Assembly: GCA_031213475.1 (NCBI GenBank)
Contig: JARUPZ010000007.1
Location: 7,621,586-7,685,585 of the forward strand
Length of the DNA: 64,000 bases
Direction of reading: 5' to 3'
Source of the DNA: Nereocystis luetkeana
Lineage: Eukaryota; Sar; Phaeophyceae; Laminariales; Laminariaceae
Part shown: positions 1 to 64,000 of the stretch, piece after piece
Position numbering within the stretch: position 1 is the first letter of the stretch
How the letters are laid out: each line of letters begins with the position of its first letter
Translations under genes and position numbers: made by a program
Notes under the pieces: generated by a model
The model's input: the letters and a program-made list of their open reading frames with translations, nothing else
The model's database searches: none
What the model was told of the DNA's origin: nothing

Positions 1-66
1 TAAAATAAAAAATCCGCCCAAGAGCTTTACGAAGACGAAATAGCAAAATTTGAGGCAGACCTGTAA
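1..66 (+). CDS. possible C-terminal end of a plus-strand gene
   Basis: A plus-strand frame open from base 4 ends in TAA at 64-66 and would encode a short, charged, helix-prone tail (...AQELYEDEIAKFEADL). The rest of the gene would lie before the window. Its composition, rich in Glu, Asp, Lys and Ala, looks like a real C-terminus, but 20 codons cannot prove it. If real, it is tail-to-tail with the methyltransferase gene that ends at 947. Confidence 0.25.
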
Positions 67-946
67 TGAACCAACTACGACAGCAGACGAAAGTGGGAAA
101 GACCCTGTCTGCCCTGCTTCTGTCGCCCTTTGCAAAAGAAGCTCGGTCTGTCTCCGCCCTCGACATCGCAACGAAACGTGACATGGATTGGCACAGCAGT
201 AGCAGTAGATAACGTTCTTCTGCACCTACCGCGAACAAAAAAAAGGCCTTTTTCACTGACATTCGTGTCCGTCGCTTCGAACGACACTATCCATCGTAGT
301 TGAAGAAAAAAAAATGGTACTCCCCGCGCATGCCCCTCGGCTAGCGCGGCGCGGTGCTGCTGCTCGTGTCGCTCCGTCGAAAGGACGAACAGCCCGTTTC
401 CGTCCTCTTCCTGGAGATGAATCCGATTGCGCTTAACCCACACCAGGTACCTGATATACCACAGAAAAAACTATTACCTTTACTTCCGTGTGGTTTGTCG
501 CCAAAACGTGGGTGCACTTGTAAAGGGGTTTTGTATAAACCACCAATTTGCATTTTTTCGTGGCAGGCGGACAAGTCTGGCTTCGTCGAGGAGCCGTGTA
601 TATGACGAAGCCCAACTTCGAAGAAACGGTCGCAATACTTTCGTCTACGAGATCTACCCCCATGTCTCTATGTAACCCCCACCGCCCGGAAAACTTCTCG
701 GGGACTGAGATTGTAGCCCGTGCGGACTATCAACCGTTATTTTCGAAGCTGGGGCAAGTCGCACTGCTGTCGTAAAGAGCTCTCCTCTGCCTGGAGAGGC
801 ACAACGAGAAGGGCAAAGGAGCAACGATTAAATAGCTCACAACATGCAGGACAGACTGCAGGAGACGACGCTGCCTACCACAACTTGAAGTCGCCACAGC
901 CCGTTTTACCTCGGGGTTCGCGTCCCATTTTTGTTGACTCCATATG
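67..946. other. intergenic stretch, no gene seen
   Basis: No exon-like reading frame with matching splice signals was found on either strand. A few A-runs and TACCAGGTAC-type words occur. It lies between the possible gene end at 66 and the stop codon of the tRNA methyltransferase gene, so it may contain both 3' untranslated regions. Confidence 0.4.
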
Positions 947-1931
947 CTATCGTATGCTACCTTCGGTGGTGGGGCCACCCCCCTGTCGTTGCCTGTTCAC
1001 CTCGTACATCGCCATCGCTACCTATTGGTGGCAGGGATAAGGGAGGTAGGAGGCGTGGGCGGGTAGGGGGGGGGGGGGGCGTACTCATGTGTTGCTTGCC
1101 TTAGACATCTGACCATTGACCACGCATCTCGATTGAGACGGAGCGGGTAGGGTGTACTCATGTCAAGGGAGCGGGGAGAAAAGCGGGGGAAGGCGGAGAC
1201 TGAGCAGGTTAACAACGTTATCACTTACCTAGTATCGCAATTGGTGCCCCTTACAAGAAATGATGTCGGATTACGTAATTACGTCCTTACGGCGAGCCGT
1301 TTTGGCGGTAAGTAATAAGACTGGGCCGGTGAAATTACGCTACGCCCCCAGTCCCCTACTAGTAATTGGTGGTAATGAGGCGCGACCTCGGTAATACCTG
1401 CAGTAGTCATATCTGCGATGCATCATGCTGGGCGCATACGGATTATTTTGTATTGTGCTGAACGAACACGAAGGAATATCTATCACGTACGGACTACTGT
1501 ACTACTGTACGCCGTCGTGGGTGCATCTCAATAATTTCCGTAAATGTTCTTGGCCTCTCCTGGCTCTTGAAATGAAGAAGTACTGGATTTGGTCGTGTGT
1601 ATCCTGGTTTCCACCTCGAAATCCGGCATAATAATTTGAAGACGAAATCTGCACTGCTGTAAACACAGAACTTGTATCTCTCAGGGATTGAGGAATCGGC
1701 ACGGACACTGCTGTGGTGCTGGATGTCGACGGGTAGAAAGAGTCGAAAACACACAACCCTCGACATATTTTGTCCAGCAGAGTGTTTTCTGGTTGAAATT
1801 CAGCACAATAAAAATCTGCATCTCACATGTTTTGTCCAACGGAAAGAGCTTCTTTTTCGCAACAGGTGTCACCACAACTTTACTTGGACTGATGTACGAC
1901 ATCTACAGCAGCAGTGCGCCTCCCGCACCAT

Positions 1932-1969
<38 letters not shown>

Positions 1970-4169
1970 CAGTAGGACACACGAGGCCAGGGTCAGCGTC
2001 GCCGTACGCTCGGCTTGTCGGTCTAACCCTTGCACCCTTTGTACGCGTACATATACACATACGTACTGTAGTACGTACCCTGCACTCGGTATTTTATATG
2101 TTTCCTGCTTCCCACCTCGAGAGTCGGCATAATAATTTCGAGACGACAACACGAACATGGCATGCCCAAAAGAGCTTCTCGTAGCAGGTGCCACAACTAC
2201 TGCAGCTGTGCAACATCTACATCAGAGCTTCTCCAGCAGCAAAACAGCAGCAGAGGTAGCAGTAGGATCCACGAGGCCAGGGTCAGCGTCGCAGTACGCT
2301 CGGCTTGTGCCCTTTGTACACCGTACTCGATGTTGTGTGTGTGGTTCCTGATTCCACCCTTATAATTTGAAGACGAAATATCTACAACCTCTGACATGAC
2401 ATACATGTATCCAACAGAGGTTCTCGTAGCAGGTGCCACCACTACTACTGACTGCTGTACAACTACAGCAGATCTTCTCCTGTTTCTCCGTCCCCTCGTC
2501 AGTAGGAGGGTAGGCCTGACAATATCACCTGCAGCACATGGCCCGAACGTTGCTGTGGACAGACAGGCGAAGTCTGCCTATGACTACTCGTGGTTGGGTT
2601 TCGTTAGCTATTACGTAGGTAGAAGAAAGCTAAAAAAACAAAGCCGTCTGCCTGCTGTGGACAGGCCCAGTCTGCCTGCTGTTGAGTGCTGCGGACAGGC
2701 TCAATGTTCCTGGTGTGGATAGGCCCAGTCTGCCTGCTGTGGACAGGCCCAGCCTGCCTGCTGTGGACAAGCATAGTCTGCCTGCTGTGGGCAGGCACAG
2801 TGTGCATGCTGTGGATAGGCACAGTCTGCCTGCTGTCTGCTGCTGTTGGCACAGGCACAAAAACCGATATGATTTTGTATTTTGAACACGGCCCAGCACA
2901 GACATGTGCCTACACACGTTGCCGCACCTAGCTCGACGAACTGTGAACGATTTTCCACCCCACCAGGACGAGAAAGTGTCTTGCGTGTGTGTGCGTGCAC
3001 AGAGCCCGCCGGGACTGGATTTGGTGGCGTGTGCGTCGAGCGCGGTGGTGAAAAGTGGCAAAAAAAATGTTGAATTACACACACCAACTCACACACACAC
3101 ACACAGAAAAAATCAAAACAGGCACCCTACCCTCGTACCCGAGCCGTTATGAAGAGGATTTTTTTTCCTTGGTTAAAAACCAAGTAAAAAAAGGCTCGCT
3201 TCGCTCGCTCGCCTCATTATAAACGAAAATCGTAAAAATATCTAGGAAACCCCCGCATTTTTGCTTCCCAGTAGCCTGCCACATTTGGACTTTGAGCTTG
3301 CTCTGTGACCCTGCAACCTGCTGCGAGCATGGCGATGGCATCTTGGATCGCGAAGAAGCCCAAGCACTCAGGTGTACGCGAGCAGTTCGACCCCTACATC
3401 GAAATCCCTCCTGGCCAACCGGGCGCGGGTTTTCCAACATGCGTGGCAGCTGCAAGTCATGCCGCCAGCGCCCGCCACATATTAGTAATATATCAAATAA
3501 TGGTCTGCACAATTTTGGACGTGCCTTTTGATCCTAGCGGGGATGTTTCCTAAACGTCCCCTGTTTTTGCCGTAATTACCCGTAAGCACGCAAAAAAACC
3601 ATTTTGCCGAAAAACGCGTAAGGATAAGCATCTCCAGCCGTAATCCGACATCATTGCTTAAAAGAGAAAGTCTGGGCCTTTTACAGTGCCAGATGGGTGT
3701 TTTACACGCTAGTGAGCCATTCCACGTGCACACGACGCGGGGCTCCAGAATCGTATGTTTCGTCTATACTCCAGCGACACGCAGATAACAAAGTGGGCAT
3801 GTATCGGTGCGTACACACACACGTATACAGACAAAATATATGGTGCAATATAGAGTTCCACCCGTCCGACGATCCCTTCAACCCCCTCACCGCGTTGGAC
3901 AAATTGTAAGATCGTATCGCATCCTCGCACATGGGCAGGTACACCGCCGGCAGGGAGCCGCGCGTCTCTTCTTCGAGCCCCGAAAGCCCGTCCACCTCGT
4001 TTCCGAACACAAGGGCGACGCCGGCCGACCCAGGCCCCGCCGCCGGCGGGAAAGTGGCGTCCGAAATGGGCGTCGATCCGAGCTTGAGCCGCTTCGATAC
4101 CAAGTACGCGCTGCCTAGCGCTGAGAGCGTTGTCTCTTCGAAGGACCGCCTTCGATACATATTTCATGG

Positions 4170-4212
<43 letters not shown>

Positions 4213-4980
4213 CGATTGTAAGCGATGCGGGTGATCGCGGCGGGGTTGGCGGCGAGAGGAAGCGGGGCGAAGCGGAGAGAGAGAAACGAGGTCGAGCTAA
4301 GTCAAGCCAAGCGCAAGGGGGTTGGGGGACGGTGCGTGAGACCTCGGGACTTGAGAAAGGCTGATCCCGGGGCGGGCGGTGGCCATTAGTTGGTTGCGTG
4401 GTCGCACGCTTGGAAGTGATGCGTGTGATAGAAGAAACGTGGCGTTACGAGCAGCAATGCATGTGGAGAACATTCGACAGCAGTATATATTTCCTTCACT
4501 CCACTTCTACCCTGCCCCTATGCGAAGGTCTTTCACTGATTGATACGACCGAAACATACAGACTTTTCCGATCGAGGCGACGGTGCCTGTCTGCCTGCGT
4601 GTTCGCCAAAGCAACGTAATTATCCTCAGCGATGAAGGCGTTTCGGAATGCCTTGCACGAATCGCGCACTGTCCCGACCGATTGGCCAGTCCGGCTTGGA
4701 GAATGGTACACGAGATCCGACGCAAATATCACCATCGCATTAAACACTGCGAGCGCGAATATCATGTGGTACTAAAATTAATCTTTTTTTAATGGCACAA
4801 GGGTTGCTTTTATCGCGCAGTATCATTTTGGAGCTCGCGGTACTATCGTTCCGCGACAATGTCAGGGTGTTTCGCATGTCCATTCCTAACGCCTGGGCTC
4901 CACCCACCCTCAGTTGCATACACATGTATCTGTCTGTAAGATTCGACATCACGTTTTAATATGGGTGCTAGTATTTTCCT

Positions 4981-5014
<34 letters not shown>

Positions 5015-6289
5015 GGAGCGCCTACGAGTAGCCATACCCTGGAAGACTTAATGTCGGCGGTTGGTGTAATGTTTTCGCGAGAACCATCCACATCTCAATT
5101 CCTACACAATGGTTATGACGGAAATAGCACAGTCTGTTGTTGCTGCTGCTGTAGCGCTTGCGTTAGGCCCACCAGTCGTCGTGCACGGTGAGGTCCACAT
5201 GCTCCCAGTGGTCCAGGCCAGCCCGCTTGATGTCTCGCTCGGCGAGGCTGAACCCCAGCGGTCTTGGGCATGGGTTGTGCACACCGCCGTATGTATCGAG
5301 GGGATGGGGAGCAAAAGGACACACGTGCGCGTGTATCACGCTCCATTTGCAATGGGAGAGACACTATTAATAGCAAACACCGAACAGAGAGATGAACTCA
5401 AACAAACAAACACGCACCAGAGCAGGCGGCTCGAGTGTTGTCGAGGATATAATCTATTACAAAGGCAACGGACGTGGGCAACAGCAGTTTTGCTATGATA
5501 CGTACTGCTACCAGGTATACGATACCTGGTACCATGGTACGTATGACACGTACGAGGTCTACTCGTACAGAGTAGTAGCAGTTCTCTCTCTTTGACGCGC
5601 AGAAGTCGTTAGTTTGCCCAAGCCAATTAGTCACCTACCTGGTAGGAAAGCCGAGGCGGCAAGGGCCTCGGTCTGGTCGAACGAAGAGAGGTACTGAAAG
5701 CTCTGCTGTGATTGAACCCACTTTCGGATATTTCCCATTTTCCTTCTGAGACTTGTTGTCTGCCTATTCAATCGTGAGATCCCCGTTTCTAACATTAACA
5801 TATTTGAAAGGTCAAGCAGTCGTACTCCATCATCAGCAAAGCCGCGTTCATGCTAACGCCGCAAACTCCAAGACATAACCCCGTGCTGAAAACGATTATA
5901 CCCTTTCCCTACTGAACCCCACGAAGCCGTCGACACGGCAGCAGAGGTACAGACACACTTGCTGTGTCGTTGTGTTCAAATACGTCGCATTCATTATACG
6001 TACTGCAATACGATGTTCGAAGTGATACAGATACAGGTACTGCTGTAGTACCATGTACCAAGGTACGATTAGACAGCTCTAAACTGCTATCATCACGAAA
6101 GGCACACAGCGTGCAGGAGCCTTGCCGCCGCTGTTGCTCTGTTTCCGAAACAACGCAGCAGCAGGGTGCTCACCGGATGAGGTGTAGGCGGGCGCCGAAG
6201 CCGAGACACGTGCGACCGATGTTTCCAGTGTTCGCCGGAATGAGCGGTCGAAAGAGGACGACGTTGATCGCCGTTTTCAAAGCTCCCAT
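947..6289 (-). CDS. tRNA (cytidine/uridine-2'-O-)-methyltransferase, TrmL/SpoU family, four exons
   Basis: The gene is read on the minus strand as exons 6289-6174, 5262-5173, 4149-3891 and 1021-947, giving about 179 residues, the usual TrmL length. Exon 1 carries the SpoU motif [11 protein letters not shown]. Exon 2 gives [19 protein letters not shown]. Exon 3 gives [11 protein letters not shown] and IRSYNLSNA. Exon 4 gives [13 protein letters not shown] and the stop. These are the hallmark blocks of the knotted SPOUT fold that binds S-adenosylmethionine, in the correct order. All introns are GT-AG (donors GTGAGC, GTGGGC, GTGAGG) and all codon phases join without a break. The ATG at 6289 is chosen because an in-frame stop lies just upstream. 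Known family members methylate the ribose of the wobble base of leucine tRNAs; the substrate here is inferred. No transit peptide is obvious. Introns are long (911, 1023 and 2869 bases) and repeat-filled. Confidence 0.88.
1080..1140 (-). repeat. R-element end next to a C-tract, upstream of exon 4 splice acceptor
   Basis: The 60-base sequence (plus strand GTACTCATGTGTTGCTTGCC, then CTGACCATTGACCACGCA) recurs at 29698-29760 and 32763-32822. It abuts a G-tract on the plus strand at 1066-1079. Read in the sense of the methyltransferase gene, this is a C-tract about 45-60 bases before the AG at 1022-1023. See the finding on C-tract splice acceptors. Confidence 0.6.
1600..2510. repeat. three diverged tandem copies of a 250-500 base unit
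   Basis: The block 'CCACCTCGAAATCGGCATAA' followed by TAATTTGAAGACGAAAT begins copies near 1611, 2115 and 2355. Each is followed by similar text (AGAGCTTCTCGTAGCAGGTG, ACGAGGCCAGGGTCAGCGTC). Copy lengths differ because of insertions, including a (CAG)n run at 1933-1966. The array lies inside intron 3 of the methyltransferase gene. Confidence 0.65.
1933..1966. repeat. (CAG)n microsatellite
   Basis: About eleven uninterrupted CAG units lie within the first copy of the intronic tandem repeat. The run is open in several frames but shows no sign of coding use. Confidence 0.9.
2640..2845. repeat. 24-base minisatellite
   Basis: About eight units of a 24-base motif with core TGCCTGCTGTGGACAGGCCC, some diverged. 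It lies in intron 3 of the methyltransferase gene. Open frames through it are a by-product of the period being a multiple of three. Confidence 0.8.
4166..4215. repeat. (TTG)n microsatellite beside exon 3
   Basis: About sixteen TTG units on the plus strand, read as CAA in the transcript, lie within 20 bases of the 3' splice site of exon 3 of the methyltransferase gene. The tract replaces the usual pyrimidine run, so this acceptor is unusual. Confidence 0.85.
4983..5013. repeat. (TGC)n microsatellite
   Basis: About ten TGC units in intron 2 of the methyltransferase gene. Confidence 0.9.
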
Positions 6290-6789
6290 GTGCTCTGCGC
6301 TCTACTCCTTCGCCTTTGGGAGCAGCTCTCACCCCTTTGCCTGGTCGGACACCTTCTAATCCACAGCCGCCGTGCTCGGAACCTCTACCGTGTAGCGTGT
6401 TCTGCTGCCGCGATGCAGCAGTGTGCTAGTGGGGTTTTGGACATTTTTCACCGAGTTAATTACGCCGCATTTTTATGCCGGCGATCTACTGCTGGATGTA
6501 CAGACGCAGAGCACATAAGACAGAAGGCATACATACGTACCCCTGGGGTGCGATCGTTGGTACCAGGTACCTGGTACGAACCTGTTACGACTGTAACAGG
6601 TACAGGTATGTGATTTTGCTCCTGATCGCTGCAAGCATTCGGCGACTACTATCCATCCTATTGTTGTTTATAGTGCTGTATTTGTGTACGTATCTCGCGG
6701 GGAACTTGGAACTTGGAACAAGACTTTCTGTTGTCAGGAGTGCAGGAGGAGTGGTGCACCCATTTCCTGTGTGCGAGAGCTTTCCATAC
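6290..6789. other. upstream region of the methyltransferase gene
   Basis: This is the 500 bases 5' of the start codon on the minus strand. A promoter is expected here, but no clear TATA box or initiator can be named. It contains the palindromic word GGTACCAGGTACCTGGTACG near 6558-6577. Confidence 0.35.
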
Positions 6790-7518
6790 TATTACGAGCT
6801 GGGCCGGCCAAGAAATCCGGGACTCACCAATATCGCCACGCACCGCTCAATTTTTGTAGTTAGGACCTGAAATGTTGACACGTGATTTAGAAGAATCTCG
6901 CCAAAAAACGTATGGAAGGACCTTTTAATTTTTTTGTTTTTTTGCCGACATACGACCAACCGAAAGTTTTCCGGATATACAAAATCGGAGAGTAAGTGGA
7001 CAAAAAACATAAAAATTAAAAGGTCCTTCCATACGTGTTTTGGCGAGCTTCTTCTAAATCACGTGTCAAAATTTCAGGTCCTAACTCCAAAAATTGAGCG
7101 GCGCGTGGCCAAGTTTCCATCGAAGTGCCTCTGCATACAAATTCACATATATTTCAGGGATCCATCCACAACTTTCGAACGAAAATGACCCATGGAATGA
7201 AACGCCTATCTCCCTACTCCTCGTCCCAAGATGTACATGCCCAGAAAATTTGAGCCAATTCCATCCACGTTGTATTTCGAGAAATTTTACAAAAAGCAAC
7301 ACAAAAAAATCATGAAAAAAATGCTCAAACTAGGAGACGTGAGTGGCAAACACTTTTTTCGGCACCAACTTGGCAGATTCTCAAGCCGGAGGGCTTAAAA
7401 TGACCACCGTATCTAGCCGATTACGAGGATATGCTCAGTTTGCAAGTGGGTCACTGTTGTTCAAAAGATATGCCCGACTGACGGATTTTGGGTTTCTTGG
7501 CCGGCCCAGCTTGTAATA
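6790..7518. mobile_element. non-autonomous DNA transposon with terminal inverted repeats and an internal inverted repeat
   Basis: The ends are inverted copies: TATTACGAGCTGGGCCGGCC at the left and its complement (with one or two differences) at the right, ending GCTTGTAATA, so TIRs are about 28 bases with TA at both edges. Inside, 6837-6934 and 7010-7107 form a second, nearly perfect inverted repeat of about 95 bases around a 75-base loop, containing GGTCCTTCCATACG and CACGTGATTTAGAAGA on opposite strands. No transposase is encoded. TA at both edges fits a Tc1/mariner-type target duplication, but the family is inferred. It sits about 500 bases upstream of the methyltransferase start. Confidence 0.75.
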
Positions 7519-7995
7519 CTACTGCTGTTGTACGTACCTGGTAGCAATTTAGAGTTCCGACAAGGCCGGAGTAGCGTAAAAATATCAAGAAGGTTGAGAA
7601 CACATAATAACTGGTAATGCAGCGCCAATCAATGACATTGGCGTGCTGTTCCCCAGTGTACGCTTTTTTTGTTTTTGTTGGACGGTCGGCCGTGCATCAC
7701 GAGCAACTTCCCGTACACCGCGTTGTACTGCCACCAGCATGCTGAAGACAGCAGTATGGGGGCCGTCCGTGGTACGCCTTGCTCTCTATCACCACCCGTG
7801 AACGAGACGACCGACCGTGTTTCAATGTCGAGGGCACCATGAAGGCGGCGCACTGCAACCAGCATGCTGAGGATGGCATGGGCAACATCTGTAGCAGGCG
7901 TTGCTCATATGACTTCTGCACAAAGCAGCCGAGGGGCAGCTGACGGCGACGTACAGTCTGCATATATATGCTGCAGACGCACGGCAGACGTCCGT
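7519..7995. other. intergenic DNA with a diverged local duplication
   Basis: Two similar stretches, near 7730 and 7853 (both containing CCAGCATGCTGA), suggest a diverged 120-base tandem duplication. Short open frames here have no splice or family support. The LTR element has inserted at the right-hand edge. Confidence 0.35.
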
Positions 7996-8742
7996 TGTTA
8001 CAGCTGCCTCCTCCTGTGTGCCGCTATCGGCTCGGTCTCACCTCGATAGCCAGCTGTTGTCGTTCGTTGAGAGAGTCCTCATGGGGATTTCCTCCGTACC
8101 TCGCTCCTAAATCCTCTCTGGCCACGGGGTGGCCAGACGCCACGAGAGTTGAGTGTTGTTATGCTCAGCGAATGCGACGTGGGATTAACTGACATGCACG
8201 TTATGGGCAACTGACATGAACGTGGTGGGCAAGACTCATGCACGGTGTGTGAACAGGATATGGTTTGACTTGTTTCTTTCGTTCTTTGGTGGGATTGACT
8301 AACCCCAGGTAGGGCCAGAGAGCACCCGTATCGACCATTACAGCCGATACGGGGTTTCCATGACCCAGACAATGGCCTCCCCCGCCGGGGACACTCCATT
8401 GTATACCTACATCGATATGACAGCGAGCCATCCTACGGCTTTATCGCTGCCTTACACGATGCACCCTCCGTGCGTCACTGGTCAGGTCAGTCAACGTACA
8501 TCACAGAATACCCTGTCGCCCACCTGGGCGACTCCTGAAGCCCGTAGCGCTGCAACACCCCCCCTGCCCGACGCATAACTATCGTCGGTGCACAGCGGGT
8601 ATCCCGGCCACTACCCGGTAACAGCGTGGGCAACTCCTCCTCCATATCCCCGACGAACCGGCTGCCGCGTCCTTCCTTATCCATTCGACGATTAACGAGC
8701 TTCGGCCACGTACGGACATCCCCGATGCTCGTGACGCGGCTC

Positions 8743-9213
8743 CTACGCCTTCCGCTTTTCCTTCTGACGGTCGCTGCTGCTGTTTCGGCTTCTGCGGCGG
8801 CTGCAGTTGCTGCTGCTGATGATGACACAGTTGCTGCGCCTGATGCTGTTCCACCTCTTCCTCCTTCTCCTACTGGGCCGGCTGTTTGCGCTCCCTCCGC
8901 GGTGGCGGAGGTGGTGGACCTGATTGCCCCCCCGTCCTGCCGGTTCCCGTTGCCGTGCTCGGTTGCTGCTACTGCGGTTGCGCTCCTGCGTGGCACTCCT
9001 GCTACCGCGGTGGTGGCTGCTACGGCGGTCACGACTGCGACTGCGGCTCCGTGCATCTAACTTGAAAATGGTACGATGCTTTAGCATCCTTTGCCGCTTA
9101 TGTAACGGGGTGCACACAAACCTACCCGACCCCTGATCCGGCGTCCTCTCATAGACGCTTGATAGCTCAGACCGGGCTGCTCGACGGAAGTGATTCGCTA
9201 CCCCCCGGTCCAA
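8743..9213 (-). CDS. Arg/Ser-rich open frame inside the LTR element
   Basis: An open frame of about 156 codons on the element's coding strand is rich in Arg and Ser (RSRSRDRRSS, RRSRNSSS). It could be a remnant of a nucleocapsid-like protein or chance in low-complexity DNA. No family motif is visible. Confidence 0.25.
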   Translation of the reverse strand: MDRGVANHFRRAARSELSSVYERTPDQGSGRFVCTPLHKRQRMLKHRTIFKLDARSRSRSRDRRSSHHRGSRSATQERNRSSSNRARQREPAGRGGNQVHHLRHRGGSANSRPSRRRRKRWNSIRRSNCVIISSSNCSRRRSRNSSSDRQKEKRKA

Positions 9214-9599
9214 TGCTCGTGCGCCCGATTCGCGTGAATGCCTTCCCTTCCGCGTTTGCTGGCCGCCTCCTTGATCAAGACCCTGTTAACCCCCAGCGTC
9301 TGCTCACCCGAGGAACTCCTCTGAGTTGCCGCGTCGTCCCGCGCTCTTCTGGGGCTCTTTTTCCCCTGCTGTCTCTTGAGTATCCCTCTCAGCCTCCAGA
9401 ACATCTGCTGCCTCTCCGCCACGAAATTGGACGAATTCGAGCCTCATGTGGTTCGGCCGCTCATGGAAGATCTTGAGTTTGGCTGCCAATACCCCAACAC
9501 CAGCTATGCAATCGAGGATTTCGTCGAAACTCATCTTTGCAAGCTCTGTGTGAAACTTCGCTCGGGAACGTTTGGTGAACCCCTAGTGTGGTCTTTTGA

Positions 9600-10065
9600 A
9601 GATACTGACGTTTGACTCTTAGAAAGTAGGTCGTTTGAAGGTTCAGACGTCCACGCCACCCCCTCAAGTACTGACGTGACTCCGAGTAAGCAGATCGTTT
9701 GAGGGCCCTGACATTCACGCCACGTTAGAAGGTACTGACGTGACTCCGAGTAAGTAAGTCGTCGGAAGGCACTGACGTTCACGCCACGTTTGAAGGTACT
9801 GACATGACTCCGAGTAAGTAAGTCGTTTGAGGGCACTGACGTTCACGCCACCTTCACTGACGTGCCTCCGAGTAAGTAAGTCGTTTGAAGGCACTGACGT
9901 TCACGCCACGTTTGAAGGTACTGACGTGACTCCGAGTAAGTAAGTCGTTTGAAGGTACTGACGTGCACGCCACGTTTGAAGGTACTGACATGGCTCCGAG
10001 TAAGTAAGTCGTTTCAAGGCACTGACGTTCACGCCACCTTCACGCCAACCCCCCAAGTACTGACG
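9600..10065. repeat. 64-base minisatellite inside the LTR element
   Basis: About seven units of a 64-base motif containing ACTGACGTGACTCCGAGTAA and CACTGACGTTCACGCCACGT. It lies next to the primer-binding site of the LTR element, in its 5' internal region. There are no spacers of independent sequence, so it is not a CRISPR array. Confidence 0.85.
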
Positions 10066-10641
10066 GGTTCACCATGTTACAGCTGCCTCCTCCTGTGTGC
10101 CGCTATCGGCTCGGTCTCACCTCGATAGCCAGCTGTTGTCGTTCGTTGAGAGAGTCCTCATGGGGATTTCCTCCGTACCTCGCTCCTAAATCCTCTCTGG
10201 CCACGGGGTGGCCAGACGCCACGAGAGTTGAGTGTTGATATTGCTCAGCGAATGCGACGTGGGATTAACTGACATGCACGTTATGGGCAACTGACATGAA
10301 CGTGGTGGGCAAGACTCATGCACGGTGTGTGAACAGGATATGGTTTGACTTGTTTCTTTCGTTCTTTGGTGGGATTGACTAACCCCAGGTAGGGCCAGAG
10401 AGCACCCGTATCGACCATTACAGCCGATACGGGGTTTCCATGACCCAGACAATGGCCTCCCCCGCCGGGGACACTCCATTGTATACCTACATCGATATGA
10501 CAGCGAGCCATCCTACGGCTTTATCGCTGCCTTACACGATGCACCCTCCGTGCGTCACTGGTCAGGTCAGTCAACGTACATCACAGAATACCCTGTCGCC
10601 CACCTGGGCGACTCCTGAAGCCCGTAGCGCTGCAACACCGT

Positions 10642-11366
10642 CGCATGCAAATAATCCTCTCATGACTCTTGCACTAGGAGGCCGAGTTTCAATGTCGCGG
10701 GCAGCAAGCCGGAGGAGTACTGCAGTCAGCTTGTGTTTCGAGAGAGTGAGACAACTGCGAGCAAAACTTGAACATATGCGACAGACGTTTACCCTATAGC
10801 AGGCCGTGTAATGTTGCGTCAGCAACAATCGATTTCCGTCGGCATGGGTGCCAATCGCGTTGCGGCATGGGTGCATTTTTTTTGGCGTTTGATCGTTTGA
10901 GGGGGGAAGTGCGCGGTAAGTCTTGAGCTACTGAAAAAGGGGGGGCACCATCCGGCAAAGAGCTACTACTGCTGTTCTCTGTGGACTCGAGCGAACGCAC
11001 GTGGCACGTGAGACGTGAGAGAGAAGAGAAAAACATTGCGGCAGCAAGTAGCAGATAAAGCTGTGATCCATGGAGAACACGGAGAACATAGACGGAGAAA
11101 AATAGAGATGAAGACGAAGAGTAAGATTCGACGATCAGATCCGAATACCCGTAGATCATAAGATTCGGAAAGTACGATACGCGTAACGGAAGGTGCGTCG
11201 GTACAGGTAGCATGTGCGACGCGGCGCGTGCACTTTCTGTTTGATACGAGTATAAAAACATGGAAAGAAAAACCCTTCAACCTCCGGTCGTGTCGTAAAA
11301 AAAATAATAATACAGCAAAACGCAGTAAGCCAGCCAGCCAGCAAGCCTCATACCAAACACACGCAG
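10642..11366. other. no gene confirmed
   Basis: The stretch between the LTR element and the next exon candidate. A short plus-strand open frame ends at 10799, but most of it is LTR sequence. An upstream exon of the 11.37-kb gene may be hidden here; none with the required phase was found. Confidence 0.3.
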
Positions 11367-11751
11367 GCTATGTGTTTTGTTGGTCTTTTCGTGCCTACGG
11401 CAAAGAGCAAGTTCGCATCATCGGGAGGGGCGGAATTCCTGCCCGTGATCGAATCGACACCTACAACGAAAATTTGAAAACTGTAAGTCTGCATTTATAT
11501 GTGCTTAATATGTGCTTCCTTCTTCCTTTTGGTTGTTCTTCGCGTCAAACTTGCCTACACAGACAGGCAGCACAACAGCAACAAAAACTACAACTGCAGC
11601 CCATTCTCCTGGTTCTACTACTTCTATTACAGCCTCCGTTGATACGTGGGGCTTTTGTTTTGTCCTGCTTGTCTGTCTGCCTCCTCTTTATATTTATTAC
11701 CACAAACAAACAAATATACGCCAAAAGAAGGAAAACAAGAAAAACAAGTAA
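11367..11751 (+). CDS. last two exons of a possible Ser/Thr-rich single-pass membrane protein
   Basis: Exon 11367-11482 follows an AG (ACACGCAG) and encodes a natural-looking segment with KEQVRIIGRGGIPARDRID. It ends at a consensus GTAAGT donor. After an 80-base intron with a pyrimidine tract and CACAG acceptor, exon 11563-11751 continues in phase. It gives a Thr/Ser-rich stretch (TTATKTTTAAHSPGSTTS), a hydrophobic segment WGFCFVLLVCLPPLYIYY and a basic tail ending in TAA. That reads as a stalk, membrane span and cytoplasmic end. Upstream exons were not found, and no known family is recognised. The good splice sites and matching phase are the main support. Confidence 0.42.
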
Positions 11752-12539
11752 AACAATAACAAGGTGAAGAAGGAAGAGAAGAGGAAAAAGAGGGAAAGGG
11801 CACGAACACCACGGTACAAAGGATTCTTACCACTATATTACTATTACTACTGTATACTACTATTGTAAGGCCTAATACACTACACTGCCTGATATCTACT
11901 TGGCACAACGATCGATTGTAGCTCAACAGCTGAACCACTACTACTGCACAAGGTCGCGCACCAAACCAGCTAGCCACTATAATGACCGCATAGGAACAAC
12001 CCGCACTGCGGCAATACCTCCTTTGCCCATTTATGGCAACAAATCTTACGCCGCACGACGCTTCTCACGTCGTTCAATACTATTAATAGATACTAAGACT
12101 CCCCTGCCGCATATAGCGGAGAAATAAGTCACGGCACCCCCCATTCCATCCAACAAACTATTATGTCGGTGAGGGGGACCAAACCCGACAGCTGCTGTCT
12201 CGCCGCTGCCACGGGCAGCTTACAACAACCCCTTCCTTGCCTTGTGCAAAGCCCTCTCTTTTCCCCAACCAGACCATCGACCGTACCGTCAGGAAGTCCG
12301 CAAAAAAGCAAACACCATGTTCTCTACGCCTATAACAAGGGTGCGCGACACACCGAACCTTACAGGGAGAAGACGCCGACCGGAACGTCCACGTCACGTC
12401 AAAATATTAGACGAACAACGAGGCTAAATAAACACTTACCAGGTACTTTATGGGCAAGTACGCACGTACGTACTCCTTACCAGCATATCATAGTACGAGC
12501 ATACCGACGTACGGACATACCGACGTGGGCACATACAAC
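11752..12539. other. intergenic, no gene seen
   Basis: Downstream of the membrane-protein exons. It contains A-rich sequence that may be a 3' untranslated region, then unremarkable DNA. No supported exon was found. Confidence 0.35.
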
Positions 12540-13330
12540 ATGACGGACTGACAAAACGACGGATGGACGACGAATGCCACTAATTCAAAATACCAATCCC
12601 ACCGCACACTGTATCGTCCAAACCTAAGCACAAGAGCAAAACAACGCACAACTCCTCCGTTTTTTTCGTCCTTCCCGTGCGGCCGCCATCGACAGACAGG
12701 CCGACGAACGGACGGACGACGAGTGCCACAAAATCAAAATACCTACCCCACTGCACAGCGTACCGTCCGAACCAAGAGCAAGCGCAAACCAACGCACACC
12801 TCCCCCGCATTTGTCGCTCCCACGCGGCCGCCGCCGACGGCACGATATACCAACGGAGAAACATACCGATGTACGGGTGGACGGCGCATGTCGACGAATC
12901 AAAATACCAATCTTTTACCCCACAATGTACCGTGCAAACCAAGAACACGTGCAAAATAATGCGCAGCTCCTTTGTCTCTTCATCGCTCCAACGCGGCCGC
13001 CGCCGACGGACAAACCGACGGACGGACAAGCCGGTGGACGGGCAGACAACGAGTGCCAACACTTCAAAATACCGGTCCCACCGCACACCGCAGCGTCCAA
13101 ACCAAGAAAAAACGGCAGAAGAACGAACAGCTCCACCGCCTTAGCCGCTCCCGTGCGGCCGCCGCCGACGGCACGACATACGGACATACCGACGCACGAA
13201 CGAAAGGCGAAATGCCCAAAAATCAACACCAATCTATTACCGCATACCGTACCGTCCAAACCAAGAACAAGTGCAATTAAACGCACAGCTCCTTCGTCTT
13301 CATCGCTACCACGCAGCTGCCGCCACCGAC
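12540..13330. repeat. tandem array of five units of about 160 bases
   Basis: Five diverged units share GTCCAAACCAAG (near 12614, 12766, 12928, 13095 and 13255) and GCGGCCGCCGCCGACGG, with spacing of 153-166 bases. Several frames stay open on both strands because stop codons are rare in this composition. I see no protein family in any of them. Confidence 0.8.
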
Positions 13331-13705
13331 TGGGCCAGGTGCCGGGCACAAAAACCAGCGACACCAACCTGGTCCGGCGCGTTTCGATGTCATCGAGGCC
13401 AACCGATGAGTCCTAACACTCCGAAGCCCAATAGCTTGAAACGGAAAGCCGAAAAACACTAAATATATGGCTACTCGCACTGCAACGGCTGCTGGGATTC
13501 CCGTGACCGCTTGCAACTACACGGTCAACGCTAGCGTCTCCACCGCCGCCGCTACTGCTTCTGCAAAAGCGCGCCCTCGCCCCTCTGACGTTCCCCTCCG
13601 CTCGACGTAGATCGACGCGCTTCGTACTATGATAACCCAGCAGACCCCTGGCAAGCTTGAATACATCAATCCCCAACAGTCTTTTGGTTTGTGGCGGTTG
13701 TTCTC
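13331..13705. other. 3' flank of the WD40-like gene
   Basis: This is immediately downstream of the stop codon of the minus-strand WD40-like gene and probably holds its 3' untranslated region. No other feature is seen. Confidence 0.35.
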
Positions 13706-14534
13706 CTAGCTGCTCCCGATTCCGCCGGCGCTTCCTGCGCCGCCGCCGCCGCTGCCACCGGCGCTGCCGCTTTCACTCGCACCGCTTCTACCGCCGCCGA
13801 CCACACTACTTGTGGTGCTGCTGCCGCCGCCGCCGCCGCTGCCGCCGCCCCCGTGCCCGACGCCGCTTGCTCCTAGTACTGCTCTTATCCCTGGTATTGC
13901 TCCTGCTCCTCCTCCTCGTCCACCACTTCCACCTCCCCCGCCACCGCTACCGCCACCCATGCCGCCGCCGACACCCTCGCCGCTTGCACCGCCACCGCTG
14001 GCGCCACCTTCCGCGCCACCACTAACACCTACACAAGCACCCGTGCGTGCGGGCCCACCGAAAGCAGCATCACCGCCGCTCGCAACGCCTCCAACGCCAC
14101 TCCTGCCGTCCACCGGAGAGGCTGGCGCGCGAGGCAACAGCACACCCGTGCCGTCACCGCCCACGAACCCCCCGCCGCCCCCGACCCCCACCCCCCCCCC
14201 GACCCCGCCCGCACCCCAACCGCCACCCCCGCCCACGACCCCCACCCCCCCCACGACCCCACTCCAACTCCAACTCCGACCCCCGACCCCGCTCCCACCA
14301 CCACTACCACCGCCTCTACCGCCACCGCCCGCCCCCCCCCCGTCAGCAACACTCGCCGCAGCTGCCGCACTCGTCGCCAATTCGCCGTTGTGCGAAAAGG
14401 TAAAGATGCGCGCGTCAAGTGTGATGCCGCATAGCTGTCGCTCCTGCCCGCCGTCGGAGCGAGTCGGGCCCAGCGGTGCCAAAAACAGCCCCGCGTTCAC
14501 ATCAAGCGCGGCCGAAAGCTCTAGGTCGGTGGTG
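13706..14534 (-). CDS. terminal exon of the WD40-like gene
   Basis: The acceptor CCTCCTTCAG lies behind a C-rich tract. The exon starts one base into a codon, matching the exon at 17060. It encodes TTDLELSAALDVNAGLFL and CGITLDARIFTFSHNGEL, then a long Gly-rich tail broken by non-Gly stretches (PRAPASPVDGRSG), and ends at TAG 13708-13706. The opposite strand has an equally long Pro-rich open frame, a mirror of the Gly codons. Confidence 0.6.
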
Positions 14535-16466
14535 CTGAAGGAGGGGGGGGGAGAAGGAAGGCGTGGGGCGGGGTGAGGTGGGGGGAGGGGTGTGCTCAAT
14601 AGGAGAGATCTACTCGATCTCATGCATGGCCGTAGTCGTTCGTATGACCATAACCCTCGCATCCCTACAATGCCGGGACGGAGCATGTCGGGTTTTCACC
14701 GACCAGGCAGACATGGCTTATTGCACCAAGCGCGAAGCGCCGTGAGGTGTCCGGCGAGTCGCATGAAGGGTGAGTTGCATTCTACTAAGGATCGCTTGTG
14801 AGGCGGACTTGCATACGGATGACAGCTTCAATGAGTTAATTTTATTTCCGGTGTAGACCTTTCCAGAGACAGCAATGGGAGTACTATGTAACTGCCTCTT
14901 GGGTGCCTTACCTTGAATACTACGTGATACGATCAATTCCCTTGTGCGGAGTAAAGGTTCTTTACGTCGCACAAACGATCTAACTCGACAACCAGCTAAC
15001 TCGACAACCAGCTGTGGGCGACCGCCAAGAAAAAAAAAAAAGTTACCCCGGTTGTCTAGCTCACGTAGTGAGCGGCATGTTTTACAGTGTCGTTGCCAAC
15101 CGACGCTAACCCAACCTATATAAAATAGGGGGGGAGAGGAGGGCAGAGGCGGCGGGAACTAAATATGAGGCGTGAACTTCGCGTTGTACATGAGGTTACG
15201 GCGGCTGCAGTGAACGATTAGCGCGGTATCAAGGCATGCATTCCGTTCCCCTCGCTGCCTCGGCAAGGAATGCTGCGAGGCATGCCCTATCAGGCTAATA
15301 GCGAGTGGGGTAGGTCTTTCTGGCGGGTGTAAGGCCGGACTCACCCTCAAGGAGTGATACCTTCTTGCTGCTGCCTGTGGCCGCGAGGCTCAGGCGGCAG
15401 TAGAGTTGGGTCGTACGTGGTGCGTCAGGCACGGAGACCTACGATTCGCGCGTCTTTTTTAGGCAGCTGCGGCAGAGCAGCAATGCTCAATCGGGGTGTC
15501 CGTGCGCGGAGGCAGGCGCCACCACAGGCCACACTACGGCACAGTCTATTGCGCCGGTAGGAGGCTGGATTCGACGACGAGGGAGGAGGGAGACTGGGCG
15601 TCGACGTGCGGGGAAGAGACGGATTGACCTCCCCCTGCGCGAGAATTTTATTTTTCAGATCAGAACCGCAAGTGCGAGGAGCATTTTGTTTTTCAGGATG
15701 ACGGAGAAAGGGAATCGACTGGAAGGGAATGGCAACGAGTGCACGCGCAAAGGAGCGGGTGGGCCAAGGTGGTGAGGCGGCCATGAAGAGCGGCAGGAAG
15801 ACGGTGCACGGAGACCCATGATCTGCGCGCACACTATCATCACGAGAGAAGCAGTCATAGTTTGTTTTTTCCTGGTATTGTTTTTCACGAGGCAGAAAAG
15901 TATCTACCGGTACTTGTTATTAACGTCGTCACTGGTCTTGGTCGTTTAACGAGTTGTATACCCTTCATGGGGAATAACCTACGCAATTATCAGGGACGTG
16001 GTATCATAACTGTGCTGCACCTTTTTGTGTCAGACAGGCCAGGAAAAGATGGCGATCGTTGATATTCGTGTGGTAGTAAGGTTCGATTGCTCCTTTTTTC
16101 ACTGCATATCCGCGAGTCTTCACTCTGACAGCACTCCAGATAGCAGGCAGGTGTGTTCCTCTTTCGTTTTCACGACTACCGTGCGTTTCGTACGGTGCAG
16201 GCAGCACTTCAGACAGCATCCGCTGTAGTCAGCAGCCACGAGTTGGTTAGAGGTGGGAACGGGGGTACTCTATGTTATAGTGGAGAGGATATACCCGCGG
16301 CCATGTTAGTTCAGTTTGCACATTGGTTTTAGCTCGTGTGCGCTTTCTTCGTCTCGTGTACTTTGAGGCAGCCGAATTTTCGATTTTTTTCGTTTTTTTC
16401 GGATCTTCCTAGGGCTCCAGCACCTTTGTGTGACCACGGACTCCTTCGTCAGAGAGTTAATGTGAG

Positions 16467-16537
<71 letters not shown>

Positions 16538-19500
16538 CGTATGTGCGACATCAAATAATGCGCGTCAACTTTAACCTATACCTTCGCGTCTGATTGGCCA
16601 TGGCTAGTTTCAAAAATCCCGACAGACAAAAAGAGCTATAGGCTTCGCACCGTGGAAGCTTATGAGAAGAGTAGAACGGGGGCAGAGGGTTGCTCTTTGG
16701 TCAATCGACAATTTGCAGGAAAATAAATCGATCACCCAGCCTCTCCTTTAGAGGGAGACCGAAAGAAATAAAAATAGCTTTCAGCGAAAAATTGCGGAAA
16801 TATAAGAAATTAGCGGCAAGAGCGTTGGTGAAGCACGCATAGGCCGGGTCTTTTGGGGGCGCATCAAGGCATTTTTTTAGTAATAATGCACCAATTTTAG
16901 GGGTCAAACCGCGGTCTCCTACTGAAGCATGTCTTGTAGAGTAGAGGAGAGCTCCAGCCCAGTCCAACCTCACGCTTCGACTCGACTCAACCGTGAACCT
17001 TTTGGTCACGAGTCATCTCTCGCCCACATAAGAGAGGAGGGCGCACTAAAACCCCTCACCGGCATCCAGCGCTTCGGGCCAGGCCAGACGCAATCCGCGC
17101 CATCATGCCTCCTTGCGGAGACCCTATGGCGCTGCTTCCGAGGCTGCCGTTGGTGACAGTGCCCACGGTGTACCTTTGGATGTCAGGGGGCGGAAGGGGG
17201 GCGAGGGGGGAGTCAGACAAGAGAGATGGGGGAACGCCGTCAAAGAGATCTTCGGGAGTGGGATCCGGTGCGACACGCGGTAGAGGGGAGCATTACCCCG
17301 ATCTGCAGTACGTCATATTGATTGGGCTGCTGCCTCCTCCCCCCGTCCCCGTTCCCCCCTATGCATGCGGTGGGGAGGGGAGGTCTCGTTAACCCCTTCA
17401 GATTTGCACCACGTCATTTTCGGACAAACTACTTGGAACCAGTGTTGGGGGAAATTCATGCAGTAGGAGAAGGCGTAAGAAGGGCCACGCCTGCAACCTG
17501 CTCCCTCGCCACGTAAAGAATGGCCTCATCTTTTGCTGGCACCTGTACACCTGGACATGACATTAGCTTCGTGTCGCGGGTGCGAGCTACGTACCTGGCA
17601 ATAACGAGAGCATGATAAGTGCATTAAGCCCTCTCGAGTCTTACCATGATCGGGCTCTGCCCATCGAATCATCCGACTCCTGCCCCCCAAAACAATTAGC
17701 ATCCTTTTACCTCTAGGCCTGCCAGGTATCCCCCTCGTAGCGGAAATATTTTCTGGGTTACAGATACGTAGCCTTTCATTGTCTTTCCCCTCTACCCAAT
17801 GGTTTTCTACTGATATACCTGGTACGTAATTTACGGTTTATGGCTCTCGTAGAGGTTCCTCAGCGTCCCTCTCTATTTTCTGAGCATCTGCCACACATTT
17901 TTAGTAGTAGCACGTGACCGCCACCAGGCAGTAGAAAGTTCAACAACAACACATGCACACCCCAACGATGCTACTCCAAAAGAACCGCTAGATTCCTCTG
18001 CGTGTGCCAGCATGTATCATGCTCCTCTTTTTTTTTATAAGTGGATCAGTGCAAGTAGTCTGGGCGACACACACACAGACACCCGCCGTACCTCACGGGC
18101 TTATTTCCAATCCTCGCCAATATCGGCACACAAACAACAAGCATTGAAACAACACCAACACCAATAGCGCCAGCAACACCACCACCATCACCACCACCAC
18201 CACCGTCACCACCACTAACACCACCAACCCCACCACAAAACCCCACCGTTCCCGCGCTCTTCCGTCTCTCTCCCCTACTGCGCCGATATCTCTCCAAGCG
18301 GCCGAACAGCGTCCGAGTGACCTCACGCACCTGGACAACCCGTTCGTGCCGAAAGCCACCCAGTCATCTATGCCCGGGGGGGGGATCCCAGAAACGCCGC
18401 TCGCAGACGGCAGAATCTTCCAACACAAAAGACAACGGGGGAAGGGAGCATTCACGGGGACGGGAGGGGGCGTTGACGGAAACGGTAGGGTAGGGTTGGG
18501 TAGGGTACGGACGGTAAGGTTGACGGCGGTGCTAGCGGTGGTAAACACCGGGGGTGGGGGGGGGGGGGGGGGGGTAGGAGGAAGGGGAAAGGGGGAGGGG
18601 GGAGGGGAGAGGGGGGAGGGGAGAGGAGGGGGGGGGAGAGAAAAGGGAGAGAGGAAAAGTACAGTATGGCGAGCGTAAAATTGTAGGGAGGCAGCAACGA
18701 AGAGGAGAGCCTTGAGCCACGACCACGTGACAATTTTTCGCGACAAAAGTTCTTTGCCGAAACGCCAAGAAAGTTGTGCAGCAGCACCACCAAGGCGACT
18801 CCGTGCCGGACGCCAACTTACGATGCGGACACCGACCCGCCTCTTTTCCTAAATCGACGGGGAGGATGCGTTAACCCTTTCTCTCACCGCTGCAAAGACC
18901 CCCACACTAATTTCAAGTAGTTTTTTTCCCCAAAAAACTTTGCTTGCAGTTTTTAAAAGGTCAACCCTAATGGGACCCCGATATACCGACAACAAAAGTC
19001 AGAAGAGTGGACAGTCTTCACTACAGCCTGGTGTGAGCGAGCAGTAAGAGCAGTATCATGCTCGGCGCATGTCGTACATCGTGCCACCCTGGGCTGCATG
19101 TAGTTCGCACACCAAAAAAAAAAGCGAAAAAAAGCGACTCCAAACTTAATCAGACCCCCTAATCCAGCGGCTCGGAGTGGACTGCTTGGTGTATTAAAGT
19201 CGATGCCATAACCGGCACTTTGTTCTCGTGCCCTGTTTCCCTCTCAAAACGAAAGTAAAATATTAAAAAAACAGAGGTATGTCGTAGGAATGACTAGAAA
19301 CAATGGGGAGAGGGGAGAGAGGAGAAGAGGAGAGGCTTGGTTGAGGTGCTGGGTTGGACAAATCCTGCGGTTTTTGCACCTGTTGGATATCGCCGGCAAC
19401 AGGGTCTTGAAGCGTGACAAACGCCGACATCATCCGCACGTCGAACAGTCGCACACACCCCCCCCCGCACCCGACCGCCAGCACCACATCTGTACCGTAG

Positions 19501-22500
19501 GCACCGCAGCGATCAAGCGCGCAACATCAACGTCGTCAGCAGGCGGTGAGCGCCATAGGGACGAGGGGAGGGGGGGAGGCAGCGAGGGGGCGAGTGCGAG
19601 GGTGGTTCATGTTCGGGCAGGCAGGCCCAATTGAGCGTTATCAGGGAGACGCGTCCTGCATCTCGTTAGACTATGTATGGAGGTATCGTATCTCTCTACG
19701 GAAGCGCTATGATGTGCACCACCGTAATCACGAACAAAAAGAAGGAAAACCATAGTGAAGACACAAGCGCAAACGCAACCAGGACAGAACAAACAACACC
19801 AGCCAAGCACGCCCGACAAGAACGGACCCAACCATTCTATCGAAAACAAGAACAAAAAATCACAAAAGCAGGTGACCAAACATCAGGTCACCACACAGCA
19901 AGGGAAGAAAGACAACACACAGCTGGACAAACAGCAAACGGCAAACGGATGTACGAACAAACAACCAAGCGAGCGCACGAAGGCAAAGCCAGACAGCCAA
20001 GCAACAGCCAAACAAACCGAACAAGCACGCAAACGCAACACCAAACAAACAAACAAACAAACAGGCGACAGACAGCCAAGAGTCCACGAAAACCAAGCAC
20101 ACCAAAGAACAAACAAAATGTGCGCACACAAACACCGGCAGAGAACGAAAGCAAAGCCAGGGTGCGAATCCAAAGCAAAAGTCAAAATCAAGGGACAACG
20201 TCAAGCAAAAGTCAAAGTCAAAGACCGAGGACAAAATAACGTTAAAAAATACCGGTACCACGTCAAAGACGGCGTCAAATACCAGGTCATCAAGTCGGAG
20301 CCAAGGTCCGCGACTGAATCAGAGACCAATTCACAGACAGACGAAGGCCAAAACCAAGTCGAATACCAAGTCGAACCAAATCAAGGCCAAAACTATTTCC
20401 AAATGAAAGAGCCCGTCAGAGACCGAGTCAAATATCTAGGCAAGGTGACAAACCAGGCCACCAACGAGTCAAAGAAACGAGTCAAAAGACCAATGTAAAT
20501 ACCGGGGCAAAAGCCGAGCCAAAGACACGGACCAAGACAAAGACCAAGCCAAAACCCGAGGCAAACACGGAACCAAGTGGAACCCAGCCGAACAATAAGT
20601 CGAACACCAAGTCAAACACCAAGTAAAAACATTAAAGTCAAAAACTAAAGTCAAAGATCAAAGTCAACGACCAAAGTCAAAGATCACAGTCAACGACCAA
20701 AGTCAAAGATCAAAGTCAACGACCAAAGTCAAAGATCAAAGTCAACGACCAAAGTCAAAGATCAAAGTCAACGACCAAAGTCAAAGATCAAAGTCAACGA
20801 CCAAAGTCAAAGATCAAAGTCAACGACCAAAGTCAAAGACCGAGTCAGGGGCGGATACAAAGGCCGAAAACAACAACAGGTCAAAGACCGAGACAAAGAT
20901 CGAGGCAAAGGCCGAGGCGAATATAGAGACAAAGACCGAGGCAGAGACGGAGGTGAAGCCAAAAGGCCGAGCCTGAGATTGATCAAGTCAAAGACCGACC
21001 CAGGTCAAAGACCAAGTCGAAGATCGAACCGAATCAAAAGACCGAACCAAGCTTAACTCCGAACAAAGTCAAGGATCAAGTCAAGGACCAAGTCAAGGAC
21101 CAAGTGCACTTCAGTTGACCTGGTCCGTCCTTGACGTGGCCCTTGACTTGGTCATTGACTTGGTCATCGGCTTGGTCACTGACTTGGCCATTGACTTGTC
21201 AGGTTTAAGTCAAGGATCAAGTCAAGGACCAACTGCCGTTCAGTTGACCTTGTCAGTCCTTGACTTGATCAGCACTTGACTTGGTCCTTGACTTGATCAG
21301 CACTTGACTTGGTCCTTGACTTGGTCCTTGACTTGGTATTGGCTTGTACCTTGACAACGTACTTGCCTTGCTTGACTTAGCCCTGGAATTCGTCTTTGCC
21401 TTGCCTGACTTGGTCCTTGACTTGTCCTTGGCTTCAGCTTCGCCTTGCTCGACTTGGTCCTTGACCCAGGAGGAGGACCAAGTCCAGCAAGGCAAAGCTG
21501 AAGCCAAGGATACGCGAAAGGCAAAGTCAAGGACCCCGTGAAAAAAGTCAAGGGGCCAGGTCAAGCAACTTGGCTTCTTGATTTGGTCCTTGACTGTGTC
21601 ATTGACAGGTCAAGGGCCAAGTGCCGCCCATTTGGCTCTGTCAGTCCTTGACTCCATCCGTCATTGACTTGGTCCTCAAGGGCACGGTCAACCACACCTC
21701 CACATCTATACCCCTCAATTCGGTAGGGGCCCGGGGCGATCATCGCTGCGCACCTGGCTAAATAGGTGGACTCCCAGAAGCACATACACCGGTACGTAGC
21801 AAAATACAGAGTAATATTATGTGATAACATCCCAGCATCCCAGCACTTATCCATATCGTATGCACCCCCACGTGGGAAACCCGCTGATACGGAGTAAATA
21901 GGACCAAATATTGTTGGTAAAACTAGGTAAATATATAGGTTTTGTGTGTACCATAGGTCCTGTTTACTGTGGTCCCCCGTAGTAGGATATCTTGGGATGG
22001 CCCAGACGCCACAGTTCTTGACTTCGTTTTTGCCTTGCCTGACTTGGCCCTTGACTTGTCCTTGGCTTCTTATTCCCCTTTCTTGACCGAGTTTGAATAC
22101 CAAGTTAAGGGAAGGCCAAACACAAAATCAAGGACCAAGGAAAAACATGCCAAGGACCAAGTCAAGCAACTCAAAGACCGAGAGTCAAAGACCGAACCGA
22201 GCCAAAAAAAACGCTGAAGCGAGTCGAAGACAGAACCATGTAGGCCGAACCAAGGCAGGAACCAAGTCACGCATTAAGTCAAGGACCAAGTCGGAAGGAT
22301 CACGTCGAGGACCAAGGACCAAGTCAAGGACCAAGTCAAGGACCAAGTCAAGGACCAAGTCAAGGGCCAAGTCAAGGGCCAAGTCAAGGACCAAGTCAAC
22401 GACCAAGTCAAGGACCAAGTCAAGGACCAAGTCAAGGACCAAGTCAAGGACCAAGTCAAGGACCAAGGACGCCTGGTACGATAGAAATACTGTAGCACGT

Positions 22501-25500
22501 TTGCAATTTTGTTCTCTGGCTGACGGCGGTCCTTAGCTGAGGAAAGTGAAGGACCAAATCAAGGACAAGGACGAACCAAGCGAACGACTAAGTCAAGGAC
22601 CAGGCCATGGACAAGGACGGACCAAGTCAAGGATCAAGTCAAGGACCAAGTCAAGGACAGAGTCAAAGAGTCAAGGACAGAGTCAAAGACAAAGTCAAGG
22701 ATAATACCAAGGACCAAGTCAAGGACCAAGCCCGGACCAAGTCAAGGACAAGGACGGATCAAGTCACCAAAATCAAGGTCAAGCACCGACCGAGTCAAAA
22801 CCCAAGTCAGGGACCAAGTCAGGGACCAAGTCAAGGACTAACGGCCAAGGACCAAGCCAAGGACCAAGTCAAGGACCAAGTCAAACGCAAAGTCAACGAC
22901 AAAGTCAACCAAAAAGACACAGAAAAAATACCAGACAAAATACGAAGTTAAGAACCAAGTCAAGGACCAAGTCAAGGGCAAACTCAAGGACAAACTCAAG
23001 GATCAAGCCAAGGACCACGCCAAGAACCAAGCCAAGGACCACGAAAATAATCAAGTGAAGGAAAAGGTCGAGGACAAAGCCAAGAACCAAGTCAAGGACC
23101 ACGTCAAGGACAAAGCAAAGGACAAAATCAAAGACGAAGCCACCACGTCAAAGCAACGGAGCGCGGCGTCTCGCTTACCGGACAGGTACTCGTGCGTGAG
23201 GACGGGCAGCGAGTCGTTCACCCTCACCGTGGACATTACTCGGTAGTCCCGTGTGTCCAGCATCTGATCCGGCGAAAGGCGAAAGGTCGACGGGGGAATT
23301 TCGGGCGAGGTTTCGGACGACTAAAAACGCGCCGAAGAAACAACCACCACGCAGAGAAGACACACCTTCAGAACTGCACCTACATTCTCGGGGGCTACTG
23401 GAACAACATGGAATTAGTCTTGCTTGAATTTTCGATGAAGTTTAAAAGGGATACGTTCATACGTACAAGCCTAGTGCTGGAAAAACGACCCAACTCTCGC
23501 TACGAGTACATCGTACTCAAGACGTGGGTTTCGTCGTGCAGAGTTTGTTTGACCTTTTCTGCTACTGAAACAACGATCCCAACCTCAACTCCAAATACGT
23601 AATATCGAACTTTAAGGGTTTTCATAGCCCAAAACGTGGGAGCTGTTCTCAACCCTTTTAGGCCTGGAAAAACGGCACAGCTCAAATTCCAAGTAAATTG
23701 TCGAAATGAAAGAGCGTGGGTGAGAGATAAATAAGGACTAGAATCCCATTACTACTGCAAATATGATCCAACTGAAATTCGAAGTGATCTGTCCTCAACA
23801 AGATGTACGCAGGTGCAGGCAGTTGTGAGGGGGTAGAATAAAACATGTTTACTATTACGGGGGACTGTAGTAAATAGGACCTATGGTACACACAAAAACC
23901 TATACCTGGTACGATTTACTATGTTACTAACAATATTTAGTCCTATTTACTATTACGGGAGGCCACAGTTAATAGGACCTACCAGGTATGGTATAGATAA
24001 AAACCTATATATTTGACCATTTTTACTGACACTATTCGGTCCTATTAACTATGGTCCCCCGTAATACGTACATAATGCGAAAACAATCCAACTCTAATCA
24101 TTCCAACTCGTTTCTCCCCGAGTAATGTGTGCAGTTGGAAAGGGCTTAATTGATACTCCTACTATTGCAAAAATGACCCGATTCTTAATCCCAGTAGCTG
24201 TTATAAATACATTAAGCTTGTGGTGCGGCCGCGGATGGCCCTTCGCGACACACCAACGGCATCCCGACGCAAGACCCGCTAAACACTACAAACGCAGCGG
24301 TGCGCAGGAATGCCAACCACCATTTCCATGTTACAGCACAGCAATATACGACCGGTGCGTAGGAATCCCAACCACCGTTTCCATGTTACAGCACAACAAT
24401 ATACGACCGCCCCCCCCCCCCCCCCCGCCTACCCCCCCGTCATCTTCCCTGCTTCTCTCCATCGTCGTAAAGGCGGCTACCTCGCAACCCCTCTTCCTGC
24501 CCCTGCCCCCAACGCTGCCCCCCCCCCCCCCCCGCCGTTGGCGCCGAATGGAGAAACCCAGGCTTACCTCCAGGTCTCCGGTGGTGGTTGTCCGCGATGC
24601 CACGTACGGCCCGCCGGTGCCCCACGCCACGCTCAACACAGCGCGCCCGACGTACTTGCTGGCCTACTTTGCTCAATGCAGGGCGACGACTATAAACATA
24701 AATGAAAAACACGCACCCGCCGTCGGCGCCGCGTGGAGAAACCCGGGCTTACCTCCAGGTCTCCGGCGGTGGTTGTCCACGATGCCACGTACGGCTCGCC
24801 GGTACCCCACGCCACGCTCGACACAGCGCGCCCGACGTACTTGCTGGCCTACTTTGTTTTGTGCAGGACGATGAATGTGGACAGAAACGAAAACACAAAA
24901 CACAAAACACAAAAAGTGGCGTTGTCAAATGAGGTCAAAACACAACCAGCCACAACCAGATGAGGAGAAACACAATCAACGAGTTCAGTTAGAAAGTGAT
25001 GTAAATTATCAACAGCAACAACACCCGTCAGACGAGCACGAGCGTAAAATCAACGACAGCAGTCAGAACGAACCGAAAACACCAGCAACTTCAGTCTGGC
25101 GCACTGAAACACAAAAATAACAACATCGGCCAGATGCACGAAAAGCACCACCAACATCAGACGGACGACCAAAACACAAAAAAACAGCACCAGTCAGAGG
25201 AAGCAATAAAAACACAAACAACGAAGCACAGAACAGCGCCTTCTGACAAAATCAAATCACTCTGGGCGGAAATATAATGACCGTTTAGACACTAATATGA
25301 AGACCAATTGGTCCTTATGTTTACGAACAGAGTGCTATTGCTCTACCCTCGCCTGTCGGGCAGGCCGGGGGTCATGCGCTGACCAATGAGCAGATCACAC
25401 TGAGCCGACGAACGAAGTCAACGATTCGATTAATCAACCCAGCCGCAACAAACACCGAACAAAAGAATCGCGCAACCAACCAACCATCAAACCAACAGAC

Positions 25501-28500
25501 CCAACTATCGAACAAACAAACAATCAATCAAAACACTCACAGACTAACAGGAAACAAAACAAAACAAACAATAAACAAACGGACAAACAACGGACAGACA
25601 AACAAGCAATGCCCTAACCAACCAGCCAAGCAGACGCAGAAAAACCAACCGACCATGAAGCCGACAACACCAACAATACAAGACAACGCCAATAATACAG
25701 ACCAACAGCACCAACAACCACAAATAACAAGCAACTCACAGCAGCAGCAACAGAGAGTAGCCAACCATTTTACCAATCAACCATCCAACCATTCAACCAA
25801 CCAACCAGCCACCCACCCAACCACTCCAGCGTGCGCCGAACCCCACAAGGCGCAAAGCGATCGGAGGTTGGCAAGCGCTCCTCGCTGGCGGTGGCCGCTC
25901 GTGGCCTGCTTCCGTCGTTTCGGACCGAAACAACAACCGGCTGGCCGACATTTCTGCGCCCGATCTAGTGAACCGTCTATAACGGGGGACCATAGTAAAT
26001 AGGACCTACGGTACACACAAAAACCTATATATTTACCTATTTTTACCATCAATATTAGGTCCTATTAACTATGTTCCCCCGTAATAGGTCCAGCTTCGCC
26101 AAAAAAGATTGAATGTATGGATATTTCAACTCTAAAACCTGTACCCTACTAACCCCTTTCAGTGGGCCTAAACCTGGGACAGAGTTTTCGGGATGAAGCC
26201 GTAGTGGGGGCTTTGTGTGCGCTCTATATCGTTGAAACATAGTCGCTCGACCCCAAACCCTGACGCTCCTGACGCTATACGGCAACGGTTCTTTATGGTG
26301 CCGGCATGCGCCAGCAAACAACACCGGCCCTGTCGCGGCAACCGGCACGACTCCCCGCACACTGGTCAGTCCCGGATGTGCCGAGCGATTTTACGCGCAC
26401 TTCTTACAGCGGGCAGCCGACACTTCTCAAACCGGCAGTGTAGAAGGACCGCTACTATTGATACTTGCCGCAACCCTAACCCCGACTGCCCTGGAAATCT
26501 CGGCGAAACAGTGCAGTACGTGCTGAAAAAATGGTGCGCACCATCAACCACCTTGGTCGAAGCTGGACCAAGGCGTACGAACAAAAAAAATGCTGTCCCA
26601 AGCTGGGCCGAGTCGCATATTATACACTGGTACGATCTGCTGGATCCCCCGTGTCAATGTTCGTGGCATCAAAAATAACATTACCGGCTACGGCTTTTTT
26701 TTTTAAGGCATTATCCCATATCCTACGTTATGTGATATGTACCACCGACCGCACCCGCACCTTCATAGTCGGCACTCCGGCCATGTCTGGGGGGAAGTTC
26801 ACCACGTGCACGTGTCCATCGTTGCACCCGGAGACGATATCCCTGCCCTCACAAAACCACCCCAACCACCACCGCCATCGACGTCCCCCCCCAAAAAAGA
26901 AAGGAGGCGAGCAGGCAATGCACGGTGTGATGTCCGACGGGCGGGTGACCGACGGGGTGGGGTGGCCGTCGGTCGGTCGGTCGGTCGGTCGGTCGATGGA
27001 TCGATCGCTCGGTCAAAACGCGGCGGAACTTTTGGAATATAGACAAGTATCTTAACGTTGGACAAACTTGTACGTGAACAACAGGCAATGTGGTGTACCT
27101 GATACCAGGTACCTGGTATACAACAGACAATGAACGTGAACGATGTAAGGTGTTACGGTAGCATACTACGGTAGGGACAGGCATACACAAATCATAGACT
27201 AGTATAGGGCACAGCCAAGGACACATAGGCATAGACATGAAACAGAACACAGACGTAGCAAAGGCCGTAGAACAGAGACTCACGCACGGAAGTACCAGGT
27301 ATAAAAAAAACAACACAGAAAGACTGTACACAGTAGTACGTGAACATACACGAGAGAAAGCCAAAGGCGCCCTGCGAAGCGTACAGGACGAGCGCCGTCG
27401 TCCCAACCCTCTATACACAGGCGCACGCACGCAAGAACGGCTTGCAACTCTGACCCTGCCACCTTGGTCGGGGGCAGCGGCGAATGCACCTGGGGTCGGG
27501 TGGCGTCAGTCCCGCCGTCGCGATTCTACAATTATTAGTTGTGCATTGATTTTTTGTAGGGTTAGGAAAGGATAGGTGAGTGGGTGGCGGGTGAGAAGGT
27601 AAACGCATCGGCGTACTAGGCCACTACAGTAGTTGCACTGCCTATAATATACACGTGGGGTGATGTTATGTGTCTGTATGATGTTCCCGTGGGGTTGAAC
27701 CTATTGTGTGTTGTAAGGGTTGGGGGGTTACCATTACGGTCGCGAGTATCAAGTTCACGCTATTACGGGGGACCATAGTTAATAGGACCAAATATTATTT
27801 GTAAAAATGGTCAAGTATATAGGTTTTTACCTATACCATAGGTCCTATTAACGATGGCCCCCCGTAATAGCATCTGACGTCGCCCCGTAGACAAGGAAAA
27901 AAAACACCGCATGCAAACCCAGGGGTGCATCCGAACTTTTTGAGCTGTACGGTGCACTACCCCCTTTACAACTGCATCCGCGTTTATAGGGACGCCGCGT
28001 ACGCGTACTTGAATTAAGACGACGGAAAAAAATGTACTATTTATAGCATGTACGAGGAGGTCCCCGCACCGAAGGCAAGGGGGGGGGGGGGGGGGGAATG
28101 AAACATTGTCTCTGTGGGTACGTTTACTGCGTCGCGATCTCCAGCAGCACAACGGGCCGCGAGAAGTTTCTCGGGGCCTCTCTTCCCTCCAAGAGCACGC
28201 CCAGAGTCACCCGTGCTACACTGGTGGGCCACGATCACGCCTGCCCACCCTTTCCTAACACTACTGCTTCACCGACCATTTGAAGCAAGCACGTGCATTG
28301 GACTAGATGAGGCTTTACGCCCTAGTCCGTGGTCTTACGCTCGGGGTACACTCCCAAGCTAAGCTCAGACTCAACGATGTACGAGACTCAAAGCATGTAC
28401 TCAATACTCCTTGTCCTCGGAGGGATAAAAGCAGAAACTGCTACAGTAGTATCTGCTACGCTGCGTGGATGGGATGGTCAGCTCCTTGCTCCCAACTTAC

Positions 28501-31500
28501 GTAATATCGTTTCTCTTCGATCGCACTGTCTCAGGTGCATGCCTCTTCCTATGAGTAATCGAAACCCCAACATCCTGGAATCACCTCTGCTATCATCGAC
28601 GGGCCCGGTTTTGGTAGTCTTCGATTTTACTGCAAACGCTCTACTTGAGTAATTTCAAGTACTTCGTCCCCAAAAACGTGGGGTGGAGTTCTATAGCGTA
28701 CGACTACTCGACTACTCTAGTTTCGAGTTACTTGTCCCACGAAGTGCAGCACTTCTGAAATAGGAGAGGGATGCCGCCTTCCTATATAAACCGAAAACCT
28801 GCAAACAGCCTGAGCGGCGACGCGGGAATGCACGCACCTAGAGAGAGGATTCACCCGGAAGTCCGTGATGTTTCCCGAATGCACGGGCAACGACTCACTC
28901 ACCACGCCGCCGCCGCCACCACCACCACCACCACCACCACCGCCTGCGCCCCCGCTACCACCGCCGCCCACGCTGCCGCCGCTAGCGGCATTCCCGTCAA
29001 CGCCACTGCTGCCACCGCCACCACTAACGCCACCTCCACCGCCATCATCCCCGCCCCCGCTGCCGCCCTCTCGCGCCCCACCGCTCCCCACCCCCCCGTC
29101 CACCACCGCCGTTGCCGCCCCCGCCGGCAAGTCTGAAGAGCCTACTCCCGCGTTTCCCCCCCCCGCGGCAAAGTAGAACAGCCCCCCCTGGGCGTAGACG
29201 AGAGTGCAGCAGTCGTCATCCAGGGAGTGGATCGCCCGTACGGGTTTTCTCCCCGACGAGCTGGTCGGAAAATGAAGCCAGTCAGCAAACCAGCAAGCCA
29301 TCCGGTTCGCCAATCAGCCAATCAGTCAGTTCGACAAATCAGTCAATCAGCCAGTCATTCAGTTCGACAGTCGGCCAATCAGCCAGTCAGCCAGTTCGAT
29401 AAACCAGCCAATCAGGAAGTCCGACGACGCCGATCAGCCAACAATATTTCGACAATCAGCAACCCAGTCAACCAGTTCGACAATTAGCCAACCAGTCAGT
29501 TCGGCGCCGCCGATCGGCCAATCATCCGGCCAGCCAAACCGACACCGTCGCCGCCGCGATGGGAGACCGGGAGCAGCGGAGCAGGCGGGAGCGCGAGGGG
29601 GTGGGGGGGGGATGAAGGGTGCGGAGGGGGTAGGGAGGAGAGGGGTGGGGGGGGGGTGGGGGGTGGGGGGGGGGGGGGGGGGGGAGGGGGGGGGGGGCGT
29701 ACTCATTTGTTGCTTGCCTTAGTCATTTGATCATTGACCACGCACTCCTTTCGAGACGAGGGGGGGGGGGCAAGGGGGGTCGGGAGGAACGGGGGGAGGC
29801 AAAGGAGGGTGGAGGAGGGGTAGATGAATCAGTCTTAACGGTGGAGTTGAAGACCTTGTCTTCATCCTTACGGCGGCGAGCTTGGTCTGCCTACATATGA
29901 TACCGTTACTATCGCCACGATACGAACCCATAAGGGACCCGGGTGAAGTGACCGAAAAAAATGACAAAGCAGCACGAGATTACATCACCCCCGTCTAGCG
30001 TGAGAGAGCAGCAGTAGTATCAACACCAAGAAGCGCGCGTGCCGTACAGCTGGCTCAGTCCGGACACTGACGGTGTCCTAGCCTAATCCAGCAGCCTGGG
30101 CTGCTTTCGTGTGACCGACGCTTTGCCACAATGGTTGTTTTAATTCACCACTTCTCTCCTCAAGCCCCCAAAGGGTCAACATATAACTGCTACGAGTGAT
30201 GCTGACTGTGAATCTACCGATATAGTCTAGTCTACTGCCACTATTATATCTATCTGGCATGGGGCATTCGTATACGGAGGAGCACTATTTACTTGTGGTA
30301 CACGAAAAAACATCTTTCAAAACAGTTGTGGACGGAGTTATCGCGTCTTCATTGGGCAATCAATCAATCAATTATCAACGTCGGCTGGAGGGAGGCGGGT
30401 GGCCGGTGGCGGGAGTGCCGCCCGGTGCTTGCTGCTTGCTGACCACTTCACGTATGGCATATAATACGCAGGACACGACGATACGACTACGATATGTACG
30501 AGCGCACGGAGTACGTACGGTACCGCTGGTGGGTAAAAAGCGCGGGTAAGGCCCTTCACGTACAGCAGCGAGTAATGGTCCATAAACTTGGAGTCAGTAA
30601 ACAGCCCCCCCCCCCCTGCCCCCCCATCTCTCGTAAAGCGAATACTTCGTATTACTACAGTGCCTTGGTACTGCAATGATTTTTTACACACCTGACACGT
30701 TTTCTACTCGTGGCAACGCTACGTCCAACAACCCCCAAAATGTATTTTAAACATTTTGAAATATAGAGACACACTCCCTGAATTTTTGCAACTTCAGACT
30801 TTGGTCTTCCTCATATACGGGATGTCTGTTCTCGTATATCCTGCGTAAGGCCAACCAGACCCGCAGTACGCGCGATCGAAGTATGACACACAGCTTTTCA
30901 AAGATGACCTTCGACGAAATCCTCGATCTCACAGCTGGGTAGTTTAAAATATATATATATATATATACATCTATTAATAACACCCAACACACGGCCTTCC
31001 GAAACATACAAAGCCGACCCATGAATGCCGTTTGCACCAGGTGTGTTTGTATGCATACCTGGTATGTATCATATACATTCAAAGCATTTACCGCCGGCAC
31101 TGCCCAGGAAGTCAAGTATACGGGATCCTGCTGCTACGCTGCTACTCACCCGGCACTAACCTCCGTGTTACGTTCTTGGTCTTTCTTGTCTGCATAGTAA
31201 GTAACATCATTACCAGCTAACCGCAGAGAGGTACCGGATATCGTATACAGCACTACATCACTGTTGTACGAGTACCGGTTGTCAATACTGAAAAAAAAAC
31301 AATACCCGGTACATACCCGGCATTTGGTTTCCCTGGCTTTTCTCGCCGTCTCTGTGGCTATTTTATAGGAGTGTCTAATACCGTGCTCTCCTTATCCTTG
31401 GCTGTCTCCACTTATCCCACCAATCCAAAACTACAGAACACAAGCACTCATGTGGGTGTGGGTGGGTGTCCTCCGCAGTAAACATGCAACCGCGCTTTCG

Positions 31501-31749
31501 ACCCATCGACGTCCAGTACGCCCGACAACCGTCCCGATTTTTCATCCCGAAGGAATACGACACACACGCTCTTTGGTCGCAGACCACTCGAGACCAGAGA
31601 AAATAACATCGCAACTATTAATAGGGGAGATTAGCCAATCCAATCGATGCAAAACGTGCTGGTTAAGAAAAAGCAGAACATAGACCCAAATACAACAGAC
31701 AAAGGGCAGGGGCGCCAAGAAAATAAAAATAAAAATAATAAAGAAGATA

Positions 31750-31793
<44 letters not shown>

Positions 31794-34700
31794 AAAAAAG
31801 AAAGAAAGAAAGAAGGAAAGAAAGAAAGAACAGAAAGAAATAATGAAAGAAACAAACAAACAAAGAACAGAAAGAAAGAAATAAAGAACAGAAAGAAAGG
31901 AAGAAAGAAAGAAATAAAGACCCAAGAGAGAAAAAAAGCAAGCGAGGAAGAAAGGAAGGAAGAAAGGAAGGAAGACAGAAAGAAAGAACAGAAAGAAAGA
32001 AAGAAAGATACGAAACCGATTGATGATGACGAAGACATGTCCTATGTATCATACACGTCCTGTAGAAGCAGCACCCACTCACCACCACGACCGAACGCGA
32101 CCCGGTCCCCGCCGCGCCGCCGCTTCCGCCAGGTTCAACGGGGCGGCGGCACCGAGATGCCCGCCGCCCGCACCAGCAACCCCCCCACCAACCTCAGCTC
32201 CTAGCCCTAGGCCAAGGTCCTCGATCCGCGCCGACACAAAGTGGTTGCGAACGCCGCCGGAGGCTATTTTCTCATTGAGGACCACGTGAAACACATCTCC
32301 CACTATGAGCGGCCTCGAGCATCTGCGATGGACGCAGCCGTGGCCAGCGGAGGCCGAGGGAGGAGGGAAGAGGGGGGGGGGGGGGGAGGGAAGGGGAAGG
32401 GAGGGAAGGATGGGGGGGGGGGGGGCGGAGGGGGGAAGGGGGGGTAGTGGGGGGGGGAGGGAAAGGGGGGGAATGGGGGAGGGGGGGGGGTTCTCAATAT
32501 CATGCATCGCCGTAGTCGTCTGGCCATAGACCCTCGCATCCCTACAATGCCGGGACCGAGCACATCGGGTTTTCGCCGACCAGGTAAACTTTGCTTACAC
32601 CAAGCGCGAAGCGCCGTGACGTGTTGGGGGAGTCGCATGAAGGGTGAGCTGCATCCTGCAAAGAACCGCTTGTGAGGCGGCTTTGCACATAGATGACGGC
32701 GTCAACTAATTTATTTATGTTCGGGTGTGGTCACTTCCAGAGACAGCGGGGGTGAGGGGGGGGCGTGCTCATTTGTTGCTTGCCTTGGTCATCTGACCAT
32801 TGACTACGCACCCCTTTCCGAACGGAGCACCGTTCCTACTCCTGACAGAGACGCCTCCAACATTTGGGCGCTCATTACGTTGTTTCCATACATTACATAT
32901 AATTTTTTCGCCAATCTTATCCCCTTCCTGTTTGGCCGCCTACGGCCACATCTTCTAGGATAGCGATCGTTTTTCTCGCTGCTACTTAGTGTACCAAACT
33001 CCTCCATGTCACATTCGTCTATTCGTCTATTTTCCACCTCTCCTCTTATATAACACATCCCACTCCCCTTTGTGGGAAGGGTGGGGGGGGAGGTACTCGA
33101 TATCATGCATAGTCGTAATCGTATGACCATAGGGGGGGGGGGGGGAAGAGGGGGTGGGGGGCGGGAGGGGAGGGGAGGGAGGGGGACGGGAGGGAGGGGG
33201 AGGGGGGCAGGGGGGGGGGGAGGCAGAGAAGGACAAGGAGAGAGCGACAGGCGGGAGGGATATAGAGAGGAACAGAGAGAGAAAGCAAAGCCGGTGATAT
33301 GTGGGGGGGGGGGGGGCAGAGAGGGGGGGAGAGAGAGGAGGTAGGGGGGGAGGGAGAGAACATGAGAGAGACGACGGAGAAGAGGGCCAGGGAATGAAAA
33401 TATCGTCAAGGGTCGACTAACAATCACGGGTGGTTGATCGGTGGAGGGAGGGGGAGGAGGAGGTCACGCGGTCACGCTCACACAACAAAGAAAACAAGAG
33501 TCGTCAAAATCGAAAGATCGTTACGTTACGTATGTATGCCGGGTGTGTCACATGGACGAAACCTACGCCTGGTACACCAGCACCAGTACGTATGTATATA
33601 CCGTATAACGGTAAAACTGATCGAGCGTTTGCGGAGTGTGGAGCCCACTGGTCGATTGCTTGCTTTATGGGTGCGCCCGAGGCGAGATGGCCGCCTCTCA
33701 TGTTCCTGCGCCGAAAACTGGGGCGTGCGTCGTGCTGTGTGACGGCGAGGTGGGGGCGGGTGCCCTCTCACATGTTGTCTCTGCCTCGATAATGTTTAGC
33801 GCTTGCTTGCCAGATGGACGCGTGTTCCGATGGCGGGTAATACTGGTCTAAGGGGGGGAAGGTTTGAGGGTTTTGGCACTGGAAATTCGGGTAGACCACG
33901 AATACCAGGTACCAGGTACTATTAATATTGATAAATATTATAGTCTCGCACTGCTGACCCTACAGGAGTGTGTGGTACATATTTCATGTCGTATACCTGG
34001 TACCGGTCACCGGTACATACCTGGTATGACATCATCCCGTGGATCAATTTAAATAATCTGGTTTCAGTCAACAATGACAGACAGACTGCAGACAGCGGTC
34101 AATGTTGTTGATCTTGTATGAATAGCTGTTGTTGTTGCTGCTGCTGCTGTTGTTGGCGGTGGTTGCTGTTGTTGGTACTCCGCTGTTGTTGCTGTGGTTG
34201 TCTGTTTGTCAAGACACTACCGCTGCTGCTGTTGCCGTTGTACTTCGTGATCCATGTACTACTGCTGTACGTCCCCTACTGCTGTGCCCGGCTCCCAGCG
34301 CACAGCACGCCCACCACGATATGTGTATCAAATAGTGTCAACCTGACACTGCTGTAACTACCAGGTACGAAGAGCGTTAAATCCCTCAACCATCAGATGA
34401 TGATACCGAAGCTAATGGTACGACAACTTGCTGTGCCTCGTATGGTATACCAGGTACCTGGTACCCTGGTACACACCAGGTATATAATACGAAGCTGCCG
34501 TCTAGACGAAGCGGAACGATCGAGAGGGCCAGGTCTACGTACGTATGACATATTCGTAACCCACGACGGGGTCCGTGTGCCCCGACGGCCGGGACGGAAC
34601 AGCTCCTCCCGCGCTCCGCGGAGCCGCCCAACATCTCGCCCCAGGTGGTCATAGCCATCCCCATATGGAGCCCGGCTCGTCGGCTTTACGACTACGGCGG

Positions 34701-35903
34701 TACGACAGCAGTATTAATAGTACGTGCTGCTGCTCCGTTACTGCTGTTGTACGTCTTGCAGATGGTCACGCCCCATCCTCCGATTATAGATTGTTTTCGT
34801 ATGAATACCCTGCCCTTGGCTCTACCTGTCGTACATTTTGGCGCGAACCCGGGAAGTAAAAGTACCTGCATTTATACCGGTATACTTTTCTCTGTGAGTC
34901 GTACCGGTAGTCTTTGACCACAGAACATGTACCTCTCCATGCGCATTCTCTCTGTATACGAGTGTAGGAGCACTCGTACAACAGCAGTGTATGTACGGAC
35001 ATTGGGTGTGCTTGACGCTTGAAGTCGCTGAATAACATACAGAAAACAGAACGGACAAAGTAGAACGAAACAACGCAACACGACATTTTCAAATCGTGTT
35101 CGTATGATGAGAACGAGGTACCGGATTTTACGATTTGATTCGCTGATCGATACACAAATACCACAGGTGAGATCCAAAAAAAACTCTGCCTTCTGCGGTG
35201 ACGTGACGCGTTGCGGCTGCGTGGCTGCATACCGATACCCTCTGTGCCGAGAAAACGGGAACTACAGGAACAACACAAATTACCACACGCAGCAGCAGCA
35301 GCAGCGAACTCGTAACGAAAGTACGAGACGTACTTGAGGAGGTACGTACACCAACCTCGGCCACAGCAATACGAGTGCAGCTGCTGTACTTGTAAAGACT
35401 ATCAATAGTTAATAGACTCGTACACCACCACACCACACAGCAGCAGCAGTGCGCGATTTATAATTCGTCGATCGCTGCTGCTCCGCCTACTGCCATGCTT
35501 TTACTGCTGTGCATATATCGGTATGATCAGCTCCTCCGCCGAGGAGGAGCGGCGGGGCAGAAGGCGGAGCAGAAGCACGCTTGATGTAAGCTGCGGCATG
35601 TTTTGCGCCTACCTGGTGGTATATAATAGGCTACCAGTAATCTGTTCTGTCCTCTGTCCATCCAAATAAATCTATTCGCATGATCGGGGTGTCTTGTGGT
35701 GTTGCTGCTGTCTTGGTGTCCGACCATCCACGCCTTCCGCCTTCATCATTCACATGACATTCACATTACTTCACACTTCACCGCTTTCACACGTACCCCA
35801 AGTTAGCATGCGAGGATTGGTTGGACCCCGCAGAGATCCCAGCTCTCAAGTCGAACCCCTTCACGGACACCAGGGTCTCCGGCGACGGCGTGCCCTCCAT
35901 CAT
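13706..35903 (-). CDS. WD40-like beta-propeller protein with Gly-rich C-terminal tail, eleven exons over 22 kb
   Basis: Minus-strand exons: 35903-35797, 32322-32083, 29260-28855, 26847-26761, 24839-24753 or its duplicate 24654-24568, 23263-23179, 19489-19380, 18416-18331, 17173-17060 and 14534-13706. All junctions are GT-AG and every codon phase agrees, giving about 716 residues with one copy of the duplicated exon. Propeller-type strands are seen in several exons: DIVSGCNDGHVHVVNF, VSSVAWGTGEPYVASW, GDLEMLDTRDYRVM (across a junction), VVLAVGCGGGCVRLFDVR and DDWVAFGTNGLSR. The third exon carries a Gly-rich insert. The last exon has about 230 Gly-rich residues after LDARIFTFSHNGELATS. The ATG pair at 35903 is the likely start. 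The exact family is not recognised; a scaffold role is typical of such propellers. Individual exons rest on sequence logic only and could shift by a few codons. Confidence 0.72.
14591..14873 (-). repeat. R element, long copy, upstream of the terminal exon
   Basis: About 280 bases, matched by 32490-32748 over nearly its whole length (shared: CTCGCATCCCTACAATGCCG, CACCAAGCGCGAAGCGCCGT, GTCGCATGAAGGGTGAG). On the gene's sense strand it ends in a C-tract that leads into the acceptor at 14535. No coding content is evident. It could be a SINE-like or introner-like repeat. Confidence 0.65.
15600..16460. other. intronic stretch without a supported feature
   Basis: Within the intron 14535-17059. A plus-strand exon-like segment (about 15660-15769, after a strong TTTTATTTTTCAG) is seen but has no partner exons. 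The rest is unremarkable. Confidence 0.3.
16469..16538. repeat. (CAA)n microsatellite
   Basis: About 23 perfect units on the plus strand, read as TTG on the sense strand of the WD40-like gene, in its last intron. Confidence 0.95.
17060..17173 (-). CDS. penultimate exon of the WD40-like gene
   Basis: The acceptor is CATCCAAAG after a long C-rich pyrimidine tract, and the donor is GTGAGG. Phases match both neighbours. It encodes YTVGTVTNGSLGSSAIG and MMARIASGLARSAGC. Confidence 0.6.
18331..18416 (-). CDS. exon of the WD40-like gene
   Basis: It encodes GIPPPGIDDWVAFGTNGLS and ends at a GTGCGTGAG donor. A 100-base pyrimidine tract (purine on the plus strand, 18540-18655) lies upstream in the intron. 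Confidence 0.6.
18540..18655. repeat. G-tract (C-tract in the transcript)
   Basis: Almost pure purine on the plus strand with runs of up to about 19 G. It is intronic, upstream of the exon at 18416. It could form a G-quadruplex on the plus strand. Confidence 0.85.
19380..19489 (-). CDS. exon of the WD40-like gene with a WD40 strand
   Basis: The acceptor GGTACAG is followed by two bases that complete the codon left by the exon at 23179. It encodes VVLAVGCGGGCVRLFDVR, a typical propeller blade (small residues, then a turn, then hydrophobic-x-hydrophobic-x-D-x-R), and ends CAACAG before GTGCAA. Confidence 0.7.
19720..23150. repeat. 3.4-kb minisatellite and low-complexity block filling one intron
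   Basis: The stretch is A/C-rich on the plus strand (CAAACAAACAAAC, CAAGCAACAGCC). A 26-base array (AAAGTCAACGACCAAAGTC, 20640-20845) follows, and then 12-base arrays of AAGGACCAAGTC. From about 21110 to 21470 the 12-mer is inverted (TTGACTTGGTCC), and it then returns to the first orientation until 23120. A miniature element sits inside at 21888-21986. It fills almost the whole intron 19490-23178. Long open frames here on both strands are repeat artefacts. Confidence 0.85.
21888..21986. mobile_element. MITE copy 1 (diverged)
   Basis: A member of the palindromic family with ends like TATTACGGGGGACCATAG. Here the left end is worn (ATACGGAGTAAATAGGACC) and the right end reads GGTCCCCCGTAGTA. 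Confidence 0.65.
23179..23263 (-). CDS. exon of the WD40-like gene
   Basis: The acceptor is CCGGATCAG. It encodes MLDTRDYRVMSTVRVNDS then LPVLTHEYLS and stops one base into a codon at a GTAAGC donor. Joined to either copy of the preceding exon it gives GDLEMLDTRDYRV, the outer strand of a propeller blade. Confidence 0.7.
23853..23950. mobile_element. MITE copy 2 (right end lost)
   Basis: It has the left end TATTACGGGGGACTGTAG and the body, but copy 3 begins where its right terminal repeat should be. Either copy 3 inserted there or the two recombined. Confidence 0.65.
23951..24066. mobile_element. MITE copy 3
   Basis: Ends are TATTACGGGAGGCCACAG and ACTATGGTCCCCCGTAATA. It abuts copy 2 in the same orientation. 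Confidence 0.75.
24304..24408. repeat. two 51-base direct repeats
   Basis: GGAATSCCAACCACC, then TTCCATGTTACAGCACA, occur twice in tandem with few differences, followed by a run of C. They are intronic to the WD40-like gene. Confidence 0.75.
24568..24654 (-). CDS. duplicate exon (copy b) of the WD40-like gene
   Basis: 87 bases, phase 0 at both ends, encoding VGRAVLSVAWGTGGPYVAS and TTTTGDLE. It has the same AAG acceptor and GTAAGCC donor as copy a. It may be used with copy a or in its place. Confidence 0.6.
24753..24839 (-). CDS. duplicate exon (copy a) of the WD40-like gene
   Basis: 87 bases, phase 0 at both ends, encoding VGRAVSSVAWGTGEPYVAS and TTTAGDLE. It contains W where copy b has R. 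It lies within a tandem duplication of about 147 bases (24537-24683 and 24722-24869, offset 185). Confidence 0.68.
24880..25840. repeat. A/C-rich low-complexity stretch
   Basis: The plus strand is strongly depleted in G and T (ACACAAAACACAAAACAC, CAACCAACCAACC), as in the block at 19.7-20.5 kb. It is intronic to the WD40-like gene, whose transcript would be GU-rich here. There is no separate gene. Confidence 0.6.
25978..26086. mobile_element. MITE copy 4
   Basis: Ends are TATAACGGGGGACCATAG and TTCCCCCGTAATA, with the family body AATAGGACC...GGTCCTATTAACTAT. Confidence 0.78.
26761..26847 (-). CDS. exon of the WD40-like gene with a WD40 strand
   Basis: 87 bases, phase 0 at both ends, encoding GRDIVSGCNDGHVHVVNF then PPDMAGVPTMK. 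The S-G-x-N-D-G-x-V-x-V pattern is the classic core of a propeller blade. The donor is GTGCGG. Confidence 0.72.
27761..27869. mobile_element. MITE copy 5
   Basis: 109 bases, with TATTACGGGGGACCATAG at the left and GATGGCCCCCCGTAATA at the right. Almost the whole element can fold into one hairpin. It is the best-preserved member together with copies 6 and 7. Confidence 0.82.
28855..29260 (-). CDS. exon of the WD40-like gene with a Gly-rich insert
   Basis: The acceptor CGACCAG plus one base completes the codon from the exon at 32083. It encodes RKPVRAIHSLDDDCCTLVY, AQGGLFYFAAGGG, a Gly/Ser-rich insert of about 75 residues, then SLPVHSGNITDFR. The donor is GTGAATCC. The insert lies on a (CCG/CCA)n plus-strand repeat and is probably a loop. 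Confidence 0.65.
29270..29520. repeat. minisatellite rich in CCAATCAGCCAGTCAG
   Basis: Irregular repeats of CAATCAGCCAGTCAGTTCGA on the plus strand, just upstream of the exon at 29260 on the sense strand. Confidence 0.75.
29575..29760. repeat. G-tract plus R-element end
   Basis: An almost pure G-tract (29600-29697) runs into CGTACTCATTTGTTGCTTGC at 29698-29760, the same join seen at 1066-1140 and 32750-32822. On the sense strand this is R element, then C-tract, then exon. Confidence 0.75.
29767..31690. other. intronic DNA, no further feature confirmed
   Basis: Inside the intron 29261-32082 of the WD40-like gene. It contains a short (AT)n run near 30950 and a C-run near 30610, but no exon with matching phase was found. 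Confidence 0.3.
31738..32012. repeat. (GAAA)n purine microsatellite
   Basis: 270 bases, almost pure purine on the plus strand, with GAAA/GAAG/AACA variants. It is intronic, 70 bases downstream of the exon at 32083 on the sense strand, where it is a pyrimidine tract. The long Lys/Glu frame on the plus strand is an artefact. Confidence 0.9.
32083..32322 (-). CDS. second exon of the WD40-like gene
   Basis: The acceptor CATCGCAG follows a very long pyrimidine tract. It encodes SRPLIVGDVFHVVLNEKIAS, then GGVRNHFVSARIEDLG and an Ala/Gly-rich part, with donor GTGAGTGG. Phase matches both neighbours. Confidence 0.62.
32345..32489. repeat. G-tract (C-tract before an acceptor)
   Basis: 145 bases of G with few interruptions on the plus strand, between the exon at 32322 and the long R element. 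It serves as the extended pyrimidine tract of the acceptor on the sense strand. Confidence 0.85.
32490..32748 (-). repeat. R element, long copy
   Basis: The partner of 14591-14873 over about 260 bases. On the sense strand it is preceded by a further R-end plus C-tract (32763-32822, 32750-32762), so R elements are stacked here. Confidence 0.7.
32763..32822 (-). repeat. R-element end with C-tract
   Basis: GTGCTCATTTGTTGCTTGCC plus TCTGACCATTGACTACGCA, the third copy of the short end, again beside a G-tract on the plus strand. Confidence 0.7.
33093..33350 (-). repeat. R-element end flanked by G-tracts
   Basis: GTACTCGATATCATGCATAG and TCGTATGACCATAG (33093-33132), then more than 200 bases of G/A-rich sequence. 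No exon was found on its sense-strand downstream side. Confidence 0.6.
35797..35903 (-). CDS. first coding exon of the WD40-like gene
   Basis: Starts ATGATGGAGGGC and encodes MMEGTPSPETLVSVKGFDL then RAGISAGSNQSSHANL, leaving two bases at a GTACGT donor that the next exon completes. The frame is also open upstream, so an earlier start is possible. No canonical promoter can be named. Confidence 0.5.
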
Positions 35904-38900
35904 CTCCAACGAGTGACGACGACGACGACGACCCCCGGCACAAACCCCGACGTTTGCGAGCGGAGGTCTTCTTCTCGCCTCCTCTCTGTGCCAAGGAAGG
36001 AGCAGCGGCGGGGCATACAGTGCAGTGGTCGATGCGATGACCGCAGTGGCTTTTCTGTGGTCTCTTGATGTCGGATCGGACCGAGAATGTTCTCGGCGCA
36101 GAGAGAGAAAAGAGCAAAAAATGTAGGCGCTCTGCATACTATACGAAAGTAAATAGTCTAGGCTCGCAGTAAAACAAGGCAACGGAGGAAGCAAGCTGCT
36201 TGCCTTGTTTTTTTGGGGGGTCTCTCGAGCCAGGAACAAGAAGCAACGGACGTCACATCCAAAGCGTGATGGCGATCCATAAAAAATTAGCTTGCAGGCA
36301 CCGGGCTCACCTAGGACACCAGACTCTTGGCGAACGCCACGTGAGGCAACGCAAAAGAGCAACGAGTCGAGATGCCGCCGCGACCGCTGCTGCTGTGCTG
36401 GTCTTGGTTGCCGTGATGGATGTGTGAGGTTTTTCGCGATATTTTTGGGTCCGTGGTCTCTTGTCTCGACATTCACGGAGATTTAGGAGATTCGATATTC
36501 GAAAAGTTCTTCTTCTCACGGAGATCATACATGAAAAAATGAAAAAATCGGGGGAGACCGAAGATCGGAGATTGGTCGTGAAGTTGGGCCGCGTTTTTGA
36601 AACGGCCGTTTCGAGCTTCGTCAAGAAACGTTTTCATTGTTGTGTCTGAGTCGTTGAGTCGAGTTGGGGCCCTCCGTTATCCTGTGCATTCGACAAGCGA
36701 CGGTCGTGACACATGGCTCGCGCCACTACACCACCAGCCCAACGCGTCAAGCTGTCAACGCTCAATGCACCCAAGACGACACCCGTCGCAACACCGCAGC
36801 ATCGAGTTGATTATATTCGTACTCGTAGCGTTTTTTTTTTAACTACTCTTCGGTTCGCCGTATGATATGATACTATATGATACATAGCGTGCGGACGAGC
36901 GTGAGAAGCGCGAAAGCGTCGTATGAGGAAATGGGTAGGACGGCTCTCTGACGCATCGAGCGCTGAAGGCGGGCGATCTACCTTTCCCTCTCGTGACTCA
37001 CGAGTTGGAGCAGCGACCGCGATCGAAACAATTACAACCACAGTAGTGTTATTGCTTCTCGCAAGGAGACCGGCGAACAGCAGGTACGGGGAAGGTGCGA
37101 CAGACGCTGCCGTCTGTATGCATACCTGTGTGGTACAAGATACCACAGCATTATGTGTATGATGACCGCACACGTATAGGCAGAGTAGCCCCCTTCGTTT
37201 AGCTGCGCTAAACGTCGAGTGCGGCAAACGATGCTACTCCGGTTCAGCGTACATATCCGTTGGAATAGCTCGATAGAGACTCGAATCATCATGCGCATCA
37301 CGCGACCCGTGGAATGCACACACATTTGAGCCATTCCCGTAAGTAGCGAGAGAAAAATTATTAATAACTACAGGTATAATATATACGAGTACAAGTACGT
37401 ATATGAAAAAACAACGCCACCATAGATATATTGTGCCGGTATTATGCTGTTCTACAGTACGTAGTACGTATTATACGTACGGGGAGGGGTCGTTTCCTAC
37501 CCCGAGATCGGCGCGTATCATCTCACCCGAGCCTTCCGCTTTTATAATAGCGCGTTGAAGTGTGGCGGAGAAGCTCATACATCACGAACCCGGGACGTTG
37601 TTACCGTACGTGTGGTATTGAGACTGGAATGCATGCCAACCGCGCGATAGTGGGGTTTCACAGTGTTGTACGTCGAATAAACATTTGAGCGACAGTTGTG
37701 TGAATTTTGGTTTGTTCCGTTGTCTACTACGTGCGGGAGTTTAATTTTCTCGTCCACTGCTGTGTGCGTGATGGCGTCCTCTGCAAGCCCCGACAATTTT
37801 CTTCTCCTCTGCAAGCCCCGACAATTTTCTTCTCCTCTGCCGCACCACGAGTGACTCTCATCGAAGTCGAGCTACTGCACAGTATTGGTACAGTACTATG
37901 AAGGGGCTGAATACATAGTCGGGATGTCACGCCTTTTAATTCGTTTGCGAATACTGTGCGGTCCCCCGGGTTTCGGCTTCTCGTTGCCTCGAAGAGCTAC
38001 GTAGAGTAGTTCGGGTGCAATGGCGAGATTTGACCTGCTCGTACCAAGCTGCGCTCTTTTCAGCCAACAACCATGCTCACGCCGATGCCGTTCGGTACGA
38101 TTGTCATGTGGCCCCACTGTGTTACGTGTTCGGAATGCTGACTTCCACATTTGCATGTGATACGTCATTTTGAGTGCTCTCCCACTTCAGATAGTTTGCT
38201 ACACGTGCTATTAATATTTTTATTAGTACCAGGTACAACATATATAGCATGAATACGTACCTGGAACCAGGTACCGGCACTGTACAACGACTCGTAACGC
38301 ATCGCAGAACGCGATTTACAACTCAATGTTGTTCAGGATATCGCCGCCACCTCCGGAGACAAAATGTTCTACGAAACGAGACTTTCACACAACACTGCTT
38401 GTCCGATCGTGTGGCCGTGCAGATGAATAACGTCGGCACCGCAACGGTGGCATGCTCGGGCCCGCCCGGTACAGTGGGGTTAAACCGAGGACCTGCCATC
38501 AGTGTCAATCCTGTCCCCGCCCCAGCTGAGGGCTACAAAGATGGCGAGGGCACTTCAGTGGCGTCACCAGCATGTACGTTGAAGTAGGGCTGCAGCGTTA
38601 GTACTGTCATCATTGATACGTCTAGACCACCACGAGGGAGATTATTTTTGCCCCACCAGGGTCTTTTCACCCCTAACAGCCCCCCGCATCTACAGGACAG
38701 ATCCATCGCATCCCCACAGCATGTTGTGTCGTACTGGTTTGCTCGTGTGCCTTAGCACGAGAATTGAATCGAGCGGGTCTCGTACGATTGCTCAGGCTAA
38801 TGATTAGTGACTAGGGGGTGACTTGATTCGCTACAAAACGTAGACGGTTTCACGAGGTATATAGAAGCGCACCTTCTGGATCCCCGATAATGATGGTGAA

Positions 38901-39623
38901 TACTATCGAAACGGCATTAAATAGTGCAGCTTTTGGGACAGGATTCCCGTCACTGGCGCCTATCACAGACCGTTGTTACAGTCGCGCGAAAAATTCTACA
39001 CGCTTAGCACGAAGAAGCTTCCGCGTCGATGTCTTTTCTGTACGCATATATAGCTCAGCACAGGCAATGGCTAATCCTTGCTAAAAGCGGCAATTCAATT
39101 TTCATCCGATCGATGCCGCCCCGGCGTATACGCGTCTGTAGAGCCTAGAGCCACGCGGTTCACTATTGCTGTGCACAACCTCGTCTCGTTTCACCCTTCC
39201 ACTGTGGGCAGGGGTTTACTGCAAGAATGATGCGACACTGCTTCCAAGTAAGTCCTCCCTGAAATAGGGGTATCCTTTTTTCGAAAGGTAGTACTAAGCA
39301 CACAACGCGATTTTTTTACTGCTGAAAGCGTCAACGCAAACCACGAGTTTAGCTTCGTTCGGAATTGGAAAGTTGAGGTTGAGCCTACTCGGTGTTCATG
39401 TTAACGAAAGCTGCAGCACGGACACCGTCGGCAGAACGAAACCGACGAGCCAAACCAAAAAACGTCTCAGTTGATTAGGCTGCTGAGATTGACCTGAGTT
39501 CTATCGATCGCCTTGACACCCAACCACTTTGGTCTCATTTAACCTACTTAGTTTTTTGTGCTTCGCGGGTTCCTTAGTCCATACGTTCGGACCCACTCTC
39601 GCTCGCCGGCAGCTGGAGCGACT
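35904..39623. other. divergent intergenic region, no gene confirmed
   Basis: This separates the start of the minus-strand WD40-like gene from the start of the plus-strand Cys-rich gene, so it should hold both promoters. Short open frames (38.3-38.6 and 38.9-39.1 kb) lack splice support. TACCAGGTACC words cluster near 38226-38275. Confidence 0.35.
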
Positions 39624-41525
39624 ATGTCCCCGTCTGGCGGCGTTTTTTACCTCCAAGATCCAAGCGCCCCTCCGCTGTCAAGGGGAGGATCGGCCGCGTC
39701 ATCGTCGAGGGACAGGGGGGATGAGAGCGGCTTCCCCGCTTCGCCTGATACCAGCCGAAACCATCGGCACCCGTGGCGTGATCGGGTCAAACCTCTGCCT
39801 TTGCCTCCGTCGAAGGGTGCCAGGACTCAGGGCGACGCTCCTGAACACACCAGGTTTGTTTTATTGAACGTTCCGGTTTTTAATGTCGGACTCGCGCAAT
39901 CGGTTTCAAAGGGGCGCTTATTGTTGGGCGCTTACGGCATCCGGGGGGCAGCGTTCTGACGTAAGCAACCCCAATCGGCAGTGCTAAAATATGTCGATGA
40001 TATTTTTGCTGTGGGTTCCCTCGCGAAGTATTCCAGCCTCGCTGCAAAGCAGCCTCCGCTGCTGACCCAACGCTTCTTTTTCACTCGAGGCCAAGTTAAC
40101 GATGAAAATCGAGGCAAGTACACTAATAACAGACTCCACCCACCGCTGGCCGGGGATCGCCGGGAGTTGAGTATTTAGGTTCTACTAGCAACGCCGCCAT
40201 TTTCGTGCGAACTTTCCTCGAATCTGCGTATAACGAATATGAAAATGGCAGCCCTTTTGATTGATCGACACCCCCCCCCCCCCCCCCGACCTCCCGCTAC
40301 CGCCCCCGCGTCCCGTGTGTGACACAGCGTCCAGCCGTCCGACACACAAACAGCAATACAAAGACCTCGGGACAGCTTTGCTTGTCGCAAGGCGTCGGTG
40401 GTCAAGGTGCGCCGGTCCATCATGTCGCGGCGTTTCCGGGACACGATTCTCGTACAAGAGACCATCGCATCCCATAGTGACGGGGTGGACGGGATGGGGG
40501 GTTGCTTCGGTTTGTGTAGAGCACCGTCGCAGCTGCCATGCTGCGCATCCGTCTTGCCGTGCTGCTCGTACCCTGAGGCGCTCGAGGAGGTCCGGCGAGA
40601 GTCTAGCTACCTCATCATTCGTGAAAATGCGGTGGAATTCAACAAGTCCAGGGTGAGAGAGCGGAGAGGCCCATTTTTCTGACGATGGTTTGGATACCGT
40701 GCGCTTGTGGGTGAATAAATGGCTAGCATCCCGTAAGTATGTTGCTTCCGGTTGCGGAGGTTGAATCTTCCGGCATTAGATCAAGCTTCTGACCGCACTT
40801 CTCACAGAAAATATTAACTCTGCTTGGTTTGCAGGTTATTCGTTTTGCCAACGTTCCTGTATCGCTCGTGCGACCCTCGTAACAAATGTTCTCCCATGAC
40901 GACCCACGACCCGGTCTTCACTTTTTTCCTTTCCGACTGCGCTGACGTCCGCCACTCATGGCCTCTTGCTTCGCTTCTCACCGCACTTGGTGCACCGTAG
41001 GTGGTCATGGGTTCGAGGCCAGCCGCAAGGGCGAGGATATCGCCATTGCGCGCCGTCAACGGGGGGAAAGGGCATTACGTCGGTGCATGTGGGTGCACGT
41101 ACCATGTCCAAGACGATGCGCGAGTGCTGTACTTTGATGACCCCGTCATGGACGACGTCGTTGCCAGAACGAGACCATGTTGCGACACGCTGCGGCGGTG
41201 TATGTGCGGCGGTCGGGGTCAAGCCGTACGCGTGCAGAACCGGATCTGCTGCGGAGGTTGTGTGCGGACCCGGGGGTTACACGGGCTGCCGTGCATACCG
41301 ACGTGCTGCGTTTGCCTGTGCGAGCCGGCCGCGCTGAGACACGACATGCCAGCAAAGGTGAACGCCAAGCGTTTGCATACGTGTGTGGTACGCTTGAAAG
41401 GCATGCCAAGGGCATATTCACGCTCGCGGACGGACATGGGGGACGAGCGAGGGAGCTATGGCAGCGGAGCTGCCAGCATGTCTAGCGGAATAGCCAACCT
41501 TAGTCCGAACTTAAACTCTACATAA
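39624..41525 (+). CDS. Cys-rich protein of unknown family, three exons
   Basis: Exons 39624-39853, 40376-40652 and 41001-41525, all GT-AG with matching phases, give about 343 residues. Exon 1 begins MSPSGGVFYLQDPSAPPLS and is Ser/Pro-rich. Exon 2 has VVKVRRSIMSRRFRDTILV, a Cys pair cluster (CFGLC, LPCCASVLPCC) and SSYLIIRENAVEFNKSR. Exon 3 has GACGCTYHVQDDARVLYFDD, more Cys clusters (RPCCDTLRRC, RICCGGC, IPTCCVCLC) and ends at TAA. Strand-like parts near Cys pairs suggest a small metal-binding or lipid-facing fold, an inference only. A donor-like AAAGGTGAAC near 41357 could shorten exon 3. The intron 1 acceptor again follows a C-tract (40270-40287). Confidence 0.6.
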
Positions 41526-43477
41526 GTGGTGGGGGATCACACATGCCGTGGCTTTGCCCGCGTGGTTAGCTGGGCGCGGACAGATGGTATTTCGTGTTTT
41601 TGTCGTTTACGGTTCACCGCCTCAAAAAGGCTGCTCCGTCGTACCAGGGTTCGTGTATTATCACGATGGCGTTGTATGCCATACGCGGTGGGGAACTTGC
41701 GTGGGAGAACAACCGCGCAGAAAGATGGGGAAGCACACGCCGCTCTGTCTAGAGAACCACTCCGGCGTCATTTTCCAAGGTATTTTTCCCTCACATCCAA
41801 CGATAAACCGCCGTCTCGAACATGGAACCCCTCTTTCCGCATCAAACTATTAATAGCTCACCGACACCACAATCCCGCGCTGCCTTCTCTCTCGTCATTT
41901 GCTTTGATTTTTGTCTCGGTTGACGGTATGAATAGGACGCTGCTGACGCTGCGGCCAAGATAATGCAGGCACGTGACAACGCCCTGACAAGGATGAGACG
42001 AGACGATGACGCCCACGCCGCCGTTCCGTTCGACGTAAGCTAGCATCGGCCGGCACGCAACACGCGTTTATCGCCCCCAAGTAGTGGCTGATAACGCGTT
42101 CAAATCCAATTGAACCCGTGGAACAACCGATCACGGCGGAACCTGCGGGGGCGATAGGAGCGATACCAGCAAACATGTGTTCCCATTGGGTGATGCTGAG
42201 CTTATTTTCGGTAGTGGTCGGCGATCACCCTTTGTTGCCGGTTTGTAGTTGCATCGGCATCTGATGGTGTGAGCGGCAGACCGTGAGCGGGTATTTTCCT
42301 AGTTAACTCCCCACATTAGGGGGGGGTATTGGCTGACCATAAGTCGCCGACTAGTTACTAGTTGGCTAGGTATTTTGCAGTTCCGATAGTTGCGTGCGAA
42401 ACTGCGCGGAGTTCTGGATCTTGGGGATCTGAATAGGCTCGTTAATGATTCGACGTTTGTTTTTCTATTGAAGATACATATTAATAACGGCTATTGTAAG
42501 TCAGCTACTTGGCTTGCTTCGCCACCGAACTAATAAGTAGCCTGGAAGTCCAGCCAACTTACAGCCCTATCTAACGTGCAACATGACATGATATGGTACT
42601 GGTCTCGCCATAGGCGTGATAGTACACTGGCGTCCACTGTTTCCGGCCCGATATTCGTGCGGACTGTCGAGGACCGGGTATCAACTATTCATCATTGTCA
42701 GCGTTTTTCTTGAAATATGTTTTTGGTCATCGTGTAAAATCGGCGCACCCCGATCGATCGGTAGCTATAAGAAAACAGATGTGCACCCCCAAAGCTTGTT
42801 TGGTCCGGTCCTCGGCTTGACACGGCCCCCAATAGAAATTCGCTTTCCCTTGCTCTATCGAATATCCTCAAAGCATGCATACATGTGTGAAATAGCTCGA
42901 GCACATGCAGCGAGCTTTCTGTCCGGCAAACGACGCCTACTCTTCAAGGATAAAACCGCAGGAGGAGCGGTCGCAATCGATGTGCAGCAATAATACCCCA
43001 AAGTAGGCTCGACACCCACACTAGCGGGCTTTGAGCCAATCCGGTACCAGAGGTGCAATGTGACGTGCATGCAGCCATTTCTGAAACACAAACCAATTGA
43101 AAAAGTTGAGCCCTCCACGCGATACGGTTTGCGTTGACCTGCGGAAAACTTAACGTTTGATGCCGTGCCAAGGCCGTTCGAACTGTACGAAACCCTGGAT
43201 CCTAACTTCAGCAGCAGCTTGAGATTGGACCTCTGCATCTTTTTACTCAGAGAGGGGACATCTAACATGATTGCCCGATACGAGTCAATGTTCAGGTGCG
43301 CGGGATCGACTTCCGATTACGTACTTAGCGAATCTCTCGCCACGCTTCGAATGTGATAACTAATTTCCTTTCGTGGAATGCGGAGGTGCCTACTGCGGTG
43401 TTCTTCAGCAGGAGAAACAGACGCTCTCTTTTATGCATCTGATTACGGGTGTTGCATGGGGTCGAGCAGAAGTGGGC
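41526..43477. other. intergenic, no supported gene
   Basis: The stretch between the Cys-rich gene and the LTR array. Several open frames on both strands have no splice or family support. Part is probably the 3' untranslated region of the Cys-rich gene. Confidence 0.3.
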
Positions 43478-44562
43478 GGTGTCGTAATATCAGGGTGGGA
43501 TACAGAGTATACCTGGCCAGTTTGCTAATTGGGCAAGAGCTCGTTGTTGCTCACGGGTAATGAGCGCGGGAAAGGAAACTCGAACGGGGTTATCGCTCTC
43601 AGGTAGGGTATGAATACCAGCCCGAGGTGAGGAAAAAACAAGCCGAGCGCCTAGGGGGCCGTCGTGCCCAGTAGCAGTGCACTCGTTGGTCACAGCGCGA
43701 ATATGGTGCATCCCTCGACCAGAATAGGCTGCGGCAGCGGCGCTTGGCTGGGTAGCACCAGGCAGATCTTCTGCAGCAGGCAGCCCGGGAAGAAACGTCG
43801 ACAAGCCAGGACGACTCAGCCAGCTCGGGGCATGCTCGGCAGCGCGGAGCGGATAGGAGGGCAGAACTCGTTGAGAAAAAGCCAGCAGGTGCAAAATCAG
43901 ACGCCAGGCGGAGAGGCTTGAGAGGCAGAAGTCGCTCGGCAGAGCGAGAAGGCACATGATCAGAGGCCGGTCTTCTTGTCGTGAGCCTGGCTTCCTGTCC
44001 AACGGAGCCTGGGAGATCCAGGCGAGTTTCTCGCCCCTCATGTTGGTCTGTTGTAGGAAGCGCTCGGTCTCCATCGACGAGTCGGGAACGGTCGCCAACA
44101 GAGGGGCCCAGCGCCTGCGTACCTTGACCATCGCGAGGGGGAACAGACCCCCCCGCGCTTTTGAGCCCCCATCGTGCGTGATGGGTGAGGTGGAAGGCAA
44201 ACACGAATTCTTGAGAAAAGTTGACGGTCGAAAACGAGAACTACAACGCGTATTACCGAGCAGGGTCTAGGTCCTGCCGTCGACGTCACTTGTAGTAAGA
44301 TCAGGGTGGGACACAGAGTACCCCTCATCAGTTTTGTCTACTGAGCAGGTATTCGTCGTCACTCACGTGTGTTGATTGCTTAGAGATAGAAGAAGAGCGG
44401 ATTTATTCCTTTGGAGCACGATGAAAGGCTGGGTAGGGACTGGTGTGCCTCACCCCTGCCTTCCATCTAAGATATGCCTCTCAAGTACCACAAATACGGT
44501 CTCAATATATTTACCCAGAACATTACCGGCCTATTGATTCCATTCAAAGTATTACCATAACA
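43478..44562 (-). mobile_element. Ty3/gypsy fossil: LTR plus gag-like region plus LTR fragment
   Basis: LTR A (44291-44562, TGTT...TACA, minus orientation) is followed by a primer-site-like TGACGTCGACGGCAGGAC and a possible gag-like stretch (43.6-44.2 kb). A fragment related to the LTR end lies at 43478-43556. It is a decayed piece of the array. Confidence 0.55.
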
Positions 44563-45588
44563 CTGGAGTGAGGGGCATCAAAGGCAAAAGTCCTATGCCC
44601 CCGGACACGTTTTCATGCACGCGAAACTTCACATGCTGACGTTCTAAATGAGAGAAAATACTATGTTGACCATATTTCTTACCAGGTATATATTTATATC
44701 CCTGTTTTATAATATCGTACACACCTAAACTACGGATTTATTTTGCCTCTTGCGTGATGCCGTATACCAGTGAACCATGCGAAACAACACTGTCGATTCC
44801 TATGTAATTTAGCTACTTACATGTACGCCTATGGATGCAATTTCGTAACACTGGCCCACCCAGAGTAACTTGATGTTGTGCTTGCGCAGCCGCTCGAAGA
44901 GGGCTCGTATCGTCTTGGCCTGGGCCGTCGGATCAGAGCCGAACACGACCACATCGATCGTCGAGGTAGGCCGCTACCTGTTCCAAACCCTTGATAACCT
45001 CGTTGATCGTCTTGGCGAACCATCCGGGCGAAGCACGGCTTCCCTGGGGCTTGACGAGCCGCTCGTAGAGGCCCGTGGGAGTGCAAAACGCCGTGAGAAG
45101 AAAGGTGTCCTTGTGCGCGGTAATCTGGTGGAACGATGAACCCAAATCATGTAGGGACATCACCCATCCCTTCCCCAAGGAGTCGAGGACCTGATCCACG
45201 CGAGGGATGGGCAGCTGGCTGAGGCCTCTGATCTGGGTAAGTTTCTTGTGGTTCACGGTGATGCGAACGCCTCCATTCTTTATCGTCCTTCCGACGACGC
45301 CACTTATTAAGAGAACAGGTTGGGACAGAGAGTATCCCTTGCCAAGTGTGCCTATTGTGCAGGTACTCGTTGTGACTCACGTGTCTTGATTGCTAAAAGA
45401 TAAAACACGAGCAACTCCCTTCCCTTTCAGAGCATGATAAAAGACTAAGGCTAGGCCTTGTTCCTCGGCGAGAAATCCCTGGTTTCCCATCCAACGTACG
45501 CCCAGTACTGCTATCTATAATACGATCCCAATACTTGTTGCCAGGTAATTACCGGGATTGTTACATAAGTTAAAGCAGTACCATTGCA
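44291..45588 (-). mobile_element. Ty3/gypsy fossil: LTR, reverse-transcriptase fragment, LTR
   Basis: Between LTR B (45306-45588) and LTR A lies only about 430 bases of pol (44830-45270), with Ty3/gypsy reverse transcriptase blocks such as LPIPRVDQVLDSLG, SLHDLGSSFHQI and AAYLDD. Most of the element is missing and what remains is broken. Confidence 0.75.
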
Positions 45589-48500
45589 AGTAGCCACATA
45601 TTCTAATTGCTCGATGGTACCTGATTGGCGGTCATAGCCCTTCGGAAATCGTGAAGTGGATCAAAGATGCGGCTCTTCAACATGACCACATCCGCTGCGT
45701 CCATGTCATTTGTTGCAAGCCCTGCCGGAATCCCGACGATGCGGACGACAATCCAATTCAGGAAGAGTCTTGTCTTGAGTACTGCCGCGTTAGATCTTTA
45801 TCAAAAACCTTGAGGGGTGTGGTGTGTGAGTTTAGACTCACGCCCTGCCGCCTACATCGATGGGAAGGGAGGGGATTGGAAAAGGGCGTTTAGAAAAGGG
45901 TGATTTGCGGTGTCTCAAGCGGGAGGCGGTGGCTGCATGATGCTCGCGGGTAATGCGTCCCGAACGAAGTCAGCTGGTGGCGAAGTCGCAGTAGTACAGT
46001 CGGTCGCTGTGCAAGTGCTGAACCCCGCTGATGCTGGGCGGTTCTTGTGTGCTTTGCTTCGTTTTCGATCTGATCCTGTTCGTAACAGTTTGTAGAGAGT
46101 TGCTGTACATATATAGGCGCACCCGACTTGGGGAAAGGTGTGTTCCGGTCTGTCTGTTGCTCATTGATCACCACCGATAGCACCTGAGCCATAGTGTGGT
46201 TGACGCGCACGACCCTCCCAGAGAAGGCTGTAGCGGCCGATGATGATGTCGCGGTATTGGCGGCGGTAAAGAGAGTTTCGGTCACGGTCTACGTGTCGGT
46301 ATAGTGACTGGAGCAGTCGATACAAAGGAGAACATATGCTTCACGGTGTGGCGTAAAAAGCAGAAGATTCAAGCGTAGTCGACGCTGATGCATTACGTCG
46401 GGACCATTTGGTGAGGACAGGCCAGGGGTGAACCAGCGTGCTGTTTGGCGAGAGAAGTCTTACGCTCAGGACTCGAGGTAGCAGTAGTGGAAAAACTACC
46501 GGCTTGATGTAGATGTGTCCGTACCGATCCATTATCATGGTAAAAAACGCATGAACATACTGAGATTGCATGGAATGCCCTCTTGGTAAAAGGTGGCGGT
46601 GTGACTCGTGTGCAGAATCCACAGGTGCATCAACATGGAAGCCTAAACGCGTAGGGGAAAATCGGGTTGTGGTGTTGGGTCTCGTCGAGGGGCGGCACCG
46701 TCGTAAAGTATTGAGGGCGCAGACCTCAGTCGAGCTGTGAGAAAGGTGCCAGCGACGGCAGTATGGGACCAGCCTTTCCCGGGGAAGGTCATAATACGAA
46801 ACTATGAACCCGAGACGTATGCTGGGGGTGGTGAGGAGCAGTTCGGGGGAAGTAGTTGGTTGACGGTGGACCAAAGGGGCTCGGCGCATTGTCCACGACC
46901 CCGATCCGCATGCGTACGATTTTCGGTGCAGCGCGGGAACGAGGGCGGCGATCGTCATCGGGATCTACGATATAACTTTTTAGTTGACACTGTCTCTGCG
47001 GGGGAGAAGGTTGAAGCCAATGTTTCGTCAGTGTATTCCGGCAACGAAAGCCTCTGCGGAAGGGTGAGAGTGTTTATGGTTTCGTCAGCATTGGGGGAGA
47101 AGGTGGAATAAGGCGTGCGAGGACGCGCTATTCGTTGTCGTTGTCGTTCTTGATGTTGTTGTTGCTGTCGTTGTAGACATGTTTGTTGTTGTCGCTGTTT
47201 GAGGGACGATGCAAGGGTCTTGACGACGGCGTTGTCGTGGTGTTCAGAGGGTCTTGACGGTGGCATTATCTCCGTGGAAAAGGAACGTCGTCGAGGAACG
47301 AATATTCTGGGACGCGTGGGCGACAGATACCTGGCGGCCGAACGAGAGTCGCGGTGGCCTGGACGTTTCTAGCAACGGCGGCAGAGAAAGGACCGGGTGC
47401 AAGAAAGCCATTTCCAGAGAACGGCGAGGAGGGAGTCGTTCCGAGGTACCGTTACCGGAGGTGGGTGATGGGGAGACGATGGACGGCACGACAGTCAAGC
47501 CTGGAGGAGCACCAGAGTCCACGACCTCCTTCTCGGAGCCGCCTGGTGGGTCGCTAGGAGTAGAGTTTTGAGCGAAAACGGGGACGACGAAGGGTTCGGA
47601 ACGGCAGGGCAGACCAAGTCAGGTGCATTTACGTGTGGTGGCGAATATCTCCGAGGTCGCCGTCAGTGAAGGGGGGCAGCGGAGTGACAGTTATGGACCC
47701 GATGGAAGGGGTAACGAACGCCCCCACAGTCAGCCCTCCTAAGCCAGCCCAATCAAGCCGATTATCGGCATTGAAGTCATCCTAGGAAGTGTAACCACAG
47801 GTTAGTTTAAGGTAGACATCCGCAGTGCCGAGGCTGATAGGGGTGCTCGGTCTAGAGCTGTCAAGATCACAAGATCGGTCGCCGGCTGCTGAGGAAGGAG
47901 GGCAAGGAAATCGGCGTCACCGTTGGCGATACTCCAACACCCCTACGGTGCTACAATGTGTAAGGAAACCAGGTACGTGGTAGGGACTACCAACCAGCTA
48001 TGGACGCGGGTGCTGTGTCCGTAACGTTGGTGATGTGTTCCAGTAGAGTCTTGAGGTTCGATTGGATATGAAATTTGTTGACCATAGACAGCCGCGGAAT
48101 TTTTTCATGCCCCGAGCATGCCATCAGCCCCGAGGTCATGAGAGTGGTCCAGGAACATTTTGGGGTCGAGGATGGCGCGACTGATGAAGGCTATGGGGCG
48201 GGAAAAAACGTGCATTTGTTCTAGCTCGAGGGCGGTACCGAACCCGTTGCGCCTGTCGTCGCAGCATTGGGGGAAGGGACGGGGCCTGTAGACGATGGCG
48301 AGTGGCGAGGTCGCGAGATAATTGGTACCTGGTACACGATAGCCTCCAACTCCCACGTAAGATACAATGCAGCACCTTGCTTGAGCAGACGCGTGAATGG
48401 AGCGCACAATACGTTTAGACATGCTCGCCAGAGATTCGCGGTTATATGATAGACCGTCGAGGAGGGAGCGGACTGTCTCACGCTTGACTGCATGGACTTC

Positions 48501-50254
48501 TTGATGAGAGAGTCGATTATATCGACATTCGGGCGAAAACGGGCGGAGCAGATAGTCTCACGGAAGTCTGTATCGGTGTCGCCTGGCTTGGTCTTGACGG
48601 GGGAAATTTTCTGCTTGCGCAGGCGTCGGAAGAACGCCCTGACGTTGGTAAAGTGAGAGGCAGGGTCGGGGTCGAAGATAGTGACGTCGTCCAGGACGAC
48701 CTCTCGGCGTGTGGTTGTGTGATGAACGTGTTTCATTCAAGCAGACGGCGGCGCTGAGAAAAGTGTGCGTGGTGCATGGTGTTCCTGCTCCCCCCAGTAT
48801 AAGGCTCCCCTAAAGCTCCCGTCAATACATGGAATTACCACGAGAACCGCATATATATACCACACGATGCGTGAAGCATGCAACGTCCGCTTCAGACCCT
48901 CGCGGGTGGGGATGGACGATGGTAGTAGTTATTGAATCAGAGCAAGGACAACAAGAGGCGATCGGGAGGCGGAGGGTGGCGTCCACTCGTTTGAGCGGAG
49001 CATGTGAAATAAGCCTCTTCAATAGTGTGTCCCCGAGAGGTCAATCATGCAGGGTCCGAGGGTTAAAAAGATGTCTGTGAAACGCTGTCGTTAGCGTTGG
49101 GCCGGTCAAGGAGGGGGCGTACAATCCTTCGCACAGAGACGGGCGGTGGTCTGCGGCGTGTCTAAAGGGCTCTATAGGTGGCTAGATTCCTCCCCTCCCC
49201 TGATTATCGTCGCCGTCTTGGCCAGTAGTGATGGGCAAGCCGTCGGTCAGAGAAGGCTCTCCTCCTAAAGTGTATGGTTACGGATACTGCGCGTGGAGGC
49301 GTTCCGGTCAGCCCGAACAACGGAGGGAGGGGCGGTCGACGTTAGGACAGGCAAGAGAGGGGCGTCGTTCTGAAGGTTACTTGTAGCTGCATCGCCGATA
49401 GTGTTGTTGGTCGTGCTGCTGCTGGTGGTGCTGCTGCTATCGTCGTCGCCACCGGGAAAGGGCGACCACGACTCGTGCGTTCGGGTGTCAAGGTGTGGCG
49501 ATGTTCCAGGTCGTCGTTTGCGGAAGGAGCGCCAAGGAACGGCGGGGTTCCTGGACGGGAGGGGGAGGGGGTGCGTGCCAGCGGCGGAACTTTCACGAGT
49601 GAGGGGCATGTTAGTGTGGGCTGGGGCGGGCAGCAAATAGTATGGGTGTATTCACTTGAATCTCCACGAAAGGCGAGCACCGGCGGTGCGTGGTCGACGG
49701 AAGGACGCGCCATCACCAATATTTCGGGTGTTGGTCGCGAAACTATACAACGAGGAAGGGTCTGAATCAGCGCGGATAACTGCAGCAGGCTGCAGTGGCG
49801 GCGGCAGAGTGGTCTAGATGCTGAACGTATCCCTTATCCGTGCTGGCGCATCTATCTGCCCCTTTAGGGCTTGAGAGGGGAAAAGTGCACACATCGAATA
49901 GGTACACGATCTACAGGATTCGAAACCCATTGTGATTTTACGCGCAGATTCGTGTCCTGCTGTCGACGCCACTTATTACGATCAAGGTCGAGATGCTTTA
50001 TATACCTGAACAGGTTTGCCTATAAAGCCGGTACTCGTTGGTATTCACGTGTGTTGTTTGCTTAGAGACAGAAGAGCAGCTTGATTCCTTTCGTGCACGC
50101 GGAGACTGGGAGCCAAGCTCGTGCCTCGCTGGGAAAACCCCTGGTTTTCCATCAAAGATACGCCTCCCAAGTACTACAAATACGATCCCAATACCTGAAC
50201 CCCCAGGTAATCATCGGGCTTTCAGCCTCATTCAAACCAGCATCATAACTAACA
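45306..50254 (-). mobile_element. decayed Ty3/gypsy retrotransposon
   Basis: It runs from LTR C (about 49977-50254) to LTR B (45306-45588), both minus. Beyond LTR C is a primer-site-like TGGCGTCGACAGCAGGAC. Internal remnants are in gypsy order: Pro/Ser-rich gag-like sequence (49.3-49.7 kb), reverse transcriptase/RNase H remnants (48.1-48.75 kb, with LDDVTIFDPDP and PIAFISRAIL) and an integrase-like end (about 46.6 kb, NTTTRFSPTRLGF). The three LTRs are clearly diverged from one another, so the insertions are old. It is broken in many places. Confidence 0.7.
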
Positions 50255-51032
50255 TAGATCCTATTAGGTTCATTCTTATCGGAGAGCGTTTTTTCCATAA
50301 TTTCATACTTTCCAAAGTTCGGAAATAATTGGAGATATGTATCAATATGCGGAGGCGTTCTGTCATTATTCGTGAAATTATCCAGAAGCAAAAAAATCAA
50401 GTTCGTTAAATATACGAGTACACGTGTGGAAAAAAAAAACAGGAAATATGGAAGATTGAAAAATTCCGCGAAAAAAGGCTGAAAACTTGGAAGAAAAAGC
50501 TCTCCAAGAAGAATGGCCATCAATTGTTTCTAAACTTAGGAAATTAAGGAAAAAAACGCTCAATAAGTTTGCCGAAAAGGAGAAGATGCTGTGCAGGATA
50601 TGTTTACTCGCTTGTATAGTACAGGTCCAACCCCGAAAACTTGTCCAAGATCATGCAGGTTTTACTGCTCCCACGCGGCAGTTTGAGCTATTAATAGATC
50701 AATCACACAGAGCAGGAGCATATCTTCGCTGAGAAGTCTAGATAGTGGCGTGGGAATCGATTATCTGTCAGACGAGGTACGCGTGTGTGAAAAAGTGTCG
50801 AAATTAGAAATACGATCACAGAATCGGCCACATCACCAAGCATTTCGGCCTGCGCGGGTAGTTGGGGCGTGCCCGAACCACATGGTTAGGAGGTGAACGA
50901 CCCTCGATTCACGCATCATGGTCATGTGTGCATATTATGGTGTATATATATGTATGTGTGTGTGGTGATGCTGCCGTACCTGGACTGCCGCACAACACGC
51001 TGGACGCTTGATTGGTAAGATCGCACAATTGA
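50255..51032. other. intergenic, no gene seen
   Basis: A/T-rich DNA between the LTR array and MITE copy 6. Short open frames on both strands show no recognisable feature. Confidence 0.35.
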
Positions 51033-51140
51033 TATTACGGGGGCCATAGTTAATAGGACCTATGGTACACATAAAAAACTATATATTTAACCATTTTTAC
51101 ATACAATATTTGGTCCTATTAACTATGGCCCCCCGTAATA
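51033..51140. mobile_element. MITE copy 6
   Basis: 108 bases, with ends TATTACGGGGGCCATAG and CTATGGCCCCCCGTAATA, and a family body with TAATAGGACC and GGTCCTATTA. Confidence 0.82.
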
Positions 51141-51292
51141 GGCCGTCGTTTTGTTGGTCGCTACACGTACTTGTTTGTTTTAATACAACAGTAATAATAG
51201 TATGCATGTGGGTCCCAAAGGTCCAAAGCTAAAATACTTCATACTACGGACGACAGAGTTCTTCCTCTGTACAGCAGTGTAGTACTATTATT

Positions 51293-52914
51293 ATTATTCC
51301 TCTTGCCATCTGACAATGTGCAGCATGATCTTCAACATGGATCACTCATAACTTTCCCGAAAGAAGAAAACCTCGGAAACAAAAGGAAACCCATGCACCA
51401 AGTCTACCTCCCTTCCGTGCCAACTTTCAGCTTGTCTACTCTATTTGCTGTATTTGCTCCTTCCTTCTCATTACGTTCTATCCTTAAATCCTAAACTGCA
51501 TCCAAGCTCCATCCCCACGGCATCGGTGTGGGTCTGTCGTCCCTCCCTCCCCTGTTCCTTCTTCCTTCTTGGCGGTCCCTAAGCTGAAGCTTGAACCTCG
51601 ACACCCTCCTCGAAATGGCGACCTGAGTGGTCACCGAGACGATTTGGAGCAGGCGTTCCTTCACTATCCCCTTCCTTGCCATCGACCCACCATCCCTCCC
51701 CCCCACGACGCTAGCTGCCAGCTGGTCGATGAAGTTGCTGCCCTCTACCCCGAGGCGCCCAAAGCTTTCCGCTGCTAAGGTGGCTAGTTTGTGGCTCCGC
51801 TCGTCGAAGGACACATGTCCCGGACGCGCGTAGTGTTGGCGCTTGCGCGCCTCGGAGGTAGAGGCAGCTGATCCATCATGATCAGCGCTGCCTCCTCGCA
51901 GGTGGACCTGCGCTTGCGGGTCTGCATGGGTGACGTCCAGCAGGATGGACTTTTCCCTGTATTCCCTTTTAGGAGCGTCCCGAAGACCTCCTCTCCTGAC
52001 AACGATGTCCATTAGCAGGTTCCGGTCTGCAGTGAACGGTTCGCCGCTCTCCACTTGGTGAGGGATTCCCAGCCGCTTCAGCGTGCGGGAGATCGCGTGA
52101 ACCAACGGTTGATGTTGGTTCACCTGTGCCCCTGCTCTGGGACAGATGCGTGCGTGGCGTGTGTCTATGTCGACTGCCTCGCAGCAGGGGCACCTCACCG
52201 CCACGTGCTCCTCGATGCCTATGAAGCGCCTTGCCATGCCCACGAACTCCTCTGCTGGTATGACACGGAGCGAGTCTGTTGGCCTAGCCCGAAGGCAAGC
52301 AGTGGCTCCTGCTCCTTGTAGGCTCCTGTAGCGAGCTTTGGCGAAGGCCTTGGTCTCGCTCCCCCCCAGCGGGTCGCCTGGTCCAGGTGGGCGTGCAATC
52401 TCCGGTAGCCCCTCCAGCGAAGCTGTGTGTGCAGCGTGTCGACCCTGATTCACCAGCTTGCCCAACCTCTGTTGAGCCTTCCGGGAGTTGGTGGTTACGG
52501 CATCATGCGCCGCCAGCATGTCGGCTTCAGGGGGCCCTGGGACCAGGTCCCCCTCTGCACCCATGCTCCATTCCAGCCAGGATTCGGGGACGATGCCCTC
52601 CATCGCTTCTTTTGTCACGCCCCACGTGTCCCTGATCTCTCGCAGGCTGCCCCCGAGCTCAGCAATGTTGCTCGAATGACGGAGACCCCTCTTTACCCTG
52701 TCTCCTAGCGGGCCCGTGAGGTCTGCTAGAACCTCCGGCAGGATGCCCACCCTACTCCCGATGGAGGCAGACATTCGCCTCGCTTCCGTCGACGGCAGCC
52801 CTAACCCTCCTGCTCCCGTCGAAAGGCGTGCTTGGGCTTGTTGGTAGGGTTTTCGAGTCAGTTGGCTGGCCGGGCACCCCTCCTGGAAAAACGACTGTGC
52901 GTCCGCCGCTCCCG
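51293..52914 (-). mobile_element. 5'-truncated LINE of the RING-LINE family, with target-site duplication
   Basis: On the minus strand it starts inside the open frame (PGAADAQSFFQEGCPASQL), runs through the C-terminal domain to the stop at 51491-51493, and has a 3' untranslated region of about 185 bases ending CTGCACATTGTCAGATGGCA then an (AAT)n tail. GTAGTACTATTAT at 51280-51292 recurs at 52915-52927, a 13-base duplication typical of target-primed reverse transcription (its last bases merge with the tail). Confidence 0.9.
51491..52774 (-). pseudogene. C-terminal part of the LINE protein (zinc finger and endonuclease-like)
   Basis: 427 codons from the first ATG, or about 474 from the truncation point at 52914, without a stop. 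It matches the end of the plus-strand LINE throughout: MSASIGSRVGILPEVLADL, then CPCCEAVDIDTRHARICPRA, NLLMDIVVRRGG, ILLDVTHADPQ and SFDERSHKLATLAAESFGRL. The reverse transcriptase is absent, so the copy is dead. The intact frame suggests it is fairly young. Confidence 0.88.
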
Positions 52915-52927
52915 GTAGTACTATTAT

Positions 52928-53540
52928 GATAAACCCGACAGCACATACATGAAAACATGTACCAGGTACCAGATACCTGGTATATAATACGGACTATGGA
53001 CTGATAGTGAGGTTTCTTGCCGTTGGAGCGAATGGAGAATGGAGTGCCATGAATGGGTGTATACTCGTATATATTTATATCTGTATATATATATATATAT
53101 ATATTATATATAGATTTTTTTTATTTTTTTTTCTCATCCCATTCATTATCTTCGCACATCTTTTTCTCTCTCTCCTTCCAACTCGTAACTCAGATCCGGG
53201 GTCACATAGCAGGCTCTTCTCCCCCCTTCCCGCTACGGTACGTGCCGTTATTTTTATCGCGAGAAGATTTCAGCCTTTTCTTCCCTCGTCGACTCGCATC
53301 GAATTGTGCCTACCCACGCTGCAAGGCGCTCTCAACAATTGAATCCTTTTTTATTTTTGCAAATAAAGTCAAAGTCCGACCCACCTGGATATAGATATAT
53401 ATGATATATATATATAAATAATATATTCCGACCAGAGTGAAACATTTGATTGACAGTCCTATTCGCTCGTAATGAATGTTCGTACGATATGCGGGGTGTT
53501 TTGTACAATACCAGGTAGTAGTCAGTAAAAACAGATAGAA
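52928..53540. other. A/T-rich intergenic DNA
   Basis: TACCAGGTACC words at 52960-52983, (TA)n runs near 53085-53115 and 53390-53420, and no gene. Confidence 0.4.
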
Positions 53541-53667
53541 GTGCAGTGTATAAACAGGAAAGGAATGTTCGTATAGGAAACACCGTCACATATAACAGAG
53601 GAAGGTCAGGGACACAGCCCCCCCCCACGCCCCTCACTCCTATATCCTCGGCCTCACAAGCAAGGAG

Positions 53668-54023
53668 AGGACTTGCTTGTATCCCCAGACGAAGGGCAGC
53701 GCGGAGACACCCCTCTCCCCCTTGCCCCGCGACAGCTATCTGGCGTCGACAGCTCAGGATCGGTCACACCGCCGCATCACCTTCAGCCCCAACCCATATC
53801 TCGTGTGCGGTGAGTTGTGAGCCTCTGTTTTATTTTGCAGGGCGGAGGCACAAGCGGGAAGTCTGGTAATATTAACAATTACGTTCAAAATGATGTGGGG
53901 AATGGAAATTGGGAAACGGCCGGCAGAGAAGCGTATGAGGAATACTGCTGAAATTTACGGAAGGATGTTCGGTTTATATTGGAAAGGCATCTACGCTATA
54001 TATTGTCGGAAGGCAAAAGCATA
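53668..54023 (+). CDS. weak candidate: two exons with a 31-base intron
   Basis: A plus frame containing LVSPDEGQRGDTPLPLAPRQ ends at GTGAGT (53810). At 53839-53840, TTTTATTTTGCAG ends a 31-base gap, and the frame continues for 60 codons (ITFKMMWGMEIGKRPAEKR, then MFGLYWKGIYAIYC) to TAA. The signals are good, but such an intron is far shorter than the others here. Confidence 0.2.
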
Positions 54024-54089
54024 ATACTATACATTAATAATAAAGTTAGTGGTATTCGATGAATTATGTCAGCTTTTTCATTTTGAATG

Positions 54090-54142
54090 AATAACGCCCT
54101 GCACATTGTCAGAAAGCAAGTAAAAAATAAATAAATAAATCT
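54090..54142 (+). mobile_element. LINE or SINE 3' terminus with AAAT tail
   Basis: CTGCACATTGTCAGAAAGCA matches the 3' end of the LINE family and is followed by AAAAAATAAATAAATAAAT. Almost nothing of the body is present, so it is either an extremely short copy or a SINE borrowing the LINE tail. Confidence 0.6.
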
Positions 54143-54421
54143 AGAGTTGTTTTCTGCAAAGGGTTTGTTGGATTAGGATTTGTTTAATTATAGCTACAAA
54201 TACTCGTACTCAAAACAAGGGTCGTTCGATATACCCCCCCCTCCCCAAACAGGCAGTTCCTTCAAACAAACGTAAGGAACACAGGACGTTGCTACGAGTA
54301 GCGCTCGACTGCAAGAGCCCTGCCAAGCCGCACAGTCTCGCGATCAGACTCTTTTCGAAATGCTATTATCTCAGACACTGCCGCGCTTTTGTTTTGGAGA
54401 AGAGAGTTCTTCACTTTATGT

Positions 54422-54530
54422 TATTACGGGGGGCCATAGTTAACAGGACCAAATATTGTTAGTAAAAATGGTTAAACATATAGGTTTTTATGTTCACCTT
54501 AGGTACTGTTAACTATGGTCCCCCGTAATA
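54422..54530. mobile_element. MITE copy 7
   Basis: 109 bases, with ends TATTACGGGGGGCCATAG and CTATGGTCCCCCGTAATA and TA at both edges. It lies just upstream of a LINE terminus. Confidence 0.82.
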
Positions 54531-54552
54531 GTCTTTTTTTAGAACGCGACAC

Positions 54553-54596
54553 TGCACATTGTCAGATGGCAAGCATAATAATGAAATCTTTAATAT
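54553..54596 (+). mobile_element. LINE 3' terminus directly upstream of the large LINE
   Basis: CTGCACATTGTCAGATGGCA plus a tail ATAATAATGAAATC. It ends where the next LINE begins, in the same orientation, giving a tail-to-head junction. Confidence 0.65.
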
Positions 54597-54600
54597 CAGG

Positions 54601-55068
54601 CGATACCGGGCTCCCGTGATTTGAACACGAGGTCCCAAGACGCCCGTCTTACAGCGGGGAGTTTTGTTCGGAGGGGGTCAACAACTACGAGGGGTCATAA
54701 TAGAGGAGGCGGCGCTCAAAGCCAGATAAGGACTTCTAGCCCACTACCGCCGGGTGCGATACCGGGCTCCCGTGATTTGAACACGAGGTCCCAAGACGCC
54801 CGTCTTACAGCGGGGAGTTTTGTTCGGAGGGGGTCAACAACTACGAGGGGTCATAAAAGAGGAGGCGGTGCTCAAAGCCAGATAAGGACTTCTAGCACAC
54901 TACCGCCGGGTGTGATACCAGGGACCCGGGATTTGAACCAGAGGTCTCACGACGCTCGCCTTGCAGCGGGGAGTTTTCTCCAGAGAGGGTCCTCAACTAC
55001 GAGGGGTCACAATAGGGGAAGGGCAGCCCTCAACGCCGGTGCAACTCCTACGAGGGTAGGGCCTCCTC
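54601..55068 (+). repeat. 156-base tandem repeats at the LINE N-terminus
   Basis: Three units start at 54601, 54757 and 54913. The first two are almost identical and the third diverged. Each encodes 52 residues (PGSRDLNTRSQDARLTAGSF, then VRRGSTTTRGH). Weaker copies recur near 55070, 55430 and 55610-55830, so this region grew by repeated duplication. Confidence 0.85.
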
Positions 55069-56885
55069 CCCCGATGACGCTGGGGGCGACACCGGACTCT
55101 CAGAACCTAAGAGCGGTCTGCCTTCCCCCCCGTCGGAGAGCAAGGAGTGGTCAGCAACGCCAAAGGCCCAGCGATCCAATGGATGTTGAACCCGTTCCGG
55201 AGGAGGCACCTCAAGGGGGAAATGAGACCACTACGGCGAGAGCTAGTTTGGGGGCGAGAGTAGGTGGGTCAACGCCGACAGAGAACAGGAGGGCAAACGG
55301 TGGACTCGGGAGCTTCGCCCAGCCGGGGATGTTGAGGGGATCCACGCCGGAGAGGCACCAACAGGGGTACTTCTCGCCCCGGGTCGGCAATAGTGCCCAC
55401 AACACGGTGAGACCTTCTCTGCAGATGGCACCGGGTGTTGCATCGAGCTCTCTGGACTCGAGCCCTGGGTCGCAGGACCAACGTCGTGGAGCGAGCAGCT
55501 TAACCCGGAGGGGGCTTTGGTGTAGGGGCACGCCCGCAAGGAGCCAGCAGGGGTGCCGTGCACTTCCCGTCGATAGTATTGCTCAAAGTGGGGTGAGGTC
55601 TTCTCCCCCACTACCGCCGGGTGCGGAACCGGGCTCCCGGGACCTGAACCCGATATCTCAAGACGCTCGTGTTACGGCTGGGAGCCTTGTCCGGAGGGGG
55701 AACTTGGGCGGACTCACATCTTTGAGGAGCCAGTTGGGGTACGGGGCAGCTTTCGTCGACGGTGGAGCTCACACTAGGGTAGGGTTTCCTACTCCGCTAC
55801 CAATGGGGGCGGCACAGGCCTCTCAAGACCCAAGAGCGGTCGCCCCCCCCCCCGTTCAGGAGGAGACATCGCACGAGGACGATGCACCTAGCACGGAGAG
55901 AACTAGGGTAGAAGTGAGAGGGGGTCTCTATCGCACCAATAGCGGTACCACCGTTGGAAGAGGTCCCAACGGAGCGGCGGCGCAACTCGGACCGTCCACA
56001 AGGGCGGTAACAACAATAGACGAACGGCGGCGGGCCACGACGAGAGTACCTGTAGAGGACCTTATATCCACCAGGACAAGGGCACGCACCCGGATGGCCG
56101 CTAGGGCCGTCGCACAATCATCGGAGGAGGAGGAAGGACGCCAACCTCCCACCGAGTCGCTTCACGGATCCTCCCGTCAGCAGCCAACGACGACGCAGCT
56201 TACGTCATCGATAGCACTTTTGGAGCCGGCACCGTCGTCGCCGAAACCATCTCCGGATACACCCCGTTCAGCACAGCGGGCGCGAGAAACCACGCAACCA
56301 CCGACGGCAACGGGTGCGGGGACTCCCTTGACGACCCCCCTTCCGCTTGGGGTATCCGCCATGGAAGGTTCGCCGCCGTCGCCACCATCCCCGCCACCGC
56401 GTCTACCGACAACTACCCGTCCCTCGACAGACACACCACTTCTGACGCCGGACATGATCCTTGCGCTCGAATCGTCAATGCAGTCAGCGGCTAGAACGGC
56501 ACAGTTGGCGCCACCAAGTTCATCACAACCGACGTGCGCATCGACACAGGGTGGAGGAAGTTCGGAACCCCCGCTGACGTCCGAACCACCGCCATCGTCA
56601 CCACGGCCACCATTGCAGACGTCAGCAGAAAGAGGGCAGCCCCAGCAGAAGACTTCGGAAGACTGCTGCGTGTGCTACGAGGCCTTGGTGGCCCCGATGG
56701 TATATCTAGGGAACTGCCCTCACCGGCTGCACCTACCGTGCTACGCCGCACTTCGTGTTAGGGCAGGGGCCGACCTGCGCTGCCCGGCGTGTCGGGCGAC
56801 CGTAACAATTGGCGAAGCCGACGGGATGGCGTCCCGTCAGCACAGTGACGAGATTATGACAGAGGCCCTAGCGATCGCGCGGTAG
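54621..56885 (+). CDS. LINE polyprotein, segment 1: repeats, Pro/Ser/Thr-rich region and RING-H2
   Basis: About 754 codons up to the first internal TAG. There is no ATG at the left edge; the frame is open from 54594. The first ATG is at 55074. Residues 1-155 are the 52-residue repeats, 160-680 are low-complexity Pro/Ser/Thr/Arg-rich (disordered). The end is a textbook RING-H2: CCVCYEAL, NCPHRLHLPC, RCPAC (about 56664-56800), with Cys and His spacing C-x2-C, C-x-H-x2-H-x2-C, C-x2-C. RING-H2 domains usually recruit E2 ubiquitin-conjugating enzymes; whether this one does is unknown. Confidence 0.8.
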   Translation: MNTRSQDARLTAGSFVRRGSTTTRGHNRGGGAQSQIRTSSPLPPGAIPGSRDLNTRSQDARLTAGSFVRRGSTTTRGHKRGGGAQSQIRTSSTLPPGVIPGTRDLNQRSHDARLAAGSFLQRGSSTTRGHNRGRAALNAGATPTRVGPPPPMTLGATPDSQNLRAVCLPPRRRARSGQQRQRPSDPMDVEPVPEEAPQGGNETTTARASLGARVGGSTPTENRRANGGLGSFAQPGMLRGSTPERHQQGYFSPRVGNSAHNTVRPSLQMAPGVASSSLDSSPGSQDQRRGASSLTRRGLWCRGTPARSQQGCRALPVDSIAQSGVRSSPPLPPGAEPGSRDLNPISQDARVTAGSLVRRGNLGGLTSLRSQLGYGAAFVDGGAHTRVGFPTPLPMGAAQASQDPRAVAPPPVQEETSHEDDAPSTERTRVEVRGGLYRTNSGTTVGRGPNGAAAQLGPSTRAVTTIDERRRATTRVPVEDLISTRTRARTRMAARAVAQSSEEEEGRQPPTESLHGSSRQQPTTTQLTSSIALLEPAPSSPKPSPDTPRSAQRARETTQPPTATGAGTPLTTPLPLGVSAMEGSPPSPPSPPPRLPTTTRPSTDTPLLTPDMILALESSMQSAARTAQLAPPSSSQPTCASTQGGGSSEPPLTSEPPPSSPRPPLQTSAERGQPQQKTSEDCCVCYEALVAPMVYLGNCPHRLHLPCYAALRVRAGADLRCPACRATVTIGEADGMASRQHSDEIMTEALAIAR

Positions 56886-56951
56886 GAGATACCGGCCGAG
56901 AGGGGAAGGGGGGCATCCACAAGGACCACAGGGGGCGAGAGGGGCGAACGA

Positions 56952-57437
56952 TTGATATGTAGCATTTGTCATAGACTGGTGGAGGAGACTGAACGCGTAC
57001 AGCTGTCCTGCTCGTGCGACGTGCATCGCCGCTGCGCTTTAGGCTTTTGCGAGGACGCAATCCCTCGAGCCAGATTCATCGGCGAGGCACGCCAAGTCAC
57101 GTGCCCGAACCCCGCCCTAAACGAAGTTCAACAAGAGGTGAACCTCCGCCCCCTCCTGCAACAGATTCGTACTATTGGCAGGTCGGCGGACACGCAGGAC
57201 GAACGCGATTTAGTCAACAGGGTCACCGTTGCCGAGAACCGCCTTCGGAGCAGGACCCACATTGTGCCGGAAAGGGTGGACTTGACACTGAACGCTACAG
57301 CGCGAGACGAGGAGAACCTCTCTTGGGACTGGCGTAGCACGATTCCACAACCGTATGCGCTACGTGGGGTCTGCGACAGGACTATGGAAGACGACGAGAG
57401 GTTTTCTTTCTCCGGTTGGCTCGTCCACAGGAGATGA
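56952..57437 (+). CDS. LINE polyprotein, segment 2: RING-like zinc module
   Basis: In the same frame as segment 1, after the TAG at 56883. It contains CSICHRLVEETERV, then SCSCDVHRRCALGFC and a later Cys (TCPNP), a partial RING-like set of ligands (about 56958-57110). About 100 further residues without a recognised fold lead to the TGA at 57435-57437. The frame stays open on both sides of each stop. Confidence 0.65.
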   Translation: MICSICHRLVEETERVQLSCSCDVHRRCALGFCEDAIPRARFIGEARQVTCPNPALNEVQQEVNLRPLLQQIRTIGRSADTQDERDLVNRVTVAENRLRSRTHIVPERVDLTLNATARDEENLSWDWRSTIPQPYALRGVCDRTMEDDERFSFSGWLVHRR

Positions 57438-57611
57438 GCCGTTGAAAGCGTAGAGGGAGCAGACAATAGGGGAGACGACCGGTTTGGGGTAGCCATTCGG
57501 GAAGTAACAGGACCGTCGCGTCGGAGAACGTTCCTCCTCACGGAAATTCTGCCGAGGATCCATCTGAGGTACGACCGCGCTTCCGATCGGGGAGCCTATC
57601 AACAGCGTCAG

Positions 57612-58364
57612 TTGGAAATCCTATGGCGATCGGTGATCTCGGGTGTGGAGGAGGCCACAAGCCAGGACGAAGGCCGCCAGCAAGTACAAGGAGGGAGGGG
57701 AGACGACGCCGAAACATCGCGCACCTATTGCGGCCAGGTTTTAGATGACTCTGCTGGAGAGTCGGGGGGCAGCCACGTGCGAGTACCTATCCCGTGCGCC
57801 CACGGAGGGTTTGTGCATGCACGCTGCATGCTGGACCGGGCAGATCGCATCGCGAGAGGGCATGCCGACCCGAGGTCCTGCGTAGTGTGCCAGTCGTCGT
57901 GGCCGGAGGGGGGCAGGCCACCCCACCCGGCGGAACTTGCCAGAGGGCTGCCCATGTCCGAGCAGGGGGGGAGGTGGGCGGCGGTGAGTAGTGCCCAGCA
58001 GTTCGCCGCCCTCCTTCAGCGGAGTGACCTCGGCGCGGAGTCAGCCAGTTACGTGACGACCGGGGTTCACAACACGTTCGAGCACATGGTGAGTGCCCTG
58101 GGGAGAAGCCCAACCTCTTCGTTCGTGTTGTGCTCCCTTTTCAGCGATGCACTGGATCTACCGCAACAGGCCTACCTCGATTTCCCCCGAACGAGGGAAT
58201 GGGAAGCGGCGGCCGCCCACTATCGTACGCTGTTCGCCGCGTACGGCATCCGACCCCAGAACGTACTACTCCGACTCCCAAACCGGAGGCTCTACATTGG
58301 ACCTCATGTCCAAGAGTATCTGGCGGGCTTTGACGCCGAATGGGAAGAACGACTGACGAGGTAG
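57612..58364 (+). CDS. LINE polyprotein, segment 3: RING-like module, older duplicate
   Basis: In the same frame and open from 57438. It contains TYCGQVLDDS, PIPCAHGGFVHARCMLDRA and SCVVCQSSWP, then a conserved helix-rich block (GVHNTFEHMVSALGRSPTSS, FPRTREWEAAAAHYRTLFAA). The first Cys of the module is replaced by Arg compared with segment 4. The segment ends at TAG (58362-58364), where the duplicate reads TGG in ACTAGGTGGACCCTCGG. Confidence 0.7.
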   Translation: MEILWRSVISGVEEATSQDEGRQQVQGGRGDDAETSRTYCGQVLDDSAGESGGSHVRVPIPCAHGGFVHARCMLDRADRIARGHADPRSCVVCQSSWPEGGRPPHPAELARGLPMSEQGGRWAAVSSAQQFAALLQRSDLGAESASYVTTGVHNTFEHMVSALGRSPTSSFVLCSLFSDALDLPQQAYLDFPRTREWEAAAAHYRTLFAAYGIRPQNVLLRLPNRRLYIGPHVQEYLAGFDAEWEERLTR

Positions 58365-58424
58365 ACCCTCGGTGTCCAAAGGGCGCTGGAAGCAGGTGAC
58401 GCGCTGCCTCCTTTTCCGACGGCG

Positions 58425-61400
58425 GTGGCGGCCCCACCGGAGCGGACGGACTCGGCGCAGGGGGATGACCGGTTAGCAAGGGGGCAGCATGGACAGAGAG
58501 GTGCCGCTCCAGGTTCGCCAGAGAGCCGAGAGATCACAAGGGACACCGCGCTAGTAGGCCTATGTATCTATTGCGGTGAGGACATAGAAAACTCAGATAG
58601 GAATCCAGAGGTCGACCATCTGAGGACAACCATCACTTGTGACCATGACAACGGACAGTTAGTACACGCCGGCTGCATGCTGGATCGTGCGGAACGCCTC
58701 GCATGTGGGCACACAGACCCGCGGCCATGCGTCGAGTGTGGCTCTGAACGGCCCGTAAGAACCCGACCTCCCCATCCGGCAGAATTAACCGAGGACCTTC
58801 CCAGACCACGGCCGGGGGGAAGGTGGTCGGCAGTAGGAGGTGCCCTGCAGTTCGCCGAACTTCTTGAGGAGGAGGGCACCCAGCTGGTACCGGCCAGTTA
58901 TATGACGACTGGTCACCACCACACGTTCGAGCACATGGTGAGAACCCATGGAAGGAGCCCAACCTCTTCGTTCCTGCTGTGCTCCCTGTTCAGCGATGCC
59001 CTGGGCATGCCTCGAGCTTACCTCGACTTCCCCCGCACGAGGGAATGGCAAGCGGCCGCCGCCGACTACCGTGAGCGTTTTGCCGCGTACGCCATCCGAC
59101 CGAGGGATATCATGCTCCGACTCCCAAATCGGAGGATCTACATCGCACCACAAGCCCAAGAGTTTCTGGCAGGCCTCCATGCCGAATGGGAGGAACGCCT
59201 GACTAGGTGGACCCTCGGGGTCCGAAATGCATTGGAGGCAGGTGACGTGGTGCCTCCTTTTCCGACGGCAGTGGCGGACACGCCAGGAGGGGCAGGTCAG
59301 GCGCTGGAGAGCGGGCCGTTAATAGGGGGGCAGAACGATCAGGGCGGCACTGCTGGAAATGCCACAGAGAACCGTCAGGCCACGGGGAACAGGGACGATA
59401 CGTCAGCGGGACAAGTGGGGACCCCCCGGACAACATCCAGCACAGCCCTGGCCAGGTGCACCCTCGGGTTACTAAACGTGCGGGAAGGAGGTGATGCGCG
59501 AACTCCTCTTCCGACGGCAGAGTGGACCCCCGGGGCCCCAAAAGCGTTGGAGGCAGGGGACGATTTGCCTCCTTTTCCGACAGCGGCGGTGTCCACAACG
59601 GAGGGAACGGTCCCGGCGGCGGAGAGCGGTCCGCAAACTAGGGGGCAGGTGGAGCAGGGAGGAGCTGCTGGGAGTGCCGTAGGAAGCCGTCACACCGAGG
59701 GGGGTAGAGATGCCGCGCTAGCGGGACAAGTGGAGATCCTTCAAGAAAGGCCCAGTACCGTCTCTGCAACATTTGCGGCGGCAACGTCCCCTAGATCAAC
59801 TGGAAGCGAATCGCCCTCGCGCGAGGGCGGCCAAGGTGGAATGGAGGCAAATGTTGGAGGTTCCTGTCCAAGTGCTGCGCGGCCTCTGCCCCCGGAGGCC
59901 GAAACGACACCACCGGGAGGAGAAGCCCTGGCGTCGGAGGGTGACTCGCGGATAGGGGGGCAAGTGGATCAGAGAAATGCTGTTGTAGTAGCGATGGCAA
60001 ACCTTCAAACAGCCAGAGATAGGAATGTCACGCCCTCGGGACGCTTGGGGGTCCCCCTGACACCATCCGGCGCCACCCCAGCAATAGCTGGGAATACTTC
60101 CTCTGAACCTGGTAGCGCAGCCAGGGAGGGGGGGGGCACAGGAGGTGGACGACGTCGACCGCGTGGGTCTAGGAGGGGGTCCCGAGCGACAAGCACTGGG
60201 AGAGAGGCCGTCACGAACCGGGGAAGAATCCCTCGACCCGGCGGCAGTGAGCCACCCTCGGTCCCTGAACCGAGAGGGGCCAGCGAGTCGCTCCCGACGC
60301 CCGGATCGAGAGGGGGCAGCGAGCTTCGTTCGGATCCTGGATCGAGAGGGGGAGGTGGCGAAGAGAGAGAACTCCCCAGGGAAGGAGAAGGTGGCGAGGG
60401 GGGAGGATCAGCATCGGGGGGCGTAGGGCGACTCCGTGCATCCATTGACACCAGTCAAGACGGCGTGATGTGCGGGGGATGCCGAGCGGCAGTTGCTCGG
60501 GGGCACCGAGTGGTAGGGCTGCCATGTGGAAACCAGCACGTTATGCACGCGCGGTGTGTGGTGGAAGCTATTCGAAGGAGTGGGTCACACGCACAACTCA
60601 TTTGCGCTACACGAGGGTGCACAGCCCGCCATGGGAGACGGGAATCACTGGATGCAGCAGTTCAGGCTGATCCTGGACTCCGGGTTACGGTCGCAGGACT
60701 TGGAGGAAGGCCGGACAACAACTACGATGAACGGGGGGAAGAGCTTTGTTACCCGTGGGACCAGAATTCGTTAGGAATAGCAGGGCCACTCGATGATGTT
60801 TCTCTCGAGCATCTCCAACAACGTTTCATCACCGTTGTTAAGGTGCAGCCGGGGCTAGCTACTGTCCATGCCAAGCTTCTCACCCACGTGCTCGGTCTCC
60901 TGAACCACGCCCTCGGAGCGCATCGGCCAAACAGACACTCCGAGACGCCGAGTTCGCTCCTGAGGGCCATCAAGCTGTGGTACATAGTGCCAGCACTGCT
61001 ACACTCGCAGGACAGCCGCGTGAAGCGACGCGAGAGATTCGCGTCCGTCGAACGTGGTGACATCACGCTTATTCTCCCGTGGTTGATGGAGTACACCAGT
61101 CGAGCATCGACACGGCGCAGGGGGCCAACCTACGAAGCCACAGACGCGGCTAAGTACGAGAGAGCGTCGTCAGCCTGTCGCCACTCGGGCGGGGTTTCAG
61201 TGGCAGCACGCGGTCTTCTCGCGGAAGCTCGAGCGCCCGGCGACGAGGTGACATGGGAGCGGGGGAAAGCCAAATTCCCGGGGGAAGACCGTGCCTCCAT
61301 CTCCGAGTCGGCAGTGGCAGCGGTGGCAGCAAGCTCTACGGAACCGGAGGAAGGGAGTGTTCCCAACTGGCGTCCAGAGCAAGAGTTCGATTCGCAGGTG

Positions 61401-63986
61401 GCCCTCGACATCATCAACTCCCGAAATGCGTTATCAGGCGCGGGGAGTGACGGTCTACGCTTCTCACACCTGCAGTCGATCATCAGGACCGGCTTCGGTC
61501 GCGAGAAATTTGGAGCTAGCATCGAGGCCCTTTGGAGGCGGATCTTCGACGACCCCGGTGCATTCCCGCCGGAATTCTGGCAGCTCTTCTTGCAGTCCAA
61601 CCTCACTGCCTTGGGGGAAAAATGTCGACCCGCATGTGTAGGTATGACATGGAGACGACTTCTCGCAGCTGGGGCGATGCGGCAGTGGCGGCCACGGCTG
61701 GAAGAGATTAATCGTGAGGTAAGGCAGTTTGGGGTTGGGGTTCGAGGGGGGGTGGAGCAGGTAGCTCTACGCGCCCGGGTGCACCATGAGGCAAGAAACT
61801 GGCTCATCCTAACTGACTGTTCCAACACCTTCAACACTGTAAAGCGGACGGCAGTACTTGCCGAAGCGGCCACTTGCGTGCCCGCGCTCACGCCGTTCAT
61901 TGCTAAATGCTACGGCGAGAGGCCCGCCCCTACGTTCTTCCAGATGGATTCGGGGGAGCGGCGCAAAATTGACTGTTCCTGTGGAGTGCAGCAAGGGGAT
62001 GCCATGGGCCCGGCGCTGTTCTGCATGCCACTGCTGCCAATACTCAAGCGGGTCCGTGAGGAGTTCGAACCCCGGGGTGTTGAAGCCTTTGCCTACCTCG
62101 ATGACATCAGCATCGGCATGTCAGAGATCACACCGGACACGGTGAGAGTAGTACCCTTTCTCCAGCACGAGCTGTGCGAAATAGGCATTGCCATTAACCC
62201 CAGAAAGACGGTTGCTTTGCCTCCCAAAGGGCATATGCCTACGTCGGAAGAGATAGCACTTCTGAGGGGCATCGGTGTTCGCATTGCGGAAGGGGGTGGG
62301 GTAAAGGTGGTTGGCGTGCCCATAGGCACTGATGCATTCGCGGTGAACAGCGCCGTGGAGATAGTCCGAGATGGGGGAGCAGAGCAACTCGCGCGCATCC
62401 TGCCGCGTATGCCGGACAAACAGTCGGCGAACCTCATCGCCACCAGTTCAATGGTGCAGCGGACCTCCTACATTGAGCGGGTAATGGACCCGGAGCTGTC
62501 ACTACCCGCGTGTCAGCGGGCAGACACTAGCGCAATGTGGATGCTCGAGCGCCTTCTCGAGCTTCCAGGGACAGCGGACGAATCGCCGTTCTTTGCGGAC
62601 GGATGCCCGGCGAACCGGTTGACGCTACAGCCGCACCAGAAAGCGCAGGCGAGCCTCTCCACAGGGGCCGGGGGGTTTGGACTGTCGTCGGCTGAATCAA
62701 GGAGAATGTCAGCGTCCATCGGGAGCTTAGTGGCGACGGTGCCAGAGGTCCTCGCCGACCTCTCCGGTTCATTAGGGGAAAAAGTCCGAAGGGAGTTGCC
62801 CAATTCGGACCTCGTTCGCCGCATATGGAGCAGCATCAGGGACCTTCGCGGTATCCATGGGGTATCGGAGGAGGCAATGGCAAACGTAGTCCCGGAAAGT
62901 TGGCGGAACAGGGCGTTCCGCGCAAGCGAGGAAGGAGGGACAGAACAGTATGATGTGGAGGTACTGCCGGCGCATGACGCCCAAACGATTAGCTCCCACA
63001 AGGCGCAATACAAGCTGGGGCAGCAGATCAACCGGGTACGGTACCAACGGTACGTTGCTTCTCTGAACCAGCTCCCCGAGGTAGCAGACCCGTCGGATCG
63101 GGACGACGTGTTCGGGGGGACGGAAACCAGAGGTCTTGCCAAGGCTCGGCAACGGAGCCTATCGGGACCAGGCGCAGTCGCCTGTTTGCGTGCAAGGCCC
63201 GTGGACATGGCACGTATCATACCGGCTTCTGAGTTCGTGTCTATGGGACGGCGCTTCCTGGGAATGGAGGAGCCCATAGCGGCGAGGTGCCCCTGCTGCG
63301 AAGCGACGGATGTCACCACACGTCACGCGCGTACATGCCACCGAGCAGGCGCACAGGTTAACCAGCATCAGCCGCTAGTCCACGCGCTGTCTCGCACCTT
63401 TAAGCGGTTGTCCATCCGCCACCAAATGGAAAGCGGAGCGCCCTTCAACGCCGATAGAAACCTCCGCATGGACATAGTGATAGAGAGGGGAGGCCTCCGA
63501 GACGCTACGTCATCAGAGTACCGCAACAAGGCGATACTCCTCGACGTCACGCATGCAGACCCCCAAGCAAGGGTCCACATGCGGGCTGGCAGCGCTGATC
63601 AAGACGGTTCAGCCGCTTCCACTTCTGAGGCGCGAAAGCGCAACCACTACGCTCGTGCAGGACAAGTGTCCTTCGACGAGCGCAGCCATAAACTTGTCAC
63701 TCTCGCGGTGGAAAGCTTTGGACGCCTCGGGAAGGAAGGTAGCGATTTCATCGACCAGCTGGCGGCGAGCATCGTTGGAGGAACGGACGGAGGATCTTTA
63801 GCAAGAAAAGGGGTTTGTAAGGAGCACCTTTTCCAGGTCATATCGGTGACTACCCAGGTCGCGATCTCGCGCAGAGTGCACCGATATATGCTCGCCCTGC
63901 GAGACCGCCAGGCCGCCAGGGGGAGAAGGGAGGAGGAGGGAGGACTACTACCGATGGCGTGGGGGTGTAATGTAGATGCGGAGTAG
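58425..63986 (+). CDS. LINE polyprotein, segment 4: RING-like modules, reverse transcriptase, zinc finger and nuclease-like domain
   Basis: 1,853 codons in the same frame (open from 58365; no ATG until 58677). A RING-like module (CIYCGEDIENSD, TCDHDNGQLVHAGC, CVECG, 58563-58745) and the helix-rich block repeat segment 3. Linker repeats (LEAGDVVPPFPTAV, LEAGDDLPPFPTAA) follow. RING 5 lies at about 60471-60635 (CGGCRAAVARGH, LPCGNQHVMHARC). The reverse transcriptase spans about residues 980-1380: LTDCSNTFNTVKR (first Asp 1131), VQQGDAMGPALF, and YLDD at 1224-1227. The C-terminus has CPCCEATDVTTRHARTC (about 1623-1639), then RMDIVI and ILLDVTHADPQ, the D...D pattern of R2-type restriction-like endonucleases. 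This part is intact and ends at TAG. Confidence 0.9.
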   Translation: MAAPPERTDSAQGDDRLARGQHGQRGAAPGSPESREITRDTALVGLCIYCGEDIENSDRNPEVDHLRTTITCDHDNGQLVHAGCMLDRAERLACGHTDPRPCVECGSERPVRTRPPHPAELTEDLPRPRPGGRWSAVGGALQFAELLEEEGTQLVPASYMTTGHHHTFEHMVRTHGRSPTSSFLLCSLFSDALGMPRAYLDFPRTREWQAAAADYRERFAAYAIRPRDIMLRLPNRRIYIAPQAQEFLAGLHAEWEERLTRWTLGVRNALEAGDVVPPFPTAVADTPGGAGQALESGPLIGGQNDQGGTAGNATENRQATGNRDDTSAGQVGTPRTTSSTALARCTLGLLNVREGGDARTPLPTAEWTPGAPKALEAGDDLPPFPTAAVSTTEGTVPAAESGPQTRGQVEQGGAAGSAVGSRHTEGGRDAALAGQVEILQERPSTVSATFAAATSPRSTGSESPSREGGQGGMEANVGGSCPSAARPLPPEAETTPPGGEALASEGDSRIGGQVDQRNAVVVAMANLQTARDRNVTPSGRLGVPLTPSGATPAIAGNTSSEPGSAAREGGGTGGGRRRPRGSRRGSRATSTGREAVTNRGRIPRPGGSEPPSVPEPRGASESLPTPGSRGGSELRSDPGSRGGGGEERELPREGEGGEGGGSASGGVGRLRASIDTSQDGVMCGGCRAAVARGHRVVGLPCGNQHVMHARCVVEAIRRSGSHAQLICATRGCTARHGRRESLDAAVQADPGLRVTVAGLGGRPDNNYDERGEELCYPWDQNSLGIAGPLDDVSLEHLQQRFITVVKVQPGLATVHAKLLTHVLGLLNHALGAHRPNRHSETPSSLLRAIKLWYIVPALLHSQDSRVKRRERFASVERGDITLILPWLMEYTSRASTRRRGPTYEATDAAKYERASSACRHSGGVSVAARGLLAEARAPGDEVTWERGKAKFPGEDRASISESAVAAVAASSTEPEEGSVPNWRPEQEFDSQVALDIINSRNALSGAGSDGLRFSHLQSIIRTGFGREKFGASIEALWRRIFDDPGAFPPEFWQLFLQSNLTALGEKCRPACVGMTWRRLLAAGAMRQWRPRLEEINREVRQFGVGVRGGVEQVALRARVHHEARNWLILTDCSNTFNTVKRTAVLAEAATCVPALTPFIAKCYGERPAPTFFQMDSGERRKIDCSCGVQQGDAMGPALFCMPLLPILKRVREEFEPRGVEAFAYLDDISIGMSEITPDTVRVVPFLQHELCEIGIAINPRKTVALPPKGHMPTSEEIALLRGIGVRIAEGGGVKVVGVPIGTDAFAVNSAVEIVRDGGAEQLARILPRMPDKQSANLIATSSMVQRTSYIERVMDPELSLPACQRADTSAMWMLERLLELPGTADESPFFADGCPANRLTLQPHQKAQASLSTGAGGFGLSSAESRRMSASIGSLVATVPEVLADLSGSLGEKVRRELPNSDLVRRIWSSIRDLRGIHGVSEEAMANVVPESWRNRAFRASEEGGTEQYDVEVLPAHDAQTISSHKAQYKLGQQINRVRYQRYVASLNQLPEVADPSDRDDVFGGTETRGLAKARQRSLSGPGAVACLRARPVDMARIIPASEFVSMGRRFLGMEEPIAARCPCCEATDVTTRHARTCHRAGAQVNQHQPLVHALSRTFKRLSIRHQMESGAPFNADRNLRMDIVIERGGLRDATSSEYRNKAILLDVTHADPQARVHMRAGSADQDGSAASTSEARKRNHYARAGQVSFDERSHKLVTLAVESFGRLGKEGSDFIDQLAASIVGGTDGGSLARKGVCKEHLFQVISVTTQVAISRRVHRYMLALRDRQAARGRREEEGGLLPMAWGCNVDAE

Positions 63987-64000
63987 GAAGCGTGGCGTAT

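Follow-up and report, generated by a model that had tools for sequence, protein, structure and literature searches.

LINE proteins are normally small toolkits of RNA-binding, reverse transcriptase (RT) and nuclease domains. The locus described here lies in a 64,000-nucleotide stretch of DNA (the window), and its giant frame raises two questions: whether zinc modules of RING type set before an RT are an element's own architecture, and whether any of them might engage the host ubiquitin system. A single reading frame, at 54594-63983, encoded five C/H modules, then the RT and then a C-terminal knuckle/endonuclease region. An earlier note had described a frame of about 3,130 codons; in this copy the frame is not open, as three in-frame stops break it. 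The borders and frame features were as follows:

54594..54600, plus strand: candidate 5' target-site duplication TATCAGG, 7 bp, read by eye
54601..64000, plus strand: LINE copy, 5'-truncated, with the body ending at about 64179 (L009:4179), about 180 bases past the window
54600..55067, plus strand: three frame-preserving tandem repeats of 156 bp
55179..55181, plus strand: candidate start ATG, in frame, also in L032 (SDPM[D/E]V, by eye)
56883..56885, plus strand: in-frame stop TAG, not in sibling L030
57435..57437, plus strand: in-frame stop TGA, not in L030 or L031
58362..58364, plus strand: in-frame stop TAG, not in L030 or L031
63984..63986, plus strand: terminal stop TAG

The start of the element lies inside the frame, indicating that the window copy is 5'-truncated. 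Its 3' UTR and tail are outside the window, as is the 3' twin of TATCAGG, read by eye at L009:4180-4186, directly after the 3' tail. Degenerate copies of the 156-bp repeat were also found at 55395-55514 and 55581-55700. The ATG at 55179 is a candidate start only, because the frame of another copy (C19) is open far upstream. Near-identical copies in the same genome lacked the three stops, and single open frames reached 2,954 codons in L030 and 3,011 codons in the C19 copy, one of the two starting about 420 codons further upstream. An alternative genetic code was considered. With TAG, TGA and TAG as the three stops, and none of them in the siblings aligned there (L030 at all three positions, L031 at two of the three), decay is the simpler explanation. 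The window copy is thus dead or dying, with longer open frames in its relatives. Every copy read had a defect, namely a C-terminal frame change and an altered knuckle residue in L030, an internal stop in the C19 copy, a 5' truncation in L031, which begins 3' of module 1, and a frame divided among pieces in different frames in L032; therefore, none of them displays the entire protein open.

Along the frame, the domains were placed as follows:

56664..56792, plus strand: module 1, RING-H2, C-x2-C-x13-C-x-H-x2-H-x2-C-x13-C-P-A-C, then R
56958..57104, plus strand: module 2, RING-like, seven C/H ligands, without profile match
57372..57437, plus strand: degenerate half module, C-x2-C...H-x2-C in L032, by eye
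57720..57890, plus strand: module 3, RING-like, one ligand lost here, eight of eight in L030, L031 and L033
57918..58319, plus strand: conserved domain after module 3, no Pfam match
58563..58739, plus strand: module 4, duplicate of module 3, eight ligands
58767..59165, plus strand: duplicate of the domain that follows module 3
60471..60620, plus strand: module 5, RING-like, eight ligands, final pair C-x4-C
61695..62219, plus strand: RT core (RVT_1), YLDD at 62094-62105
63288..63338, plus strand: CCHC knuckle, C-x2-C-x8-H-x3-C
63366..63713, plus strand: restriction-like endonuclease region, R-x-D, D, K-x2-H-Y

The profile searches that the earlier note had proposed succeeded in part: the Pfam family RVT_1 matched the RT (E 6.1e-14) and zf-RING_2 matched module 1 (E 8.4e-5), while the endonuclease region had no Pfam profile match and modules 2-4 no significant one. 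An NCBIfam search gave one weak RT match, and in a PDB search with the RT two R2 proteins were the only RT-bearing entries among the four chains listed, at non-significant E values of 0.12 and 0.15. We consider the RT to be of non-LTR type on the basis of the 5' truncations and these non-significant R2 matches. The knuckle stands where the LINE knuckle is expected, between RT and endonuclease, and in both families found here its final spacing was one residue short of the pattern CX2-3CX7-8HX4C given in the consulted part of PMC5678591. The endonuclease motifs R-M-D, D and K-R-N-H-Y / K-R-Q-H-Y came in order, by a motif reading that follows the same part of that paper (variant PD-(D/E)XK core and distal KX2KY).

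The same order of modules, RT, knuckle and endonuclease was read at three other loci, over 6.9 to 9.1 kb and at 98-99% nucleotide identity. If a LINE fragment had by chance fused here with a host RING gene or repeat, a copy that is 5'-truncated and carries three stops would be no surprise, but such a fusion is contradicted by these three loci and by a second family in which modules 1, 2, 3 and 5 follow one another likewise; we give it almost no credence, and the sibling copies rule it out. A host RING gene merely adjoining a LINE was likewise rejected, since the siblings share the frame and the second family shares the order. The order zinc modules-RT-zinc knuckle-endonuclease is hence the element's own architecture. 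Genome searches returned at least 48 RT-endonuclease matches at at least 45 loci, and at least 71 matches to the module 4-5 region at at least 55 loci. Whether other copies keep the modules and their order, a point raised by the earlier note, was answered positively: among the matches listed, 34 RT matches extend to the upstream limit of the query, and 24 of these had the module 4-5 region at most 2.5 kb upstream. Three of the other ten belong to the second family, L032 being the one that was read; the remaining seven may be 5'-truncated or module-less. This is a real, multi-copy family. No further protein copy was detected in the 200 kb downstream at E 1e-3, no relatives were found in three scans of viral contigs and one genome-contig scan, a phage tblastn gave no match, and ten host ORFs had no match in Pfam.

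The second family shows about 62% protein identity and, as read in L032, lacks module 4. The window itself holds one of its copies:

51292..52914, minus strand: second-family copy, 5'-truncated, flanked by a 13-bp duplication, GTAGTACTATTAT (plus strand, by eye)

The copies displayed 5' truncation and short target-site duplications, and their 3' end was fixed and followed by an A/T-rich simple-repeat tail. The duplications were read by eye in three copies; L030 was excluded as it sits in an (AAT)n microsatellite that masks any duplication, and L031 lies in MITE-like sequence. When compared with the second family, dN/dS was 0.077 for the endonuclease, 0.108 for the RT, 0.138 for the pre-RT region and 0.035 for module 1. 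Module 1, the RT and the endonuclease are thus under strong purifying selection, which would also be expected of a LINE-derived host gene, domesticated and retained for host benefit. Against this, at least 45 to 55 loci are dispersed, many of them have stops or lack complete ends, and short duplications flank the three copies inspected, as is typical of mobile elements; the window copy is itself broken, and we regard domestication as very improbable.

As for the zinc modules, five C/H modules do precede the RT, but calling all five RINGs goes beyond the profile evidence, which was clear for module 1 only, with a weak RING match for module 5 (E 0.034); modules 3 and 4 gave non-significant matches to zf-RING_2 (E 0.58) and RAG2_PHD (E 0.14). 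The strict eight-ligand RING pattern occurred three times (modules 1, 4 and 5), whereas the protein was shuffled 2000 times without producing it once. The C-P-x-C ending was absent from modules 2-5 of the window copy. Module 5 thus appears weakly RING-like, and modules 2-4 may be called RING-like on their ligand patterns. Two AlphaFold models had a mean pLDDT of 33.0 and 33.7, so the fold is not established from them. The proposal of repeated RING duplication applied only to modules 3 and 4, whose repeats are spaced by 846-849 bases; the absence of module 4 from the second family is consistent with module 3 having been duplicated later. The dN/dS values were 0.17 for module 2, 0.21 for module 3, 0.34 for module 5 and 0.55 for the linker between modules 1 and 2.

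Module 1 fits the RING-H2 pattern C-x2-C-x(n)-C-x-H-x2-H-x2-C-x(n)-C-x2-C, in agreement with the textbook example announced in the earlier note, with every Pfam RING score below the curated cut-off (best 23.2 versus 27.3 bits). Its eight ligands were identical in the window copy, L030, L033 and L032, the four of the five copies read on which this count rests, as L031 starts after module 1. Among its best PDB sequence matches were the E3 ligases DTX1/DTX2, AMFR, TRIM56 and RNF168; DTX1 was matched at E 2.2e-4 with the single sequence and 1.4e-4 with a two-row profile, with an i-Evalue of only 0.095 for the best single stretch in the profile search. PHROGs returned phrog_908 (function not assigned; E 6.3e-5) and otherwise weak matches. 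In both families a V precedes the second Cys, a P follows the seventh ligand and an R follows the eighth, residues that we take to mark the E2 contact and the linchpin in active E3 RINGs; the C-P-x-C-R ending is likewise that of active E3 ligases. Moreover, when 1,777 windows of 50 residues were compared with the second family, module 1 tied with the best RT stretch for the top identity (90%). Module 1 alone is a RING by profile evidence, although below the Pfam cut-off. Judging from the E3 RING matches, the hallmark residues and the low dN/dS, E3 activity is plausible, and so is an engagement of the ubiquitin system, for this module only. As the RING-H2 is conserved as strongly as the RT and endonuclease, the comparison suggests that the element needs it; this conservation would also fit a structural zinc module.

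Collectively, we lean, by a little, towards a multi-copy LINE with a single protein in which module 1 would act as a RING E3 and modules 2-5 as a scaffold. The full-length protein would have more than 3,000 residues, probably more than 3,500, starting with a low-complexity region with tandem repeats, followed by the RING-H2, RING-like modules 2 to 5, RT, CCHC knuckle and restriction-like endonuclease. It would spread by target-primed reverse transcription, to which the truncations, short duplications, fixed 3' end and A/T-rich tail point indirectly. Module 1 may recruit a host E2 enzyme so that ubiquitin is attached to the particle of the element itself or to a host protein bound there, and modules 2 to 5 may serve for docking or nucleic-acid binding.

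The same element and protein can be read with all zinc modules as non-catalytic and as binding the element's RNA, its DNA target or partner proteins, in the way R2 and its relatives use their N-terminal zinc fingers. LINEs of this kind regularly carry such fingers in the consulted parts of PMC5678591 and PMC4640811, and modules 2-5 speak for this reading, having neither the C-P-x-C ending nor a significant profile match. Module 1 speaks against it, with its V, P and R kept in both families and E3 ligases as its top PDB sequence matches; we give it a considerable chance, short of even. A bolder form of the E3 reading, in which an active module 1 is required for retrotransposition and acts in cis, either countering a host restriction factor or remodelling the particle, with modules 2-5 as a duplication-enlarged substrate-docking array, is put forward tentatively, as possible and rather doubtful.

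Compared with known systems, the element shares with LINEs of the restriction-like endonuclease type (R2, NeSL, Utopia, R4/Dong, HERO, CRE) a single ORF in which zinc modules at the N terminus are followed by an RT, a CCHC-type knuckle and a putative C-terminal endonuclease with K-x2-x-Y. It differs from them in its length of more than 3,000 codons, in a knuckle ending H-x3-C instead of H-x4-C, and in that no single target gene was seen; no Rfam match was found within the 64-kb window, and L030 and L031 lie in the microsatellite and MITE-like sequence named above, unlike R2, which inserts in 28S rRNA genes. Its zinc modules are RING-type, whereas Utopia has one to three zinc fingers in the consulted part of PMC4640811. 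In the open-access full-text literature, a search scope outside which Repbase lies, the same element was not found. Module 1 shares the zinc-ligand pattern and the C-P-x-C ending with the RING-H2 E3 ligases DTX1/DTX2, AMFR, TRIM56 and RNF168; unlike them, it is fused in frame to an RT and an endonuclease, and its E3 function is putative. A further parallel is with NeSL and Utopia, which, in that same part of PMC4640811, are also LINEs of this type and carry, ahead of the RT, a domain from a ubiquitin-like pathway. Theirs is an N-terminal Ulp1-like cysteine protease; here it is a RING-H2, with possible ligation, and Pfam searches with the pieces of the frame matched no protease family. If module 1 is catalytic, this would be a retrotransposon with its own ubiquitin ligase, as NeSL and Utopia have their Ulp1-like proteases, and what ubiquitin does in LINE mobility would be directly testable within one protein.

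The LINE copy in the window was read along one frame, with the following order of domains:

54594-63983, plus strand: coding frame of the window copy, running from repeats and low-complexity sequence through five C/H modules, the reverse transcriptase (RT) and a CCHC knuckle to an endonuclease-like region

The RT matched RVT_1 of Pfam with an E-value of 6.1e-14. The earlier note had described a single frame of about 3,130 codons; stops at 56883, 57435 and 58362 interrupt it, and therefore this frame is not open in the window copy. The strict eight-ligand RING pattern was found three times in the protein (modules 1, 4 and 5), versus none in 2000 shuffles of the same protein. Five RING modules had been proposed, and the profile searches sustained this for only part of them. 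Module 1 is a RING by pattern, Pfam and PDB sequence matches: it matched zf-RING_2 at 8.4e-5, under the curated cut-off, and the 27 PDB matches listed at E up to 1 were mostly RING proteins. With a two-row profile of module 1, four Deltex chains scored E 0.01 or better, although the best single stretch of the top chain had an i-Evalue of 0.095. Module 5 gave suggestive indications of a RING, with RNF126 at E 0.034 and RINGs as all 11 PDB matches listed at E up to 5. Searches against the PDB returned nothing significant for modules 3 and 4 (best, the RAG2 PHD, E 0.3) and nothing beyond one chain at E 3 for module 2, and structure prediction gave no usable model. The segment 56601-56882, which contains module 1, also matched the phage protein family phrog_908 (function unassigned; E 6.3e-5).

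Copies were sought in the genome (465 Mb, 1,987 contigs). The RT-endonuclease stretch had at least 48 matches at at least 45 loci, 45 of the matches being at 85-100% identity (100% being the window itself) and three at 65%, and the module 4-5 stretch had at least 71 matches at at least 55 loci. The modules, whose absence from other copies would according to the earlier note have pointed to a chance fusion, accompanied the RT elsewhere: the module 4-5 stretch lay within 2.5 kb upstream in 24 of the 34 RT matches that reached the upstream end of the query, and the 10 others comprised three of a second family and seven unread. Long single frames exist in near-identical siblings. One (L030, contig C23) has a single open frame of 2,954 codons that aligns with residues 175-3093 of the window copy (97.5% identity); its frame changes close to the C terminus, and one knuckle residue is altered. 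Another (L031, contig C13) is open for 2,258 codons and matches from residue 896 on. In the copy on contig C19 (L033/L034), a frame of 3,011 codons starts about 420 codons upstream of the first residues of the window copy and ends at a stop corresponding to residue 2592. Upstream of this frame, and overlapping it, a further 411-codon open frame was observed (L034, about 2259-3491; repeated sequence by eye), and the protein may therefore be longer still, with its N terminus further out. The whole protein was open in none of the copies read, and the single frame was pieced from overlapping evidence of siblings.

The second, related family is represented by L032 (contig C21), whose protein shared 62.5% identity with that of the window over everything from residue 1916 onward, and 52% over residues 528-1100, in a broken frame with pieces in different frames. 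The minus-strand fragment 51292-52914 of the window was assigned to this family by eye. L032 retains modules 1, 2, 3 and 5, with a half module separating 2 from 3, and has the module 3/4 unit in single copy. The dS was 0.65 between the module 3 and module 4 domains of the window, and 0.77 when module 3 of the window was compared with that of L032, which fits a duplication in the lineage of the window after the split of the families. Loss of one unit in L032 may have occurred instead, as protein identities run opposite to dS: the module 3 domain is 74% identical between families, versus 67% between the two window copies. A well-conserved domain of about 133 residues follows modules 3 and 4 (57918-58319 and 58767-59165); it had no match in Pfam.

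Between the window and L032, dN/dS rose from 0.035 (module 1) through 0.077 (endonuclease), 0.108 (RT), 0.138 (pre-RT region), 0.17 (module 2), 0.21 (module 3) and 0.34 (module 5) to 0.55 (module 1-2 linker). All these ratios are rough owing to high synonymous distances, which range from 0.5 to 2.2; module 1 has only 50 codons. Module 1 (90% identity between families) tied with a stretch at the RT start as the best of 1,777 50-residue windows, from 1,984 of 3,130 residues aligned and with module 4 matches excluded; endonuclease windows reached 88%. The constraint on module 1 is therefore similar to that on the enzymes, and strong selection acts on module 1, RT and endonuclease. In module 1 of both families, V precedes the second Cys, and P and R follow the seventh and eighth ligands, residues that are hallmarks of E3 RINGs. 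Judged from sequence, module 1 could act as an E3 ligase, and modules 2-5 would most simply be docking or nucleic-acid-binding parts.

The 3' UTR of the window copy, on the same contig beyond the window (L009), ends in CTGCACATTGTCAGAAGGCAA and an A/T tail followed by TATCAGG. This heptamer also stands directly before 54601, a candidate 7-bp target-site duplication (by eye; a short match); the window copy is therefore an inserted element that runs from 54601 to about 64179, its 5' end falling inside the reading frame. Comparable duplications were seen by eye at L031 (10 bp) and at the minus-strand relative (13 bp). Truncation, duplications and 3' ends show indirectly that the element is mobile by a LINE-like route. 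An (AAT)n microsatellite surrounds one copy (L030:500-580 and 9640-9690) and the tails of several are AAT-like, a possible target preference.

Other repeats were noted in the window and at further loci:

21893-21985, 23852-24066, 25977-26088, 27760-27872, 51033-51140, 54422-54531: dispersed MITE-like repeat of about 110 bp with inverted ends (TATTACGGGGG...)
51302 (minus), 54099 (plus), 54552 (plus), and loci L009, L010, L013, L014, L020, L028, L029: common 3'-terminal motif CTGCACATTGTC-RGAW-GGCAA, with mismatches, and an A/T-rich tail

The insertion site of L031 resembles the MITE-like repeat. The terminal motif could form a 5-bp hairpin, and at least three different repeat subfamilies end in it and the tail (both by eye). 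No coding part of the LINE family was found beside the motifs in L010-L029, and these repeats are possibly SINEs or truncated LINEs with a common 3' end. Direct repeats of 565 bp (7996-8559 and 10075-10639) share 99.6% identity; they stand about 2.1 kb from each other and enclose a 64-bp tandem array, an arrangement that resembles a short non-autonomous LTR element. At 20572-23139, 12-bp-like units (AAGTCAAGGACC and similar) form long arrays in both orientations.

The finding is real, conserved and multi-copy. Among the papers listed by full-text searches of the open-access literature, which covered neither Repbase nor most subscription journals, none had a title or abstract start describing a LINE with a RING. 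In passages of PMC1564403, RING fingers are named solely alongside Slx1. Among known LINEs with a restriction-like endonuclease (RLE), Utopia has one to three zinc fingers at its N terminus, and a Ulp1-like protease is present in nematode NeSL and in one Utopia (PMC4640811). The element, whose clade and precise membership are provisional, is, as far as literature searches reach, a previously undescribed form of RLE-type LINE.
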